Of a stretch of 64,000 bases of DNA, positions 1 through 64,000 are shown in pieces. The stretch covers positions 3,410,001 through 3,474,000 of the forward strand of contig NZ_LT629802.1 of NCBI RefSeq assembly GCF_900106045.1. Reading direction: 5' to 3'. A model generated the notes under the pieces. The model was not told where the DNA came from and made no database searches. It saw only the letters and a list, made by a program, of their open reading frames with translations. Position numbers and translations under genes: made by a program. Positions within the stretch are counted from its first letter, which is position 1. Each line of letters starts with the position of its first letter. The DNA comes from Pseudomonas mucidolens (GTDB taxonomy: Bacteria; Pseudomonadota; Gammaproteobacteria; Pseudomonadales; Pseudomonadaceae).

Positions 1-525
1 GAGCGGGTGATCCTGTTGATTGATGAGATCGACAAGGCCGATATCGAGTTCCCCAACGACCTGCTGCAAGAACTCGACAAGATGGAGTTCTACGTCTACG
101 AAATCGACGAGACCATCAAGGCCAAGAAACGCCCGATCATCATCATTACCTCCAACAACGAGAAAGAACTGCCGGATGCGTTCCTGCGCCGCTGCTTCTT
201 CCATTACATCGCCTTCCCCGATCGCACTACCCTGCAGAAAATCGTCGATGTGCATTACCCCGACATCAAGAAAGACCTGGTCAGCGAAGCACTCGACGTG
301 TTTTTCGACGTGCGCAAGGTACCGGGCCTGAAGAAAAAACCCTCCACCTCCGAACTGGTCGATTGGCTCAAGCTGCTAATGGCCGACAACATCGGCGAAG
401 CAGTGTTGCGCGAACGTGATCCGACCAAGGCCATCCCACCGCTGGCCGGCGCCCTGGTGAAGAACGAACAGGATGTGCAACTGCTTGAACGCCTGGCGTT
501 CATGAGCCGTCGCGGCACTCGATAA
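1..525 (+). CDS. MoxR-family AAA+ ATPase, C-terminal part (5' end outside window)
   Basis: The reading frame is open from the first base, so only the last 174 residues are visible. They carry a Walker B motif (LLIDEIDKAD), a sensor-1 stretch (ITSNNEKELPDAFLRRC) with the paired arginines of the arginine-finger region, and the helical lid. MoxR ATPases are chaperone-like and usually work with a VWA-domain protein to mature or insert cofactors into partner enzymes. The next gene, 10 bp downstream on the same strand, is such a VWA protein, which supports the call. The substrate of this pair is not evident. Confidence 0.9.
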   Translation, partial: ERVILLIDEIDKADIEFPNDLLQELDKMEFYVYEIDETIKAKKRPIIIITSNNEKELPDAFLRRCFFHYIAFPDRTTLQKIVDVHYPDIKKDLVSEALDVFFDVRKVPGLKKKPSTSELVDWLKLLMADNIGEAVLRERDPTKAIPPLAGALVKNEQDVQLLERLAFMSRRGTR

Positions 526-535
526 GGACCTTGCC

Positions 536-1714
536 ATGCTGCTCAACCTGTTCAACGAAATGCGCGCAGCCAAAGTGCCGGTCTCGGTGCGCGAACTGCT
601 GGACTTGATCAACGCCCTGAAACAACGGGTGACCTTCGCCGACATGGATGAATTCTACTACTTGTCCCGGGCGATTCTGGTGAAGGACGAGCGCCATTTC
701 GACAAGTTCGACCGGGCATTCGGTGCGTATTTCAAGGGTTTGGAAAAACTCGACGATCATTTGCAGGCGCTGATTCCCGAAGACTGGCTGCGCAAGGAGT
801 TCGAGCGCTCGTTGAGTGATGAAGAGCGAGCGCAGATCCAGTCCCTCGGCGGCCTGGACGAACTGATCGAAGCATTCAAGAAACGTCTGGAAGAACAGAA
901 GGAGCGCCACGCCGGCGGCAACAAGTGGATCGGCACCGGGGGCACCAGCCCGTTCGGCTCCGGCGGTTTCAACCCCGAAGGCATTCGCGTGGGGGATGCC
1001 GGCAAGCGCCAGGGCAAGGCGGTCAAAGTCTGGGACCAGCGCGAGTACAAGAACCTCGACGATTCGGTCGAACTCGGCACGCGCAATATCAAAGTGGCCC
1101 TGCGCCGCCTGCGCAAGTTTGCGCGCCAGGGCGCGGCGGAAGAGCTGGACATTGATGGCACCATCGACCACACCGCCCGCGACGCCGGCCTGCTGAATAT
1201 CCAGATGCGCCCGGAACGGCGCAACACAGTCAAGCTGCTGTTGCTGTTCGATATCGGTGGCTCGATGGATGCCCATGTGAAGATCTGCGAGGAACTGTTT
1301 TCGGCCTGCAAGACCGAATTCAAACACTTGGAGTACTTTTACTTTCACAACTTCGTTTATGAGTCGGTGTGGAAGAACAACCTGCGCCGCACCTCCGAAC
1401 GCACCTCGACCCAGGACTTGCTGCACAAGTACGGCGCCGACTACAAAGTGATCTTCATCGGCGACGCGGCGATGGCACCGTATGAAATCACCCAGGCGGG
1501 TGGCAGTGTCGAGCACTGGAACGAGGAGCCCGGGTATGTGTGGATGCAGCGCTTCATGGAGAAGTACAAGAAGTTGATCTGGATTAATCCGTATCCAAAA
1601 GATACGTGGGATTACACCTCGTCAACCAATATCGTACGGGACCTGATCGAGGACCAGATGTATCCGCTGACCTTGCGCGGGTTGGAAGAAGGCATGCGCT
1701 TTTTGTCCAAGTAG
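536..1714 (+). CDS. VWA domain-containing CoxE-like protein, partner of the MoxR ATPase
   Basis: A 392-residue protein whose start is preceded by AAGGA. The C-terminal half is a von Willebrand A domain with a MIDAS-like motif LLFDIGGSMD, in which the first serine of DxSxS is glycine. A Gly-rich stretch (GTGGTSPFGSGGFNPEG) lies in the middle, followed by a basic segment. No membrane segment or signal peptide is seen, so it should be cytoplasmic. It is probably co-transcribed with the upstream MoxR ATPase. MoxR/VWA pairs are metal-cofactor or complex-assembly chaperones, but the client is unknown here. Confidence 0.88.
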   Translation: MLLNLFNEMRAAKVPVSVRELLDLINALKQRVTFADMDEFYYLSRAILVKDERHFDKFDRAFGAYFKGLEKLDDHLQALIPEDWLRKEFERSLSDEERAQIQSLGGLDELIEAFKKRLEEQKERHAGGNKWIGTGGTSPFGSGGFNPEGIRVGDAGKRQGKAVKVWDQREYKNLDDSVELGTRNIKVALRRLRKFARQGAAEELDIDGTIDHTARDAGLLNIQMRPERRNTVKLLLLFDIGGSMDAHVKICEELFSACKTEFKHLEYFYFHNFVYESVWKNNLRRTSERTSTQDLLHKYGADYKVIFIGDAAMAPYEITQAGGSVEHWNEEPGYVWMQRFMEKYKKLIWINPYPKDTWDYTSSTNIVRDLIEDQMYPLTLRGLEEGMRFLSK

Positions 1715-1737
1715 ACGAGCTGTTTTCCGCTTGCGCC

Positions 1738-1837
1738 TGTAGGAGCGAGCTTGCTCGCGAAGGTCGTTAACCATGACGCGGGAAACCTGGCTCCCCGAGG
1801 CGCTCTCAGGTTTTTCGCGAGCAAGCTCGCTCCTACA
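1738..1837. repeat. REP doublet (REPIN-type)
   Basis: Two inverted copies of a GTAGGAGCGAGCTTGCTCGCGA-type palindrome face each other across about 50 bp. The element sits between the convergent 3' ends of the VWA gene and pxpC, where bidirectional termination or mRNA protection would fit. Confidence 0.85.
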
Positions 1838-1843
1838 GGGCTG

Positions 1844-2767
1844 TCAGCGATTGGAAAATCGCTGCATATACTCAAGGTGCTGACGATGCGCCGTTTCCTG
1901 CAGCACCGGCACCAGCCTGATCTTCTCTCCCGGCAAGCACTGCGCCAAGCGCGCCAGCGACAACGGCGTCACCGCCCCCAACCGCGGGTAACCGCCAATG
2001 GTCTGCCGATCGTTGAGCAACACAATCGGCTGCCCATCCGGCGGGACCTGGATCGCCCCCAGCGGGATACCTTCAGAAATCAACGACGGCCCTTGGTACT
2101 GCAACGGCGTCCCCAGCAAGCGCATGCCCATGCGGTCGGCGCGGCTGTCCAGCGTCCACTCGGTATTGAACGCATCAAACACGCTCTGCCCGCTGAATTG
2201 GCCGATCTGCGCCCCGAGAATCACCTCCAGTGATGCCCCGGACCGTAGATTCAACAAGCGCTCGACGGGTAATTCGCACAAGCCGTTGGCCGAACCTGAA
2301 TACGCCAGACTCGCCCCCTCGGCCAATGCCCGCCCCCAACCGTCCAGCCCGCCCAACGCTTCGCGTCCGACGCTGGCGCAACTGCCCAGCACCTTGGGCG
2401 CATCAAAACCGCCCGGGGCTGCCAGATAAGCCCGCGCGCCACTGAACGGCCGGGTGAAACGCAAGCGCTGGCCCGTTTGCAGAATGAAACTACGCCCGGG
2501 GCTGATGGCGCGTTCGTCGATATAGGCACCCAGATCGGCACCGGCCAAAGCCAATATGCAATAGTCTTCGGCTTGGACAGTGAAACCGCCCAAGGTGATT
2601 TCCACCACCGGCGCATCCAGTGGATTACCCAGCAACCGATTGGCCCAGGACATCGAGACCCAATCCAGGGCGCCGCCCTGGGTTACGCCCAAATGCCTGA
2701 CACCAAAACGTCCGGCATCCTGCAACAGGCACAGCGGTGTACTGGCCTCGATCAGCAAGCGGCTCAT
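1844..2767 (-). CDS. pxpC: 5-oxoprolinase subunit PxpC (biotin-dependent carboxyltransferase family)
   Basis: A 307-residue protein of the carboxyltransferase A/B-like family (KipA/YbgK type). It contains the LLQDAGRFGVRHLGVTQGGA start typical of the family and the ending segment NDRQTIGGYPRLGAV. With PxpA and PxpB it forms the ATP-dependent prokaryotic 5-oxoprolinase, which opens pyroglutamate to glutamate. Its start overlaps the pxpB stop by 4 bp, so the operon order is pxpA-pxpB-pxpC on the minus strand. No biotinyl carrier domain is present, as is normal for the family. Confidence 0.93.
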   Translation of the reverse strand: MSRLLIEASTPLCLLQDAGRFGVRHLGVTQGGALDWVSMSWANRLLGNPLDAPVVEITLGGFTVQAEDYCILALAGADLGAYIDERAISPGRSFILQTGQRLRFTRPFSGARAYLAAPGGFDAPKVLGSCASVGREALGGLDGWGRALAEGASLAYSGSANGLCELPVERLLNLRSGASLEVILGAQIGQFSGQSVFDAFNTEWTLDSRADRMGMRLLGTPLQYQGPSLISEGIPLGAIQVPPDGQPIVLLNDRQTIGGYPRLGAVTPLSLARLAQCLPGEKIRLVPVLQETAHRQHLEYMQRFSNR

Positions 2768-3468
2768 ACCTGGGCCTCCAGCGGCGAATCATCGCCGCCC
2801 AGGTGGATGAACTCGGCGTGGTCGATGGCTTCGAAACGCACGCTGTCGCCTGGCTGCATCAGGCTGTAGCCGTCACGTTCACGGTCGAACAACTTGGCCG
2901 GGGTGCGGCCAATCAGGTTCCAGCCACCTGGGGACTCCAGTGGATAAGCAGCCGTTTGTCGCTCGGCAATCCCGACGCTGCCGGCAGCCACGCGTTTACG
3001 CGGGGTATTGAGACGCGGCGTGGCCAGGGTTGATTCCACCAACCCCATAAAAGCAAACCCGGGAGCAAAACCAAGGGCGAACACCTGATATTGATGCTGG
3101 CTGTGACGACGAATCACCTCGCTCACAGCAAGGCCGCTGCGCCGAGCCAGCAACGCCAACTCGGGGCCGACGCTCAGGTCATACCACACCGGCAGCACAT
3201 GGCATTGCCCACTGCCCTGGGCTTCAGGCTGCAGCCCGTCGAGCGCCTCGGCGATCAGTTGCCGAGCCTCGCCTGGGCCTAGTACCGTCAGGTCGTAATG
3301 CACCATCAAGGTCGTGTAGGACGGCACAAGATCCACCAGCGCCGCGCCGAAACCGTCACGCAAGCGACGCGTCGCGGCGAGCATCCAAGGCATGTTGTCT
3401 TCAGCGATCACCTCAAACAGACGCACCATCAGGCTGTCGATGGCCACCACTTCAATCCGCGGTTTCAT
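2764..3468 (-). CDS. pxpB: 5-oxoprolinase subunit PxpB (KipI family)
   Basis: A 234-residue KipI/YbgJ-family protein. Family landmarks are [12 protein letters not shown] near residue 50, LPVWYD, the segment [15 protein letters not shown], and [12 protein letters not shown] toward the end. It is the second subunit of the bacterial 5-oxoprolinase complex. It overlaps pxpA upstream and pxpC downstream by 4 bp each (ATGA-type junctions), so the three subunits are translationally coupled. Confidence 0.93.
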
Positions 3469-4208
3469 TGGGCCTTCAACGCCTCGCGGATACGTCGCAC
3501 GGCCGCCACCGAACTGGCGTTATCACCATGTACACACAGAGTGTCTGCCTGTAGCCGCAACGCGCTGCCATCACTGGCGATGAGCGGTTCACCACGGGCG
3601 ATGGTCAGGGCTTGCTGGAGGATGCTGTCCGGATCGTGATGCACCGCGCCCGGCAGTTGTCGCGACAGCAGATGCCCGGCGCTGTCATAAGCGCGATCGG
3701 CAAACGCTTCGAACCACAGCGTCACGCCAAACTCCTCGCCCAGCGCTTGCGCCGCACGGTTGTCACGGGTCGCCATCAGCATCAACGGCAAGCTTTTGTC
3801 GTAGGCGGCCACCGCCTGGATCACCGCACGCAGCTGTGCAGGATTGGCCATCATGTCGTTGTACATCGCACCATGGGGTTTAACGTAGCTGACCCGTGTC
3901 CCCTGGGCCCGGCAAATACCGTCGAGGGCGCCGATCTGGTAGTGCAACAGGTCCTGCAGTTCCTGGGGCGCATACGCCATGGAACGCCGACCGAACCCCG
4001 CCAGGTCTTGATACGCCGGGTGCGCGCCGACTTGCACGCCATGTTGCAAAGCCAGGCTGACGGTTTTGCGCATGATGCTCGGGTCGCCGGCATGGAAGCC
4101 GCAGGCGATATTGGCGCAGTCAATGAAGGGCATGACTTCGGCATCCAGACCCAAGGTCCAGTTGCCAAAACTCTCGCCGATGTCGCAATTCAGAAGCAGG
4201 CGGCTCAC
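3465..4208 (-). CDS. pxpA: 5-oxoprolinase subunit PxpA (LamB/YcsF family)
   Basis: A 247-residue protein read from a GTG start ([15 protein letters not shown]) with AGGAG about 8 bases upstream. The frame stays open to 4346, but the longer form adds unrelated residues. Family motifs are [31 protein letters not shown] and [10 protein letters not shown], which are the metal and substrate residues of LamB/YcsF proteins. It is the first gene of pxpABC and lies divergent from a LysR regulator at 4387, probably its controller. Confidence 0.92.
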
Positions 4209-4386
4209 GGTGAAGACTCCTGTAGGCTTTATTTTTTTGTAGTGTGGGATCTTTTGCCAAGATCTCGCAACGCTGTTGTCGCCGGCCCCGCCGACGCTTA
4301 TCGTGGGACAGCTCGATTTTTGGCGCGCAGTCGTCGTTGCGTCCAACTAATAAAAACCGATCCATGCATAAGAAAAAGTTGATTCC

Positions 4387-5325
4387 ATGAATTTGAAGTT
4401 CCTCGAAACCTTCGTCTGGGTAGCTCGCCTCAAGAGTTTTCGCCTCACCGCGGAGAAGCTGTTCACCACCCAGGCCTCGATTTCCAGCCGCATCGCAGTA
4501 CTGGAAGGCGAGTTGGGAGTGAAGCTGTTCCTGCGTGATTCCCGAGGCGTGAGCCTGACCCCGGACGGCGTGAAGGTGCTCGAGTATGCCGAGCAGATGA
4601 TGAACACGCTGCAGGGGCTCAAGCAATCATTGGAAACCACCAGCAGCAAGGTCGGACGGATCCGTATCGGCGCGATGGATACCGTGATCCACACGTGGCT
4701 CAGTCCGCTGGTGACCGAACTGATGGATCATTTCCCTTTGGTGGAAATCGAGCTGGTCGCCGATACCGCGCTGAACCTCTGCGACCAGTTGCAAAAAGGC
4801 TTCCTCGATCTGATCCTGCAAACCGACCTGATGCGCCAGGAAACCGTGCGCAGCCTGGAACTGGGCAGCCACCCCATGGGCTGGATTGTCGCCAGCCATT
4901 CGATCTACAACCGTGACTACGCGTCCCTCGCCGACCTGGCTCAGGAGCGCATCATCACCTACTCGAAGAACTCCCATCCGCATCAGGACGTGCTGAGCCT
5001 GATGCAGGCCCACGGCGTGCCGGCCCCACGCATGAACTGCGTGAACTCGGTCTCGGCGATTACTCGTTTGCTGCGCGACGGGTTTGGCATCGGCGCACTG
5101 CCGCCGGTATTGGTCAGCGAGGAATTGGCACGGGGCGAGTTAGTAATTCTGCCCATGGCACAGCGCTTGCCGAACCTGCAGGTGGTGGTGTCGTGGCGGG
5201 TTGGGGTGGAGTTGGTGGAGGAGATTGTTGCGTTGTGCCAGCGCGTAGTGGCGCGCTATGCCGAGGAAGTGGGTGAAGAGCGCATGGTACTCAGCCAATC
5301 AAACCTGCTGAAAAGGCCCGATTAA
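4387..5325 (+). CDS. LysR-family transcriptional regulator, divergent from pxpABC
   Basis: A 312-residue protein with an N-terminal winged helix-turn-helix (MNLKFLETFVWVARLKSFRL, then TTQASISSRIAVLEGELGVK) and a C-terminal effector-binding domain (RIRIGAMDTVIHTWLSPLV). It is transcribed away from pxpA across a 178-bp intergenic region. LysR genes commonly control the divergent operon, so 5-oxoproline or a related amino acid is a reasonable guess for the inducer. The inducer itself is inference. Confidence 0.9.
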   Translation: MNLKFLETFVWVARLKSFRLTAEKLFTTQASISSRIAVLEGELGVKLFLRDSRGVSLTPDGVKVLEYAEQMMNTLQGLKQSLETTSSKVGRIRIGAMDTVIHTWLSPLVTELMDHFPLVEIELVADTALNLCDQLQKGFLDLILQTDLMRQETVRSLELGSHPMGWIVASHSIYNRDYASLADLAQERIITYSKNSHPHQDVLSLMQAHGVPAPRMNCVNSVSAITRLLRDGFGIGALPPVLVSEELARGELVILPMAQRLPNLQVVVSWRVGVELVEEIVALCQRVVARYAEEVGEERMVLSQSNLLKRPD

Positions 5326-5328
5326 ACC

Positions 5329-5417
5329 TGTGGCAACGGGCTTGCTCGCGATGCAGGCGCCGCGATCGATCAGATTCCCCGAGCTGATGCTATCGCGAGC
5401 GAGCCCGCTCCCACACA
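5329..5417. repeat. REP doublet
   Basis: Inverted REP-like arms (GGCAACGGGCTTGCTCGCGAT and its imperfect complement ending GAGCCCGCTCCCACAC) lie between the convergent 3' ends of the LysR gene and the DUF2937 gene. The sequence group differs from the copies at 1738 and 27711. Confidence 0.75.
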
Positions 5418-5432
5418 AGCCCTACCTAGGCC

Positions 5433-5975
5433 TTACAAGCCCTTGAGGTCACGCTCTTCGATCGGTCGGCTCTGGCGCAGGCGCTTGCCGCCCAGCACCA
5501 CCCAATCGATCAGACGGAACAGGCATTCCAGGCCGAACGACAGCAGCATCGCCCCGCCCAACCCCCAGCCCATGGCTTCGGGCGTCAGGAGAATCTGATA
5601 GCTGTAGCCTTCCCAGGTTTCCCGGCGAATATCCGGGTCGGCCGCCACGGCGACCTGCAGGGCGCGGATGTACCACGGCCCTTGCATGGCCTGGTACTGC
5701 TTGTCCAATGCCACCTGGCGATCAAGCAACGTACCGAGACTGTTGGCATCGCTGCGAAATACCGGGTCATCGCTGGCGCGGTAATGGGCCACCAAGGCCT
5801 GCAAGTCGCCCTTGAAGAACTGTTGCGCGGTGCTTTCAAAGCCACGCAGGCCGGTCTGCGCTTCAATCAGATGCGCTTCGACACGCTTGGCGTAATCGCT
5901 GACAAACCCCGGCACTTGCACACCGACCAACAAACCCATGGCAAACAGCACCAGGCGCAGATAGCTGAGCAACAT
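5433..5975 (-). CDS. DUF2937 family membrane protein
   Basis: A 180-residue protein starting MLLSYLRLVLFAMGLLVGVQ, with AAGGAC upstream of the chosen ATG. The longer frame to 6014 would overlap the upstream gene and lacks a ribosome site. There is a hydrophobic segment at the N-terminus and another near residues 140-160 (GWGLGGAMLLSFGLECLFRL), with a soluble loop between them, so both ends are probably cytoplasmic. The family has no assigned function. It sits 11 bp after the glutamine amidotransferase gene and is likely co-transcribed with it. Confidence 0.82.
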   Translation of the reverse strand: MLLSYLRLVLFAMGLLVGVQVPGFVSDYAKRVEAHLIEAQTGLRGFESTAQQFFKGDLQALVAHYRASDDPVFRSDANSLGTLLDRQVALDKQYQAMQGPWYIRALQVAVAADPDIRRETWEGYSYQILLTPEAMGWGLGGAMLLSFGLECLFRLIDWVVLGGKRLRQSRPIEERDLKGL

Positions 5976-5986
5976 AATCGACGTCC

Positions 5987-6763
5987 TTACTCGGTCGTGC
6001 CCTGGCTGACGCATTCACCGCGTCGCCACAGGCTCCACTGACCCGGTACGTAGCGGGTCCAGGTTTCGTTTTCGGTCAAGGGTTCGGTGGCAATCACCGT
6101 CACCACGTCATTGGGGGTGGTTTCCGCCTGAAAGTCGACGATCACGTCGACATCTTTCAAGCGCGCCGGACCAAACGGCGCACGACGGGTGATCTGTGCA
6201 AGTTTGGTCGAGCAATAGCAAAACAGCCAATCGCCGTCGCTGAGCAGGCAGTTGAACACGCCTTTGCTGCGAAACTCACTGCAGGCCGCGATCAACTCCG
6301 GGAGCACCTGCTCAATCTCCACCGGTTCCGGGAACGCCTCGCGGACGCGGTTAAGCAGGTCACAGAAGGCTGCTTCGCTATCGGTATCGCCCACCGGCCG
6401 GTAAAAAGTCGCCTGGGGGTTGAAGTCGGCCAATTGACCGTTGTGCGCAAAACACCAGTTACGCCCCCACAGCTCGCGAACGAACGGGTGGGTGTTGGAC
6501 AGGCACACCTTGCCGACGTTGGCCTGGCGGATATGGCCAATCACCACTTCACTTTTGATGGGATAACGCTGCACCAGCAGCGCGACTTCCGATTCGCTGC
6601 TCGCGGCCGGGTCCTGAAACAGGCGCAGGCCGCGCCCCTCATAGAAAGCGATACCCCAGCCGTCGCGGTGCGGGCCGGTACGTCCGCCACGCTGCATCAG
6701 GCCGGTAAAGCTGAAGACGATATCGGTCGGTACGTTGGCACTCATGCCCAATAATTCACACAT
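5987..6763 (-). CDS. class II glutamine amidotransferase (YafJ-like)
   Basis: A 258-residue protein beginning [19 protein letters not shown]. Cys2 is the expected N-terminal nucleophile of an Ntn-type glutaminase. [28 protein letters not shown] and [12 protein letters not shown] are the other glutaminase-domain landmarks. No synthase domain is fused, as in YafJ-type stand-alone enzymes, so the ammonia acceptor is unknown. It appears to start a short operon with the DUF2937 gene downstream. Confidence 0.9.
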
Positions 6764-6793
6764 GCCAAAACTCTCGATGCAGGGCGGACGAGG

Positions 6794-7264
6794 TTATAGA
6801 CGCGGTTCGACCCGCATACTGCTGACAGAAGCTGCCGGACGGCCATAACGCTCGTCTGCGAAGGGCTCGTCATCGGCCGGCTCGGCCGCCATCTGGGCGG
6901 CGGCGGCGGCTTTTTGCTCACGGCGCGCCTTGGCGGCGCGCTCGATCGGCCAGCGGATCAGCACAAACACCAGGTACAGGCCGAAGACGATCATCGCGTA
7001 CATGAACAAATCGGAAACGGCACGCCAGGCGTTATTCCCGACCTTGAGCAGCATGTCCATGGCGGTGATGGCGACGGCGGGGGCAAATTGCTCCTTTACC
7101 GGGTCGACGATGGTCGGGCTCAACAACAACACCGCCATCAGCAACCGCAGCGGTTCGCGCAACCAACGCCACATCCAGCGGGTCAGGCGAAACCACACCA
7201 ACAGGCAGCCCAAAGCGGCAAAGGCATACAGGCCCCAAGCGGTCAGATAATCGTTCTCGGTCAT
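6794..7264 (-). CDS. small inner-membrane protein of unknown function
   Basis: The likely start is MTENDYLTAWGLYAF (156 residues). A second in-frame ATG lies three codons upstream at 7273. Three hydrophobic stretches are visible (YLTAWGLYAFAALGCLLVW, LRLLMAVLLLSPTIV, LFMYAMIVFGLYLVFVLIRW), followed by a charged, Ala-rich cytoplasmic tail. No catalytic motif was recognised. The frame stays open far upstream to 8038, but that part is antisense to oligopeptidase B and is not credible. Confidence 0.75.
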   Translation of the reverse strand: MTENDYLTAWGLYAFAALGCLLVWFRLTRWMWRWLREPLRLLMAVLLLSPTIVDPVKEQFAPAVAITAMDMLLKVGNNAWRAVSDLFMYAMIVFGLYLVFVLIRWPIERAAKARREQKAAAAAQMAAEPADDEPFADERYGRPAASVSSMRVEPRL

Positions 7265-7363
7265 GGTGTCCATGGCAAGGTAGGCAAACAGACGGCTATG
7301 ATAACGGCTTTTCAGTGTCACGGCTGCAACGCCGTCGGCCATCCGCCACACAGAGAGTAATCC

Positions 7364-9418
7364 ATGCCTCCATCGACCCACGTCAATGCCGCCCCGATTG
7401 CCCGCCAGGCTACGGGGCCAGACCCGTATGCCTGGCTGCAGGAGCGCGACAGCGTTGAAGTGCTGGATTACCTCAAGGCTGAAAATGCCTGGCAAGAGAC
7501 ACAGCTTGAGGACCAGCAAGGCCTGCGCGAAAAGCTGTTTCAAGAGATCAAGGGCCGTATCCTGGAAACCGATCTGTCCTTGCCTTCCCCTTGGGGGCCT
7601 TACCTGTATTACACCCGCACCACCGCCGGTGACGAGTACGCCCGTCATTACCGTTGCCCGCGTCCGGTCGATGACAGCCAACAGATCGATGAAGGCGCAG
7701 AGGAATTGCTGCTGGATCCCAACGTACTGGCCAACGGCGGCTTTTTCTCGCTTGGCGCCTTCAGCATCAGCCCGGACCATCGGCGCCTGGCCTACAGCCT
7801 GGACACCAGCGGCGAAGAGATTTACACCCTGTACGTGAAGGAGTTGGCCAGCGGCAAGGTCAGCGAACTGGCGTTTGAAAACTGCGACGGCAGCATGACC
7901 TGGGCCAACGACAGCCTGACGCTGTTTTTCGGTGAGTTGGACGACACCCATCGCCCGCACAAACTGTATCGCTATCGCCTGAACGGTACGGCGTCCGAGG
8001 AAGTGTTCCATGAGCCCGACGGACGTTTCTTCATGCATTGCTACCGTTCAAGTTCCGAGCGCCAATTGCTGCTGTCCCTGGGCAGCAAGACCACCAGCGA
8101 AATATGGGCCCTGGACGCCGACCAGCCGGAGCAGGCTTTCACCTGCCTCGCGCCACGGGTGGAAGACCATGAATATGATGTCGACCACGGTAAGCTCGAC
8201 GGCGCGTGGACCTGGTTTATCCGCAGCAACCGCGACGGCATCAACTACGCGCTGTACGTGACCACCGACACAGGCTGCGTACCGACACAGGACGACTGGC
8301 AGAACCTGATCTCCCACAGCGATAAAGTGATGCTCGACGGCGTCAGCCTGAACGCCAGCGCCATGACCTTGAGCCTGCGCATCGGCGGGCTACCGGTAAT
8401 CGAGGTACATCCGCAGGGCCTCCCGGCTTACCGTGTGGAATTGCCTGACGCTGCCTACAGTCTCTACGTACAGAACAGCCTAGAGTTTGCGAGCGACAAG
8501 ATCCGCCTGCGCTATGAAGCCTTGAACCGCCCCGCTCAGATACGCCAGTTGGAACTGGCCAGTGGCGCGCAACAGGTGCTCAAGGAAACCCCGGTACTGG
8601 GTGTCTTCAATGCCGATGACTATGTCAGCCAGCGGCTGTGGGCAACCTCCGCCGACGGCACCCAGGTGCCGATCAGCCTGGTGGTCAAACGCGACCAACT
8701 GGGTCAGGCAACGCCGCTTTACCTGTACGGCTACGGCGCCTACGGCACAAGCCTCGACCCGTGGTTTTCCCATGCGCGCCTGAGCCTGCTGGGGCGCGGC
8801 GTGGCGTTCGCGATTGCGCACGTGCGCGGTGGCGGCGAATTAGGCGAAGCCTGGTATCGCGCCGGCAAACAGGAACACAAGCAAAACACCTTCAGCGACT
8901 TCATCGCCTGCGCCGAGCACCTGATCGGCGAAGGCCTGACCACCGCCAGGCAACTGGTCATCAGCGGCGGCAGCGCCGGCGGATTGTTGATCGGTGCGGT
9001 ACTCAACCAGCGCCCGGAGCTGTTTCAAGCGGCGATTGCCGAAGTACCGTTCGTCGATGTGCTCAACACCATGCTCGACCCGGACCTGCCACTGACCGTC
9101 ACCGAGTACGACGAGTGGGGCAATCCACAGGAGCCCGAGGTGTATGCACGGATCAAGGCCTACGCGCCCTACGAAAACGTCAGCGCCCAGGCCTACCCGG
9201 CGACACTGGTGATCGCCAGGTACAACGACAGTCGCGTGCAGTACTGGGAAGCCGCCAAATGGGTGGCCAAGTTGCGCGCCAGCAAAACCGATAACAACCT
9301 GCTGCTGCTCAAGACCGAATTGGGTGCTGGCCACGGCGGCATGAGCGGTCGTTACCAGGGATTACGCGATGTAGCGCTCGAATATGGATTTGTATTCAAG
9401 GCGCTGGGTCTGGCTTAA
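7364..9418 (+). CDS. oligopeptidase B-like S9 prolyl oligopeptidase family serine peptidase
   Basis: A 684-residue protein with an N-terminal seven-bladed propeller and a C-terminal alpha/beta-hydrolase. The catalytic triad can be placed at Ser537 (GGSAGG), Asp622 (YNDSRV) and His657 (GAGHGG), close to the spacing of E. coli oligopeptidase B. LYLYGYGAYG and HVRGGGELG are typical of the hydrolase domain. It should cut short peptides after basic residues in the cytoplasm. No signal peptide is present. The stop overlaps that of the convergent small gene by 4 bp. Confidence 0.93.
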   Translation: MPPSTHVNAAPIARQATGPDPYAWLQERDSVEVLDYLKAENAWQETQLEDQQGLREKLFQEIKGRILETDLSLPSPWGPYLYYTRTTAGDEYARHYRCPRPVDDSQQIDEGAEELLLDPNVLANGGFFSLGAFSISPDHRRLAYSLDTSGEEIYTLYVKELASGKVSELAFENCDGSMTWANDSLTLFFGELDDTHRPHKLYRYRLNGTASEEVFHEPDGRFFMHCYRSSSERQLLLSLGSKTTSEIWALDADQPEQAFTCLAPRVEDHEYDVDHGKLDGAWTWFIRSNRDGINYALYVTTDTGCVPTQDDWQNLISHSDKVMLDGVSLNASAMTLSLRIGGLPVIEVHPQGLPAYRVELPDAAYSLYVQNSLEFASDKIRLRYEALNRPAQIRQLELASGAQQVLKETPVLGVFNADDYVSQRLWATSADGTQVPISLVVKRDQLGQATPLYLYGYGAYGTSLDPWFSHARLSLLGRGVAFAIAHVRGGGELGEAWYRAGKQEHKQNTFSDFIACAEHLIGEGLTTARQLVISGGSAGGLLIGAVLNQRPELFQAAIAEVPFVDVLNTMLDPDLPLTVTEYDEWGNPQEPEVYARIKAYAPYENVSAQAYPATLVIARYNDSRVQYWEAAKWVAKLRASKTDNNLLLLKTELGAGHGGMSGRYQGLRDVALEYGFVFKALGLA

Positions 9419-9705
9419 ACCCCTGCACCGGATGTCTTCGGCTTGCTGTCGCTTTGGTGCAGGCCAGGCAGCGGCTGGTCCTTGGGCGGCCTGGGCATTT
9501 CAATCGGCGGCAGCAACGGCACTCCGCCACCTTGCGCCTTGGGCACAGTGGGCGGCGTGACTTGCGGATATGGTGTCGGGGTTGCGGTCCCCGGCGCCCC
9601 GGTGGTGGACGCAGGCGTATTCGGCACCGGTTGCAACACTTGAGCATGCGCGACACTCAGGGTGAGCACGCCGCACGCAATGACCGCTAGAATGCTGCAC
9701 TTCAT
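9415..9705 (-). CDS. small secreted proline-rich protein, unknown function
   Basis: The start MKCSILAVIACGVLTLSVAHAQ has GGAG 7 bases upstream and gives 96 residues. A clear signal peptide ends at AHA-Q. The mature part is low-complexity and rich in Pro, Thr and Gly (PNTPAST, TPTPYPQVTPP, LPPIEMPRPPKDQP). No domain was recognised. It is convergent with oligopeptidase B and divergent from the spermidine-synthase-like gene. Confidence 0.7.
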   Translation of the reverse strand: MKCSILAVIACGVLTLSVAHAQVLQPVPNTPASTTGAPGTATPTPYPQVTPPTVPKAQGGGVPLLPPIEMPRPPKDQPLPGLHQSDSKPKTSGAGV

Positions 9706-9786
9706 CGATGGCTCCATGGCCTGACTGTAAACCAGTCGTCAGGCTACTCCCAACTGCACAAGAATGCCCTTCCCAATGAGATTTCA

Positions 9787-10473
9787 ATGAAACGTTTTGT
9801 TCTGCTGGACACCACCCCGATTCCTGGCAACGGCGGTGCCTTGTGCCTGTTCGAATACGGCGAGGATTTTGTCATCAAGATCCAGGGCGGTGACGGTGGA
9901 CAGTTGATGAACACCCGCATGCACGGTTCCGAAGACGCGCTGGCGCAGATTCCCTGTCGCAAAGTGGCGGGGCGGCCGGGTTCACGGGTGTTGATTGGCG
10001 GCCTGGGCATGGGCTTTACCCTGGCCTCGGCGCTCAAGCATCTGGGCAAGGGCGCCGAAGTGGTGGTCGCTGAACTGGTGCCTGGCGTGGTGGAGTGGAA
10101 TCGCGGTCCCTTGGGCGAAAAATCCGGGCGTCCCTTGCTCGACCCACGCACCGTGATCCGCATGGAAGACGTGGCCAAGGTGCTGCAAGCCGAGCCACAA
10201 GGCTTTGATGCAATCATGCTGGACGTCGACAATGGCCCCGAAGGCCTCACGCAAAAAGCCAACAGCTGGTTGTATTCGGCGGCAGGCCTGAGCGCCTGCG
10301 CCAAGGCCCTACGGCCCAAGGGCGTACTGGCGGTCTGGTCGGCCAGCGCAGACCGACTGTTCAGCGACAAACTGCGCAAGGCCGGTTTCAAGGCCGAAGA
10401 AGTGCAGGTGTTCGCCCATGGCAACAAAGGCACCCGGCACACCATCTGGATCGCCGAGAAGCTCAAGGGCTGA
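9787..10473 (+). CDS. spermidine synthase-like class I SAM-binding protein
   Basis: A 228-residue protein with a Rossmann-type motif VLIGGLGMGFTL near residue 75 and DAIMLDVDNGPEG at the position where spermidine synthases place their catalytic Asp. It lacks the N-terminal beta-barrel-like domain of SpeE, so it may be a different transferase with that fold. It is monocistronic with its own gap on both sides. Polyamine synthesis itself is unproven. Confidence 0.8.
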   Translation: MKRFVLLDTTPIPGNGGALCLFEYGEDFVIKIQGGDGGQLMNTRMHGSEDALAQIPCRKVAGRPGSRVLIGGLGMGFTLASALKHLGKGAEVVVAELVPGVVEWNRGPLGEKSGRPLLDPRTVIRMEDVAKVLQAEPQGFDAIMLDVDNGPEGLTQKANSWLYSAAGLSACAKALRPKGVLAVWSASADRLFSDKLRKAGFKAEEVQVFAHGNKGTRHTIWIAEKLKG

Positions 10474-10555
10474 AGTGACCGGCAACCACTGCCCAATTAG
10501 CCGGTGAGCAGCTAGAATCAATGCAACCCGTGATCTATCCCCTACAACAGGCGCC

Positions 10556-10933
10556 ATGATGAGTTCGACCAACCCGCCCTCCCACACCGCCAAGCTGGAC
10601 CGCATCCTCGCCGATGCCCAGCGCGACCGGGAAATGGGCTACCGCGACAAAGCCTTGAAAATGTACCCCCACGTGTGTGGTCGTTGCGCTCGCGAGTTTG
10701 CCGGCAAGCGCTTGAGCGAACTGACGGTGCATCACCGCAATCACAACCATGACGACAATCCCCAGGACGGCTCGAATTGGGAATTGCTGTGCCTGTACTG
10801 CCACGACAACGAACACTCGCGCTACACCGACCAGCAATATTTCGGCGATGGCTCAACCAGCAGCCCGACGATTGCCAAGGCCACGCACAACCCCTTTGCG
10901 GCGTTGGCCGGGTTGATGAAGAAGGAGGACTGA
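10556..10933 (+). CDS. yajD: YajD family HNH nuclease
   Basis: A 125-residue protein with an HNH fold. CGRCAREF provides the first zinc pair, ELTVHHRNHNHDDNP the catalytic histidines, and ELLCLYCHDNEH the second cysteine pair and final His. Length and motif order match YajD. The C-terminal tail (ATHNPFAALAGLMKKED) is conserved in similar small HNH proteins. The biological target is not established. Confidence 0.9.
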   Translation: MMSSTNPPSHTAKLDRILADAQRDREMGYRDKALKMYPHVCGRCAREFAGKRLSELTVHHRNHNHDDNPQDGSNWELLCLYCHDNEHSRYTDQQYFGDGSTSSPTIAKATHNPFAALAGLMKKED

Positions 10934-10978
10934 ACGTGGAAGTGAGAAGCGGCACGAAAAAAGCCGCTCTGCTTTTCA

Positions 10979-11013
10979 CTTGCAGCTTGAAGCTTGCCGC
11001 TATAATGCTGCCT
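10979..11013 (+). promoter_or_regulatory. predicted sigma-70 promoter for the SPOUT methyltransferase
   Basis: A perfect -10 (TATAAT, 11001-11006) is preceded by a weak -35 (TTGCAG at 10980 or CTTGCA at 10979) with 15-16 bp spacing. The GTG start lies about 16 bases after the expected transcript start. Confidence 0.5.
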
Positions 11014-11028
11014 TTTTAAGGCTTCCCC

Positions 11029-11496
11029 GTGGGCAATAAACGCTACAGCTGTATCGGCCTGTACAACCCCAAATCCCCCGAAAACGTCGGCTCGGTCATG
11101 CGCGCCGCCGGCTGCTATGGCGTGGCTTCGGTATTTTACACCGGTAAACGGTATGAGCGGGCCCGGGACTTTATTACCGACACCAAGAAGGTCCACCACG
11201 ACATTCCGCTGATCGGCATCGATGACTTGAAAAAGATCCTGCCGCTTGGCTGTATTCCGGTCGCGGTCGAACTCGTCGACGGTGCCCGCCCGCTCCCGGA
11301 ATACACGCACCCCGACCGTGCACTGTATATCTTCGGTCCGGAAGACGGCTCGCTGGACAAGGAAATTCGTGACTGGTGTGAAGACGTCGTGTACATCCCG
11401 ACCACCGGCTGCATGAACCTCGCGGCAACCGTCAACGTGGTGCTCTATGACCGCCTGGCCAAGGGCAACAATACCCGTTCGGGTCCCAAGTACTGA
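11029..11496 (+). CDS. SpoU/TrmH-family RNA 2'-O-methyltransferase
   Basis: A 155-residue stand-alone SPOUT protein read from GTG. The family motifs are in order: NPKSPENVGSVMRAAG (motif 1), YIFGPEDGSLD (motif 2) and IPTTGCMNLAATVNVVLYDRL (motif 3, knot). It should transfer a methyl group to ribose in tRNA or rRNA. The lack of a C-terminal extension separates it from TrmJ. Which RNA it modifies cannot be told from sequence alone. Confidence 0.88.
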   Translation: MGNKRYSCIGLYNPKSPENVGSVMRAAGCYGVASVFYTGKRYERARDFITDTKKVHHDIPLIGIDDLKKILPLGCIPVAVELVDGARPLPEYTHPDRALYIFGPEDGSLDKEIRDWCEDVVYIPTTGCMNLAATVNVVLYDRLAKGNNTRSGPKY

Positions 11497-11565
11497 TTTT
11501 CCGGGAACATCCAGGGCTCGCCTGCAGTCAGCTGCATATCAATGGCCCTTCGTTGGAGATAGATC

Positions 11566-11916
11566 ATGAGCGACAGCAAAACCCTGAAGCCTGTTATTCA
11601 ATCCACGCCCTTCCAGACCCAACCGACGCAAAATGTCCAAGGCTGGGAGCGCATCGGCTCGCTGGCCGGCGGCGTGGTGATGATGGGTAAAGGCATTCGC
11701 CGGGGCGGCTTTTTCGGGTTGATTCAGGTGGCGATCGGCGGCGCAGCATTGGCTCGCGGCATCAGCGGCCACTGCTCGGCCAAGTCGCTGCTGGACAAAA
11801 GCCGTCAAGAAATGAATACCGTGCGGACCAAGATCGAACGCGCCGGGGAAGAGCTGAAAAACCTCAAGACCCAGGCCGAAGTAGCCGCCGAAAAAGCCAC
11901 CAAGACCGTAGGCTGA
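11566..11916 (+). CDS. DUF2892 (YgaP-like transmembrane) small membrane protein
   Basis: A 116-residue protein. Residues 26-68 (WERIGSLAGGVVMMGKGIRR to LARGISGHC) match the two-helix YgaP-like membrane domain. The C-terminal 40 residues are a charged helix likely to form a coiled coil (LLDKSRQEMNTVRTKIERAG). No rhodanese domain is attached, unlike YgaP itself. Function unknown. Confidence 0.75.
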   Translation: MSDSKTLKPVIQSTPFQTQPTQNVQGWERIGSLAGGVVMMGKGIRRGGFFGLIQVAIGGAALARGISGHCSAKSLLDKSRQEMNTVRTKIERAGEELKNLKTQAEVAAEKATKTVG

Positions 11917-11944
11917 AGCTCCGCCCCGACAACTGACAATTACG

Positions 11945-12044
11945 GTAGGAGCGAGCTGGCTCGCGAAAAACTCAAAGGCGCCGCGTTTATCCAGAATGCA
12001 CGCGGTATCGTTGAGGTTTTTCGCGAGCCAGCTCGCTCCTACAG
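11945..12044. repeat. REP doublet (REPIN-type)
   Basis: Inverted arms GTAGGAGCGAGCTGGCTCGC and its complement flank a spacer (GCCGCGTTTATCC ... TATCGTTGAGG) that is nearly the same as the spacer of the element at 27711. It lies between two convergent genes. Confidence 0.85.
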
Positions 12045-12071
12045 TTCGTTAATTAATCAATGGGTTGGGGC

Positions 12072-13310
12072 TTAGCGCAGGAGTTTGCTGTCGAGTACGT
12101 CTGACGCTTCGCCAATGACGCTCTCGGCGATCTGCAAGAACTCCTCGGTGCTGATACGTTCCAGACGCATCACTGCCTGGGTCAAGTCGTCGAGTGAACG
12201 TTTGTTGTGGGTTTTAATACGGGTTTCCCGGTCCAGCTCCTGCAGCAATATCACCGCCCGCGCCACGCCAGCGGCATCAATCTGCTCGCCGCGTAACGTC
12301 TTGACGCCCTTGCCTTCCCTGGTCAGCCAGGCCTGAATCGCTGCATAACGCTCGTCGCTGATACCCCCGGCACGGCGCAACAGTTCGATGGCGTAATACT
12401 GCGCCAGCCCTTCGCTGATCCAGTCGCTGCCTTGATGGTCATTGAAGCGGCCGATGGCTTGCACCACTTCACGAAGCAACGGACTGCTGCCGTTTTCGCT
12501 GACCAGCGGCGTGCGGCTGTTGAGGTAGATCGAGTCCCATCCGGAGAACGCCCCCCGGCGCATCGGGTCGCTGGCCCCCACCACCAGCAACTTCGCCGGG
12601 TGCCGGGGGAACGCTGCCTGCACTTGGGGCCAGACGAACGTCAGGAGCGTCAATACGTCCATGCGGCGCATGGCCTGGCCCTTGGGCGAGGCGACAGTGA
12701 GGTCGGTGGCCCCCAGGCGCGCTCGGCGGCTGCCCAGGTTACCGGCGAGCATCCAGCCAGTAGGCCTGTCGAACAGCCGCGACACATTGTCGATACGAAA
12801 TTTGTTCTTGCCGATCCGCGGCCAGGAGGTCTCGACGCTTTTCCAGCCTGCGGGAAGCTCGAAAGTCAGTCGCGACACCAGCTCGATACCGTCCTGCTGA
12901 TCCAGGCGAGCCGACGGCACCAGGTCGTCACCGCGAAACAGCGCCCAAGCGGGGGTGATGCGCGTTTCGTAGGTGCCGGCTTTGCGCGCCTGAGTCAAAC
13001 GTACGCGGTAGGTCAGGCTGGCCTTGTCGGCGCTCGGTTGCCACAGGCCTCGACGTTCACCGTCAGCCGCTCCCGGCAAGATTTGCCACAGGCCATCGGC
13101 CTTGAAATCGCTGTAGTCGCCATCGCGGCCCAACGCGAAGTCCAGGCTGCGCACGGCCGAACCCTGGGACAGGCTCAAGCGCACTTCGGCCTGGTCACTC
13201 TGGGGCAACAGTTTGACGTGATAATCGAGGTCGACTTTCTTCGCTGACCACGCCGAGGCGCTCAACCCCAGCAACAGCAGGCTCGCCACCAGCTTGAGTG
13301 CAATCGTCAT
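12072..13310 (-). CDS. M61-peptidase-like exported protein lacking the zinc motif
   Basis: A 412-residue protein with a signal peptide (MTIALKLVASLLLLGLSASAWS). The arrangement resembles M61 glycyl aminopeptidases: a beta-rich N-terminal half, then a helical domain with WISEGLAQYYAIELLRRAG (residues 297-315), which fits the third zinc ligand helix. The upstream position where HExxH is expected reads REVVQ (280-284), so both zinc histidines are missing. It is therefore probably a non-catalytic periplasmic homologue. It sits 12 bp downstream of ycgN on the same strand. Confidence 0.7.
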   Translation of the reverse strand: MTIALKLVASLLLLGLSASAWSAKKVDLDYHVKLLPQSDQAEVRLSLSQGSAVRSLDFALGRDGDYSDFKADGLWQILPGAADGERRGLWQPSADKASLTYRVRLTQARKAGTYETRITPAWALFRGDDLVPSARLDQQDGIELVSRLTFELPAGWKSVETSWPRIGKNKFRIDNVSRLFDRPTGWMLAGNLGSRRARLGATDLTVASPKGQAMRRMDVLTLLTFVWPQVQAAFPRHPAKLLVVGASDPMRRGAFSGWDSIYLNSRTPLVSENGSSPLLREVVQAIGRFNDHQGSDWISEGLAQYYAIELLRRAGGISDERYAAIQAWLTREGKGVKTLRGEQIDAAGVARAVILLQELDRETRIKTHNKRSLDDLTQAVMRLERISTEEFLQIAESVIGEASDVLDSKLLR

Positions 13311-13322
13311 GCGCTCTCCTTC

Positions 13323-13772
13323 TCAGCCCGCGCGGAAAATCAGGTAATCCTCCCAATCGTCCTCGGCCACACTGCCTTCGCTGAGCATGCGCCCGGATTG
13401 GGAAATACGTTCGTGGTGAACGGCGTCGCGATCCCCGCAGACCAGGTGATGCCAGAGCGGCAAGTCCTTGCGCTCGCTGACCAATCGATAACCGCACGTG
13501 GGCGGCAGCCACTTGAACTGATCGGCCTGGCCCGGTGTGAGCTGGATGCAATCAGGCACCGAGTCTCGACGATTAGGATAGTCGGTGCACTGACAGGTCT
13601 TCAGGTCCAGCAGTTTGCAGGCGATACGCGTGTAATAGACCGCGTTGTCATCTTCGTCTTCAAGCTTTTGCAAACAGCACAGGCCGCAGCCGTCACACAG
13701 CGACTCCCATTCCTCCTGGTCGAGGTGCTCAAGGGTTTTACGTATCCAGAAAGGTTCGACTTTGGCGGCCAT
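13323..13772 (-). CDS. ycgN: YcgN family cysteine cluster protein
   Basis: A 149-residue UPF0260 protein. The family cysteines are visible in [39 protein letters not shown] and PTCGYRL, which suggests a metal or Fe-S site. Length and N-terminus ([20 protein letters not shown]) match the family. The biochemical role is unknown. It is probably co-transcribed with the M61-like gene downstream. Confidence 0.92.
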
Positions 13773-13902
13773 GGTTCTACATCAATATCGGACGGTGAGA
13801 AAGCCGTCAGTCTAGTGCCCAAGCCACGTGGGGCCAAGCGCTTGCGACTGCCGGTATGACATGCGTTGGCACCGACTCGGCCGGAACCCTCTGGCGCGGC
13901 GG

Positions 13903-14835
13903 TCAGTAACCGCGCTCGAAACTCACTTCGCCACGCAACGGCGCCTTGGCCTGATACGCCCGCACGTTGTCGACAAACAACGCCACCATCATGCGTGGGC
14001 AGGTCGGCGCCGAGCTGTGTCCGGTCAGCAGCAAGCCCCAGGCAGTCCAGAACGGATGGCGCTGCGGCAACGGCTCCTGCCGGCATACGTCGATCACCGC
14101 ACCGGCCAGATGTCCTTCTTTAAGGGCCTCCACCAGATCAGCATCCACCACCGCCACGCCGCGCCCGACGTTGATGAACAGGCCGGTCGGCTTGAACTGC
14201 TTGAACAGTGCCGCATCGTACAAGTCATGGGTGTCCGGCGTGTTGGGCAGCAGGTTGATCACATAGTCCACCTCCGCGACCAACCGTCCCAGTTGATCCA
14301 GCCCCGCCACTTCGACAAAGGGCGACTGTTCCCGAGCTTCACTGGCGATACCGTACAGCTCGACGCCAAACGGCAGCAGAAACTGCGCCACGCTGCGGCC
14401 GATATCGCCGGTACCGACGATCAGCACCTTGCGTCCCGCCAGGCTCTGGCCCAAGCGGTTGTCCCACTTGCGCTCGACCTGGCTGACCAGCCGTGCAAGC
14501 ACCTCTCGCTCGTGGCCGAGCATGTAGGTAAGCACGTACTCGGCCATCACCTGGCCATAAATGCCCACGGCACGCGTCAATCGATAATCCCGTGGCAAGC
14601 CGTCAGCCAGCAGCGGCGTAATGCCCGCCCAGGTCGATTGCAGCCATTTGGGGTGATGCCCCTGGCGCAGCAGGGTCGCCAACAGATCCGGTTGGCCCAG
14701 CCACACCGGGCAATCAGCGGCCAGACGCGACAGTTGGGCCGAGTCGCCGCTGGTCAAGACTTCGAGATCCGGCGCTGCTTCGCGCAGCAGTCGGGCATAC
14801 AGCGGGTGGTCCTGTTCTGCAATCAGAACGCGCAT
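13903..14835 (-). CDS. D-2-hydroxyacid dehydrogenase (GhrA-like)
   Basis: A 310-residue protein of the D-isomer 2-hydroxyacid dehydrogenase family. The NAD(P)-binding motif is VGTGDIGRSVAQFL. The catalytic Arg lies in NVGRGVAVVD, the Glu in CRQEPLP and the His in TGHSSAP. The overall form resembles glyoxylate/hydroxypyruvate reductase A. Substrate is inferred from family only. It is monocistronic, upstream of ycgN on the same strand with a 130-bp gap. Confidence 0.88.
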   Translation of the reverse strand: MRVLIAEQDHPLYARLLREAAPDLEVLTSGDSAQLSRLAADCPVWLGQPDLLATLLRQGHHPKWLQSTWAGITPLLADGLPRDYRLTRAVGIYGQVMAEYVLTYMLGHEREVLARLVSQVERKWDNRLGQSLAGRKVLIVGTGDIGRSVAQFLLPFGVELYGIASEAREQSPFVEVAGLDQLGRLVAEVDYVINLLPNTPDTHDLYDAALFKQFKPTGLFINVGRGVAVVDADLVEALKEGHLAGAVIDVCRQEPLPQRHPFWTAWGLLLTGHSSAPTCPRMMVALFVDNVRAYQAKAPLRGEVSFERGY

Positions 14836-14954
14836 GGTTCAAACCTTTCAAAAACAGTACGAGCGGCCGCCGGCGACAGATTCACTGCACGTCTCGGGGC
14901 CGCCGGGTCATTCGATTCCATTGATGAGCGTACACCGGCCGGTGTACTTACCGA

Positions 14955-15248
14955 TCACATCGGGTCATTACGGCGCAGCAGCTCTTCGGGCAAGTGTTCG
15001 ATGTACTCGTCCTCGGCCGGCGGCATTTGCAGGTGGTAGCCCTGCTTTTCGAGGTTTTCCAGGACCACGTCGATGTCTTCGCGCGACAGCTTGCGTTCGG
15101 GGCTCAGGACCAGGTCAAACGCGTGGTGAGGCTTGCCGAACGCGGCCAGCAGGGTTTCCGGGACTCGCTCCAGGGCATCGCTTTTCAGCACGTAGAGGTA
15201 CATCTCGTTTTTTTTCAGGCTGCGATAAATGGAGCAAATACGTTTCAA
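14955..15248 (-). CDS. ycgL: YcgL domain-containing protein
   Basis: A 97-residue protein ([20 protein letters not shown] ... [12 protein letters not shown]) that fits the YcgL/UPF0745 family throughout. Its start overlaps the rnd stop by 4 bp, a linkage seen widely in gamma-proteobacteria. Function unknown, though the pairing with RNase D suggests an RNA-related role. Confidence 0.92.
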
Positions 15249-16378
15249 GGCTGTTCTCCGGCAGTGGCCAGGCTGTCCAGCAGCGCCTGGCCCATGAGCT
15301 CGCGGCGCCAGCCACGCAGCGAGTCAGGCAATTGGTAAGGCCCCTCGGGATAGCCACTCTTGACCAGTGCTTCGAGGGTTTTCTTGCGCAGCATCAGCTC
15401 CGGGGCCATGTCCAGGCGCTCGGCGAACGCCTGGCCAAGGGCGCGCAGTTGCTTGATCAACGCAGCAGCGTCAACCGGCAGCGGCTCAGGCACGGCCGGT
15501 GGCCACTGATCCATGGGCACACTGGCGGCACGCTTGATCAGGTCCAGCAGAAACTCGCCGTCCTGGCGCACGGTACGCGGGTGCATGTCTTCGATTTTGC
15601 CCAGCGCGGCAAGATTATCCGGCTGGGATTTGGCCAGGGGCCATAACGCGTGTTCGCGCACAATACGGTTGCGCGGCAGGTCGCGGGCACGGGCCTGCTG
15701 CTCGCGCCAGGCGCACAGCTCGCGCAATACAGCGAGTTGCGCGCGTGACAGTTTCCAGGCCAGCTTGGCGTCGCGATACACCTCGTAGGGGTCGACATCC
15801 CGGCGCAGATTGGCGACCAGTTCGGCGCCATCTTCCAGGACCCAGGCGTATTTATCCTCGGACAGTTGCGGGCGCAGGCGGATATAGACTTCGGCCAGGT
15901 GCACGGCGTCTTCGGCGGCATAGCTGATTTGGGTCTCGGACAATGGCCGCTGCAGCCAGTCCGAACGGGTCTCGCCCTTGGGCAACTCGATAGCGAGTAC
16001 CGCTTGCACCAGGCGTGAGTAGCCCATGGAGAAACCCAGGTTCAGGTAAGCCGCCGCCAGTTGCGTGTCGAACAACGGCACCGGCAGGCTACCCGTGAGG
16101 CGCAACAGCACTTCCAGGTCTTCGCTGCACGCATGGACCACCTTGATCACCGCCGGGTTTTCCAGCAAGGCGGCCAGGGGCTGCCAGTTATCGATGGTCA
16201 GGGGATCGATCAGATAAGCGCGTACACCGTCCCCGATCTGGATCAGCCCGGCGATGGGATAGAAGGTATCGACCCGCATGAATTCGGTGTCGAGGGCGAC
16301 GAATGGCAACTGCTGCCATTCGGCGCAATGTTGGCCGAGGCTATCGTTGTCGCAGATCCAGTGAATATCGATGGCCAC
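15245..16378 (-). CDS. rnd: ribonuclease D
   Basis: Read from GTG ([14 protein letters not shown]) with AAGGGAGAG upstream, giving 377 residues. The frame open to 16453 lacks a better start. The DEDDy exonuclease motifs are [26 protein letters not shown] and [17 protein letters not shown] domains follow ([20 protein letters not shown]). It trims the 3' ends of tRNA and other stable RNA. It is the first gene of a two-gene operon with ycgL. Confidence 0.94.
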
Positions 16379-16500
16379 ACGGCTCTCCCTTGAAGAATGG
16401 CGCGCAGTATATATCGCCGGAGGGACATTCGAGCACCCGCAGTACGCCAGCAATCATGAAAACTCCGACATAAGACCAGGAATTTACCTACGAATTCGAC

Positions 16501-17181
16501 TTACCTTCTCTTACGCAGCACATAAACCCGCCACAAGGTTGAACCGGGCAGGAACTCTTGCTGGTTGAGAATATTGAAACCGGCTTGCCTGAATTCGGCC
16601 TCCACCTGCGCCCGGAAACTCACCGGGGGCTCTGCCAGCGCAGTGGCTGGCTCGCGGGAGGCGCTGTGCTGTCGGGCGGCGCGCTGAAAGGAATCACTGT
16701 TGACCGAGACAATCACCGTGTCGCGGCTGACCCGATGAAACTCCTGCAGAAGCACCCGCCGAGCCTCGGCAACGGGCACATGCCGAAACAACTCCAGGCA
16801 AAAAATGCAGTCCACCGCATTCGCCGACAGGTCCACGGAAAACGCCGAGCCCTTGAAGGTCTTGACCCGCCGCAGCAGCACTGGAGCATGGTGAACCCGG
16901 GCGTGGTCCAGCCTCTCCTGGGACAGGTCCGAGGCCAGGATCACCCGATTACCGTGTTCAGCCAACACTGGCCAGAAACGCCCTGGCCCACACGCCAGGT
17001 CCAATACCAGCCCCGGCTCGCCTGCCACTTTCAACGCCTGGCGCACCAGGCGCTCATCACGCCACAACCACAGACGCCGCAGCCACCCCTGTGGACGTGT
17101 GTCAGTACAAGTCCGAGCGTGCTCACGGTCACAGCGCTCGGCGAATTCAGCCTCGATGGATGTTAGGGAGGGTGACGGCAT
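16501..17181 (-). CDS. class I SAM-dependent methyltransferase
   Basis: The likely start is MPSPSLTSIEAEFAERCD (226 residues), with a weak AAGAG upstream. A frame to 17325 adds low-quality sequence. SAM motif I is VLDLACGPGRFWPVLAEHG, and motif IV is DCIFCLELFRHVP. The N-terminus has GWLRRLWLWRDERLVRQALK, a membrane-proximal basic helix found in ubiquinone/lipid-type methyltransferase relatives. The substrate is unknown. Confidence 0.82.
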   Translation of the reverse strand: MPSPSLTSIEAEFAERCDREHARTCTDTRPQGWLRRLWLWRDERLVRQALKVAGEPGLVLDLACGPGRFWPVLAEHGNRVILASDLSQERLDHARVHHAPVLLRRVKTFKGSAFSVDLSANAVDCIFCLELFRHVPVAEARRVLLQEFHRVSRDTVIVSVNSDSFQRAARQHSASREPATALAEPPVSFRAQVEAEFRQAGFNILNQQEFLPGSTLWRVYVLRKRR

Positions 17182-17287
17182 CACAAGACTCTTGTGTATG
17201 AATCGGTGTAAACGGACCAGGAAGACCCAGCTTACCCATCGCCGCGTGAAAAAAAGGTCGAAACACTCACCGTCCGTCCCTACCAGA

Positions 17288-18661
17288 TCAAGCCTGATGC
17301 AGGTACCAGCGCCAGTCCTGCTCACTCACCTCGCCCATGAACTGGCGGTATTCGGCACGCTTGACCGCCAGGTACACCCTCAGAAATTCTGGCCCAAAGG
17401 CTTCGCGGGCCCAGTCCGAACCTTCGAGGGCACGCAAAGTGGTCAACCAGTCGCAGGGCAGCAACTCCGTGGCCTGCGCATACCCGTTGCCCTCCACCGG
17501 GGCCCCAGGATCGCGGCGTTCGCGAATGCCACGATGGATGCCCGCCAGAATCGCTGCCGCCGCCAGATAAGGGTTGGCATCGGCCCCACAGATCCGGTGT
17601 TCGATATGTCGGGAAAGCGCCGGGCCACCGGGCACCCGCAGGCTGACGGTGCGATTGTCGACGCCCCAGGTCGCTGCCAGCGGCGCGTAGCTGTTGCTCT
17701 GGAAGCGCCGGTAAGAGTTGGCGTTGGGGCAAAACATCAGCAGTGAGTCGAGTAACGTACTGAGCATGCCGCCAACCGCCTGGCGCAGCAGCGGCGTACC
17801 GTCTGGCGCTTCGCTGGCAAACAGATTGTTGCCCTCGGCATCTGCCAGACTGACGTGCATGTGCATGCCGGTGCCTGCGAGATCGTCGAACGGCTTGGCC
17901 ATGAAGCACGCGGTCATCCCGTGTTTATGCGCCACACCCTTGACCAGGCGCTTGTAACGCACGGCTTCGTCCATGGCTTGCAAGGCATCGTGGCGGTGTT
18001 CCAGGGTGATTTCCACCTGCCCCGGGGCGTATTCGGAAATCGCCGTGCGCGCGGGAATGCCCTGCAGTTTGCAGGCGTTGTACAGGTCGGCGAGAAACGG
18101 TTCGATCTGCTCCAGTTCCCGCAGGCCGTAGACCTGGGTCGAGCGCGGGCGACCGCCATCCACATCCCGCGCCGGTTGTGGTCGGCCATGGCTGTCGGGC
18201 TTCTGGTCGAGCAGATAGAACTCCAGCTCGGCCGCCATGACCGGGTAGTAACCGTCGGCCTTGAGCCCTTCAATGACGTTGGCCAGCAAGTGCCGGGGAT
18301 CGGCCACGGTGGCCGGCATGCCTTCTTCGGGATGCATGCTGACCTGCACCGCTGCGGTTGGGATCAGCCGCCACGGCATGCGCTGCAAACTGCCGCTGAC
18401 CGGGTAGGCTCGACAATCGATATCGCCCACCTCCCAGACCAGCCCGGTGTTTTCCACGTCGTCACCATTAATGGTCAAGCCGAGGATGGTACTGGGCAGC
18501 GGTCGACCCGTCTCATACACCGCGAGCAATTCATCACGGTGCAGCAACTTGCCACGCGGGACACCGTTGCCGTCGAGGATGAACAACTCGAACATCTCGA
18601 TATCAGGATGCTGTTCAAGAAAAGTCTGGGCTTCGTGCAGGGAGGCAAAGGCGGTGCTCAT
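17288..18661 (-). CDS. glutamine synthetase family protein (gamma-glutamylpolyamine synthetase-like)
   Basis: A 457-residue GS-fold ligase. It shows the N-terminal beta-grasp domain with the start IEMFELFILDGNGVPRGK, MAAELEFYLLD (metal-binding Glu), GTGMHMHVSLAD, RVPGGPALSRHIEHRICGAD and NPYLAAAAILAGI. The length and the lack of an adenylylation loop fit PuuA/SpuI-type enzymes that join glutamate to putrescine or other amines. It is not the housekeeping GlnA. A periplasmic amino-acid-type binding protein lies divergently at 19048. Confidence 0.87.
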   Translation of the reverse strand: MSTAFASLHEAQTFLEQHPDIEMFELFILDGNGVPRGKLLHRDELLAVYETGRPLPSTILGLTINGDDVENTGLVWEVGDIDCRAYPVSGSLQRMPWRLIPTAAVQVSMHPEEGMPATVADPRHLLANVIEGLKADGYYPVMAAELEFYLLDQKPDSHGRPQPARDVDGGRPRSTQVYGLRELEQIEPFLADLYNACKLQGIPARTAISEYAPGQVEITLEHRHDALQAMDEAVRYKRLVKGVAHKHGMTACFMAKPFDDLAGTGMHMHVSLADAEGNNLFASEAPDGTPLLRQAVGGMLSTLLDSLLMFCPNANSYRRFQSNSYAPLAATWGVDNRTVSLRVPGGPALSRHIEHRICGADANPYLAAAAILAGIHRGIRERRDPGAPVEGNGYAQATELLPCDWLTTLRALEGSDWAREAFGPEFLRVYLAVKRAEYRQFMGEVSEQDWRWYLHQA

Positions 18662-19047
18662 GGAAAACTCTCATACGTTCGCGTCAGGCAGGCACACAAG
18701 CGCTGCCGGTCAGATGCACAGGGCATCCACGGGGCAATCAACGTAGGGAAGCGTTATCCGGGGGACGCGCATGGCGGCAATGCCACAGCGCCCAGAAGGT
18801 CAACTCCGAGGGCAAAGCCCCCGCACGGATCCGTCGACAGACCAAACGGCTTGACGCAACGGCGCCAGGCGATGGCTCGAGGTGAATGTCGGGGCAACCG
18901 TCCATGCAGGGATCACAATGAAAAGATACTGGCCAGCCTCACATGCCGGATGCAGGCGTTCAATTCAGTCTTGACGGAGTTTGGTTGTACCCGGACTAAA
19001 CATTTGGAACTATGGGCGCTTCGCTCATGCCCCAAGGAACCGCCTGG
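18662..19047. other. 386-bp divergent intergenic region
   Basis: This lies between the GS-like gene (minus) and the PheC-like gene (plus). I see no gene or strong repeat. Promoters for both neighbours must lie here, but no clear sigma-70 pair stood out. Confidence 0.5.
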
Positions 19048-19824
19048 ATGAAAGCTCCCTTGACCCTGTGCCTGCTGACCGGCCTGGCATTGCCTGCCCT
19101 GGCAGAGACTTCCGCTTCGCGCCTCGACGAGGTGCTCCAGCGCGGTGAAATGACGGTCTGCACCACCGGCGACTACAAGCCCTATACCTATTTGCGGGCG
19201 GACGGCCGTTACGAAGGCATCGATACCGCGATGGCCGAAGCCCTGGCCAAAAGCCTGGGCGTGCAGGTGAAGTGGGTGCCCACCACCTGGAAAACCCTGA
19301 TGCCGGATTTCCTCGCCCAGCGCTGTGACATTGCCGTCGGCGGCATCTCCGTGTCCCTTGAGCGGCAGAAAAAAGCCTTCTTCAGCCAGGCGCTGAACGT
19401 CGACGGCAAAATCCCCTTGGTGCGCTGCGCCGATGTACAGCGCTATCAAACGGTCGAACAGATCAACCAGCCTCAGGTCCGGGTGATCGAACCCGCGGGC
19501 GGCACCAATGAAATCTTCGCCAGGGCGCATCTGGGCCAGGCGCAGTTGCGGCTGTTCCCGGACAACGTGACGATTTTCGAAGAGCTGCTGGCGGGCAAGG
19601 CCGACGTGATGATCACCGATGCCAGCGAGGCGCGTTATCAACAGAAGCTCAAGCCGGGACTATGTGCAGTGAACCCCGAGCGCTATATGCAGTACAGCGA
19701 AAAGGCCTTCATGCTGCCCCGTGATGATGTCGCCTGGAAAAGCTACGTCGACCAATGGCTGCATTTGAGTACCGCCACCGGGGTGTACGACGCTATTGTC
19801 AAGCAATGGCTGGCGGCGCCTTGA
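19048..19824 (+). CDS. periplasmic cyclohexadienyl dehydratase-like / solute-binding family 3 protein
   Basis: The start MKAPLTLCLLTGLALPALA has AAGGA about 9 bases upstream and encodes a signal peptide (258 residues). An ATG at 19012 is in frame but lacks a ribosome site. The mature part begins ASRLDEVLQRGEMTVCTTGDYKPYTYL and has the PheC-type segment PAGGTNEIFA. PheC converts arogenate and prephenate in the periplasm using a solute-binding-protein fold. Without a substrate test it could equally be an ABC-type binding protein. Confidence 0.8.
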   Translation: MKAPLTLCLLTGLALPALAETSASRLDEVLQRGEMTVCTTGDYKPYTYLRADGRYEGIDTAMAEALAKSLGVQVKWVPTTWKTLMPDFLAQRCDIAVGGISVSLERQKKAFFSQALNVDGKIPLVRCADVQRYQTVEQINQPQVRVIEPAGGTNEIFARAHLGQAQLRLFPDNVTIFEELLAGKADVMITDASEARYQQKLKPGLCAVNPERYMQYSEKAFMLPRDDVAWKSYVDQWLHLSTATGVYDAIVKQWLAAP

Positions 19825-19902
19825 TCACTTCGGTCCAGCCGTTCCAATCGCCCGACAAGCGTCTACGCTCTTGAAACACTGAACAAGAACGAGGGACGCG
19901 CA

Positions 19903-20739
19903 ATGACGGGAATGCTCCGAGCCAGCGGGTTGCTGCTGATGCTGTGTTTCAGCCAGGCCACTCTGTCCCAGGAACAGGACGCCCAGGCAACCAGGGCACT
20001 GCTGGAAAAAGCCCTGGCGTATTACCACGACAAGGGCGACAAGGCGTTTGCCGCCTTCAGCCGCCAGGGTGAATTTGTCGACAAGGACCGCTACGTGTTC
20101 GTGGTCGACACCCAAGGCATCCTGCTGGCCAGCGGCGGCCCGTCATCGGCGCTGATCGGCCGTGATGTTTCCGAAGTGCTCGGGCCGGACCTGCAAAAAT
20201 CCTTCGAGGACGCGCTGAAGGTGCCGGAAGGCGATGGCATCCAGCAAGCCGAGTATCGCTGGCGGAACTGGAACGACGGCAAGGTCGAGCGCAAGCGTGT
20301 GTTCTATCAACGCATCGGCCAGCGCATTCTGGCCGTGGGTCATTACCTGCCACGGGCCTCGCCGGAACAGGCCAAGGCGCTGCGGGACAAGGCGGTCCAG
20401 GACCTGGAAAAAGACCAGGCCGGTACCCTCAAGGCAATCAACGCGTTGCAGGGCGGCTTTCTACAGGATGATCTGTACGTGTTCGTGGTCGATCTCGATA
20501 CCCGGCGCTACGTGGCCCACGGGACCAACCTGCGCCTGATCAACACTGACTTCGCGAGAATCAAGGACCCGGACGGCAAGCCGGTGGGTGAACCGATCCT
20601 CGATCTGATGAAGAAACAGGACCAGGGCGAATATGAATACCGCTGGAAAAACCCGGTGACTGGCAGGGTGGAAAACAAGCACGCCTACCTGCGTAAGACC
20701 GGACATTTCCTGGTCGCGGTGGGTTACTACAGCCCATGA
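19903..20739 (+). CDS. exported protein with two cache-like sensor domains
   Basis: A 278-residue protein with a signal peptide ending near ATLSQEQ. Two related halves follow, each with the FVVD-type core (RYVFVVDTQGILLASGG near residues 64-80; LYVFVVDLDTRRYVAHGTN near 192-210) and a closing YRWRNW / YEYRWKNP segment. These are tandem cache (single-cache) domains that bind small molecules. No kinase, GGDEF or methyl-accepting domain follows, so it is a stand-alone periplasmic sensor or binding protein. Confidence 0.8.
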   Translation: MTGMLRASGLLLMLCFSQATLSQEQDAQATRALLEKALAYYHDKGDKAFAAFSRQGEFVDKDRYVFVVDTQGILLASGGPSSALIGRDVSEVLGPDLQKSFEDALKVPEGDGIQQAEYRWRNWNDGKVERKRVFYQRIGQRILAVGHYLPRASPEQAKALRDKAVQDLEKDQAGTLKAINALQGGFLQDDLYVFVVDLDTRRYVAHGTNLRLINTDFARIKDPDGKPVGEPILDLMKKQDQGEYEYRWKNPVTGRVENKHAYLRKTGHFLVAVGYYSP

Positions 20740-20843
20740 CGGCATGGGTTTGGACAGGTTTCGGTGGCATGTCCAAGGCTTATTGAGCATAGATATCTAC
20801 ACAACTTTGCCTCAATGCTTAAATCCAAGCAGATAGGGCTGTC

Positions 20844-20925
20844 GTGGCGAGCGGGCTTGTCGGAACGCCGCATCGCCCGCGTTGGGCTGCGAAGCAGCCC
20901 CGCGCGGGACAAGCCCGCTCGCCAC
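20844..20925. repeat. REP doublet with inner hairpin
   Basis: GTGGCGAGCGGGCTTGTC is matched perfectly by its complement ending GCTCGCCAC. Inside lies a second hairpin GGGCTGCGAAGCAGCCC. It lies between the convergent cache and DHA2 transporter genes and could serve as a terminator. Confidence 0.85.
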
Positions 20926-20960
20926 AGGGAAATTCGTCAGTTTTGTGTAGAGACCTCTGC

Positions 20961-22478
20961 TTATTGAGCTTTGTCCTCTCGCCCTCGCAACAGTCGGTTG
21001 GGCATCGCAATCGCGGCCGCCAGCCCCAGCAGTGAAACGGCCGCGCTGACCGTCAGCAACTGACGAAACGTAACCAGCAACTCCTCGCGCAAGGCATCTT
21101 GCGCGGGGCCAGGTGCAGCGTTGAGACCGTCCAGCAAGACATTCCCCGAACTGCCCTCGGCCGCCAGCGCGCCGCGGGCAAGGTTGGCGAAACTGGAATC
21201 CTGCAACAACGCCAGCAGCAAGGCCGACATGCAGGCGACCCCCACCGCACCGCCGAGTGAGCGGAACAGGTTGGTGGTGCTGGTGGCAACCCCAATGTCG
21301 TGCTGCGCCACCGAATTCTGCGTGCCCACCAGGGACGTCGGGAACTGCATGCCAGCGGCAACCCCGCTGAGCAACATGAACACACTGCTCCAGACCAAGG
21401 CCTGGGGAGCACTGAAGGCCATGCCCAGGATTGCCATCGGGCTCAGCAATGCACCGGCGAGGATCATCGGTTTATAGCGACCGGTCACCGAAGTCATGCG
21501 CCCGGCAAAGTAAGCGCCCATCGGCAAACCCATGGCCAGCGGCAGCAGGTGCAACGCGGCGCTGTCGGCACCCGCGCCGGTCACTGTCTGATAACGCAGC
21601 GGTATCAATACGGTCAGCGAGATGGCCTGGAAGCTGGTGACGAAAATCGTGCACCAGCACAACACCGCACTGCGGTTGACGAACAGGTGCATCGGCAGCA
21701 AGGGTTCCCGCGCACGACGTTCATGCCAGACGAACAGCGTCAACGCCAGCAGCGCACACGCCAGCCGGCCCAGCACGTGATCGTCGCGCCAGGAGTGGCC
21801 TTGGCCGATTTCGGTGATGCCCAATAGCAGCGTGGTCAGGCCGATGATCAGCAACAGTGTGCCAAGGTAATCAATGACCGGCTTGCGTTGCGGCACCGGC
21901 AGCCCCACCAGCGTGCGATGGGCTACCCACCAGGCGCCCGCGCCCAATGGCAGGTTGATCAGAAAGACCCAGCGCCAGGACAAATACTCCGTCATGTAGC
22001 CGCCCAACACCGGTCCGGCGACGCTGGCCACCGCGTACATGCTGCTGAAATAGCCTTGGTAACGCCCGCGCTCGCGGGGCGGAATAATGTCGCCGATGAT
22101 CGCCTGGCTCACCGAAATCATCCCGCCTGCGCCGACGCCCTGAAGGATGCGCGCCAGCACCAATTGCTCCATGCTTTGTGCCATGGCGCAAAACAGCGAG
22201 GCCAGGGTGAACAGCCCCATGCCGATCAGCATCATCGGCCGGCGCCCATACAGGTCACCCAGCTTGCCGTAGATCGGCACCGCCACCGTCATTGCCACCA
22301 TGTAGCCCGAAATCACCCACGCCAGCAGGTTGACGTCGTTGAATCGAGCGGAAATGGCCGGCATCGATACAGCAACGATGGTTTGGTCCAGGGCCCCGAG
22401 AAAGATCGCCAGCATCAGGGCCACGAGGACACTGTGCACGGAAGGATTGACGTGGACGGGCGAGTTTAGGTAAGTCAC
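20961..22478 (-). CDS. DHA2 family MFS drug/proton antiporter (EmrB/QacA type)
   Basis: The likely GTG start (VTYLNSPVHVNPSVHS) has GCAGG upstream and gives 505 residues. An open extension to 22646 runs antisense into pobA sequence. The 14-helix DHA2 pattern is evident, with motif A as GKLGDLYGRRPMM, motif B as ARILQGVGAGGM, and motif C as AGPVLGGYMTEYLSWRWVF. It exports drugs or toxic aromatic compounds by proton exchange. It lies next to pobA, so export of an aromatic acid is possible but unproven. Confidence 0.88.
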   Translation of the reverse strand: MTYLNSPVHVNPSVHSVLVALMLAIFLGALDQTIVAVSMPAISARFNDVNLLAWVISGYMVAMTVAVPIYGKLGDLYGRRPMMLIGMGLFTLASLFCAMAQSMEQLVLARILQGVGAGGMISVSQAIIGDIIPPRERGRYQGYFSSMYAVASVAGPVLGGYMTEYLSWRWVFLINLPLGAGAWWVAHRTLVGLPVPQRKPVIDYLGTLLLIIGLTTLLLGITEIGQGHSWRDDHVLGRLACALLALTLFVWHERRAREPLLPMHLFVNRSAVLCWCTIFVTSFQAISLTVLIPLRYQTVTGAGADSAALHLLPLAMGLPMGAYFAGRMTSVTGRYKPMILAGALLSPMAILGMAFSAPQALVWSSVFMLLSGVAAGMQFPTSLVGTQNSVAQHDIGVATSTTNLFRSLGGAVGVACMSALLLALLQDSSFANLARGALAAEGSSGNVLLDGLNAAPGPAQDALREELLVTFRQLLTVSAAVSLLGLAAAIAMPNRLLRGREDKAQ

Positions 22479-22548
22479 GACTGAACCTGCAGGCAAGGCC
22501 CACGGAAAAAAGCCCGTGGGAATGCCCGTCATCTTACTCGATAGCCAA

Positions 22549-24814
<2,266 letters not shown>

Positions 24815-24818
<4 letters not shown>

Positions 24819-24988
24819 CGCAACGCGCTCAGGGTCGCCGAATAGCTGCAATGTCCGTGGTTACAGGTGGCGGCCATGCCCGGTTGCAGGCGAGCCTGCT
24901 CCGCCCGGTAGGCAGCCGTGCCATAAAGGGCCGTGGCAACGGCGCAGAGGACGAAAATCATCAGGTACTTTCTTGTCTTGATCGTCAT
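24815..24988 (-). CDS. small single-pass membrane or exported protein, unknown
   Basis: A 57-residue protein starting MTIKTRKYLMIFVLCAVATA, preceded by a strong GGAGG eight bases upstream. The N-terminal part is a membrane segment or signal peptide. The mature end has two cysteines close together (TCNHGHCSYS). The stop overlaps that of pobR by 4 bp, tail to tail. No family was recognised. The good ribosome site supports it being real. Confidence 0.6.
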
Positions 24989-25078
24989 AGCATTGACCTC
25001 CGAACACAACAGCAAGGTGCTGTCTTCAGCATAGGTCAGCCAGGGCGAGATGCCAGTATCGAGGGGTATTCAGTTGCC

Positions 25079-25993
25079 TTATCGAGCCTGCAATCCTTCG
25101 TCCCATGGCGGCTGCGCCGGAAACTTCAGCACCAGGAAATCCAGCAGGCTGCGCAGCGTCTGGGGCATGTGTTTGCGCGAGGTGTACACCGCATATATGT
25201 TCATCTGCCGGGGCTCGGCGTGGGGTAGCAAGCGAATCAGCTCGCCACGGCGGATGTAGTCGCCGGCCTGGTAGGTGGGCAACATGGAGACGCCCGCCCC
25301 GGCCAATGTCAGCCGTAACAGGGTGCTGGCTTCATTGGCGCTGATATTGCCTTGCACCGGTACCGATACCGGCTCACCGTCCTCTTCGAAATGCCATAGG
25401 CTTTTGCCAAAGTAGGCATGCGTCAGGCAATTATGTCGGACCAGGTCTTCCACCCGCTGGGGTCGCGGATGCTCCAGCAGATACGCCGGCGACGCGCAGA
25501 TGACCGAGCGGCACACCGTCAACTTGCGCGCGATGAGGTTGGGGTCCAGATCGTTGCTCATGCGGATCGCCAGGTCGATGCGTTCATCCACCAGATTTAC
25601 CGTGCGATCGAGCATTTGCAGATCAATGCTGACGAGCGGGTAGCGCTTGACGTATTCCGCCATCGCCGCCGCCAGTTGCGCCTGGCCGAAGGACGTACTG
25701 ACACTCAGGCGCACCAGACCACGCGGCGCATCGTTCGGCTCGCTGACGGCGGCCTGCATGTCGCTGCACAGCTCGAGCATCTGTCGGCATCGCGGCAAGA
25801 TCTCACTGCCAGCGGCAGTCAGGCTGAGCTTACGGGTGGTGCGATGCATCAGACGCGCCCCGACCCAGTTCTCCAGCTCCGCCAGGTAGCGCGAAACCAC
25901 CGGGCGCGACAGGTCCAGATGATCGGCCGCGGCCGATTGGCTGCCGAGGTCGACTACGCTGACGAACACTCGCATTGCTTGAAGACGATCCAT
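25079..25993 (-). CDS. LysR-family transcriptional regulator
   Basis: A 304-residue protein with the typical N-terminal HTH (MDRLQAMRVFVSVVDLGSQS, LSRPVVSRYLAELENWVG) and effector domain. The form is that of the DmlR/CrgA-like subgroup (MDRLQAMRVFVSVVD). It is divergent from the MBL-fold and NAD(P)-binding genes at 26108-27622, which it probably regulates. Confidence 0.9.
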   Translation of the reverse strand: MDRLQAMRVFVSVVDLGSQSAAADHLDLSRPVVSRYLAELENWVGARLMHRTTRKLSLTAAGSEILPRCRQMLELCSDMQAAVSEPNDAPRGLVRLSVSTSFGQAQLAAAMAEYVKRYPLVSIDLQMLDRTVNLVDERIDLAIRMSNDLDPNLIARKLTVCRSVICASPAYLLEHPRPQRVEDLVRHNCLTHAYFGKSLWHFEEDGEPVSVPVQGNISANEASTLLRLTLAGAGVSMLPTYQAGDYIRRGELIRLLPHAEPRQMNIYAVYTSRKHMPQTLRSLLDFLVLKFPAQPPWDEGLQAR

Positions 25994-26107
25994 GATTTGC
26001 CCGATTTTAGAAACAAACTATGTTCAAGCATGGCATTTTTTGCTGTGAACCGTGCAATTAAGCTCTCTCCATGGCCCGCCAAGCCCCCTCAATAACTGGA
26101 GCTGCAC

Positions 26108-26974
26108 ATGTTCACCACTTTCAAGCGTTTTGTACTGGCAACCGCCGTGTTGGGCTTCGCCGTCCATGCCGCCGCGGCGGACTTGACCCTCGATGTCTAC
26201 AACCCCGGTGAAACGGCGATTTTCCCGGTCAGTTCGGTGCTGGTCAGCGGCGAGAAAAACGCGATCCTGGTCGACGCACAGTTCGGCAAAGGCCAGGCCG
26301 AGCAACTGGTGCAAAAGATTCGCGCCAGCGGCAAACAGCTGACCGCCATCTACATCAGCCATGGCGACCCGGACTACTACTTCGGTCTCGACACACTGAC
26401 CCAGGCGTTCCCCAAGGCCAAGGTCCTGGCCAGCCAACCGGTGGTGGACCATATCAAGGCCACGGTTGACGGAAAGTTGGCGTACTGGGGGCCGAAAATG
26501 GGCACCGACAAGCCAGCCAAGACCATCATCCCGCAGGTTCTGGAAAGCCAGAGCCTGACGCTGGAAGGCAAGCAGTTGCAGATCATCGGCCTGGACGGCC
26601 CGCAGCCCGACCGCAGCGTGGTATGGATCCCTTCGCTCAAGGCGGTTGTCGGCGGAGTGGTGGTTTCGCAGAACATTCACCTGTGGATGGCCGACACCCA
26701 GGGCGCGCAATCCCATGCCGACTGGCTGGCCACTCTGCAGCAGATCGAGCAGTTGCAACCGCAGACCGTGATCCCTGGCCATTACCTCGGCACGCCGACA
26801 GCTGAATCGGTGAAGTTCACCAGCGATTACATCAAGGCCTTCGATGAAGAAACCGCCAAGGCCAAGGACTCCGCGGCGCTGATCGCCGCCATGAAAAACC
26901 GCTACCCGACCCTGGCCGATGAAAGTTCGCTGGAACTGAGCGCCAAAGTCGCCAAGGGCGAAATGAAGTGGTGA
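26108..26974 (+). CDS. exported MBL-fold protein with an altered metal motif
   Basis: A 288-residue protein with a signal peptide (MFTTFKRFVLATAVLGFAVHAAAA). The MBL fold is supported by SSVLVSGEKNAILVDAQFG, the motif-2 equivalent ISHGDPDYYFG, and VIPGHYLGT near residue 220. The canonical HxHxDH reads H85-G-D87-P-D89-Y90, so two of the three histidines are Asp and Tyr. Catalysis may use one metal or a different site. It is followed 33 bp downstream by an oxidoreductase gene in the same operon. Confidence 0.83.
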   Translation: MFTTFKRFVLATAVLGFAVHAAAADLTLDVYNPGETAIFPVSSVLVSGEKNAILVDAQFGKGQAEQLVQKIRASGKQLTAIYISHGDPDYYFGLDTLTQAFPKAKVLASQPVVDHIKATVDGKLAYWGPKMGTDKPAKTIIPQVLESQSLTLEGKQLQIIGLDGPQPDRSVVWIPSLKAVVGGVVVSQNIHLWMADTQGAQSHADWLATLQQIEQLQPQTVIPGHYLGTPTAESVKFTSDYIKAFDEETAKAKDSAALIAAMKNRYPTLADESSLELSAKVAKGEMKW

Positions 26975-27007
26975 ATTGAACCAACCCTTACCGCACTGGA
27001 GAACGTC

Positions 27008-27622
27008 ATGAGCAAGATTGCAATCATTGGCGCCACCGGCCGCGCCGGTAGCCAACTGCTGGAAGAAGCCTTGCGTCGCGGCCACAGCGTAACGGCCATT
27101 GCCCGCAACACTGGCGCCATCGCCCCGCGTCCCGGCCTGACCGTCCAGCAAGCGGATGCCCTGGACGCGCAGGCGTTACGAGCAGCCATCAGCGGCAACG
27201 ACGTGGTGATCAGCGCCGCGCATTTCGCCACGCTACCGGCCGACGCCGTTATCGGCCCGGTAAAACAGGCCGGCGTGCAACGTCTGCTGGTGGTGGGCGG
27301 TGCAGGCTCGTTGCTGCTGCCCGATGGCAGCCGGGTCATCGACAGCCCCGGCTTCCCTGCCGAATACAAGGCTGAGGCTAGCGCTGGCGCGGTGTTCCTC
27401 GACACTCTGCGTCAGGAGAAAGCCCTGGACTGGAGCTTCCTGTCGCCTTCGGCCGAGTTTGTCGAGACCGAGCGCACCGGCACATTCCGTTTGGGTCAGG
27501 ATGATCTGCTGGTCAGCAACGAAGGCCGGAGCTGGATCAGCTTTGCCGACTTTGCCATCGCCCTGATCGATGAAGTGGAAACCCCGAAACACTCACGCCA
27601 GCGCTTCACCGTCGGTTACTAA
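27008..27622 (+). CDS. NAD(P)H-binding SDR-type oxidoreductase
   Basis: A 204-residue atypical short-chain dehydrogenase. The dinucleotide motif IAIIGATGRAGSQLLEEALR is at the N-terminus. VVGGAGSLLLPDG and WSFLSPSAEFVETERTGTFR match the YwnB/BLVRB-like NAD(P)-binding family. It follows the MBL-fold gene by 33 bp and is probably controlled by the divergent LysR protein. Confidence 0.87.
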   Translation: MSKIAIIGATGRAGSQLLEEALRRGHSVTAIARNTGAIAPRPGLTVQQADALDAQALRAAISGNDVVISAAHFATLPADAVIGPVKQAGVQRLLVVGGAGSLLLPDGSRVIDSPGFPAEYKAEASAGAVFLDTLRQEKALDWSFLSPSAEFVETERTGTFRLGQDDLLVSNEGRSWISFADFAIALIDEVETPKHSRQRFTVGY

Positions 27623-27684
27623 GCGGGAACGCAGACAGAGCGATGTTGAGGCTTGCACCCCCTCTCTTTGGCAATGGAGCTAGC

Positions 27685-27844
27685 CCCAATACCGCTCAGT
27701 TAAGGCTTTTTGTAGGAGCGAGCTTGCTCGCGAACCACTCATAGGTGCCGCGTTTATCCAAAAAACACACGTTATCGTTGAGGTTTTTCGCGAGCAAGCT
27801 CGCTCCTACAGTGATCGCTACTGGCTTAACTGAACGGCATTGGG
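27685..27844. repeat. REP doublet nested in an outer inverted repeat
   Basis: The REP doublet occupies 27711-27810, with a spacer like that of the element at 11945. It is enclosed by a second inverted repeat: CCCAATACCGCTCAGTTAAG at 27685-27704 and CTTAACTGAACGGCATTGGG at 27825-27844, matching at 18 of 20 positions. A single REP half (GACAAGCCCCCTCGCCAC) follows directly. The rest of 27623-28011 holds no gene that I can see. Confidence 0.8.
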
Positions 27845-28011
27845 ACAAGCCCCCTCGCCACAGAAGAAGTGGTTGTCACAAAAGGCGATGTTGATGGCGG
27901 GCGAAACAGCGCCCAAGGACGCATTTTTTCAATAGTGCCTGCGACTTTCTGATTTGCCTCCATCCCTTGCAGCCCGGCCTAATAATGCCCTTGTCCGCTC
28001 AAGGCCCGCCC

Positions 28012-29199
28012 ATGGAAAACGTTCACGCAAAACCCGCCACCGCCCTTTGGCTGATGCTCAGCGTGGTGTTGGTGGCCCTCAACCTGCGCCCTTCCATGGC
28101 CGCGGTCGGTCCGTTGTTGTCGTCGATTCGCGGCGAGGTGCCACTGAGCTTCAGCGGTGCCGCGTTACTGACCATGCTACCCGTGATGGCCATGGGCTTG
28201 GCGATGTTCTTCGGCATGGGCGTGGCCAAGCGGTTTGGCGAACACCGCAGCATTGTCGTGTCATTGCTGGTCATCGGCCTAGCCACCGTGTCGCGGCTGT
28301 TTCTCGATTCCGCCGCCGAACTGATCCTCAGTGCCATCGTGGCGGGAGTCGGGATTGCATTGATCCAGGCGTTGATGCCGGCGCTGATCAAATCGCGTTT
28401 CAGTGACAACGTTTCACTGTTCATGGGGCTGTACGTCACCGCCATCATGGGCGGTGCGGCCCTGGCGGCATCGTTCTCCCCCTTCGTCCAAATGCAGACC
28501 GGCAGTTGGCGCATCGGTCTGGCGATCTGGGCCGTGCTCGCGGTCCTGGCGCTGGTGTTCTGGTACGCGCAACGCTCGGTGTTGCCGCCCCTGCCGCAAG
28601 CCCGCGACGCTGCGCAAGAATCGTTTTTCGGCAATCGCCGGGCATGGTTGCTGGCGATTTTCTTCGGCCTTGGCACCGCGTCCTACACCTGCGTACTGGC
28701 CTGGCTGGCGCCGTACTACGTGGAGCAAGGCTGGAGCGAACAGAATGCCGGGCTGTTGCTGGGCTTTCTGACCGCCATGGAAGTGGTGTCGGGGCTGATC
28801 ACTCCGGCCATTGCCAACCGACGGCAAGACAAGCGGGGCGTGGTCGCAGTCTTGCTGGTACTGATCATCGCCGGCTTCTGTGGCCTGATTGTGTCTCCGC
28901 AACACCTCAGCCTGTTGTGGCCGTGCCTGTTGGGCCTGGGCATTGGTGGGCTGTTTCCCATGAGCTTGATCCTGTCGCTGGACCATTTGCACAACCCGCG
29001 TCGCGCGGGCGGCCTGACCGCGTTCGTGCAGGGCATCGGCTACCTGATCGCTGGCGTATCACCACTGATTGCCGGGATGATCCGCGATCAACTGGGCAGC
29101 TTTGAATGGGCCTGGTGGTCACTCACCGCGGTCATGGGGGTGATGCTGGTGATCGTCTTGCGCTTCGATCCACAGCACTATGCGCGGCATATCCGCTAG
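28012..29199 (+). CDS. MFS transporter, CynX/NimT family
   Basis: The start MENVHAKPATALWLMLSVVL gives 395 residues. An upstream in-frame ATG at 27985 is possible. Twelve hydrophobic segments are seen. NLRPSMAAVGPLLSSIR is a signature of the CynX/NimT (YycB) group, which includes cyanate and 2-nitroimidazole transporters. The substrate is unknown. It is monocistronic and followed by a LysR gene on the same strand. Confidence 0.87.
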   Translation: MENVHAKPATALWLMLSVVLVALNLRPSMAAVGPLLSSIRGEVPLSFSGAALLTMLPVMAMGLAMFFGMGVAKRFGEHRSIVVSLLVIGLATVSRLFLDSAAELILSAIVAGVGIALIQALMPALIKSRFSDNVSLFMGLYVTAIMGGAALAASFSPFVQMQTGSWRIGLAIWAVLAVLALVFWYAQRSVLPPLPQARDAAQESFFGNRRAWLLAIFFGLGTASYTCVLAWLAPYYVEQGWSEQNAGLLLGFLTAMEVVSGLITPAIANRRQDKRGVVAVLLVLIIAGFCGLIVSPQHLSLLWPCLLGLGIGGLFPMSLILSLDHLHNPRRAGGLTAFVQGIGYLIAGVSPLIAGMIRDQLGSFEWAWWSLTAVMGVMLVIVLRFDPQHYARHIR

Positions 29200-29336
29200 C
29201 GCGTCGTGCTCCAAACAGTATTTGTCCCACAACAGACATAGAAACAGCCTACAGATCTTTCTATTGGCACGAGCGTTCCGGTACCATTTTGTCCTGTTTG
29301 CGCTGCGGTTGCGCAAAAGGCTCACGGACGACGCAG

Positions 29337-30299
29337 ATGTTAAACAGCAACTTGCTTAGAAAGCTCGATATGCAGGACCTGATGGTGTTTATCGCTGTGT
29401 ATGAGCAAAGCAGCGTCACCGATGTGTCTGAAACCCTGTTCGTCAGCCAGTCCACTGTCAGTTACAGCCTGAAGAAACTGCGTACCAGCTTCGAGGATGA
29501 GCTGTTTATCAACACGCGTGCCGGCATGCGCCCGACCTACAAGGCCAGTGCCATGTATGGTCACGTGCAGAAAATCCTCGAAAGCATCAATCTCTGCCAC
29601 TCTGGCGCCGCCGCGTTCGACCCCACCCAGAAAGCGGTGACGTTCAACATCTGCGCCCCCGAGTATTTCGAGCAACTGATCCTGCCCAGGCTGTTGAGGA
29701 ATTTCGATCACGCCAACCTGCCGGTGATCGTCAATGTGCAAAAACTGGAAAGCGACATCCCCGCCGAAGCGCTGCGCGAAGGACGTCTGGACCTGGTGAT
29801 TTGCTTCGGCCCGAACTTTCATCGCGCACATAAAGACTTCAAGACCCAGATGCTACTGGAGGACGACCTGGTCTGCGTCTTCGACAAGCGCGCCGCGCCA
29901 CGGGAGCCCGCGTTCAGTCTGAAATCCTTTGTCGCCCGGCGCCATGTGTTCCCTACGCCCTGGACCTCCAGCACCAACATGATCGACGGTTGGCTGGCTC
30001 GCCAATCCCAGAAGCGCCAGGTGATTGCCCGAGCCAACAGCTACAGCGCCGCACTGAAAATGATCACCGGCACCGACTTCATCGTCACCCTGCCCCGCCG
30101 GGTGCAGGCGCTGCTGGCGCTGGAGCCGGTGTTCGGCCACTGCGAAGCGCCCAATGGCCTGCCGGGGTTCACCCTGGATATGCAATGGAATGAAACCAAC
30201 GAACAGGACAGCGCCAATGCCTGGTTCCGCGAACAGGTGACGAAGGTCTGTGGGGGGGTGCTGCAAGCGGCAAGCCGCGAGCTTCAAGCTTCCAGCTAA
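29337..30299 (+). CDS. LysR-family transcriptional regulator
   Basis: The start MLNSNLLRKLDMQDLMVFIA gives 320 residues. An open extension to 29106 overlaps the transporter gene. The HTH is EQSSVTDVSETLFVSQSTVSYSLKKLRT, followed by the effector domain. The N-terminal form (RKLDMQDLMVFIAVYEQSS) is of the NodD-like subgroup. It is convergent with another LysR gene of the same subgroup. The target is not evident, though the upstream transporter is a candidate. Confidence 0.87.
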   Translation: MLNSNLLRKLDMQDLMVFIAVYEQSSVTDVSETLFVSQSTVSYSLKKLRTSFEDELFINTRAGMRPTYKASAMYGHVQKILESINLCHSGAAAFDPTQKAVTFNICAPEYFEQLILPRLLRNFDHANLPVIVNVQKLESDIPAEALREGRLDLVICFGPNFHRAHKDFKTQMLLEDDLVCVFDKRAAPREPAFSLKSFVARRHVFPTPWTSSTNMIDGWLARQSQKRQVIARANSYSAALKMITGTDFIVTLPRRVQALLALEPVFGHCEAPNGLPGFTLDMQWNETNEQDSANAWFREQVTKVCGGVLQAASRELQASS

Positions 30300-30335
30300 A
30301 CGCTGCGAGAAAGGCGCAGAACCAACTTGCCGCTC

Positions 30336-31238
30336 TCACCTCCCCATAAACGCTTCCAGTCGCGAGCGCATCCAGCGCTCCGCGGGATCGCTGTCCACGT
30401 GACTGAGCCAGACCATGGATAAATCCAGGCTGGGCGTTTCGAACGGGAAAGGTTCACAAAACACACTGCCCGCCGCGGCCATGGCTTCAGCGGTGTAGTC
30501 CGGCAAACTGGCAATCATATCCGTGCCCGCCAGCAAGGCCGGTAAAGAACTGTATTGCGGTACCGACAACACCACATGCCGCTTGCGTCCGATCTCGGCC
30601 AGCCACTCATCGGCGAAGCCTGCGACGTTCGCCGTGTGGGACACCAGCACATGGGGACGCGCGCAGTATTCATCGAGGGTCAGCGGCGTGTCCGAGGCAT
30701 CGGCGCGCAACACGCTGGGGCGGATATGACGCAGCAACTTGCGCTTGGCATTGGCCGGCAGGCCGCGCGTCTGGGTGATACCGACGGTGATATCACCGGA
30801 CGCCAGCAAGTCGGGAATGCGCCAATAATTGACATGCTGCACCACAAACACCACTTGCGGTGCTTCGATGCGCACGGCACGCAACAGCGGCGGTAGCAGG
30901 CCGAATTCGACGTCATCGGACAGGCCGATGCGAAAGGTCATGGTGCTGACGGAAGGGTCGAAGTCATGAGTCATGCTCAAGGCCACCGACAGTGAGTCCA
31001 GCGCCGGCGACAGGTGGCGGATAATCTCTTCGGCCCGTGCCGTGGGCTCCATACGGTGGCCGACACGGATAAACAGCGGGCCATTGAACAGCGTGCGCAG
31101 TCGATTGAGGGCAGAACTGATGGTCGGTTGGCCGAGGAACAACTTCTCCGCCACGCGTGTCACATTGCGCTCAAGCATCAGCGTTTCAAAGACGACCATC
31201 AGGTTGATATCGGTCTTGCGTAGTTCATTGCGATTCAT
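30336..31238 (-). CDS. LysR-family transcriptional regulator (NodD-like subgroup)
   Basis: A 300-residue protein. The N-terminus MNRNELRKTDINLMVVFETL and HTH ERNVTRVAEKLFLGQPTISSALNRLR are typical. The C-terminal part ends in a short W-x-S-H segment (LSMVWLSHVDSDPAERWMRS) common in this subgroup. It is divergent from the VOC protein gene at 31391. Confidence 0.88.
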   Translation of the reverse strand: MNRNELRKTDINLMVVFETLMLERNVTRVAEKLFLGQPTISSALNRLRTLFNGPLFIRVGHRMEPTARAEEIIRHLSPALDSLSVALSMTHDFDPSVSTMTFRIGLSDDVEFGLLPPLLRAVRIEAPQVVFVVQHVNYWRIPDLLASGDITVGITQTRGLPANAKRKLLRHIRPSVLRADASDTPLTLDEYCARPHVLVSHTANVAGFADEWLAEIGRKRHVVLSVPQYSSLPALLAGTDMIASLPDYTAEAMAAAGSVFCEPFPFETPSLDLSMVWLSHVDSDPAERWMRSRLEAFMGR

Positions 31239-31390
31239 GGCGAGCGCCTTACTGCCCAGGACAGACGGCAGTTTAGAAACCCCGGGGGGCGGCGTCTATG
31301 CGCAGCGCGTTCGAGCCTCTTGTGATCGGTTGACGAGCGTGGTGCGCTTCACTCTAATGGAGGTCCACATCAAGCAAGGATCGCTGCGCC

Positions 31391-31777
31391 ATGAAATTCG
31401 CCTACACCATCGTCTACGTGCCAAACGTCGCCGCTTCCCTGGAATTCTTCGAAAAGGCCTTTGGTTTCACTCGTCGCTTCCTGCATGAATCAGGGACGTA
31501 CGGCGAACTGGATACCGGGGACACCACCCTCTCTTTCGCAGCTCACGAATTAGGCGAAATGAACTTCAGGGGCGGCCATGTAGAAGCCCACACCTCAACA
31601 CAGCCGCTGGGCATGGAGCTGGGGTTTGTCACTGAAGATGTGTCGGCCGCCCACGCCAAAGCGCTGGCCGCTGGTGCGACCGAACTGTCAGCACCGCTTT
31701 CAAAACCCTGGGGCCAGAGGGTGTCGTATGTGCGCTGCCCGGATGGGACACTGGTGGAGCTGTGTACGGCGGTTTGA
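31391..31777 (+). CDS. VOC family (glyoxalase/bleomycin-resistance-like) protein
   Basis: A 128-residue protein with two beta-alpha-beta-beta-beta modules. FAYTIVYVPNVAASLEFFEK opens the first, and GQRVSYVRCPDGTLVELCTA ends the second with the usual metal-ligand Glu. It could be a glyoxalase-type isomerase, a dioxygenase or a binding protein. The neighbouring LysR gene is a possible regulator. Confidence 0.87.
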   Translation: MKFAYTIVYVPNVAASLEFFEKAFGFTRRFLHESGTYGELDTGDTTLSFAAHELGEMNFRGGHVEAHTSTQPLGMELGFVTEDVSAAHAKALAAGATELSAPLSKPWGQRVSYVRCPDGTLVELCTAV

Positions 31778-32285
31778 CCCTCAGCCCCGCACACGGTCTA
31801 TCGCCGCGGGCCCGGATCATCAAGAACTGACCGGAGACGCGCATGCCCGAAATCACCCAACGGGTCATAGCATGGGTGCCGTTCTTTCTGTTCGATCGTT
31901 TTCTCAAACCCTATCGACTGCACGAGTGACGGGTGCTGTTGGCAGCATTGCTGATATTGAACGCGCGCACAACAAAAAGCCCTACACCCCTCGACAAAAC
32001 AGCAGCGATAAACACCGCTTACTGCGCGATGGTATTGACACCTTACAGGCTCGGGACGAAGAACGCGCGGCGCAGGTGGTAGCTGAGCACCAACGCAAAA
32101 ATAAATCCATCACGTTCCCGGACGAGTCAGTCGATTACATTGAGGCTCATCGTGCCGGCTGGAAAACGTCAGACATGCTCAACAGTGGACGAACACACTG
32201 GCTACTTATGCCGCCCTGTCATCGGTAGCCTCGCCACCAATCATAGACATCAGGAGGCACTTCAAAACGTGACTAGACTTTCAAT
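31778..32285. other. 508-bp gap with two doubtful small frames, left edge of the accessory region
   Basis: A 28-codon frame (31843-31929, MPEITQRVIAWVPFFLFDRF) has GGAG upstream and may be a truncated gene. An overlapping frame from GTG at 31926 to 32228 gives 100 residues, with a charged central stretch (LLRDGIDTLQARDEERAAQ) of no family I recognise. Either could be a remnant. The region marks the switch from core genes to the fimbrial modules. Confidence 0.4.
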
Positions 32286-33227
32286 TCATTGATAAGTAAT
32301 GGTGAATTGCATCGACGCATTGGCTTTGCCGCCCGTCACCGTGTTGGCAGTCTTGTAATAGGCGGCCTTCAGAGGAATGACGTGGTTTAAAGATGTGCCG
32401 CGGCGAAACTGATGAGTCTCACCCAGGCTTACGGCTTTATCGCTGTCGTCGGTGATCTGAATGCCGACGCCTGTAGCCCCTCCTTCGTCCAATGCAAGAA
32501 CCCCGGTTTGGGCGTCAAAAGCAGTGTTGACTGGATCTAACCGATAGCTGATACCACCCAGACCAAGCGGGCAATTAGTGAGATTTATATTGAAGGCTTT
32601 TTTACCGATGGTTGTGCCGACGCCTCCAAATTGACTGCTGCGTTGTTTGCCTAAATCGACGTTGACCGAAGGTGTCTGGCAACTGACTTCGGTAAGCGCA
32701 ATGGCGTTGGACAGGGTCATGGTGGCAATCGTCCCGCCGGTTACCGCGTGGGTCCCCACCTCCCCCGCTGGGATTGAGCCAGGTGTAATTTCACCGATCT
32801 TGTAAAGAGCAATCGCGTAGGTGGTGTTTATGAGTGTGTAAGCATAGTTCGGCGCTAGCGTGTCGCTACTAGGGTAAGCCCCCAGAAATCTCCCGTTGTA
32901 CACCCAGCGCCAGCCCAAGCCGGTGCTGCCGATTGGGCTGGGGTCATTGAGCATCGTCTCACCTCGGCTGTTCAGATAACCCCAATGATCCCCAGCCTGG
33001 CATGTAAATGAGTTTGTGCTTGAGATAACGGCAGCCGGTGTTGATCGGTAAAGTTCTGTACCGTTGGGTGTGTTTTTGGGGACGTGCAGAGAGGTCGGCA
33101 CTGCGACATTTAAAAAAACCGGCCCTTTGACCGTGCATATGGCCCATGACGAGGTGGAACACAAGGCCAGCAATACACCTGCGATGGCAGAGTTCCACAA
33201 GGCAGGTTTTAGTGTGAAAGGTTTCAT
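32286..33227 (-). CDS. chaperone-usher fimbrial tip adhesin (module A)
   Basis: A 313-residue protein with a signal peptide (ending near STSSWAICTV). The N-terminal receptor-binding half is cysteine-bearing. The C-terminal half is a pilin domain with VSCQTPSVNVDLGKQRSSQF, the paired Cys segment INLTNCPLGLGG, and the donor-groove end strand MQFTITYQ. Last gene of the minus-strand operon pilin-chaperone-usher-adhesin, 51 bp after the usher. It probably caps the fimbria and binds the host or surface ligand. Confidence 0.87.
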   Translation of the reverse strand: MKPFTLKPALWNSAIAGVLLALCSTSSWAICTVKGPVFLNVAVPTSLHVPKNTPNGTELYRSTPAAVISSTNSFTCQAGDHWGYLNSRGETMLNDPSPIGSTGLGWRWVYNGRFLGAYPSSDTLAPNYAYTLINTTYAIALYKIGEITPGSIPAGEVGTHAVTGGTIATMTLSNAIALTEVSCQTPSVNVDLGKQRSSQFGGVGTTIGKKAFNINLTNCPLGLGGISYRLDPVNTAFDAQTGVLALDEGGATGVGIQITDDSDKAVSLGETHQFRRGTSLNHVIPLKAAYYKTANTVTGGKANASMQFTITYQ

Positions 33228-33278
33228 AGATAATCTCTCTTAATTCGGACAGAACTCTAGCGGTTGATAACTGTGGGG

Positions 33279-35840
33279 TCAGCGCACTGCACAGGTGCTG
33301 TCCATTAGGGTGTATCCGCTTTGCAGAGAGTCGGCCGTTACCGGTAGGGTGTACTGCGCACGGCAGCTCTGACGCTTTTTGCTGCCCCAGCGAATCACCA
33401 GTTCGCCCCGATTCTGATTAGTTCGCATAAACAACCGTCCACCCTGACCGACCATGGTCAGGTAGTTGCCTTCAGTGTCTTCGACCTGTGCGCCCATGGG
33501 CAGGCTTTTACCATCGTCACGGGTGACGTGCAGCAAGACTGGCGTACCGGAAATCGTCGGGTATTGAACCAGGGCAATTGCTCCGTACCGAGGCGCAATC
33601 AATTGTGAGGTTGTTTCAAGCTCAACCGAGTCAGGCGTGTTCTTTGGGTCGATGGAAATGTCGTTCTGGCGATAAGGCATCAATCCTGGGACAAGTGCAT
33701 AGCCGTTATTGTCGACCACGGCACTTGAGGTATTGCCTACGCGCGCGCCGTTAGCTCCCTTGGCTTCAACCAGCGCCATGGTTTCGCCCTGTTCCGAACT
33801 AAACGTAACGCCACCAGCATGGGCCACCAGGCTGCCGCTGATACCGGCGTTGGCCTGCTTGTAGTCTTTGCCAGTATTGGCGCCAGCACTGAGCAAGGCT
33901 GCTTGCGTGCGGTACTGCACTGAAGAACCTGCACTGGTGGTGGAGGTGGCCGAGTTCTTGTCGGCTGAACCGTACAGGTTGTAGTTCAACTCGTTGTACT
34001 TGCCTGCACTACCGCCCAGGTTGACCTGGGTATTACTGTTGCCGTTGTCGGTGTAACGCACATTGGTGCTGACGTAGTTGGAGCGGGTACGACCGAAGGG
34101 AATATTGAGGCCGACCATGTATTGGGTCTCAAATGCGCCTTGGTAGTCACGAGTGCGGCTGGCACTGAGATTGAATGAGCCCCAACTGTAGCCATTACTG
34201 TAGCCAGCCTGATAGGTCACGTTGCTGCGCTGCTCGGTATTCCAGTAGTTCTGGGCAGAGCCAGTGAAGTAGACGCTGCCGCGGCTGTCACCCAGAGGTT
34301 GATTGACGTTGAACTGAACCCGGCTGCGCTGACGATACAGTGGGGTGCTGTCGCGACTTTGCAGTTGGGCGTAATCGCTGAAATTCAGATAACCCTCACT
34401 GGAAAAGCGATAGGCGGCCACGGTGAAGTTTGTCTGGGTAGCGTCCAGCAGCTTGCTATAGGTCAACCGATAGCTGCGACCACGCATGGTGCTGTCGATG
34501 TCTTCGTGGGTATGCGCCAGGTCATTGGCTTTGGACTCCGTCACGTCCAAAGCCATCGCGCCCCACGGTGTACTCCAGGCCACACCTGCCTGCACCGCCA
34601 GGTAACGTTCGGCGATGATGCTGCCGGTGTAGGCGCTCCATTTGTCTGAGATCCCGCGTTGGTAGGTACCCTGAATGAAACTGGGTGTTTGGCTCAGGTA
34701 CTCGTCACGGTACTTGCCGGCGGTCACGCTGAAACGCGAAGTGCCTGGACGCAATAATTGCGCCACAGAGGAGAACGGCACTACGAATGAGCGAGTACGC
34801 CCGTCAGCCTCAGTGATGGTCACCGACAAGTCGCCCGAGTAACCAGTGCTGTACAGGTCATCAATGACGAAGGGGCCGGGCGCGACTGTGGTTTCGTAAA
34901 GAATGTTGTCGCCCTGGCGAATGGTAACCTTGGCATTAGTGTCCGCCACGCCACGAACAGGTGGGGCAAAACCGCGCATGGAGTCAGGCAGCATGCGGTC
35001 ATCGCTGCTGACCTGTACACCCTTGAACGGCACGCTGTCGAACACTTCTCCAGGGGTGTAGTACTGACCCAGGGTCAACTGCGATTTCAACCCGGTGAGA
35101 TCACGCTGTACATAGCTGCTGGTCGACTGGTAGCCACTTTGCGAAGTGGCGTGAGCCGAGCGGTTGTAGCTGTAGGAACCGTTATGACGCAAGCGCCAAT
35201 CGCCCAGGTTGATGCCCGTGTTCAGTCCCAGGTAGGACTGAGTGCTGGCGACACCCTGAGCCTCACTCTGATATAAATTCGAGTTGTAATTCACAAAGCC
35301 TGCGGTCACACCGCTGTCCCAGTTTTTAGGGTCAACATAGCCACGTGAAACCCGCTTCAAGTAGGCCTGGGAGATAGTTAAATCCGCGCGCAACTCGCTC
35401 ATATCCACGTCTACATCGATATCCGGGGCCAGGCGTGAGAGTTCGACGCAATCGGTATCGCTCAGCAGTGAAGCCAGCTTGTCCTGATTGGGCAACGATT
35501 CGAGGTTTAGGCCCCAGCGCTTGAGATCATCGAGCTTGAAACAGAAATACGCAGGCGCGCCAACTCGCTCTTTGGTGATGATCAACGGTCCACGGCCTTG
35601 CCAGTCACCGTTGAGGTAAATGTCAGTACGGTAGGTGCCCGGAGTCAACGGGTTGCCGTTTTTGAAGGCCGAAACGTCCATCAAGCGCCCTTGGCTATCG
35701 GTCATGAAGCCGGGGTTGAAGTCGACTTGTTCGGCGTCATCTGCCAATACCGCACAGGGAGTGAACACAGTCAGAAGCAAAGCACAGACACGAAGATGCC
35801 GTGCCTTGGTCCGGACACGCAGACGGTCGAATTCAAACAT
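33279..35840 (-). CDS. fimbrial outer-membrane usher (module A)
   Basis: An 853-residue FimD/PapC-type usher with signal peptide. The order is an N-terminal periplasmic domain (VDFNPGFMTDSQGRLMDVSA), the 24-strand barrel with plug (GYSGDLSVTITEADG), and C-terminal domains ending YTLMDSTCAVR with the usual disulfide cysteines. It assembles subunits delivered by the chaperone and exports the fibre. The segment DDRMLPDSMRGFAPPVRGVA is the classic usher signature. It lies 115 bp after the chaperone gene. Confidence 0.95.
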   Translation of the reverse strand: MFEFDRLRVRTKARHLRVCALLLTVFTPCAVLADDAEQVDFNPGFMTDSQGRLMDVSAFKNGNPLTPGTYRTDIYLNGDWQGRGPLIITKERVGAPAYFCFKLDDLKRWGLNLESLPNQDKLASLLSDTDCVELSRLAPDIDVDVDMSELRADLTISQAYLKRVSRGYVDPKNWDSGVTAGFVNYNSNLYQSEAQGVASTQSYLGLNTGINLGDWRLRHNGSYSYNRSAHATSQSGYQSTSSYVQRDLTGLKSQLTLGQYYTPGEVFDSVPFKGVQVSSDDRMLPDSMRGFAPPVRGVADTNAKVTIRQGDNILYETTVAPGPFVIDDLYSTGYSGDLSVTITEADGRTRSFVVPFSSVAQLLRPGTSRFSVTAGKYRDEYLSQTPSFIQGTYQRGISDKWSAYTGSIIAERYLAVQAGVAWSTPWGAMALDVTESKANDLAHTHEDIDSTMRGRSYRLTYSKLLDATQTNFTVAAYRFSSEGYLNFSDYAQLQSRDSTPLYRQRSRVQFNVNQPLGDSRGSVYFTGSAQNYWNTEQRSNVTYQAGYSNGYSWGSFNLSASRTRDYQGAFETQYMVGLNIPFGRTRSNYVSTNVRYTDNGNSNTQVNLGGSAGKYNELNYNLYGSADKNSATSTTSAGSSVQYRTQAALLSAGANTGKDYKQANAGISGSLVAHAGGVTFSSEQGETMALVEAKGANGARVGNTSSAVVDNNGYALVPGLMPYRQNDISIDPKNTPDSVELETTSQLIAPRYGAIALVQYPTISGTPVLLHVTRDDGKSLPMGAQVEDTEGNYLTMVGQGGRLFMRTNQNRGELVIRWGSKKRQSCRAQYTLPVTADSLQSGYTLMDSTCAVR

Positions 35841-35955
35841 CAGTAGGCGTCCTGAGTAGGCCTGCTACATGACAGCAAGCAATCAAAGTCCTGCCAGATA
35901 GGTTGGCTTTTCTATGGGCAAGTGCGACGGGAATGAAGGGGACAACTGCGCAGCA

Positions 35956-36699
35956 TTAATTGGCCAGCTTGGTCTCAGCCAACTTGGCCGCACCATAATC
36001 GTTGAGCCATTCGTAACGAACGCTGGTGCTGCCCTGCGGGCGACTTTGCAGGTTTTCCAGCGGGAATTCGGAAACGCCTCGCGCTGGAATCATTCCGCCT
36101 TTGCTGCTGTAGGTTTTGCCCTCTACCACAAGCTCGGTTTTGTTGTACGAGGCGCTGAACTCCGTTGGGTTAGTGCCACGTAATGCAAAGCCTTTTCCGT
36201 TCGCAACCAGCGTCCAGATAACTGCTGCAGGGGTATCTTCGGCATAACCCTTCAAGCCTTCAGGTCGGTAAAACACTTTGACACGTGATCGATAGGCCAC
36301 CTGCATGAAGTTGCTATCGGTACTTTTCGGCAGCGGCGGAACGTCCAGTACGTTTAACCAGAACACTGATTCGACGTCCTGCGGCAGAGGGTCATGGGTG
36401 TAGGTCATGCGCAGGGTTTGCGAACGCTGAGGCGAAATGCGCACCACCGGAGGCATCAGCAGAAAAGGAGCATCTGCCTGATCTGCTCGCGAATCAGGAT
36501 CGCCACTATCTACCCACGCCTGTATCAGGGCGGGCTCATTGCCGACGTTGTCCAGCTTGATGGTGACCTCGCGCTCATTGGCGGGATAGACCACTCGAGT
36601 GCCTGAAATCACCACATTAGCCGCGACCGGGGTCACATACGCGAGCAGCAGCACACCACCAAGCGCCCATACCGCGCGACAAAGAAGGGAGGTTTTCAT
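35956..36699 (-). CDS. periplasmic fimbrial chaperone (module A)
   Basis: A 247-residue PapD-like chaperone with signal peptide. Two Ig-like domains carry the subunit-anchoring Arg (TRVVYP) and Lys (SRVKVFYRP), and the G1 donor strand segment FWLNVLDVPPLP is intact. Translation starts just after a terminator-like hairpin (36712-36740), so this gene and those below it should be made at a lower level than the pilin. Confidence 0.94.
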   Translation of the reverse strand: MKTSLLCRAVWALGGVLLLAYVTPVAANVVISGTRVVYPANEREVTIKLDNVGNEPALIQAWVDSGDPDSRADQADAPFLLMPPVVRISPQRSQTLRMTYTHDPLPQDVESVFWLNVLDVPPLPKSTDSNFMQVAYRSRVKVFYRPEGLKGYAEDTPAAVIWTLVANGKGFALRGTNPTEFSASYNKTELVVEGKTYSSKGGMIPARGVSEFPLENLQSRPQGSTSVRYEWLNDYGAAKLAETKLAN

Positions 36700-36711
36700 A
36701 ATATTGTCCCG

Positions 36712-36740
36712 AAAAAACGCTCGCAGCCGAGCTGCGAACG
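36712..36740 (-). terminator. intrinsic terminator inside the module A fimbrial operon
   Basis: On the minus strand CGTTCGCAGC-TCG-GCTGCGAGCG is followed by TTTTTT. The stem has ten base pairs with one G-T. It lies between the pilin stop (36748) and the chaperone start (36699). It likely lets part of transcription through, giving much pilin and less chaperone and usher. Confidence 0.75.
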
Positions 36741-36747
36741 TTGAAGA

Positions 36748-37272
36748 TCAGTTGTAGTCCATCGAGAACTGTACGTTGGACGTCACTTGCCCTGCTGTAG
36801 CCGCGGCGTTCGCAGCGATGTACTGAGCGTAGAACTGAAGGGTTGCCGCTTTAGTGGTAATGGCGCTCGACAAAGATCCGTCGTTGGTCTGCAAGTTGAT
36901 CGGAGCAAAACTCGCGTTGAGCAACTGGATCTGAGCATTGGAACCACTCGTGGTCTGGTTGATCAGATTGCCAGTGGCCGCATCGACCGTAGGGCCTTGT
37001 TCAAAGCGAACCAATGCACTAGAGCCGGTGCATCCCGTAAGTGCCAACGTGAACCCTGTTCGGCCAGCAGTCTGACCTACAGTAGCCAGCGACGAAGCAG
37101 CAACTCGCGGCAGCGTCACGGTTTTGGTAGTAGCATCGGTTGTATTACCTTCGATGGCACAGGTCTGGCTGCTCACTTCACCTGTGAAGTTTATGGTGCC
37201 GTCTGCTGCTGAAGCATTGAAGGAAGTAGCAACAGCTGCGCTGGCGGCGAGTGCGATCAGAACTTTTTTCAT
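36748..37272 (-). CDS. major fimbrial subunit (module A)
   Basis: A 174-residue pilin. The signal peptide is MKKVLIALAASAAVATSFNA. It then has TINFTGEVSSQTCAIEG, the partner cysteine in LTGCTGSSALVRFE, and the terminal strand VQFSMDYN. GGGAAA upstream serves as ribosome site. It is first in the operon and expected to be the most abundant product. An Rcs-box-like site lies about 108 bp upstream. Confidence 0.93.
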   Translation of the reverse strand: MKKVLIALAASAAVATSFNASAADGTINFTGEVSSQTCAIEGNTTDATTKTVTLPRVAASSLATVGQTAGRTGFTLALTGCTGSSALVRFEQGPTVDAATGNLINQTTSGSNAQIQLLNASFAPINLQTNDGSLSSAITTKAATLQFYAQYIAANAAATAGQVTSNVQFSMDYN

Positions 37273-37379
37273 TAATTATTTCCCATGATTTAATTATCAG
37301 AACGACCGATTGCAAGCGTAATACCAGTACTAAGGCCTCTGAGGTGACGAATCTTAGGTGCTTCATTTACCTCTTTGAA

Positions 37380-37393
37380 TAAGAAGATTCCTG
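37380..37393 (-). promoter_or_regulatory. Rcs-box-like operator upstream of the module A pilin gene
   Basis: TAAGAAGATTCCTG matches 12 of 14 bases of the enterobacterial RcsAB box TAAGAATATTCCTA. It lies in the divergent region between the pilin gene and the kinase gene, 108 bp from the pilin start, so it could act on either. RcsB-like regulators are encoded in the same module. Confidence 0.5.
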
Positions 37394-37559
37394 TTTTGAA
37401 TGACCCATCTATGCCTATGTATGCGCCCACCTGATCGATGCAGTTCACACTGAAGAACCCGGGTACAGAATCCCGCTCCGCTCCAGCCTGTACCCGCAGC
37501 GCTAGCGCTTCAGGAATTGTCTTATTATTTTTTGCATGCCCAAGCCTCAGGCTTGTCGC

Positions 37560-40343
37560 ATGAAATCGACGCCTCTAGCCGCACGAAAACTTCTCCACTT
37601 ATTTGCCATTGGCTTGATTATCGCGGTCGTCTCAGGCTCGTATATTTATTTGCGCTCGGTATTTAACGAAGAGGTTTCTCTTCGCCGCAGCCATATGAAC
37701 GAAGCCGTGTTCAATGCTCAGGATTTTTTCGTCAGTCGCCAGACCCTGCTCAAAAGTCTAGTGCTGGCGACGGTGCCGGACAAACATGGGGCTGAGCCCT
37801 TAGCCAGCGTGAATCCAGACGAAGAGATGAATATCAACTTGGGTAATAAAGAGGCTCATTGGAGCCTGTGGCTGACCCGACGAATAATGGGCTATCTGCG
37901 TGAAAACAAAGTCAACTTGCTGTATGTCCCTCACGCGGCAGCCCCCGAAGTAACACGTTTGTTTGATGTTTCACCCCCTTCGCAGCCCGTGCCCAAAGTG
38001 GTGTTGCAACGGTTGACTGAAATGGGCAGTCCGGTACAGAGTTCGGTCGATGAAGTGTGGCTGACCGATAACCGTGTTATCGATTCACCGTTCTACTTGT
38101 TCGAGCGTCTGGATAATCGCCAGGCGTCTTCTGGCTGGTTGGGAATTGAAGTCGAAGTGCCGGATCTGGTCGAGGCACTGCGCAGTGATAGCGCTGGCGA
38201 CTTTATCTTGCTTGACGGTCAAGGACAGATCATTTTCACGAATGCGGCACACTCTCCCGTGCTCGATTCACTGCACGCTTTCAACACACAAAGTTCATTC
38301 GGCTTTATCGGATCAGGCTGGTTTCCCGATCGATTGGCGATCAGAAAACAATTGGGGTATTCAGGCTGGCAAATTGTCTATGTCGTGGACATTCGCTCCC
38401 TGCTTCCCGTATTGGGCTGGCCATTACTGGGCTGTGCACTGCTGTGCATCGCGGTCAGTATCGGCCTGCATTTTCTGATAGTGCGCATTGACCGACGCCT
38501 GATCACGCCAGGCGAAAACCGCATTCAAGCCCTAGTGGAAAGTGAAGCATTCAGTCGTGCCACGCTGCAAATTGCACCCGTCGCCTTGTGTGTAATACGC
38601 CGCACAGACGGCGTCGTGGTGCTGGAGAACCCACTATCGAAACAATGGCTAGGGAACAATAGCGAGCGCGACAAGTTATGTCATGACTGGATTTATCGTG
38701 CGTTCGATGAACGAGACCTATGCAACAACGATGAAATAGAAATGGAAGATGGGCGGCTTCTGCACCTCACTTTCGCTCCCACGCGCTACAAAAGTGAGGA
38801 TGTACTGATTTGCGCCTTCAGCGACATCAGCGCCCGCAAACACATTGAGGTGACCCTGGAACAGGCTCGCCAGTTGGCTGATCGGGCCAATGAAGCCAAA
38901 ACACTCTTCCTCGCGACCATGAGCCATGAAATCAGAACACCTTTATATGGCGTGCTAGGCACGCTTGAATTACTGGCGCGTACCAGCCTCAACGATCAAC
39001 AAAGCAATTACTTGAAAGCGATTGAGCGCTCTTCCGGCAACTTATTGCAGCTGATTTGCGACGTCTTGGATGTGTCACGTATCGAGGCCGGTCAACTGCA
39101 ACTGGAACTCAATACATTCAGCCCTTTAGAGCTGATTGAAGAGGTCGTTCAAGGGTATTGCGGTGCAGCGCATGCCAAGGGCCTGCAGTTATTTTCATTA
39201 ATTGATTCAACGGTGCCCGAGTGGCTCAGCGGTGATGTCACCCGCATTCGTCAAATACTGAACAACCTGCTCAATAACGCACTGAAATTCACCGACAACG
39301 GAAAGATTGTGCTGCGTCTGAAAATGGACAGCCGTGATGATGAGCGCGTCATGTTGCACTGGCAGGTTTCAGACACCGGTAAAGGCATCCCGCGCGAAGC
39401 CCAGGCTCACCTGTTCGAACCTTTTTATCAGGTCGAATCAACAACAAATGTCGTCGCGGGAACAGGCTTGGGCCTATCCATTTGCAAGCGACTCATGCAC
39501 TTGATGAATGGAACTATGCGACTGGTTAGCGAGCCAGGTCTGGGGAGCAGTTTTACGCTGCATTTGCCATTGGTACAGGTCACCGAGCCAGAGCGGCTTG
39601 GGACCTTTGGTGAACTGTCTCCCAATGTTGTTTATGTGGTGTCTCAACTACGAGAACTCGCTGAATGCTATTGCGCCTGGTTACGCCGCTGGGGCGCACG
39701 CGCTTACATGGGAGTTCCCAGGCCGGGCGATGCTCACGATGACGCAGTGTTACTTGAGCTGCACCCCGGCAGCGCCCAGCATTTACTGGCACCGGGGTGG
39801 ACAGGAGCGCGGGTGGTAGCAACCGGCGACATGACCGTACCGCTCAGCACTGAAAATGCTTTCTGGCAGGCTGACCTCAACAGTTTGCAAGATGTGCATC
39901 GGAGCTTGCACATGGCCCAGGGAACGAGGACAGACTCTCAGTTTGCGGCCGTAGCAGACACGTCAGAGTTCAAACTCAATCTACGTATTCTGGTGGCAGA
40001 AGATAACGTAATAAATCAGCTGATTTTGCGGGACCAGCTTATAGAACTGGGCTGCTCAGTCACATTGGCCAGCGATGGGCTGGAAGCCTTGGGGCTTTGG
40101 CAAGCGGCCAAGTTCGACTTGGTACTGACCGACGTCAACATGCCCAACATGAATGGATATGAACTGGCGACTCAGTTGCGGGGCATGAAGGTGACAACGC
40201 CCATTATTGGCGCAACGGCCAATGCCATGCGCGATGAAAGTGAGCGCTGCCTGAACGCCGGAATGAACAACTGTTTGATCAAACCTTTTACGCTGCACAC
40301 TCTATACAACTGCCTTCGACACTTCGAAAGGACGGTCCAGTGA
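37560..40343 (+). CDS. RcsC-type hybrid sensor kinase without Hpt (PvrS-like, module A)
   Basis: Start MKSTPLAARKLLHLFAIGLI gives 927 residues. An upstream ATG at 37536 lacks a ribosome site. TM1 (about 10-35), a periplasmic domain, TM2 (LGWPLLGCALLCIAVSIGLH, about 285-305), a PAS-like part, HisKA with His456 (MSHEIRTPLYGV), HATPase with NNLLNNALKF, DTGKGIP and GTGLGLS, an alpha/beta/loop-type segment, and a C-terminal receiver with Asp858 (TDVNMP) follow in order. It ends right after the receiver, so it needs an Hpt donor from elsewhere. The RcsC-like kinase at 44892 has one. Its stop overlaps the EAL gene by 4 bp. Confidence 0.9.
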   Translation: MKSTPLAARKLLHLFAIGLIIAVVSGSYIYLRSVFNEEVSLRRSHMNEAVFNAQDFFVSRQTLLKSLVLATVPDKHGAEPLASVNPDEEMNINLGNKEAHWSLWLTRRIMGYLRENKVNLLYVPHAAAPEVTRLFDVSPPSQPVPKVVLQRLTEMGSPVQSSVDEVWLTDNRVIDSPFYLFERLDNRQASSGWLGIEVEVPDLVEALRSDSAGDFILLDGQGQIIFTNAAHSPVLDSLHAFNTQSSFGFIGSGWFPDRLAIRKQLGYSGWQIVYVVDIRSLLPVLGWPLLGCALLCIAVSIGLHFLIVRIDRRLITPGENRIQALVESEAFSRATLQIAPVALCVIRRTDGVVVLENPLSKQWLGNNSERDKLCHDWIYRAFDERDLCNNDEIEMEDGRLLHLTFAPTRYKSEDVLICAFSDISARKHIEVTLEQARQLADRANEAKTLFLATMSHEIRTPLYGVLGTLELLARTSLNDQQSNYLKAIERSSGNLLQLICDVLDVSRIEAGQLQLELNTFSPLELIEEVVQGYCGAAHAKGLQLFSLIDSTVPEWLSGDVTRIRQILNNLLNNALKFTDNGKIVLRLKMDSRDDERVMLHWQVSDTGKGIPREAQAHLFEPFYQVESTTNVVAGTGLGLSICKRLMHLMNGTMRLVSEPGLGSSFTLHLPLVQVTEPERLGTFGELSPNVVYVVSQLRELAECYCAWLRRWGARAYMGVPRPGDAHDDAVLLELHPGSAQHLLAPGWTGARVVATGDMTVPLSTENAFWQADLNSLQDVHRSLHMAQGTRTDSQFAAVADTSEFKLNLRILVAEDNVINQLILRDQLIELGCSVTLASDGLEALGLWQAAKFDLVLTDVNMPNMNGYELATQLRGMKVTTPIIGATANAMRDESERCLNAGMNNCLIKPFTLHTLYNCLRHFERTVQ

Positions 40344-41539
40344 AACCCTATCGTGTATTAGTCGTTGAAGATCATCCTTTTCAACATGAATATTTGTTGA
40401 ATATCTTTAGTGAGGTGGGCGGCTTCGAAGTTGACACCGTATGGGATGGCGATGAGGCCCTGAAGTGCCTGGTGCGTAATAACTATGACCTGTTATTCAG
40501 CGACTTAAAGATGCCCGTCATGGACGGAGTGCAGTTAATCCAGAAAATGGCAACCTTGAAAAAACCGCCGGCGCTGGCCCTGATGAGTTCATCTTCACGC
40601 AGAATGTTGGTCAGCGCAGGGCTCGCAGCGAAAAACCTGGGTATTTCAGTAGTCGATTTGATTTCCAAGCCAGTCGAGTCCAATGACATCAAACGTTTGA
40701 AAGAGCGAATGGTGATTTTTCGTCTGGGCGCTGGTGACATCGATCCGGGGCTGGCGATAGAAGTCGATCCGCAATGCATTGCACAGGCCATGGAAAATGG
40801 TCAGATCCAAGCGTGGTTTCAGCCCAAAAAGTCCCTTTTTAACGGCACTATTCTCAGCGCTGAGGCCTTGGCTCGCTGGGTGTCTCCAGAGGTCGGACTG
40901 TTATTACCCAAAGACTTCCTACCGTTGTTGATAAACCAGGGGCTGGAAGAGCGTCTGCTGTGGTTAATGCTCGAGCAAAGCCTGCAAGCCCAAAAACAAT
41001 GGCGCCAGAAAGGCTGGGATATCCCCGTGTCAATCAACTTGCCGACACACTTTCTGGACGGCTCCGATCTGCCTGACCGTTTGCGTGACTACGTGGTAAT
41101 CAATGGCGGAGAACCACGCAGTATTGTCTTTGAGCTGATGGAGAGTTCAACCACAAAAAAACTCAGTAATTACTATGCAGGCGCTTGTCGTTTACGAATG
41201 ATGGGGTTTGGCCTGGCTCAGGACGACTTCGGTAAGGGATTTAGCTCCTACTTCAATCTGGTATCCACCCCCTTCAGTGAGCTGAAGATCGACCGTTCTC
41301 TGGTACACGGCTGTGTTGAAAATGACCACCTGGCATCTGCGTTGCGCAGCTTGGTAGAACTGGGGCGAAAGCTGGGATTGACTATCGTCGCAGAAGGCGT
41401 AGAAACACAGGCAGAACTCGAACTTCTGCGGCGCATTGAGTGTGATCAGGCACAAGGTTTTCTTATTTGTGGCGCCGTGTCTTCCACTGATTTTGAAACT
41501 CTTTTGCTCGAGGATAGCTCTAAGCCATCACGAGGATAG
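40340..41539 (+). CDS. REC-EAL response regulator, c-di-GMP phosphodiesterase (PvrR/RocR-like)
   Basis: A 399-residue protein. The receiver domain has the acidic pair in VVEDHP, Asp55 (LFSDLKMP) and the KP motif (ISKPVES). The EAL domain keeps Glu175 in AEALARW, Asn233 in SINLP, FELMES, the DD pair in AQDDFGKGF, LKIDRS, AEGVET and QAQGF. Glu175 and Asn233 have the same numbers as in RocR of P. aeruginosa. It should hydrolyse c-di-GMP to pGpG when phosphorylated. It is translationally coupled to the kinase upstream. Confidence 0.93.
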   Translation: MKPYRVLVVEDHPFQHEYLLNIFSEVGGFEVDTVWDGDEALKCLVRNNYDLLFSDLKMPVMDGVQLIQKMATLKKPPALALMSSSSRRMLVSAGLAAKNLGISVVDLISKPVESNDIKRLKERMVIFRLGAGDIDPGLAIEVDPQCIAQAMENGQIQAWFQPKKSLFNGTILSAEALARWVSPEVGLLLPKDFLPLLINQGLEERLLWLMLEQSLQAQKQWRQKGWDIPVSINLPTHFLDGSDLPDRLRDYVVINGGEPRSIVFELMESSTTKKLSNYYAGACRLRMMGFGLAQDDFGKGFSSYFNLVSTPFSELKIDRSLVHGCVENDHLASALRSLVELGRKLGLTIVAEGVETQAELELLRRIECDQAQGFLICGAVSSTDFETLLLEDSSKPSRG

Positions 41540-41563
41540 TTCAAAGCACACAATGTGTTCTAG

Positions 41564-42491
41564 GGAAGCTCCGAACAAGCCCTCAATCGTGCTGAAATAC
41601 AGCCTCATCACCCGACCCGAGCCCTTCATGAGCCAGATGAGCTTTTCCGACTTCGAATACGCCGGCAAACGTAAGCAAACTCGCCGCGAACGGTTTCTCG
41701 CCGAGATGGATCATGTCGTGCCCTGGAGCGGTTTGCTGAAGCTGATGGAAGCGTATTACCCGAGGGCCCGCGGTGGTACCCTATCCGTTGGAAACTATGC
41801 TGCGCATTCACCTGTCACAGAACTGGTTCTCCCTGAGCGATCCAGCTATGGAAGAAGCGCTGTATGAAATCACACCCATGCACCAGTTCGCACAGCTGAC
41901 GCTGAGCGCGCCGATCCCGGAAGACACCACGATCTTGAACTTGCGGCACCTACTGGAGAAGCATAAGTTGGCCCCTGCGATCCTTGCCGTCATCAACGGT
42001 TATTTGCAGGAAAAAGGTCTTAGCCTGCGCCAGGGCACCATCGTTGATGCGACGACTATTCACGCGTTCAGTACGACCAAAAACGAAGAGGGCAAACGCG
42101 ATCCGCGTGATGTACCAAACGAAGAAAGCGCGGCCTATGCCGATTCGGGCTACACCGGTGTCGAAAAGCTCGAAGATCATGAGAGTCGGGAGGTGGTTGG
42201 GTAGATCGCAGCTCGAGGCAGCACCTACTCCAGGCTGAGTAAGCGCAGAGTGCTTTATAAAGGCAAGCGCAAAATTGAGTACTTCAAAGCCCAGACACGG
42301 GTCACGGTTGACCACGCTGTTCGCTCTATCAAACCTGTGGATGGCTCGAAAACAGCTGATGGGGATGGGCGATCTACGCGTGTAACACGGAGAAATGGGC
42401 TAACCCACGGGGACGTTTCGCGAGTAATAGCTCCGAACGGCACGGGATTTTCAACTTGCCGCGCAGTTGCAGCAAGTTGATCGGAACGTCC
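41564..42491. mobile_element. internally deleted IS5-family element
   Basis: Imperfect terminal repeats (GGAAGCTCCGAACAAG at the left; the complement of the right end reads GGACGTTCCGATCAAC) resemble the IS5 type. Both ends are flanked by CTAG (41560-41563 and 42492-42495), a fitting 4-bp target duplication. The element is about 0.93 kb, shorter than a complete IS5 copy. The large inverted repeat at 42409-42493 is its right end, with an inner perfect stem TCAACTTGC/GCAAGTTGA. Confidence 0.7.
41628..42385 (+). pseudogene. IS5-family transposase, broken by frameshifts and deletions
   Basis: The protein runs MSQMSFSDFEYAGKRKQTRR, then after a frameshift ETMLRIHLSQNWFSLSDPAM, HLLEKHKLAPAILAVINGY and GTIVDATTIHAFSTTKN. 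The segment leading to YADSGYTGVEK is joined without the intervening 50-60 residues. A stop follows at REVVG, then STYSRLSKRRVLYKGKRK, and the C-terminus ALSNLWMARKQLMGMGDLRV ends in TAA at 42383-42385. At least two internal deletions and two frame changes leave it non-functional. Confidence 0.8.
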
Positions 42492-42733
42492 CTAGGGCTG
42501 CAACCCCATCGACTCTTAAATATCGGGTCCAAGGGGCGCTTCTTCCCGCGTATGCGAGGGTTTCCTCCTCCCTGCCCTGTGTATTTTCCTTGTGTTCAAG
42601 TGCTGTTCCCTGTTCGTACGGTTGACTGGGCGGAGGCGCAGAGTGTACCCATTAGTATTGAGTTCGTTTCTCGGCACGCTGATAGAGAAAAAACGTCATC
42701 GCTCATCAGTCGTCATCAATCTGGAGTCTGATA

Positions 42734-43382
42734 ATGCGCGAATTAAAGGTAGTGATTGCTGACGATCATCCGGTGGTTTTGCTGGGCCTTCGGGAAGTGA
42801 TTCAACGCGATGAGTGCTTCAACCTGGTCGGTGAAGCGATAGGGTCGTCGCCGTTGGTTGAGCTGTTAGCGTTGCATCAACCTGACTTGGTGATTACCGA
42901 TTTCAATATGCCGGGGGGATGAGATGTATGGAGACGGGCTGCAATTGATCGAACACATCACCGTACATTTCCCCGCGGTGAAAATCCTCGTGCTCACGGT
43001 GGAAAGTAATCACCTGATCATTTCGCGTTTATTGGAAATGGGCGTCGTGGGCGTTATCACAAAAAACCATATCCATCAAGAAATCGGCAAGGCGCTGAAC
43101 GCACTGGCCAATAATCGGACGTATACAGCACCGTCTGTTAAAGCCACCTCGGTGATCACAAATCCGATGGTCATCGACGAACGTTTCTTCAATCTTTCCC
43201 CACGCGAAATCGAGGTCTTACGACTGTTTGTGGCGGGGAGCAGCGTGAGTGATATTGCCCGTCAGTTGAATCGCAGCGTTAAAACCGTGAGCGCCCAAAA
43301 AATATCCGCGATGCGCAAGCTGGAAGTGCTTAATGACCATGCTTTACTCACCTATTGCATCAAGGCCACCCCCTTTGAGTAG
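42734..43382 (+). pseudogene. RcsB/NarL-type response regulator split by a +1 frameshift in a G6 tract
   Basis: Frame 1 gives MRELKVVIADDHPVVLLGLR ... DLVITDFNMPGG then a stop. A GGAG ribosome site precedes it. In the next frame the rest of the receiver and the LuxR-type HTH are intact (GDGLQLIEHI ... LSPREIEVLRLFVAGSSVSD ... SVKTVSAQKISAMRKL). Removing one G of the run at 42913-42918 restores PGDEMYGDG, aligned with the intact paralogue at 43425 (PGDEQYGDG). It could be a recent mutation, a phase switch or an assembly error. Confidence 0.8.
42913..42918 (+). repeat. poly-G tract (G6) at the frameshift point
   Basis: CCGGGGGGATG in the coding strand. Five Gs would keep the frame open. Homopolymer G runs are common sites of slippage. 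Confidence 0.7.
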
Positions 43383-43424
43383 GTGTATTTCCTTCAAGCT
43401 GTTTTTCAGGTCCGGAGCCTCCTC

Positions 43425-44069
43425 ATGCCGCAAATGAAAGTGTTACTGGCTGACGATCACCCGATTGTGCTGATGGGCGTACATGAAATCATTGAACGCG
43501 ACCCACGCTTCAAGGTCGTAGGCACGGCAATGAATTCGTCTGAATTGATCAGCAAAGTGTCGCAGCTTAGTCCTGACGTGATCATCACCGACTACAACAT
43601 GCCGGGAGACGAACAATACGGCGATGGATCTCGCCTGGTGGAGTACCTGCGACGGCGCTTCCCAAGGCCTCGGGTGCTAATTCTTACGGCAATTTCAAAC
43701 CCGCAGATTTTGACCTGGTTGTATGAACTAGGTATCAGCGGGGTAATTTCCAAGAACGCCGGCTTGGAAAAAATTCTGGAGGCATTGGATGCGTTCTACC
43801 GTGAAGGTCACTACCAGTACGACTCACTGGACGGAATACCAGCTGAAGACGATCATGGCTTTTCGCAAAAACTCAGCCAGTTAACGGTCAAGGAGTTTGA
43901 AGTCTTGCGTCTGTTCGCCTCAGGTATGAGCGTGAGTGATATTGCGCAAAATCTGAATCGCAGCGTTAAAACCATTAGCACACTAAAGATCTCGGGGATG
44001 CGCAAACTCGATGTCGACAGTGATCAGGCGCTGCTGATTCTGTGTATCAAGGCCAATCTGTTCGCCTGA
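43425..44069 (+). CDS. RcsB-like response regulator (REC plus LuxR-type HTH, module A)
   Basis: Start MPQMKVLLADDHPIVLMGVH gives 214 residues with GGAG 7 bases upstream. The receiver has Asp10-Asp11, Asp56 (ITDYNMP) and the Lys in GVISKNA. The C-terminal HTH is LTVKEFEVLRLFASGMSVSD with NRSVKTISTLKISGMRKL. It should bind DNA when phosphorylated by the Hpt domain of the kinase at 44892, activating the fimbrial operon. Its sequence is close to the broken gene at 42734, so the two are paralogues from a local duplication. Confidence 0.92.
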   Translation: MPQMKVLLADDHPIVLMGVHEIIERDPRFKVVGTAMNSSELISKVSQLSPDVIITDYNMPGDEQYGDGSRLVEYLRRRFPRPRVLILTAISNPQILTWLYELGISGVISKNAGLEKILEALDAFYREGHYQYDSLDGIPAEDDHGFSQKLSQLTVKEFEVLRLFASGMSVSDIAQNLNRSVKTISTLKISGMRKLDVDSDQALLILCIKANLFA

Positions 44070-44079
44070 CAGGTTCGCC

Positions 44080-44775
44080 TACTGAGTAACATATACGTAA
44101 TCTCCATCAGCAGCGTTGAACTGTAACTGCCGATAGCGGGCAGCTCATCCCCAGTCTTGACCGGTCTGACGGATAACGCGAGCTTTAGCGACGTGTCCTC
44201 GAGAGGAAAGCTCAGCCCCCCACTTTGAGGGTACTGCTCGTGTCGCTCAGATGGGTTTTCAAGCGCGACTTGTCCAGCGTTGGACGCAAGGTACTGCTGT
44301 CAAAAGAACCATTGTTAGCACTAAAGCGCACATTGAGCTGATGACCTTTGATGCACTGAAAGGTCAGGACAACATCAGTCTGCTCAGAAATATCCTGACC
44401 TCAGCGAATTCAGGTTCACTTTGGAGATATCGATACTCTGTGAGGCTGGAAAACTGGCCGTGCACGGTGGTGTAATCTGAGCTCCAATGATCTCTAACTG
44501 AGTAGTGTCTTCGGCATACGCGCGTCATGGGTTTGAATGCCGATGCCGGACACCTGGTTGTCACCGGTCATGCCCAAGATGCTTGCATCAGTGTCAGCTT
44601 GTTGGCCGTTGAATTGATGGGAGCATTTTTCAGGGGCAAATCGCTGCAGTTCTCCAGAGAAATCGAGAACGGCGTGGAACCGGCGACAGCACCTACGGTG
44701 CTGGCAACGTCAGCGATACCAAGCAGAACCGGGCTCATATCAACCGACTTCTTTAGGCTATTTCGCAAAAACAGT
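44080..44775 (-). pseudogene. fossil of fimbrial minor/tip pilin genes
   Basis: Reading the minus strand in changing frames gives pilin-like segments in order: STPFSISLENCSDLPLKNAP; FNGQQADTDASILGMTGDNQ continuing to SGIGIQTHD; AQITPPCTASFPASQSIDIS then KVNLNSL; QTDVVLTFQCIKGHQLNVRF; and LPAIGSYSSTLLMEITY. These match the usual pilin Cys pairs, the GVGIQ-type core and a G-x-Y-x-x-T-x-x-x-x-x-Y end strand. At least three frameshifts separate them. The fossil ends 11 bp from the regulator stop at 44069 and suggests that an additional fimbrial operon once stood here. Confidence 0.7.
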
Positions 44776-44891
44776 TAATGCTGAGCAGGAAATATCTGAC
44801 TGCTTGGTTAAATCGGCTTTTTTAAACCTCAAACAGCCTGCCTGTTAAAGTAGCTGTTTATTTCAGACCCTCCCTGGGACGGTACCCAACC

Positions 44892-47800
44892 ATGAAGCAA
44901 GCAAAGGTACGTCTCGGTGTATTGGCACTGAGCTCACTCAGACTCAACAAGCTGTTGCTCCTGCTAACCGGCCTTGCCCTGTTGCTGGTGAGCATGAGCT
45001 ATTGGGCTGTTAACCGGGTGTTGCAGGAAGAAAGCGAAAAGACGAACTTCCACTTCGCACGCTTGATGGAAAGTATTCATGAGCATGCCGTTTTTTTACG
45101 AAGTGCCGCCGAGAGCTTTGGCAAGCCCAACGAAATTTTGTCGCTGGACAGCAAGCCGTACTCACATGTCGAGCTCATGCGCCAAGGTGATGAGCGCTTG
45201 TTTCAGAGCCGTAATAGAGCCAAATCACTGCCATTTACTGTGAGCCAGCGAGATAAATTCAACCTCAACGAAATGCAGGGGACCTACTCGTTTGGAGCCC
45301 AGTTAACTGACCTTTTCACCGCTTACTGGTCCGACGCCTATTACTCGGCACCGCAAGTGTTTGTCTTCTCTCCCACCGACCAGTTCACCATTGCCGTGCC
45401 TGGAATTGATGGCAACCGGCAGTACCCGGTGTTGCTCAAAAACAATTTTTTTGATGTCACCAAGCGTTTGTACGATGAGCTTCTAGCCCAGCGTCATAGG
45501 CTAAAAAACAGTCAACTGTTCTGGATGAGAGGCCCGCTTGGGCTTATCCAAAAACGTAGATACATTGTGGGCGCCATTGGCGTCGATCTTTCCTCTGGCT
45601 TTGTACCTGCGCCTGATGACGGCGGTTCGGTGATCCTCACAGCATTGGTGGATGTCAGTGATATCAATGACCTTGAACGCTTGTTGATGCGCCCCACCAA
45701 TAGTCGCCTGACGTTGATCTCACCGACCGGTGACGTCCTGTTCGGGGAGAATCGGGATGTGGAAGTACTGCCGCTAGGGTTGAGTTTTACCCGCGATGGC
45801 TTGCGCTTTAAGTTGAGCTCCGGAGGAACGGATCCATGGATCGGTCTATACGCAATCAGTTATCAGCAATTCTTAGGTTATGCCAAACGACCATTAATGG
45901 CTGCTACCGGCCTGCTCCTGCTATTTATGCTTATCGGCTGGCGCCTCAACCGTTGGTATCGGGTGCACATTATCGAGCCCGCCCAGCGGTCCAGCCAGTC
46001 CTTAGCTGAAAGCGAAGAATTCAATCGAGTCATGCTGGATAGCGCGCCCGTTGGTTTATGTGTGGTTCAACGCAGTACCGAAACGATATTGCTGGAGAAC
46101 CAGCGAGCACAACAATGGCAGGGCACGCCTGAGCTGATTGCATTACTGAAGCGTGACTACCCCGAGCTCGTACCGGGTGAAGTGCAGCTTGAGGTGGCAG
46201 GTCGTCATCTTCAGGCCTGTTTCGCATTCACCCGCTACCAGGGGGAAGATGTGGTGCTCTGTGGTTTCAACGACATCACTCGCCGAGTGGATGACTCCAA
46301 CATGTTGGAGCAGGCGCGGCGCTCGGCAGATGAAGCCAACAAAGCCAAAACCATGTTTCTGGCCACCATGAGCCATGAAATTCGTACGCCTTTATATGGT
46401 GTCCTTGGCAATCTTGAATTATTGGAGCTCACCTCTCTTGACGGACGCCAGCACGAGTACCTACAAACCATTCAGCGTTCGTCAGCGGTCCTGTTTCAGC
46501 TGATCAGCGATGTACTGGATGTGTCCAAGATAGAGTCTGGACAAATGGCGGTAGAAGCCAAAACGTTCTCTCCTCTGGATGTATTTGAAGACACCGTCCG
46601 CAGTTATTCGGCCGCCGCAAACAATAAGGGTTTAAAGATATTTGCCTGTGCGGATGCGACCTTACCGCCGCTCTTGTACGGAGACGCCGTTCGGATACGG
46701 CAAGTCATTAATAATCTGCTGAGTAACGCAATTAAATTCACCGACTCAGGCCATATCACCTTCAGGCTTAGAGTGACAGACATCGAACACGACCATGTGT
46801 CATTGCAGTGGCAGGTTTCAGATACCGGTATCGGGATCAGCGAACAGCAACTCTCGCACCTGTTCAAACCTTTTTCCCAGGTAGGAAACAGCGAGCGTAC
46901 AGGTGGTGCCGGGCTCGGCTTATCTATTTGCTCTCGACTGAGTGAAATGATGGGCGCGAACTTGCGAGTGGTCAGCGAACCCGGGTTGGGCAGCAGTTTC
47001 TCATTGCATATACGCCTACCCACCATTGCCGGCTCGCTGGCAAACAGTACCGATATTGACCTTGAAGGCATGAACATCTTTGTTCGCGCCCCACTGAAAG
47101 ATGTCGAACAGAGCCTGATTGAATGGTTGGCACGTTGGGGCGCACGGGCCCAGACATTGCCGGTTTCAGACATTGAAAACAGCAATGCAATACTTCTGGA
47201 TATCGATCCTGTTCCAGTCCAGGCCCGAGAATGGCAGGGCAAGCATGTGATCGCGACTGAATCGGGTAGCAGTCATCCTCTAAAAACGGTACGCGGTTGG
47301 GAGGTCAACGCCTATGACATTCGAGCCATTGCCAGGGCCTTGATGCAAGTGGCTCGAGGAACTGCGCCAGAGGTGACCGACGGTGCACCAGGGCCCGTTG
47401 CAGGAATGGCATTGAGCGCCTTGGTGGCAGAAGACAATCCCATCAACCGAGAGATCCTCAAGGAGCAACTCTGCACTTTAGGCGTTCGGGTTACGCTGGC
47501 AGAAGATGGTGAACAAGCACTGTTGCGCTGGGGTGACGGTTCGTTCGACCTGGTTATTACCGACGTCAATATGCCTAAGCTTGACGGTTATCAACTAACC
47601 CGCCGCTTACGTGAAGTTGATCCAGATGTACCTATTATAGGCGTGACCGCCAATGCCATGCGTGAAGAGGGCGAACAGTGTCTCGAGGCAGGAATGACCG
47701 CATGGCTGGTCAAACCCTTAAGCCTGAAAACACTGCACCAGACCTTGTCAGACTACTGCCCGCAATCACAGCAGGTCGACTCGTCGACATTCAAGACTGA

Positions 47801-48140
47801 AACTTCGGCGTTGAAAACTGACGATCTTGAGGGATGGATCACGCTTTCGCCTGCCATGCATCGCCTGTTCATCACGACCATGCAAGAGGACCTGACTCGG
47901 GCCGAACAGGCTTTAAAGGCCTCCAACACATCGACACTGGTCAGCCACTTGCACCGCATGAATGGTTCACTGGCCACAGTGTGTGCAGTCAATCTGGCGG
48001 CGGCGTGTAATGAGTGCGAAATAGCCTTGCTGCATGCCCCCTTGAATACAGTCTCCATTCGCAGGATAAGCATGTTGTTAGAACGTCTGCATACAGCCAT
48101 ATCCAGAATGGCCGAGGGCGAGTTGCTTTCTCGACAGTAG
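44892..48140 (+). CDS. RcsC-type hybrid sensor kinase with REC and Hpt domains (module A)
   Basis: A 1082-residue protein. TM1 (LLLLLTGLALLLVSMSYWAV), a large periplasmic sensor, TM2 (LMAATGLLLLFMLIGWRLNR, near 340-355), a PAS-like part, HisKA with His495 (MSHEIRTPLYGV), HATPase (NNLLSNAIKF, DTGIGIS, GAGLGLS), an alpha/beta/loop-like segment, a receiver with Asp891 (ITDVNMP) and a C-terminal Hpt with His1021 (HRMNGS) follow in order. It can run a complete His-Asp-His relay to the RcsB-like protein. It may also serve the Hpt-less kinase at 37560. Confidence 0.92.
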   Translation: MKQAKVRLGVLALSSLRLNKLLLLLTGLALLLVSMSYWAVNRVLQEESEKTNFHFARLMESIHEHAVFLRSAAESFGKPNEILSLDSKPYSHVELMRQGDERLFQSRNRAKSLPFTVSQRDKFNLNEMQGTYSFGAQLTDLFTAYWSDAYYSAPQVFVFSPTDQFTIAVPGIDGNRQYPVLLKNNFFDVTKRLYDELLAQRHRLKNSQLFWMRGPLGLIQKRRYIVGAIGVDLSSGFVPAPDDGGSVILTALVDVSDINDLERLLMRPTNSRLTLISPTGDVLFGENRDVEVLPLGLSFTRDGLRFKLSSGGTDPWIGLYAISYQQFLGYAKRPLMAATGLLLLFMLIGWRLNRWYRVHIIEPAQRSSQSLAESEEFNRVMLDSAPVGLCVVQRSTETILLENQRAQQWQGTPELIALLKRDYPELVPGEVQLEVAGRHLQACFAFTRYQGEDVVLCGFNDITRRVDDSNMLEQARRSADEANKAKTMFLATMSHEIRTPLYGVLGNLELLELTSLDGRQHEYLQTIQRSSAVLFQLISDVLDVSKIESGQMAVEAKTFSPLDVFEDTVRSYSAAANNKGLKIFACADATLPPLLYGDAVRIRQVINNLLSNAIKFTDSGHITFRLRVTDIEHDHVSLQWQVSDTGIGISEQQLSHLFKPFSQVGNSERTGGAGLGLSICSRLSEMMGANLRVVSEPGLGSSFSLHIRLPTIAGSLANSTDIDLEGMNIFVRAPLKDVEQSLIEWLARWGARAQTLPVSDIENSNAILLDIDPVPVQAREWQGKHVIATESGSSHPLKTVRGWEVNAYDIRAIARALMQVARGTAPEVTDGAPGPVAGMALSALVAEDNPINREILKEQLCTLGVRVTLAEDGEQALLRWGDGSFDLVITDVNMPKLDGYQLTRRLREVDPDVPIIGVTANAMREEGEQCLEAGMTAWLVKPLSLKTLHQTLSDYCPQSQQVDSSTFKTETSALKTDDLEGWITLSPAMHRLFITTMQEDLTRAEQALKASNTSTLVSHLHRMNGSLATVCAVNLAAACNECEIALLHAPLNTVSIRRISMLLERLHTAISRMAEGELLSRQ

Positions 48141-48181
48141 GCGTTCGTGGGCTTCGGTCGCAAGCATTCGATTGTAGGGGG

Positions 48182-48290
48182 ATTACCGCTCGCCAGTTCA
48201 TAGAGCAGACAGCGGAGCGCGTACACGTCTGCCGTGCGGGTCAACGGTTTACCTTCGAGGATTTCGGGTGCTGCATAGCTGGGGGTTGAG
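48182..48290 (-). pseudogene. fragment of a Ser/Thr protein kinase
   Basis: A short stretch, SYAAPEILEGKPLTRTADVY followed by ALRCLLYELASG, fits the APE motif and the DVxxxG helix of Hanks-type kinases, with the Gly replaced by Arg. No other kinase motif is found on either side. It is a remnant in the low-GC interval behind the RcsC-like gene. Confidence 0.5.
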
Positions 48291-49369
48291 GCGACTGCGG
48301 CGACTGCGGCGGGTGTAGCCATTGCGGTGCGGGCAATGCAGACGCTCGACATAGCTATTGAGGCGGTCTCGCAGGGAAGCGAGCCGGAGACGGTCAGAAA
48401 CTTTGTGTTCGGGCATAACATCTACCTAGCCTTTCACTTCCCTAGCCGGCTGCAACTGAGCAAGACAGCCGTTTTCCGAGCCCGGCTATTGCCCGCGAAG
48501 CAGGGCAGTTAGAGGCGCTACTCAGAGCAGCCAAGCCATGAAATGCCTATCCTCGCAATCAAGCATATTGATTGCTCCATCCCCTACTCGCCCTCTTCAA
48601 TAAATCGCGTCTATGTAGATCAGAACGGCAACAAAACTTTGCAGCGTGTAAATGGAAGAAGGAACGTCAACTGCGACAGCGCAGGGACCTGTGCACACCG
48701 TGGTGAATTCATGGGCAATGCTCCTGAAGGTATCTAAGGGACCACAACTGGATGGTACCTGGGCACAGATACGGCGGGAGCCGTTGAGGGCACCGGTCCA
48801 GGCTACAGAGGAAAGCGTTACGAACCACAGGCAAGGAAAAATCCATCATCAAGCCTGGTAGACGTAAGCAAACTTGAAGTTGTGTGCATGGCAACAGCGG
48901 TTTTTAACTATTCAATCAATAGGCAAAACATCGAAGACCAATATCCACCTAAATATCTTCCAGCGATGGATAAAAAGTATATAAAGAAAAATCTGGCAAC
49001 TACGACTCAGCACTACTTTACTACGATAACAACATGATGCTCTCGGGTCTCAAAAAACTCTATTTTAAACCTTGCGAGCATCACTATCAAATGAAAAAAA
49101 CATGGACATTAGTGTTTATTCAGCCAGCGAAATCTCTAACGTGGACATTCCCCCAATAATCGCAGAAAAAAAGTCTTTCGAAATAAAATAAATCGAATCT
49201 GATTTTTCGACGATCTCTTCGCTGTGCTTCAACCGCCAGATACATTTAGGGGATTAGATATTCGCTCGGCCACTACATCACGGCGGTTGACGATCTCAGA
49301 CTTTTCTCCAGTTTATGACAACTGGACCACGCCCCCCCCAAAGGTTTGTAAATTTTTCTCGTGAGGATG

Positions 49370-49588
49370 TTATTTAGTCATGCGTAAAGAGGTCATTTCT
49401 TGCGAAAATTTGCGTAAAAAATTTGCCTCGTTTTGTAGCAAGGTGATCATGTTAATTACACTGCTAGCCTCCGCGGCCGTTAGCTTACGTATCAGACTCA
49501 ATAAGTCAGATGCGCAGTTTTCGCTCACCGAAGCTGACTCGATCAATCGAAGTTGTAACGTTTGAATCTCGCGTAAAGTATCCATCAT
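49370..49588 (-). CDS. small helical protein, unknown
   Basis: A 72-residue frame (MMDTLREIQTLQLRLIESAS ... FLRKFSQEMTSLRMTK). It is almost wholly helical and Leu-rich, and may form a coiled coil. The ribosome site is weak (AGG six bases upstream). No family was recognised. It lies in an otherwise empty region near the end of the module B fimbrial operon. Confidence 0.4.
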   Translation of the reverse strand: MMDTLREIQTLQLRLIESASVSENCASDLLSLIRKLTAAEASSVINMITLLQNEANFLRKFSQEMTSLRMTK

Positions 49589-49744
49589 CACACCTAGGCT
49601 GCATTTGAGTGGGTGGCAAGCTGACAGAGCCGATTTTTATCTGAAAAGATGAAAAATCCAATCAGATCATTCTGAACTTGCAGTACTGAAATCCTCAACG
49701 TACCAAGTGGATATCAGGCTGCGCTTCCCCGTTGTCTTAAACAA

Positions 49745-50881
49745 TCACTGGTAAATAATCGTGAACGTCGCCGAGGCATTGGCCGGTCCGGGTGTCACGC
49801 TGCTCCCGGTCTGCAGGTAGCGGGCCTTCAGTGGAATGGTATAACTACCCTCGGTGGTTAACAGGTTGAGCCCACTACTTCGGTTCGTTGCCAGGGGCAA
49901 ACCGACTCCATTAGGCGTGGCAATCTGTAAACCGACGCCGGTGGCGGCAGGTGCACTACCCGCAGCGCTCGGGTCGAGGGTCATCACTCCAGTACCAGGA
50001 GTAATCGCTGTCCTGGCCGGGTCAATACGAAATTGCAAGCTGTTGTTGTTTCGGGATCCACTGGTACCGATGCCGCTAGGATTATTGCCGCTCTGCGAAG
50101 TCCAGCCTGGAGCGTTCGTGCTGTATGTACCGTGAAACGCCGGGCAGTTGTTCAAGGCAATGGAAAAATCCTTCCAGCCAGTGGCGCTGTTGCGCCCGGT
50201 AAATGTCTTGGTTTGGTGCGTTCCCATGGGCACAGACACATCCGGCGTACTGCAAGTGCGCGAGACAATTTGGAGGCTTCCCGAGATTCCCATTTTGAAC
50301 CCCAGCAGCCTGACCGTATTGCCCCCCCTGAAGTTGGCATGCAGGCTCGTCGACGGCAAATCACCACCCCTGAGCACGCCCGGAGTCACATCGCCAATTT
50401 TGATCAAGACCAACTCAAAGTTGGAAGGACCATTCATGGGTACAAGACATCTGTAGCCCGTGGTACATAATGTAGCCGGCCGCGCAGTGGTCTTCCTTGG
50501 CAACGGGCCGCCCGAACTGTCGAAGGCGACCCCTAGCCCCTGAATACTGGTTCTGTAAACTTTGTTGGCATACTTCCCACTGGACCAATTGGTCAAGCTA
50601 TAAGAGGAATCTACACTCATCTCGGTCCACATCTGAAGCGGCGCGTATAGGCACTCTGCCGTCGGTGCCTGGCCCGAAGCGATTTTGAATGTCTGGCGAT
50701 AAACCTCAGTGCCGACTGGCACATCGCGCCCGACGTTGATCGCTGATATCTGCAGCGGCATAGAACCATTTGGCGGATGAATGCCATCCAAGTAGGTACA
50801 GGTGAGCGCCATGGCACTGTCGGCCGAAGCCCACAGTGCAGCAGATAGCAACACTGAGCTGATCAAAGAGCCAAGTTTCAT
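49745..50881 (-). CDS. chaperone-usher fimbrial tip adhesin (module B)
   Basis: A 378-residue protein with a signal peptide (LISSVLLSAALWASADSAMA). The N-terminal lectin-like half has several cysteines. The C-terminal pilin domain has VSRTCSTPDVSVPMG, IALNNCPAFHGT, VGLQIATPNGV and the end strand ATFTIIYQ. It is longer than the module A adhesin (313), and the N-terminal halves are unlike, so the two fibres probably bind different ligands. It overlaps the usher stop by 4 bp. Confidence 0.88.
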   Translation of the reverse strand: MKLGSLISSVLLSAALWASADSAMALTCTYLDGIHPPNGSMPLQISAINVGRDVPVGTEVYRQTFKIASGQAPTAECLYAPLQMWTEMSVDSSYSLTNWSSGKYANKVYRTSIQGLGVAFDSSGGPLPRKTTARPATLCTTGYRCLVPMNGPSNFELVLIKIGDVTPGVLRGGDLPSTSLHANFRGGNTVRLLGFKMGISGSLQIVSRTCSTPDVSVPMGTHQTKTFTGRNSATGWKDFSIALNNCPAFHGTYSTNAPGWTSQSGNNPSGIGTSGSRNNNSLQFRIDPARTAITPGTGVMTLDPSAAGSAPAATGVGLQIATPNGVGLPLATNRSSGLNLLTTEGSYTIPLKARYLQTGSSVTPGPANASATFTIIYQ

Positions 50882-53475
50882 AACGGTACCTTTTGCATGT
50901 TGTTGGACCGCGCGTTGTCTGCGACCTGTTTACCGGCCGCGCAAACGGCGTCCACTTGCTGCAATTGCTGTCCCTCGCCAGGGCCAGGAGGAATCATCAG
51001 TGCGCACTGTTGATGGGTCTTGCTACCCCAGTTGATCAGCAACTGGCGGGTTTCGGGCTTGATCCGCGCATAGAGCAGGCCACCCTGCCCGACCATGCCC
51101 ACCGAGGCCCCGTCGCCATCCGTCACGCCTGCACCAAAAGGCAGACTGCTGCCATCGTCCAGGCGTACATTGAGCAGTACGGCACGGCCCTGGTTGGTAG
51201 TGTATTTGAGGTGTACGACGGCACCAGCACGCGGCGCCACCTGTTGGCTGGTTTCGTTGAGTTCGACGTCCAGCGAGCTGCCAATCGGGTCGATCGCCAC
51301 TTCGTTCAGTTCATAAGGGCGCAGGTACGGCACTACGGCATTGCCACTGCCATCGAGCTTGAGCCCCGGATAGCCGGCCACTTTGGCCCCCTCGGCACCG
51401 AGTGCGCTGACGATTGCCATGGTCTCACCACGATAAGGTGTCATTGTCACGCCATCGGCATGCGCAACCACCGTGCCGCTGGCCCCCAGTGACGTGCTGG
51501 TATAGCCATCGCCACGCCCCAACGCAGCACTGAGCATGGCGCGGGCACCAGTGTATTGGCCGTTCAGCGAGGCACTTTTGCTGTTGCTGGCACCGTCATG
51601 AGCGAAGGTGGCGCCGTAGCCATATTGACGGTCTTCACCAGCGGTACCGCTGATACCTGCCTGCTCATTGAAGTTGCCTTGAGTATCTCGGCCAACTTGA
51701 GCCGTTACTTGTGGGCCAAAGCCTGAAGCGCCGAACTCCAGGGGCATGCTCATGGTCAGCAAAAAACTATTTTCCATGTCGCCCAGGCCGATGCGGCTGC
51801 GGTTGGCATTCAAGCTGAAACTCACACGGTTGAACTGCTTGCTGTAACTGAATTGGTACTGCACATCGCTGCCTGGCAGGTTCCAGTAGTTCTGTGCATA
51901 ACCGCTGATCGCTACCTGGCCCCACGGCCCCAGGCTCTGGTCTGCCGTGACCGACAAACGACTGCGAGGGCGCCCAAACACGCTGGAGTCCCAGCCATTT
52001 TTCTCGGCACTCAGCAGTTGCACTGCGTTACTGAAGTCCAGGTAATCAGGGGTTGAAAACCGGTAGGCCGCTACTGAAAAGTTACTGCCGGTGCTGAGTA
52101 CATTTTTGTTGTAGGACAGGCGCATGCTCTGCCCTTTGGCAGAACCACTCGCCAGATCGGTCTGGGCGTGGGTCACGTCCACAGCCATGGCGCCAATGGG
52201 TGTGCCAAAAGCCACGCCGGCGAGTACCGACATGTAATCGTCACTCGATTGCACACCACCAAAGCCGGTGAAGGTGTTGTTCAGGCCATATTGCAGCGTA
52301 CCTTGCAGCAGGCGAGTCTGATCGTCGATAAAGTTGTTGCGGGTTTCACCTGCGGTCAGGCTGAAACGTGAGGTGCCGGGACGCAGCAGTTGGCTGACCG
52401 AAGCGTACGGCACGATGAAGCTCTGTTCGGTGCCGTCCGCTTCGGCAACGGTCACGTTTAAGTCGCCGCCATAGCCGGTGGAATACAAGTCGTCGATTAC
52501 AAAAGCGCCAGGGGCCACGGTGGTTTCCAACAGCACGTTGCCAGCCTGGCGAATGGTCACCCGCGCGTTGGTACGGGCAATGCCGCGAATCACCGGGGCG
52601 TAACCGCGCATCGAATCGGGCAGCATGCGGTCGTCGCTGGCCAATTGCACTCCGCGATAAGACAAGGTGTCAAAGATCTCGCCCGTAGTGTTGGACTCAC
52701 CCACTGTCAACTGGCTTTTCAGCGAGGTGATATCGCGTTGTGCGTAACTGTCCAGGGCCTGGTACTTATTGCCCTGGCGTGACTGCCAACTCATCGAGGC
52801 GTTGTGGCGAAGGCGCCAATCGCCCAGGTTGAGGCCTGCATTGAGCCCCAGGTAGGCCGAGTCATAGTTGCCGGCGCGGGTACGGTTGCGGTTGCCGCTG
52901 AAGTTGTAGCTGAGCATTCCAGCGGTCACACCGCGATCCCACAACTCCGGACTGACATAGCCCCGCGCATTACGCTTGAGCGCCGCTTGGGGAATACTGA
53001 GGTCGAGGGCCTGGTTCTCGGGTGAAAAACTCACAGTGGCGCCCGGGATCAAACTTCCCAATGCCGCGCAATCCTGGCTGTCTAGGGCCAGACCAGCCTC
53101 GGGTGACAAGCTGGACATTTTCACGCCCTGACGCTCCAGCAGCCCACGGCTCATGCAGACCACGGGGTTGCTACCATCGGGTTGAGCCTCGATGCGAATG
53201 TCCTGGCGACTGTTCAGTTGACCGTTGAGTATCACGTCCGCGCGATACTGCCCAGGCATCACCGGGTTGCCGCTCTGATACGCACCGAGGTCAAGATTAC
53301 GTGAATCTTCAGGCAGAAACGCATCGTTGAACTGCACCTCTTGCGCCAGCGCGCTCTGCACACTCCACACACCTGGAGCAATAGCCAGCACCTTGAGAAT
53401 CAAGGTCGTCAGCGGATTCAAGGCGAAGCGAGGCTGCGCCCCCAGAAACAATCTGGAGCGGGAAGAGGTCTGCAT
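50878..53475 (-). CDS. fimbrial outer-membrane usher (module B)
   Basis: An 865-residue FimD/PapC-type usher with an N-terminal domain starting VQFNDAFLPEDSRNLDLGAY, the signature DDRMLPDSMRGYAPVIRGIA, the plug segment GYGGDLNVTVAEADG, and a C-terminal region ending in the paired cysteines. It has a 30-residue tail beyond the usual end, which overlaps the adhesin start. It is a homologue of the module A usher but clearly diverged, so the duplication is not recent. Confidence 0.95.
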   Translation of the reverse strand: MQTSSRSRLFLGAQPRFALNPLTTLILKVLAIAPGVWSVQSALAQEVQFNDAFLPEDSRNLDLGAYQSGNPVMPGQYRADVILNGQLNSRQDIRIEAQPDGSNPVVCMSRGLLERQGVKMSSLSPEAGLALDSQDCAALGSLIPGATVSFSPENQALDLSIPQAALKRNARGYVSPELWDRGVTAGMLSYNFSGNRNRTRAGNYDSAYLGLNAGLNLGDWRLRHNASMSWQSRQGNKYQALDSYAQRDITSLKSQLTVGESNTTGEIFDTLSYRGVQLASDDRMLPDSMRGYAPVIRGIARTNARVTIRQAGNVLLETTVAPGAFVIDDLYSTGYGGDLNVTVAEADGTEQSFIVPYASVSQLLRPGTSRFSLTAGETRNNFIDDQTRLLQGTLQYGLNNTFTGFGGVQSSDDYMSVLAGVAFGTPIGAMAVDVTHAQTDLASGSAKGQSMRLSYNKNVLSTGSNFSVAAYRFSTPDYLDFSNAVQLLSAEKNGWDSSVFGRPRSRLSVTADQSLGPWGQVAISGYAQNYWNLPGSDVQYQFSYSKQFNRVSFSLNANRSRIGLGDMENSFLLTMSMPLEFGASGFGPQVTAQVGRDTQGNFNEQAGISGTAGEDRQYGYGATFAHDGASNSKSASLNGQYTGARAMLSAALGRGDGYTSTSLGASGTVVAHADGVTMTPYRGETMAIVSALGAEGAKVAGYPGLKLDGSGNAVVPYLRPYELNEVAIDPIGSSLDVELNETSQQVAPRAGAVVHLKYTTNQGRAVLLNVRLDDGSSLPFGAGVTDGDGASVGMVGQGGLLYARIKPETRQLLINWGSKTHQQCALMIPPGPGEGQQLQQVDAVCAAGKQVADNARSNNMQKVPL

Positions 53476-53507
53476 AATTAACTCGCGCGTAAATCGTCAG
53501 TGATTAA

Positions 53508-54254
53508 TCAGGGCTTGAGTGTTTTGCGGGCTGGGACCAGAGCGCCGTAATCATTGATGGCGTTGAACTCAACCTGGGCAGCGCCGACAGGCCGGGCTTT
53601 GAGCGCTGGTAGCAAAAACTGCCGGGTTTCACCCGGAGCGACCATGCCATCCTCGCTACGGGTACGCTGGGCACCCACCACCAGATCCAGCTCAATCAGC
53701 GAGACGTGGAACGCCGACGGGTTGAACGCCTGCAAAGCCAAGCCTTGCCCATTACGGGAAGGAACCAACTGCCACTGCATCTGCTCAATTGCTTCGGTGG
53801 CAGTGCCCGGCAACCCTACTGGGCGATAGAACAACTTGATTCGCGACCGAAAAGCCATCTGCAGGATGTTGAGGTCTCCAGCCACTTGAGGCTTGGGCGG
53901 AATTTCCAGCACGTTGAGCCAGAACACCGACTCCTTGTCTTGGGCTAATGGGGCGCCAGTGAACAGCACCCGAAGGGTTTGCCCTTTGGCGGGATCAATC
54001 CGTGCCACGGGTGGCGAGAGCAAGAATGGAGCCTTGGAACTGGTAGGTGTGGACTCCACGCTACCGGTATCGATCCACGACTGCGTCAACGCAGGTTGTG
54101 TACCGTTATTGTTGAGCTTTACGGTGATTTCCTTCTGATCCGCTGGGTAGATCAACCGGGTCCCCGTAATCACCACACCAGCAGACGCCTGAAAACATAC
54201 CAGCGCTGTAAAACCTGCCAGAAGCAGTTGCTTGAATGGAAGTGTGCGAAGCAT
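53508..54254 (-). CDS. periplasmic fimbrial chaperone (module B)
   Basis: Start MLRTLPFKQLLLAGFTALVC gives 248 residues with a signal peptide. An open extension to 54317 is not needed. Anchor Arg (TRLIYP) and Lys (SRIKLFYRP) and the donor strand FWLNVLEIPPKP are present. It lies between pilin and usher, as in module A. Confidence 0.93.
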   Translation of the reverse strand: MLRTLPFKQLLLAGFTALVCFQASAGVVITGTRLIYPADQKEITVKLNNNGTQPALTQSWIDTGSVESTPTSSKAPFLLSPPVARIDPAKGQTLRVLFTGAPLAQDKESVFWLNVLEIPPKPQVAGDLNILQMAFRSRIKLFYRPVGLPGTATEAIEQMQWQLVPSRNGQGLALQAFNPSAFHVSLIELDLVVGAQRTRSEDGMVAPGETRQFLLPALKARPVGAAQVEFNAINDYGALVPARKTLKP

Positions 54255-54269
54255 TACGTCATCCCATCG

Positions 54270-54307
54270 CCGCCTGAAAGCACGCCCTGTCCCAAATGGA
54301 GCAGAGC
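54270..54307 (-). promoter_or_regulatory. hairpin between pilin and chaperone genes (module B)
   Basis: On the minus strand CACGCTCTG pairs with CAGGGCGTG in the gap. No T run follows, so it is more likely to stabilise or process the pilin mRNA than to terminate. It is the counterpart of the true terminator in module A. Confidence 0.4.
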
Positions 54308-54327
54308 GTGTATCCATTAGTTGCGAC

Positions 54328-54870
54328 TTACTGATAATTAATGGAGTAAGTCACGTTGCTAATAACGGTACCTGGGCCAGTAGCGGCTTCAGCGAAGTAC
54401 TGAACAGCGTATGGCAGGTCTGCAGTCAAAGATGCTTCGTCAATATCAATGCGGCTAGTGGAAGCAACCTGCCCAGTGTCACCGGCTTTGATAGCTTCGC
54501 CGTTAGTAGCATCGACCAATTGCAATTGAACGTTGGTAGCGCTACCCGAGCTCCTCAGATTGCCGTTTTTCGGATCAACAGTACCACCGGCCTCAAAGAA
54601 CGCGGATGCTGTTTTGAGCGCAGCGGAGCAATCGCTCAACTGGATATTGAAACCGGTCTGGCCCGCAACCTGGCCAGCTGTAGCCAGCACCGAGGTAGAC
54701 AACGTTGGCAACGTAACGACCGTACCACTTGCGCCAGCACCGTTCACAGCAACCTTACAGGTTTCGGCTTTCAATTCGCCGTTAAAGTTGATTGTGCCGT
54801 CCGAAGCCATCGCGGCAGAGGTGGCGGTAGCAGCGACCAGTAGAGCAAGGACGCGGGCTTTGTAATTCAT
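54328..54870 (-). CDS. major fimbrial subunit (module B)
   Basis: Start MNYKARVLALLVAATATSAA gives 180 residues, with TTGGAG upstream. The frame from 54882 adds four residues without support. Pilin features are TINFNGELKAETCKVAV, the partner Cys in LSDCSAALKTA, and the end strand VTYSINYQ. It is the first gene of the operon. Three palindromic sites lie within 240 bp upstream. Confidence 0.93.
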   Translation of the reverse strand: MNYKARVLALLVAATATSAAMASDGTINFNGELKAETCKVAVNGAGASGTVVTLPTLSTSVLATAGQVAGQTGFNIQLSDCSAALKTASAFFEAGGTVDPKNGNLRSSGSATNVQLQLVDATNGEAIKAGDTGQVASTSRIDIDEASLTADLPYAVQYFAEAATGPGTVISNVTYSINYQ

Positions 54871-54921
54871 GAGTAACTCCAAGAAAGCAATGTTTTACAT
54901 TAAATTGTGGAGCTTCCTTAT

Positions 54922-54938
54922 GCGGAGCGCTCCTGCTT
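54922..54938 (-). promoter_or_regulatory. operator-like palindrome, copy 1 (module B)
   Basis: GGAGCGCTCC core in a 17-bp GCGGAGCGCTCCTGCTT, nearest of the three copies to the pilin start (about 50 bp). It lacks the trailing A run of the other two. Confidence 0.5.
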
Positions 54939-54980
54939 TGTTGCGGGGTGAAGTTTAAGAGGCCTACAACATATGTAATA

Positions 54981-54997
54981 TAGGAGTGCTCCTAAAA
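54981..54997 (-). promoter_or_regulatory. operator-like palindrome, copy 2 (module B)
   Basis: TAGGAGTGCTCCTAAAA. It shares every base but one with copy 3, which lies 114 bp further on. Confidence 0.6.
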
Positions 54998-55094
54998 ACC
55001 AAAAAACCACAACCAACCAAAGCTGAGCAACTCATGAATCTACCATTTCAATTTATTATTCTATTAACTAACAACTCCTCGAGCAAACCTGCAA

Positions 55095-55111
55095 TAGGAG
55101 CGCTCCTAAAA
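55095..55111 (-). promoter_or_regulatory. operator-like palindrome, copy 3 (module B)
   Basis: TAGGAGCGCTCCTAAAA, whose first 14 bases form a perfect palindrome. Its position, about 225-240 bp from the pilin start and before the end of the kinase operon, makes it a regulator-binding candidate. Confidence 0.6.
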
Positions 55112-55177
55112 ACTCAATTTAGCCAAAAGAAAGGTTTTTAAATTGCCGACAGCATAGTTGCTGGACGTGCAAGTAAA

Positions 55178-57565
55178 TCAGCTCGCCTGAGCACCACAGA
55201 GAAAGTCAGCCCACTGCTTGAGCAGAATGTTAAGGCGATCTGCGATAGCCTCAGCGGGCCAATTCACATCATCGCTCAACAACTGCTCGATCACTTCAAC
55301 CGGGATCGTGATATCCGCCCAACCGACAGCCAACGCCGCGCAGTGCAATCGATGCAGTGCATGCAATGCCTGGCTGCGATCACGCAAGGCGATTGCTTCA
55401 ATCAGGCTACTGAGGTTTTTGCGAAGCCCAGCATATTCCCCCTCCCCTTCCGGCTTCTGCTCAGCCTGCGGTTGCAGCTCGGGTACCTGGGATACGTCAC
55501 ACCAAAGTTCAATCATCTGCTGCAGTTTGACCTGACTGACGGGTCGGTTCAGCAAGCCATCTATTCCTGCATCAAAACAACGCTCGAGCTGTTCGTTGCT
55601 GGCGACTTGTGACATAGCAACAATCGGACAGTACCGCCGTTGCTGCTCGTACTCCAGTTCACGAAGGGCGCCGGCCAGACTGTAGCCATCGTCATCTGGC
55701 AAGTCACAGCTCATCAGCACCATATCAACCCTGTGCTCATCGAAGATCGCTAACCCCTGATTAGCATCAACCGCCAGCAGGGCCACGCAGCCAAGACTAC
55801 GCAGTTGGTCCAGCAACACGTGCTGATTAGCCGGCGAGCCTTCCACCACCAGCACCTGTAAACCTTTTCCCGCCACTTCAATATCCGCTGGTGCGGCTAC
55901 CGCTGCCCCAACCTGTGAAGGCGAGTCTGGGACCGAGGCCCACTTGATGGGTATCGTCACGTCTACCCGGGTGCCGACTCCCAACGTGCTCGTGAGCGCC
56001 AGCTCTCCATGCATCAACCTCACCAACCGCCGGCAGATCACCAGGCCCAGACCCGTACCGCCAGTGCGTTTGTAAGAGTGCTGGGCTCGGGCATAAGGCC
56101 GGAACAGCGAGAGCCGCGCCTGTTCGGACAAACCAATACCGCTGTCAATAACCCGAATCAGCACATACCTGACGCCACCCGAATGCCCCTCAAGCATCTG
56201 CAACTGCACTTCTACCTGACCGTTTTCGGTGAACTTGATAGCATTGGAAATCAGGTTGCGCAAAACCTGAGCCAAACGCAGCTCGTCCAGCATCATGGGA
56301 GTGGTGAATCTCTCACCGGTCAACGTCAGCTCTAGACCTTTTTCCTCGGCATTCGGCTGGTGATCATCCACCACTTGTTGAGCCAACGCCCAGAGATCCA
56401 CCGCCCCTGGATTGAGCTTGAACTGCCCAGCCTCCATCTTGGAGATGTCCAGCACATCATCCACCAAACGCAACAACGTATTGGCGCCATTATTGGCGAG
56501 ATCAGTAAAGTGTCGTTGTTGTTCGTCGAGAGGTGTGTGCTCCAACAACTCGACAGCAGCCAGCACCGCATTCATAGGCGAGCGAATTTCGTGGCTCATG
56601 ACCGCAAGGAACATCGCCTTCTCCCTCTCGCGATGCACAGCACGGCGACGCTGAACCCAACTTTGCCAAACCAGCATGACTAGCAACAGCACAACGGCCA
56701 GCAACAGCCACAACTCGCCATCGTAATGTTTGGCAATGGCCTTGATGGTCGGGATATCCACGTTCATGTCGGCAAGCCATGCGTCATAGATCGCCTTGCG
56801 CTCTTCTCCGGTGATGGAAGCCAATATTTTCTGCAGAATGGAGAACAGGATTACATCCTCCTCACGTACCGCCATGCTTACACCGGTATGCAACTGGGGC
56901 ACTACGCCGGAAATCTGCAATACCCCCTGATACTGGCGAGACAAGTACGGAATGAGTAACCATTCGGAAGCAATGGCCGCGTCGACACGGCCGTCCTTGA
57001 CCATCGCCATCATGTCGACCGCGTTCTGGGCTGCGATGATCGTGATACCCGGAACGGTCTTGCTCAGGAACGAGGAGTAACCTTCACGCCCCAGCATCAC
57101 CAGGCGCTTCCCGGCGAGATGTTCCAAGTCTGCGAAAGGTAGACCGTCAAAGCGGCTGACGAGAATGGTCGAACTGCTGCTGTAAGGCAGAGTGTAGAGC
57201 ATTCCACGGTCCTGAACTGGGTCGTCAGACTTTCGTCGAGTGGACAATATATCGACTTCACCGTTAATCAGCATGTCTTTGCGGTCGCTACGGGTGGTGG
57301 TAATCACAGGCTTGAAGTGCAGGCCTGTGCGCCGCGTTATCAGTTGCAAGTACTTGGCCGACAACCCCCGCAATTGATCACCGCCGATGTATTCGAAAGG
57401 CAACAAGTCGTCAAACACCCCGACATGCAGCACCGGATTGGTTCTGATCCAATCCAACTCCTCTTGTGTCAACTCCATCAGCGGTGGGCTGTCTTCTGCT
57501 CCAGCCCCACCCAGCTGGCCCAGCAGGACCAATGCCAGCAGCAAACGCTGCAATTTGCCGCTCAC
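55178..57565 (-). CDS. BvgS-like hybrid sensor kinase with degenerate receiver (module B)
   Basis: A 795-residue protein with signal peptide, one periplasmic solute-binding (SBP_bac_3) domain (VLHVGVFDDLLPFEYIGGDQ), a membrane helix (LWLLLAVVLLLVMLVWQSW), HisKA with His325 (MSHEIRSPMN), and HATPase with ISNAIKF, DSGIGLS and GTGLGL. The receiver is broken: VVEGSP replaces the acidic pair, Ser619 stands where Asp is expected (LMSCDLP), and NRP replaces KP. The Hpt-like end keeps His738 (HRLHCAAL). It probably cannot relay through its own receiver. It overlaps the next kinase by 4 bp. Confidence 0.9.
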   Translation of the reverse strand: MSGKLQRLLLALVLLGQLGGAGAEDSPPLMELTQEELDWIRTNPVLHVGVFDDLLPFEYIGGDQLRGLSAKYLQLITRRTGLHFKPVITTTRSDRKDMLINGEVDILSTRRKSDDPVQDRGMLYTLPYSSSSTILVSRFDGLPFADLEHLAGKRLVMLGREGYSSFLSKTVPGITIIAAQNAVDMMAMVKDGRVDAAIASEWLLIPYLSRQYQGVLQISGVVPQLHTGVSMAVREEDVILFSILQKILASITGEERKAIYDAWLADMNVDIPTIKAIAKHYDGELWLLLAVVLLLVMLVWQSWVQRRRAVHREREKAMFLAVMSHEIRSPMNAVLAAVELLEHTPLDEQQRHFTDLANNGANTLLRLVDDVLDISKMEAGQFKLNPGAVDLWALAQQVVDDHQPNAEEKGLELTLTGERFTTPMMLDELRLAQVLRNLISNAIKFTENGQVEVQLQMLEGHSGGVRYVLIRVIDSGIGLSEQARLSLFRPYARAQHSYKRTGGTGLGLVICRRLVRLMHGELALTSTLGVGTRVDVTIPIKWASVPDSPSQVGAAVAAPADIEVAGKGLQVLVVEGSPANQHVLLDQLRSLGCVALLAVDANQGLAIFDEHRVDMVLMSCDLPDDDGYSLAGALRELEYEQQRRYCPIVAMSQVASNEQLERCFDAGIDGLLNRPVSQVKLQQMIELWCDVSQVPELQPQAEQKPEGEGEYAGLRKNLSSLIEAIALRDRSQALHALHRLHCAALAVGWADITIPVEVIEQLLSDDVNWPAEAIADRLNILLKQWADFLCGAQAS

Positions 57566-59955
57566 AGCGGCTCCATCCGATGTGCCCGTACTACCGGCAG
57601 CACATAAAGCAGCGTATCACCGCTTAAGGCTTGCCAGTGCTGAACCAGTACTTGCAGGGATTGCCCGTAGACGGGATCGTCCCAACCCTCCCCCCCGCGC
57701 AGCAGTCGCTCCATATGCTCTGCCGCCAGGCCCAAAGCCGACCATTCCATGATCAATGCCGCGCCGTGCAACCGGTGGGCAACGTGCAGCGCAGAAGGAC
57801 GATCACACAGCGCCAAAGCCTTGATCAGGCTCCCAAGATCACTGGCCATTTCCCGGTTAATCGCAGCTTGATCCAGGGTTGGGGCCATCAAACTCGCACT
57901 GGGAGCTGCCAGTTTGACGCCGCACCAGCGCTCAATGACCTCACCCAACTGCCCAAGGCGTATGGGCTTGCTCAATACTGCATCCATCCCGGCGTCGAGG
58001 CAGCGCTGAAGGTGCTGATCGCCGGTTAAGGCGGAGATAGCAATGATCGGGCAGCGCGTGCGCCCCAACTGCAATTCAAATACCCGTAGCTCGCGGACCA
58101 GGCTGTAGCCATCTTGATCCGGCAGATCACAGTCCATGAGAATTAGATCGTAAGCACTCTCCCCAAACAAAGCACTGGCTTGGGCGGCATCGCCAGCCAC
58201 CGCAGGCCGACAGCCGAAGCCGCTGATCTGCGCCCGCAATACCTCTTGGTTGGCCAAGGTATCTTCCACGATCAGAATCTGCAGGCTGCTGTCGGCCATC
58301 TGTGCTGGTGCAGCCTCTGTCTCAGGTAGTGCCAGAGGCTCAGGTGCCGTGGTCGCAGGCAAACTGATAGTCACTGTAGTGCCTACTCCCTGCTCACTAC
58401 TGAACATCAACACGCCATCCATCAAACTGACCAGTTGCTGGCAGATCACCAGACCGAGGCCGGTCCCCCCCGCTTGATTATTGGTGTAGCTGGCCTGGGC
58501 ATAGGGCCGAAATAAAGTCGCGCTTACGGCTTCGGCAACACCGATCCCGGTATCCCGGACCTCAATCTGCAACTGCTGGACGTCAACCTGCGAAGCAGAC
58601 AGGCGTACGTTGATGTCCACACCGCCGGTATCGGTGAACTTGATGGCGTTGGAAAGCAGGTTGTGAAAAATCTGCGTCAACCGTGAACTATCGAGTAATA
58701 ACAGGGGCAACTGCGCTTGGATATTCGGGGTCAAGCTCAGGCGCTTTTCCCGTGCACGCAAACGGTGCAAACCTACCACTCCTTCCACCAGCGCGGTAAC
58801 GTCAGTCGGCTCGATGGTGAGTCGTAACGGCCGAGCGTCCGGATCGGACAGGTGCAGCCCATCATCAAGCAAGCGCACCAACGCATTGACACCGCTGTTG
58901 GCCAAATGAGCAAAGTGGCGTTGCTGCTCATTGAGTCGGGTGTGCCACAGCAACTCCATCGCCGCGAGCACGGCATTCATCGGCGAGCGTATTTCATGGC
59001 TCATGACCGCCAGGAACATGGTTTTTTCTTGTTCACTACGCACCGCGCGATGTCGCTGGCGATGACCGAGATAGGCGAGTGCACACAACCCGGCCAAGGC
59101 CAGGGCTGAAAGGATCAGGGCATGTAAGTAATGGCCGGAGATGCTGGACAGGGATGGAGCATCCACATCCAGATCGTGATACCACTGCTCATAGATGACC
59201 TTGCGCTCTTCGGCAGTAATCGACTTCAGAACTTTCTCAAGAATGGATATCAGTATTGTCTGGTCTGCACGGACCGCTATACCTACATCCAGCATCTGAC
59301 TCCCGACCACACCCGAGGCTTCCAGAACCCCCTGAAACCGTCGGTACAGATACGGCATCAGGAAGGTTTCCGTGGCCACCACCGCGTCAGCCCTGCCATC
59401 CTGGACCATGGTGAGCATGTCCACGGCCGAAGTATTTCTGAGGAGATTGGCTTGGATTTCACGCGTACTGAACATCTTCGCGTAGCGCTCTACATCAGGG
59501 ATCACTACGGTTTTACCCTGCAGCTGTTCGAGGTCGAAAATGTCGGGATTGTCGATCCTAGTCACGATAATGGGCGAAGTTGTATGGTAGATCAGCTTTT
59601 TAATGTCGGGATTAACGGGCTCAGACCTCAAACGCATGTGGGAGGACAGCATGTCTACCTGACCGTCCAGCAGCATTTGCTCGCGCACATCAATCCTTTT
59701 TCCCACCACGTACATGAACTGAAGTCCCGTGGCAGCCGTCAAAAATTGCAGATAGTGCATTGACCGCCCATGCAACATTCCGCCTTTCATATACTCGAAG
59801 GGAATCAGGTCTTCAACCACCCCTACCCGTAACACCGGATGCAACGCAATCCACTGTCGCTCTTCAGGGCTCAGTTCAACCGAGGTGGCCTGGACGAGGG
59901 GAGCACCACCCACCAGCGACAACAGCAACAGGATCCAGTGCAGGCATTGCTTCAT
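57562..59955 (-). CDS. BvgS-like hybrid sensor kinase with intact relay (module B)
   Basis: A 797-residue protein with signal peptide, periplasmic SBP_bac_3 domain (VLRVGVVEDLIPFEYMKGGM), membrane helix near 285, HisKA with His320, HATPase (NLLSNAIKFTD, DTGIGVA, GTGLGLV), receiver with VEDT, Asp608 (LMDCDLP) and SKP, and an Hpt-like end with His727 (HRLHGAAL). It has every step that the sister kinase at 55178 lacks. Gene order in the operon is regulator, this kinase, sister kinase, all joined by 4-bp overlaps. Confidence 0.92.
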   Translation of the reverse strand: MKQCLHWILLLLSLVGGAPLVQATSVELSPEERQWIALHPVLRVGVVEDLIPFEYMKGGMLHGRSMHYLQFLTAATGLQFMYVVGKRIDVREQMLLDGQVDMLSSHMRLRSEPVNPDIKKLIYHTTSPIIVTRIDNPDIFDLEQLQGKTVVIPDVERYAKMFSTREIQANLLRNTSAVDMLTMVQDGRADAVVATETFLMPYLYRRFQGVLEASGVVGSQMLDVGIAVRADQTILISILEKVLKSITAEERKVIYEQWYHDLDVDAPSLSSISGHYLHALILSALALAGLCALAYLGHRQRHRAVRSEQEKTMFLAVMSHEIRSPMNAVLAAMELLWHTRLNEQQRHFAHLANSGVNALVRLLDDGLHLSDPDARPLRLTIEPTDVTALVEGVVGLHRLRAREKRLSLTPNIQAQLPLLLLDSSRLTQIFHNLLSNAIKFTDTGGVDINVRLSASQVDVQQLQIEVRDTGIGVAEAVSATLFRPYAQASYTNNQAGGTGLGLVICQQLVSLMDGVLMFSSEQGVGTTVTISLPATTAPEPLALPETEAAPAQMADSSLQILIVEDTLANQEVLRAQISGFGCRPAVAGDAAQASALFGESAYDLILMDCDLPDQDGYSLVRELRVFELQLGRTRCPIIAISALTGDQHLQRCLDAGMDAVLSKPIRLGQLGEVIERWCGVKLAAPSASLMAPTLDQAAINREMASDLGSLIKALALCDRPSALHVAHRLHGAALIMEWSALGLAAEHMERLLRGGEGWDDPVYGQSLQVLVQHWQALSGDTLLYVLPVVRAHRMEPL

Positions 59956-60617
59956 GGTGGGCTAATGATCTTATTGAGCTTGAACAGCTCATTGTTCGAC
60001 GTGACCCCAAGCTTACGGAACGCCGAGGTTTTCTGAGTGCTGATGGTCTTGATGCTGCGATTGAATTTATCTGCAATTTCACTCACGGTCATGCCCGCCA
60101 GATAACAGCGAATGACTTCCTGTTCACGACTGGTCAACTCCGCCTGGAGCAACGCGTCCGGAGTCTCGCCAGAGTCCTTACGAGTATCACTGGTGACCGT
60201 TTCTGCCAGGCGATAGGTCATAGAGGTACTCAGGTACACCGCGCCCGATGCCACTTTACGTATCGCCTGGACCAAGTGGCTCATGTCCTCACCCTTGCCG
60301 ACAAACCCCCGCGCACCGACACGCATAGCCAGCCCGACCGTCGCGGGATCATGGTGCGCAGACAATACGAGGATATGGCAGTTGGGAAACTTGACCCGCA
60401 AGGCACGGATCAGTGATACACCGTCCAACTCATCTGGACTCAGGGAGAAATCCAGAAGCAGCAAATCCGCCGGGGCCGAGGGTAACCCGCTGATAAGGTC
60501 GCGGCTTCGCTCATAAATGCCAACCACTTCAAAGCCCGCCTCGGCTGCCAGGGTGTTGGCAAGTCCGTGCCGAACAACAGCATGGTCATCCAATAAAGCA
60601 ATGCGTATAGGTTTCAC
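59952..60617 (-). CDS. BvgA/RcsB-like response regulator (module B, kinase operon)
   Basis: A 221-residue NarL/FixJ-family regulator. Asp10-Asp11 (ALLDDHAVVRHG), Asp56 (LLLLDFSLS) and the Lys in GFVGKGE complete the receiver, and the HTH is LTSREQEVIRCYLAGMTVSE with FNRSIKTISTQKTSAFRKLG. It is first in the operon with the two BvgS-like kinases, so it is their cognate output. Confidence 0.93.
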   Translation of the reverse strand: MKPIRIALLDDHAVVRHGLANTLAAEAGFEVVGIYERSRDLISGLPSAPADLLLLDFSLSPDELDGVSLIRALRVKFPNCHILVLSAHHDPATVGLAMRVGARGFVGKGEDMSHLVQAIRKVASGAVYLSTSMTYRLAETVTSDTRKDSGETPDALLQAELTSREQEVIRCYLAGMTVSEIADKFNRSIKTISTQKTSAFRKLGVTSNNELFKLNKIISPP

Positions 60618-60774
60618 AGTGATTTAACCCACTCTGCCCAGCGAACACGACGCTGCCTAACTAAAGGGATCAGCCATCAATCCCGGCATGCAGATGAGTA
60701 TATGCAAGAACTGATGAGTTACACGCCGTACTCTCACTATTTTTACGACCCTCGACAGATTAGGGCACCCAGAC

Positions 60775-61440
60775 TCAAACGCCTTCAATAATGTGTTTAA
60801 GCCGAAATAACTCATTGTTCGATATCACCCCTAACTTGCGAAAAGCCGAGGACTTCTGGGTACTGATCGTCTTGATGCTTCGACTGAATTTCTCAGCAAT
60901 GTCGGTGATGGTCATACCTGCCAGAAAACATCGAATCACCTCCTGCTCCCGGGCAGACAGGCTGACAAAGCGCAACGCATGATCTCGACTCTTTTCTTCA
61001 CCGCCATCATTCACTGCAGTAGCCTCCGCCACCCTGTAAGCCATGTCTGGACTCAGGTACACCGCCCCCGAGGCAACCAATCGAACAGCGTCGATCAACT
61101 GGCACATGCCTTCACCCTTGCCGAGAAACCCCCTGGCACCGATACGCAGTGCCAATATCACTGTCGCTGCGTCATGGTGAGTGGAAAACACTAGGATGCG
61201 GCATTTAGGAAACTTTACCCGCAAGGCCCGAATCAGTGACACACCGTCCAACTCGTATGGCCCAAGAGCAAAATCCAGTAGCAACACCTCCGCGGGATTA
61301 GTCGCAAGCCCTGCCATCAGCTCTCGACTGCTGGCGTAGACGCCGACCACTTCAAAATCAGGCTCCAGTACCAATCGACTAACCAAACCATGTCGCACGA
61401 TTGCATGATCATCCAACAAAGCAATTTGTAAACGTTTCAT
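60775..61440 (-). CDS. BvgA/RcsB-like response regulator (module B, second copy)
   Basis: A 221-residue protein very similar to the regulator at 59952 (Asp10-Asp11, Asp56, Lys in GFLGKGE; HTH LSAREQEVIRCFLAGMTITD with FSRSIKTISTQKSSAFRKLG). The two are recent tandem duplicates, separated by 157 bp. It has its own upstream region of 430 bp that contains an operator-like motif (61767) and a half site (61840). The pair may form homo- or heterodimers on the fimbrial promoter. Confidence 0.92.
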   Translation of the reverse strand: MKRLQIALLDDHAIVRHGLVSRLVLEPDFEVVGVYASSRELMAGLATNPAEVLLLDFALGPYELDGVSLIRALRVKFPKCRILVFSTHHDAATVILALRIGARGFLGKGEGMCQLIDAVRLVASGAVYLSPDMAYRVAEATAVNDGGEEKSRDHALRFVSLSAREQEVIRCFLAGMTITDIAEKFSRSIKTISTQKSSAFRKLGVISNNELFRLKHIIEGV

Positions 61441-61870
61441 AAATCACAAGGCACTCTGCATAACGAGCAATAGATGAACAATACAGTCATTTCATCATTA
61501 GCAAGTTGTCGTCACTTAAGACAAAACAACAATATCAATTACATCCGTGCAGCTGAAAAATCGCGCATTACAAAGAGTAAGCATAACAACTACCAAGCAC
61601 ACAAAGTAACTTTTCAGCCAACCACGCAAATGCTCAGACCATGAGACTTATAGACTCTAATGGCATCCGGCGCGCTATAACGGACGGACAGGAGAATTGA
61701 ATCAACGGCAAATAAACCAATAAAACCCACGACTAGGAATTTAATTTAATAGCGTGCTGATGAACATCGGAAAACTCCTAAAAGTTTAGCCACTACACTG
61801 TGAAAAACCGAGCAAACGCGCGGATAGGCCACACAAAAATAGGAGCGAGCGAACCAAGAGAGGGGTCGCC
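61441..61870. other. 430-bp AT-rich regulatory region
   Basis: No gene is seen between the EAL stop and the regulator start. It holds the operator-like motif at 61767-61783 and a half site TAGGAGCG at 61840-61847. Confidence 0.5.
61767..61783 (+). promoter_or_regulatory. operator-like motif upstream of the second regulator
   Basis: TCGGAAAACTCCTAAAA, with the same 17-bp spacing as TAGGAGYGCTCCTAAAA at the fimbrial promoter and an identical right half CTCCTAAAA. It is about 330 bp from the gene start. Confidence 0.45.
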
Positions 61871-63205
61871 TTATAAACTCTTTTCCCGCGAGATCAAAAA
61901 ACTTAAGAACGCATCAATTTCCATCGGGCGCGCCAAGGCATAGCCCTGCCCTACACGGCACCCTAGACGGTGCAGCAACGGGATCGTAGATTCGTCCTCA
62001 ATTCCCTCGGCCACCAGACTTAGATTGAGCAATTCAGCCCAGTTGACGATGCCGGTAATGACCTTGCGTGACGACGAATACCGCTCAACATCACGGACGA
62101 ACGAACCGTCGATTTTCATCTCATCGAACGATAGGTTCGCCAGCAGATTCATAGTGGCCGCCCCGGTACCGAAATCATCCAAGGACACCTGAAAACCCTT
62201 GGCACGAATGGCCGTCAACGAAGCGGAAAGGTAGAGCTCGTCCGGCTCAGGCACATCTTCAGTAAGTTCGATTTTCAGCAACCGGGTCGGCAAGCCGGCC
62301 TCATGCATGCCTGCCGCTAGCCGATCGGCGAAGTGCGGCGTGCAAATAGTCTTTGCCGACGCATTCACCGCTATGGGAATCTGGATGTTTTCACGTTTCA
62401 GCGCCGTCATAGCCCTCATGCTCCACATTTTCACTAGGCTGAACAACAACAGATCAAGGCCCAACCGGTTAACCAGAGGTACCAGCACTGAAGGAGGGAT
62501 TTCGCCAAAGCGTGGATGCTTCCAGCGCACCAATGCCTCAGCCCCCACGACGCGCCGAGTCAACAATTCGAATTGCGGCTGGAACACAAAACGCAGCCCT
62601 TCCCCCGTGGTCAGCGCGTTGATCACTTCATCCTCAGCCAGAGAGTCGAACGTAGCCATTTGCAACTTGGGCCCCGGTTGAGCACGAGTCAACATCACAG
62701 CTCGCAAGGCATCGTCCAGCTCCAAACCGCCGCCCTCACGCAGAATCGCCACCTGAACCCCTGCCGCCCGAGCCAACCGTGCGTGAGACTCCAGCGCACT
62801 GACGGCCACCCCGCCTACGTGCTTGATCCAGAGTTGATTGGTTAGCCGCTCGTTGAGGAGTGATCGCGTCTCATCAACGACGCAAACCTGGGCATTCAAG
62901 GTCGTTTCCCCCGTCCAAAAAATGCTGGGAAGCTGCGTCAGGGTGCCGACCTCGCGCAGCTCCTTGAGCAGGCTTGGCAACATCAGTCCGTCGCTGCATT
63001 TGGGCCTGATTTCGCAGACAATCACATCGACCGGATTTTCACATAGCCAGGCCGTCACTGCACTCAAGGATTTGACATTGGTCAGTGGTGTAATACCCAA
63101 GCAACTCAGCGCGCCGGCGAGTCGATGTGCACACATAGTGTCAGTTGCCAACGTGATAACGCGTAGCGCATCAAACTCGTGAGGCACAGCGACATTTAAA
63201 ATCAT
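61871..63205 (-). CDS. EAL-domain c-di-GMP phosphodiesterase with degenerate receiver (module B)
   Basis: A 444-residue protein. The N-terminal 120 residues have a receiver-like fold, but the acidic pocket is eroded (VITLATDT) and the phospho-acceptor position reads Glu (VIVCEIRPKCSDG). The EAL domain keeps AEALVRW, AVNASA, KIELTED, the DD pair in LDDFGTG, MKIDGSF, AEGIED and GQGYA, so phosphodiesterase activity is likely. It may act without phosphorylation. Domain order matches the module A EAL protein. An IS3 element begins 84 bp upstream of its start and may affect its promoter. Confidence 0.9.
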   Translation of the reverse strand: MILNVAVPHEFDALRVITLATDTMCAHRLAGALSCLGITPLTNVKSLSAVTAWLCENPVDVIVCEIRPKCSDGLMLPSLLKELREVGTLTQLPSIFWTGETTLNAQVCVVDETRSLLNERLTNQLWIKHVGGVAVSALESHARLARAAGVQVAILREGGGLELDDALRAVMLTRAQPGPKLQMATFDSLAEDEVINALTTGEGLRFVFQPQFELLTRRVVGAEALVRWKHPRFGEIPPSVLVPLVNRLGLDLLLFSLVKMWSMRAMTALKRENIQIPIAVNASAKTICTPHFADRLAAGMHEAGLPTRLLKIELTEDVPEPDELYLSASLTAIRAKGFQVSLDDFGTGAATMNLLANLSFDEMKIDGSFVRDVERYSSSRKVITGIVNWAELLNLSLVAEGIEDESTIPLLHRLGCRVGQGYALARPMEIDAFLSFLISREKSL

Positions 63206-63265
63206 GATAGAAATTTCCCAATACTATTTCAGAAAAAATCTTATCAGCATCAAAAAATAAAAAAA

Positions 63266-63282
63266 TAGGAATGGGACTAAAA
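63266..63282 (+). promoter_or_regulatory. operator-like motif upstream of the module B EAL gene
   Basis: TAGGAATGGGACTAAAA, aligned with TAGGAGTGCTCCTAAAA at four or fewer mismatches and equal length. It ends 6 bp from the IS3 left end. Confidence 0.4.
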
Positions 63283-63350
63283 GCAAGTTGAATCGCCCCG
63301 GGTTTCGTAGACACCTCTTTGCCTTAAACTGAGGCCAATTAGGAGGTGCC

Positions 63351-63629
63351 ATGAGCAACCCGTGTTACCCCGAAGAATTCAAAATCCAAGCGGTCAATCA
63401 AGTGACCGAGAAGAAGCTGCCTGTCGCTGATGTAGCTGCTTGTCTCAGCGTGTCGACGCATAGCCTCTATGCTTGGATAAAGCGCTACAGCAAACCTCAA
63501 GAAGAACGGCAGCAGGATGATGATCAGCACGCTGAGCTGCGTCGTCTGCGAGCGGAACTCAAGCGGGTGACTGAAGAGAGAGGCATATTAAAAAAGGCCG
63601 CCGCGTACTTTGCCAAGGAGTGCGGCTGA
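63351..63629 (+). CDS. IS3-family transposase OrfA
   Basis: A 92-residue protein with an HTH (YPEEFKIQAVNQVTEKKLPV, then DVAACLSVSTHSLYAWIKRY) and a leucine-zipper-like end (LRRLRAELKRVTEERGILKK). An A AAA AAG slippery site (63590-63596) lies in frame for -1 shifting into orfB. Confidence 0.9.
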   Translation: MSNPCYPEEFKIQAVNQVTEKKLPVADVAACLSVSTHSLYAWIKRYSKPQEERQQDDDQHAELRRLRAELKRVTEERGILKKAAAYFAKECG

Positions 63630-64000
63630 AGTACGCCTTTATCAAGCAGCGCGCGGGCGAGTATTCGATTCGACGGCTTTGCCTGACGCTTAAAGTCCAT
63701 CCCAGCGGTTATTACGCTTGGTTGCCTGAGCCGCAATCTGCACGCGCCAAAGACGACCAGCGACTGCTGGGTTTGATCAAGCATTCATAGCTGGAAAGTG
63801 GCGGCGTTTATGGCTATCGCAAAATCCATGACGATCTGCGCGAGGTCGGTGAAGACTGTGGTCGCCATCGTGTGGCGAGACTGATGCGTCTTGAAGGGCT
63901 GCGTTCTCAGATAGGGTATCGACGTCGCCCTGGAAAGTACGGTGGTAAGCCATCGGTCGCCCCACCCAATTTGCTAAAGCGCCAGTTCGATGTCGTCGAA
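63620..64000 (+). pseudogene. IS3-family transposase OrfB with a premature stop (partial)
   Basis: The frame from GTG at 63620 gives VRLKYAFIKQRAGEYSIRRL. It is interrupted by TAG at 63788-63790, where IS3 homologues have a Trp codon (TGG), then continues SGGVYGYRKIHDDLREVGED to the window edge. The stop comes before the catalytic DDE region, so this copy should be unable to transpose itself. Confidence 0.85.

Follow-up and report, generated by a model that had tools for sequence, protein, structure and literature searches.

A 14-bp inverted repeat that recurs at the promoters of a fimbrial gene cluster of Pseudomonas mucidolens, here termed module B, is very probably an operator of one or both of the cluster's own RcsB/RocA-type regulators (RR2 and/or RR1), and comparison of orthologous sequences points to its activating the fimbrial genes, the RR2 operon, an EAL phosphodiesterase gene and a second fimbrial operon. 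A preliminary description of this DNA had proposed that fimbriae, regulator and phosphodiesterase form a small regulon. That proposal is supported by the presence of the repeat in 11/11 loci, by its fixed distance from a −10-like hexamer and by the two RcsB-like regulators encoded alongside, with the predicted membership revised: a third site before the pilin gene is left out, a second fimbrial operon is brought in and the RR1 gene is boxless.

Organization of Module B and Its Promoter Boxes

The window is a 64,000-nt stretch of P. mucidolens DNA (GCF_900106045.1, NZ_LT629802.1, 3,410,001–3,474,000, forward strand); site coordinates count within it, and counts out of 11 comprise its module locus and 10 orthologous loci. 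Genes and sites are collected in Table 1. The chaperone-usher operon adjoins the genes for SBP_bac_3 sensor kinases and a RocA/RcsB-type regulator, a synteny found in 10/10 orthologous loci. The receiver of HK1 in the window has Ser at the Asp position.

TABLE 1. Genes and promoter elements of module B in the window
Feature	Position	Strand	Description
Tip adhesin-like fimbrial protein	49745..50881	(-)	
Outer-membrane usher	50878..53475	(-)	
Fimbrial chaperone	53508..54317	(-)	PapD_N, PapD_C
Major pilin	54328..54870	(-)	Pfam FimA; gene 1 of chaperone-usher operon
Sensor kinase HK1	55178..57565	(-)	SBP_bac_3, HisKA, HATPase, receiver
Unorthodox sensor kinase HK2	57562..59955	(-)	SBP_bac_3, HisKA, HATPase, receiver, Hpt
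RR1, NarL/FixJ response regulator	59952..60617	(-)	RcsB-like; without own upstream box
RR2, NarL/FixJ response regulator	60775..61440	(-)	RcsB-like; upstream box present
EAL phosphodiesterase (predicted)	61871..63205	(-)	Receiver-like N-terminal domain; acceptor position Glu65
Variant, formerly third pilin site	54922..54935	(-)	Unsupported; without conservation
Pilin −10-like hexamer	54952..54957	(-)	TAAACT; 23 bp past proximal box
Proximal pilin box	54981..54994	(-)	TAGGAGCACTCCTA as transcribed; ~110 bp upstream of ATG
Distal pilin box	55095..55108	(-)	TAGGAGCGCTCCTA, perfect palindrome; ~224 bp upstream of pilin ATG
RR2 −10-like hexamer	61738..61743	(-)	TAAATT; 23 bp past 61767 box
RR2 promoter box	61767..61780	(-)	TAGGAGTTTTCCGA as transcribed; 326 bp upstream of RR2 ATG
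EAL −10-like hexamer	63238..63243	(-)	TAAGAT; 22 bp past 63266 box
EAL promoter box, asymmetric	63266..63279	(-)	TAGTCCCATTCCTA as transcribed; 60 bp upstream of ATG

The sequence TAGGAGYGCTCCTA is found at 54981 and 55095, with weaker forms at 61767 and 63266. Read as transcribed, the box is TTTTAGGAGYRCTCCTAT, corresponding to the 17-bp motif with a common end that was originally reported with correct sequence and coordinates; in forward-strand letters, 61767–61780 is TCGGAAAACTCCTA and 63266–63279 is TAGGAATGGGACTA. A search with TAGGAGYGCTCCTAAAA allowing ≤3 mismatches matched the window four times (at two places, on both strands), where 0.15 matches were expected, and none of 100 shuffles reached four. 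Four of the five sites first claimed (54981, 55095, 61767 and 63266) recur in 10/10 orthologous loci, and the fifth, the variant GCGGAGCGCTCCTG at 54922, was dropped, as it mismatches at three of the 10 fixed bases and is unconserved in the 10 relatives. Upstream of RR1 the box was found in 0/11 loci, with best scores of 10–12 of 19 positions. An Rfam search of 54000–64000 returned no match, and a terminator/hairpin search of 54840–55200 found none, the palindrome being without a loop. A consensus scan of the pilin site found no sigma-70 promoter and no good −35; lack of a good −35 may be expected of an activated promoter.

Conservation and Spacing across Orthologous Loci

The box element is present at the pilin (two copies), RR2 and EAL promoters in 11/11 loci, and the 10 fixed bases of the distal pilin box (TAGGA and TCCTA) are unchanged in all 11. 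A −10-like hexamer, TAnnnT, lies exactly 23 bp downstream of the box at the proximal pilin and RR2 promoters (11/11 each) and 22 bp downstream at the EAL promoter (11/11), giving a spacing of 22–23 bp in 33/33 promoters. No TAnnnT was found at 22–23 bp from the distal pilin box (0/11 loci). As far as can be judged from sequence, this spacing is that of an activator site abutting a predicted −35. The distance from box to ATG is variable at RR2 (138–329 bp) and near-constant at EAL (60–65 bp).

In the EAL box, TAGTCCCAnTCCTA is identical in 11/11 loci, and in all 11 the box deviates from the palindrome in one half (TAGTC). With its two mismatches, the EAL box would be weak evidence if taken alone, and a single genome would be insufficient for either this site or that at 61767; the support for both comes from the 10/10 orthologous loci and the constant distance to the −10-like hexamer.

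Frequency of the Element in Pseudomonas Genomes

In the 5.85-Mb genome TAGGAnnnnTCCTA occurs at seven places, compared with one for the reversed control. Four of these are the two module B pilin boxes and two boxes before a second fimbrial operon, which lies 17.7 kb away, outside the window, and whose promoter is paralogous to that of the pilin gene along ~150 bp and carries both boxes. The remaining three (genome positions 2252399, 2486299 and 4062363) are without the TTTT...AT flanks and the −10 spacing and were therefore treated as chance occurrences. The place at 2252399 is located upstream of an ORF, where the chance reading is less settled. A further place with one mismatch, 3899326, falls within an ORF whose translation alone suggests a receptor.

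Counts of bare TAGGAnnnnTCCTA did not separate the 11 module genomes from 28 others in that search, and the sequence was equally frequent in several genomes without the module. A strict box-plus-spacing pattern, applied to 398 Pseudomonas genomes, gave 23 matches in 10/11 module genomes, all inside the module, versus four matches in the other 387 genomes, with four matches in all for the reversed control. Since the sites of the module had themselves supplied the pattern, what the search shows is how rare it is elsewhere. Its hexamer, TAARYT, misses real sites, among them the EAL promoter of the window (TAAGAT) and each of the three G089 promoters. The motif had been expected not to occur at random frequency elsewhere; this holds for the full element across the 398 genomes, though the bare count does not tell genomes with the module from those without it, and only the combination of box, flanks and spacing is specific. 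One strict-pattern match, in G271, is found before an ORF that has no Pfam match; the next gene encodes a receiver domain. In the literature searched, only one of the exact motif strings occurred, in a single paper titled as a tree population study.

Candidate Regulators and DNA Recognition

Both RR1 and RR2 contain Pfam Response_reg and GerE domains, and the receiver residue D56 is invariant in 17/17 aligned regulator sequences. RcsB was the best solved relative in a PDB search with RR1 (E = 6.3e-27), and RR1 and RR2 were the only proteins at E ≤ 1e-30 to RR2 among the seven scored of the genome's 51 first-look candidates. The bases of E. coli RcsB sites are contacted by K180 and S184 (PMC5829831), which align with K190 (17/17) and with Ser or Thr at 194 (17/17); the likeness to the RcsB homodimer/RcsAB box extends to the half-site, TAGGA being contained in the RcsB half-site TTAGGAA. 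The recognition helices of RR1 and RR2 are indistinguishable from one another. The module B palindrome, AGGAGYRCTCCT, is GC-centred, whereas the centre of the RcsAB box is AT-rich. The form of the motif had been said to fit a dimeric NarL/FixJ regulator, and a dimer-sized, 14-bp inverted repeat with TAGGA-type half-sites (in one half only for the EAL box), beside two RcsB-like members of that family, bears this out, with both proteins as candidate binders.

The boxes might instead be bound by another NarL/FixJ-family regulator, such as an RcsB-like protein of module A, with RR1 and RR2 acting elsewhere. Two regulators that combine a receiver with a GerE domain are encoded in module A (32286–48140), one of them broken into two ORF pieces, and a related box, CAGGAATCTTCTTA, stands 23 bp before TAAGAT at the pilin promoter of that module. 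This box, however, differs from that of module B in its centre and one half, 10/10 orthologous loci keep the module B box together with RR1/RR2, and loci encoding other adhesins have boxes too, alongside a 61–71% identical regulator, all of which makes binding by a different regulator unlikely. As a counterpoint to the RR1/RR2 model, the regulators of module A, which lie in the window as well and likewise resemble RcsB, might cross-bind.

With the 61–71% identical regulator, the −10 is at exactly 23 bp in 14/21 box-like sites of eight distinct loci, a count that takes in L064 (13/17 without it) and leaves out L124, from the same region as L065. The corresponding figures are 8/22 for a 44–52% regulator in 25 Pseudomonas loci and 0/25 for 68 control loci (1.05 Mb). 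Variant boxes (mostly TnAGAnnnnTCyTA) with the same spacing precede a named gene at nine sites in 39 loci, too few for a rule in those families. The boxes of P. koreensis precede YadA-like adhesins, and of the genes that follow the six spaced boxes on a Janthinobacterium plasmid (L206) two are EAL genes, one encodes a lipase and three encode hypothetical proteins without a Pfam match.

Predicted Mode of Activation

In the mechanism proposed for RR1 and RR2, a phosphorylated dimer of RR2 and/or RR1 would sit on the 14-bp inverted repeat, with its downstream edge ~36 bp before the predicted start site and against the −35, consistent with class II activation. It would activate the fimbrial operon via two boxes, the RR2-led operon in positive autoregulation and the EAL phosphodiesterase gene via an always asymmetric and probably weaker box, and would also act on the second fimbrial operon. 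A dimer that represses from these sites, as operator or roadblock, has a precedent in RcsB, which represses from a box in the −10/−35 region or over the start site (PMC5651002), but is very improbable, as the three proximal boxes end 22–23 bp short of the −10-like hexamer, abutting the predicted −35 or upstream of it, the usual location of activation sites for RcsB homodimers (PMC5651002). That the similarity is mere inheritance of functionless, duplicated promoter DNA, as the clear paralogy of the second fimbrial promoter might suggest, is scarcely credible, since the promoters have widely diverged between species and yet no 18-mers are more invariant than the boxes in the pilin (both boxes, 14 and 13 columns) and EAL (17 columns) alignments, while in the RR2 alignment the box ranks second (12 columns, behind 14 near the ATG).

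The EAL Protein

The EAL domain is retained (Pfam). The N-terminal domain gives a weak Response_reg match (E = 0.046), and its protein's AF2 model has alternating strands and helices with a mean pLDDT of 75. Among 18 aligned sequences the acceptor position of this receiver-like domain is E (14), Q (3) or N (1) and never D; a phosphorylatable receiver, as in RocR and PvrR, was thus found in none of the 18. The receiver of PvrR, in contrast, is described as not degenerate. Because the acceptor Asp is lost, the amount of EAL protein, set by the box, is probably the main control exerted by the relay, which may reach this protein only by transcription.

Comparison with Known Systems

The logic of the regulon is already known from RcsB, PvrR and cupD of P. 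aeruginosa. The PAPI-1 cupD/rcsCB-pvrSR cluster of strain PA14 likewise combines chaperone-usher fimbriae, two sensor kinases, an RcsB-type regulator and an EAL protein, and an RcsAB-like box before its pilin gene is essential (PMC3842833, PMC2696094). Changing GAA to TTC in the cupD1 RcsB box abolished activity, and RcsB induces cupD, pvrR, pvrS, rcsC and rcsB (PMC3842833). The P. mucidolens module differs in having two tandem DNA-binding regulators and a box conserved at the RR2 and EAL promoters with fixed spacing, that of EAL being asymmetric. The Roc system of P. aeruginosa (RocS1/S2, RocA1/A2/A3, RocR; cupB and cupC) shares SBP_bac_3 sensor kinase domains and an antagonistic EAL phosphodiesterase; its RocA regulators have highly similar DAP-seq motifs and common in vitro targets in the roc1 locus, cupB and cupC (PMC12051241). 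Unlike Roc, the module has all parts in one locus, with an EAL gene that bears its own box. What is new is the fixed promoter code, the always-asymmetric EAL box and an EAL receiver-like domain without the phospho-acceptor Asp.

The arrangement fits one regulator turning on both attachment and an enzyme that degrades the biofilm signal; with one activator driving the fimbriae and the EAL phosphodiesterase, attachment and its brake would be made together. A guess from a single genome thereby becomes a cis-regulatory code precise enough to test, with predictions down to individual bases, the spacing and the promoters involved. Evenly balanced is the broader proposal of a portable, adhesin-independent promoter code (box, 23 bp and −10) read by an RcsB-family regulator in Pseudomonas and Betaproteobacteria, by which any surface-adhesin operon acquiring it (chaperone-usher, duplicated fimbrial or YadA-like autotransporter) would join a self-limiting switch whose activator also directly makes a phosphodiesterase without receiver control, governed by transcription alone. 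The findings suggest a sister module in which the RcsB/PvrR logic, seen in P. aeruginosa PA14 by microarray, is encoded in the promoters themselves, and we propose that a phosphodiesterase can escape control by a phosphorelay and come instead under that of the relay's transcription factor.

Conservation and Geometry of the Box

RR2 had matches at E ≤ 1e-30 in 74 of 398 Pseudomonas genomes, an even draw from a larger group, and 40 loci were fetched. Ten orthologous loci (L051–L060) encode an RR2 of 80–87% identity and all retain the gene order EAL-RR2-RR1-HK2-HK1-pilin-chaperone-usher. In these ten loci and the window, 11 in all, the box is found without exception at four positions: TAGGAnnnnTCCTA at the distal and TnnGAnnnnTCCTA at the proximal pilin site, TAnGAGnnnTCnnA before RR2 and TAGTCCCAnTCCTA before the EAL gene. 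The promoter DNA surrounding the boxes diverges widely between loci. No box was found upstream of RR1, where the best candidates match 10–12 of 19 positions.

A TAnnnT hexamer begins 23 bp downstream of the proximal pilin box and of the RR2 box, and 22 bp downstream of the EAL box, in 11/11 promoters each; the distal pilin box has no such hexamer at 22 or 23 bp in any of the 11. Assuming a normal −10 position, the box would lie at about −36 to −49, and RcsB homodimer sites are described as usually upstream of −35 (PMC5651002). The distance from the RR2 box to the RR2 ATG is variable (138–329 bp). The RR2 mRNA has a predicted leader with a strongly conserved stretch near the ATG (TGCTCGTTATGCAGAGTG in the window; 14 of 18 columns invariant in the 11 loci), and Rfam gave no match for this leader.

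Frequency and Specificity of the Motif

The window corresponds to G000:C1:3410001-3474000 in a genome of 5.85 Mb. The 17-bp motif of the preliminary description was found at each of the positions it gave. Allowing ≤3 mismatches, the 17-mer has four matches in the window, from two places counted on both strands, where 0.15 would be expected, and none of 100 shuffles reached four. The genome-wide count that had been proposed as a check gave seven places for TAGGAnnnnTCCTA versus one for the reversed control. Among genomes, bare TAGGAnnnnTCCTA is unspecific (0–8 places in genomes without the module and 1–7 in those with it). A strict pattern joining box and hexamer (TTTTMRKMnnnnTCYKAT-N18-24-TAARYT) gave 23 matches in the 11 module genomes, all inside the module. 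Over all 398 genomes there were 27, comprising these 23, which fall in 10 of the 11 module genomes, and four in the 387 others (G125, G383, G235, and G271); its reversed control also gave four. Since the pattern was derived from the module's own sites, this result speaks for rarity elsewhere. Its hexamer is narrow, and the window's EAL promoter (TAAGAT) and all sites of module genome G089 were missed. No published mention of the box turned up in a full-text search with exact motif strings and a phrase, within a reach excluding supplements and most subscription journals.

A Second Fimbrial Operon

Two of the seven TAGGAnnnnTCCTA places, at genome positions 3482695 and 3482819, are 17.7 kb away from the pair of pilin boxes in the window and precede a second fimbrial operon. 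The usher and chaperone encoded there match those of the window at 37 and 35%, respectively, and the minor subunits, like the pilin, were named by ORF reading. The promoter can be aligned with the window's pilin promoter over ∼150 bp, and TAAGCT lies 23 bp downstream of the proximal box. Because no relatives of RR1, RR2, or the kinases turned up in the 20 kb examined at this site, the second operon probably depends on the regulators of the window.

A perfect hexamer array, (TTGCAC)14.7, lies in the presumed leader of this operon, directly after the −10-like hexamer. Such a slippage-prone leader could allow tuning or phase variation of expression. Transposase-like ORFs occur between module B and the second operon.

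Features of the window and of related loci (unprefixed positions are those of the window; L014, fetched locus with the second operon; L123, P. koreensis locus)
Feature	Position	Remark
Second-operon pilin	L014:9958-10518	Named by ORF reading
(TTGCAC)14.7 array	L014:10572-10659 = G000:C1:3482571-3482658	8.6 kb beyond window end
Transposase-like ORFs	63351-63629; L014:1873-3426	IS3-type and other, by reading
P. koreensis adhesin-like ORF	L123:3099	Related regulator's locus; box to first start codon 185 nt
P. koreensis adhesin-like ORF	L123:8422	Related regulator's locus; box to first start codon 145 nt
HK1	55178-57565	
RR2 leader (predicted)	61441-61737	∼300 nt
Module A	32286-48140	
Module A pilin box-like site	complement of 37380-37393	CAGGAATCTTCTTA
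Module A first RcsB-like regulator	about 42760-43382	Two ORF pieces

Wider Relatives and a Change of Adhesin

In P. koreensis and in three mutually close genomes (L061–L063), a regulator of 65–66% identity is encoded beside an EAL gene, which in P. koreensis has TTTTAGTCCCAGTCCTAT upstream. No usher was found in the stretches fetched; the boxes precede large adhesin-like ORFs. By Pfam, one P. koreensis ORF has a YadA stalk, anchor, and head, the second a sub-threshold YadA head, and that of L062 an alanine zipper, while the likeness in L061 and L063 comes from N-terminal sequence only. Boxes also lie upstream of the EAL gene and of a divergent ORF in Variovorax sp., and a Janthinobacterium plasmid carries seven box-like sites, six with a −10 at exactly 23 bp. 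This exact spacing was found for 14/21 box-like sites in the 61–71% regulator tier (eight distinct loci), 8/22 in the 44–52% tier (25 Pseudomonas loci), and 1/3 in five betaproteobacterial loci. In 68 control loci from more distant RcsB-family relatives (1,052,598 bases) it was found for 0/25 sites, with two at 22 and two at 24 bp.

Module A, a second cup module in the same window, has genes for a REC-EAL protein, for kinases of the hybrid and unorthodox types, and for RcsB-like regulators. The box-like site in its pilin promoter likewise precedes a hexamer, TAAGAT, by 23 bp, and is 107 bp away from the ATG.

Regulators, Kinases, and the EAL Protein

The closest solved protein to RR1 is RcsB, for which direct base contacts by Lys180 and Ser184 and a half-site TTAGGAA in the structure are described (PMC5829831). 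The equivalents, Lys190 and Ser/Thr194, are each present in 17/17 aligned regulators, and the E. coli half-site contains the TAGGA of the module B box. In HK2, both the receiver Asp and the Hpt His are present in 15/15 sequences. In HK1, several of 11 sequences have a degenerate receiver and Hpt: Ser replaces the receiver Asp in the window, this residue is also altered in some relatives, and conservation of the Hpt His is lost; an internal stop interrupts the L054 copy.

Most of the 18 EAL-protein sequences, of which that from L061 contains an internal stop, retain the EAL, ELTE, DDFG, and EGIED motifs, suggesting that the enzyme is probably active. Its N-terminal part gives a weak receiver match (E = 0.046), and an AF2 model built from 14 sequences (mean pLDDT 75, pTM 0.63) shows strands alternating with helices. 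In this model the third strand ends at residue 65, which occupies the place of the acceptor Asp of receivers and is Glu in 14, Gln in three, Asn in one, and Asp in none of the 18.

Relation to Known Systems

Collectively, the comparative evidence supports the proposed regulon of fimbriae, regulator, and phosphodiesterase, with putative binding, activation, and brake. As first outlined, it included a third pilin site (54922), which has been dropped, and the second fimbrial operon has been added. In PA14, RcsB is reported to activate cupD through an RcsAB-like box upstream of cupD1 and to induce pvrR, pvrS, rcsC, and rcsB, and the PvrR receiver is described as not degenerate (PMC3842833; PMC2696094). 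RocA1, RocA2, and RocA3 are reported to have highly similar DAP-seq motifs and, as common in vitro targets, the roc1 locus, cupB, and cupC (PMC12051241). Given these precedents, the kind of system is already known; the additions made here are the promoter code, the asymmetry of the EAL box, the degeneration of the receiver in the EAL protein, and the shift to another type of adhesin.
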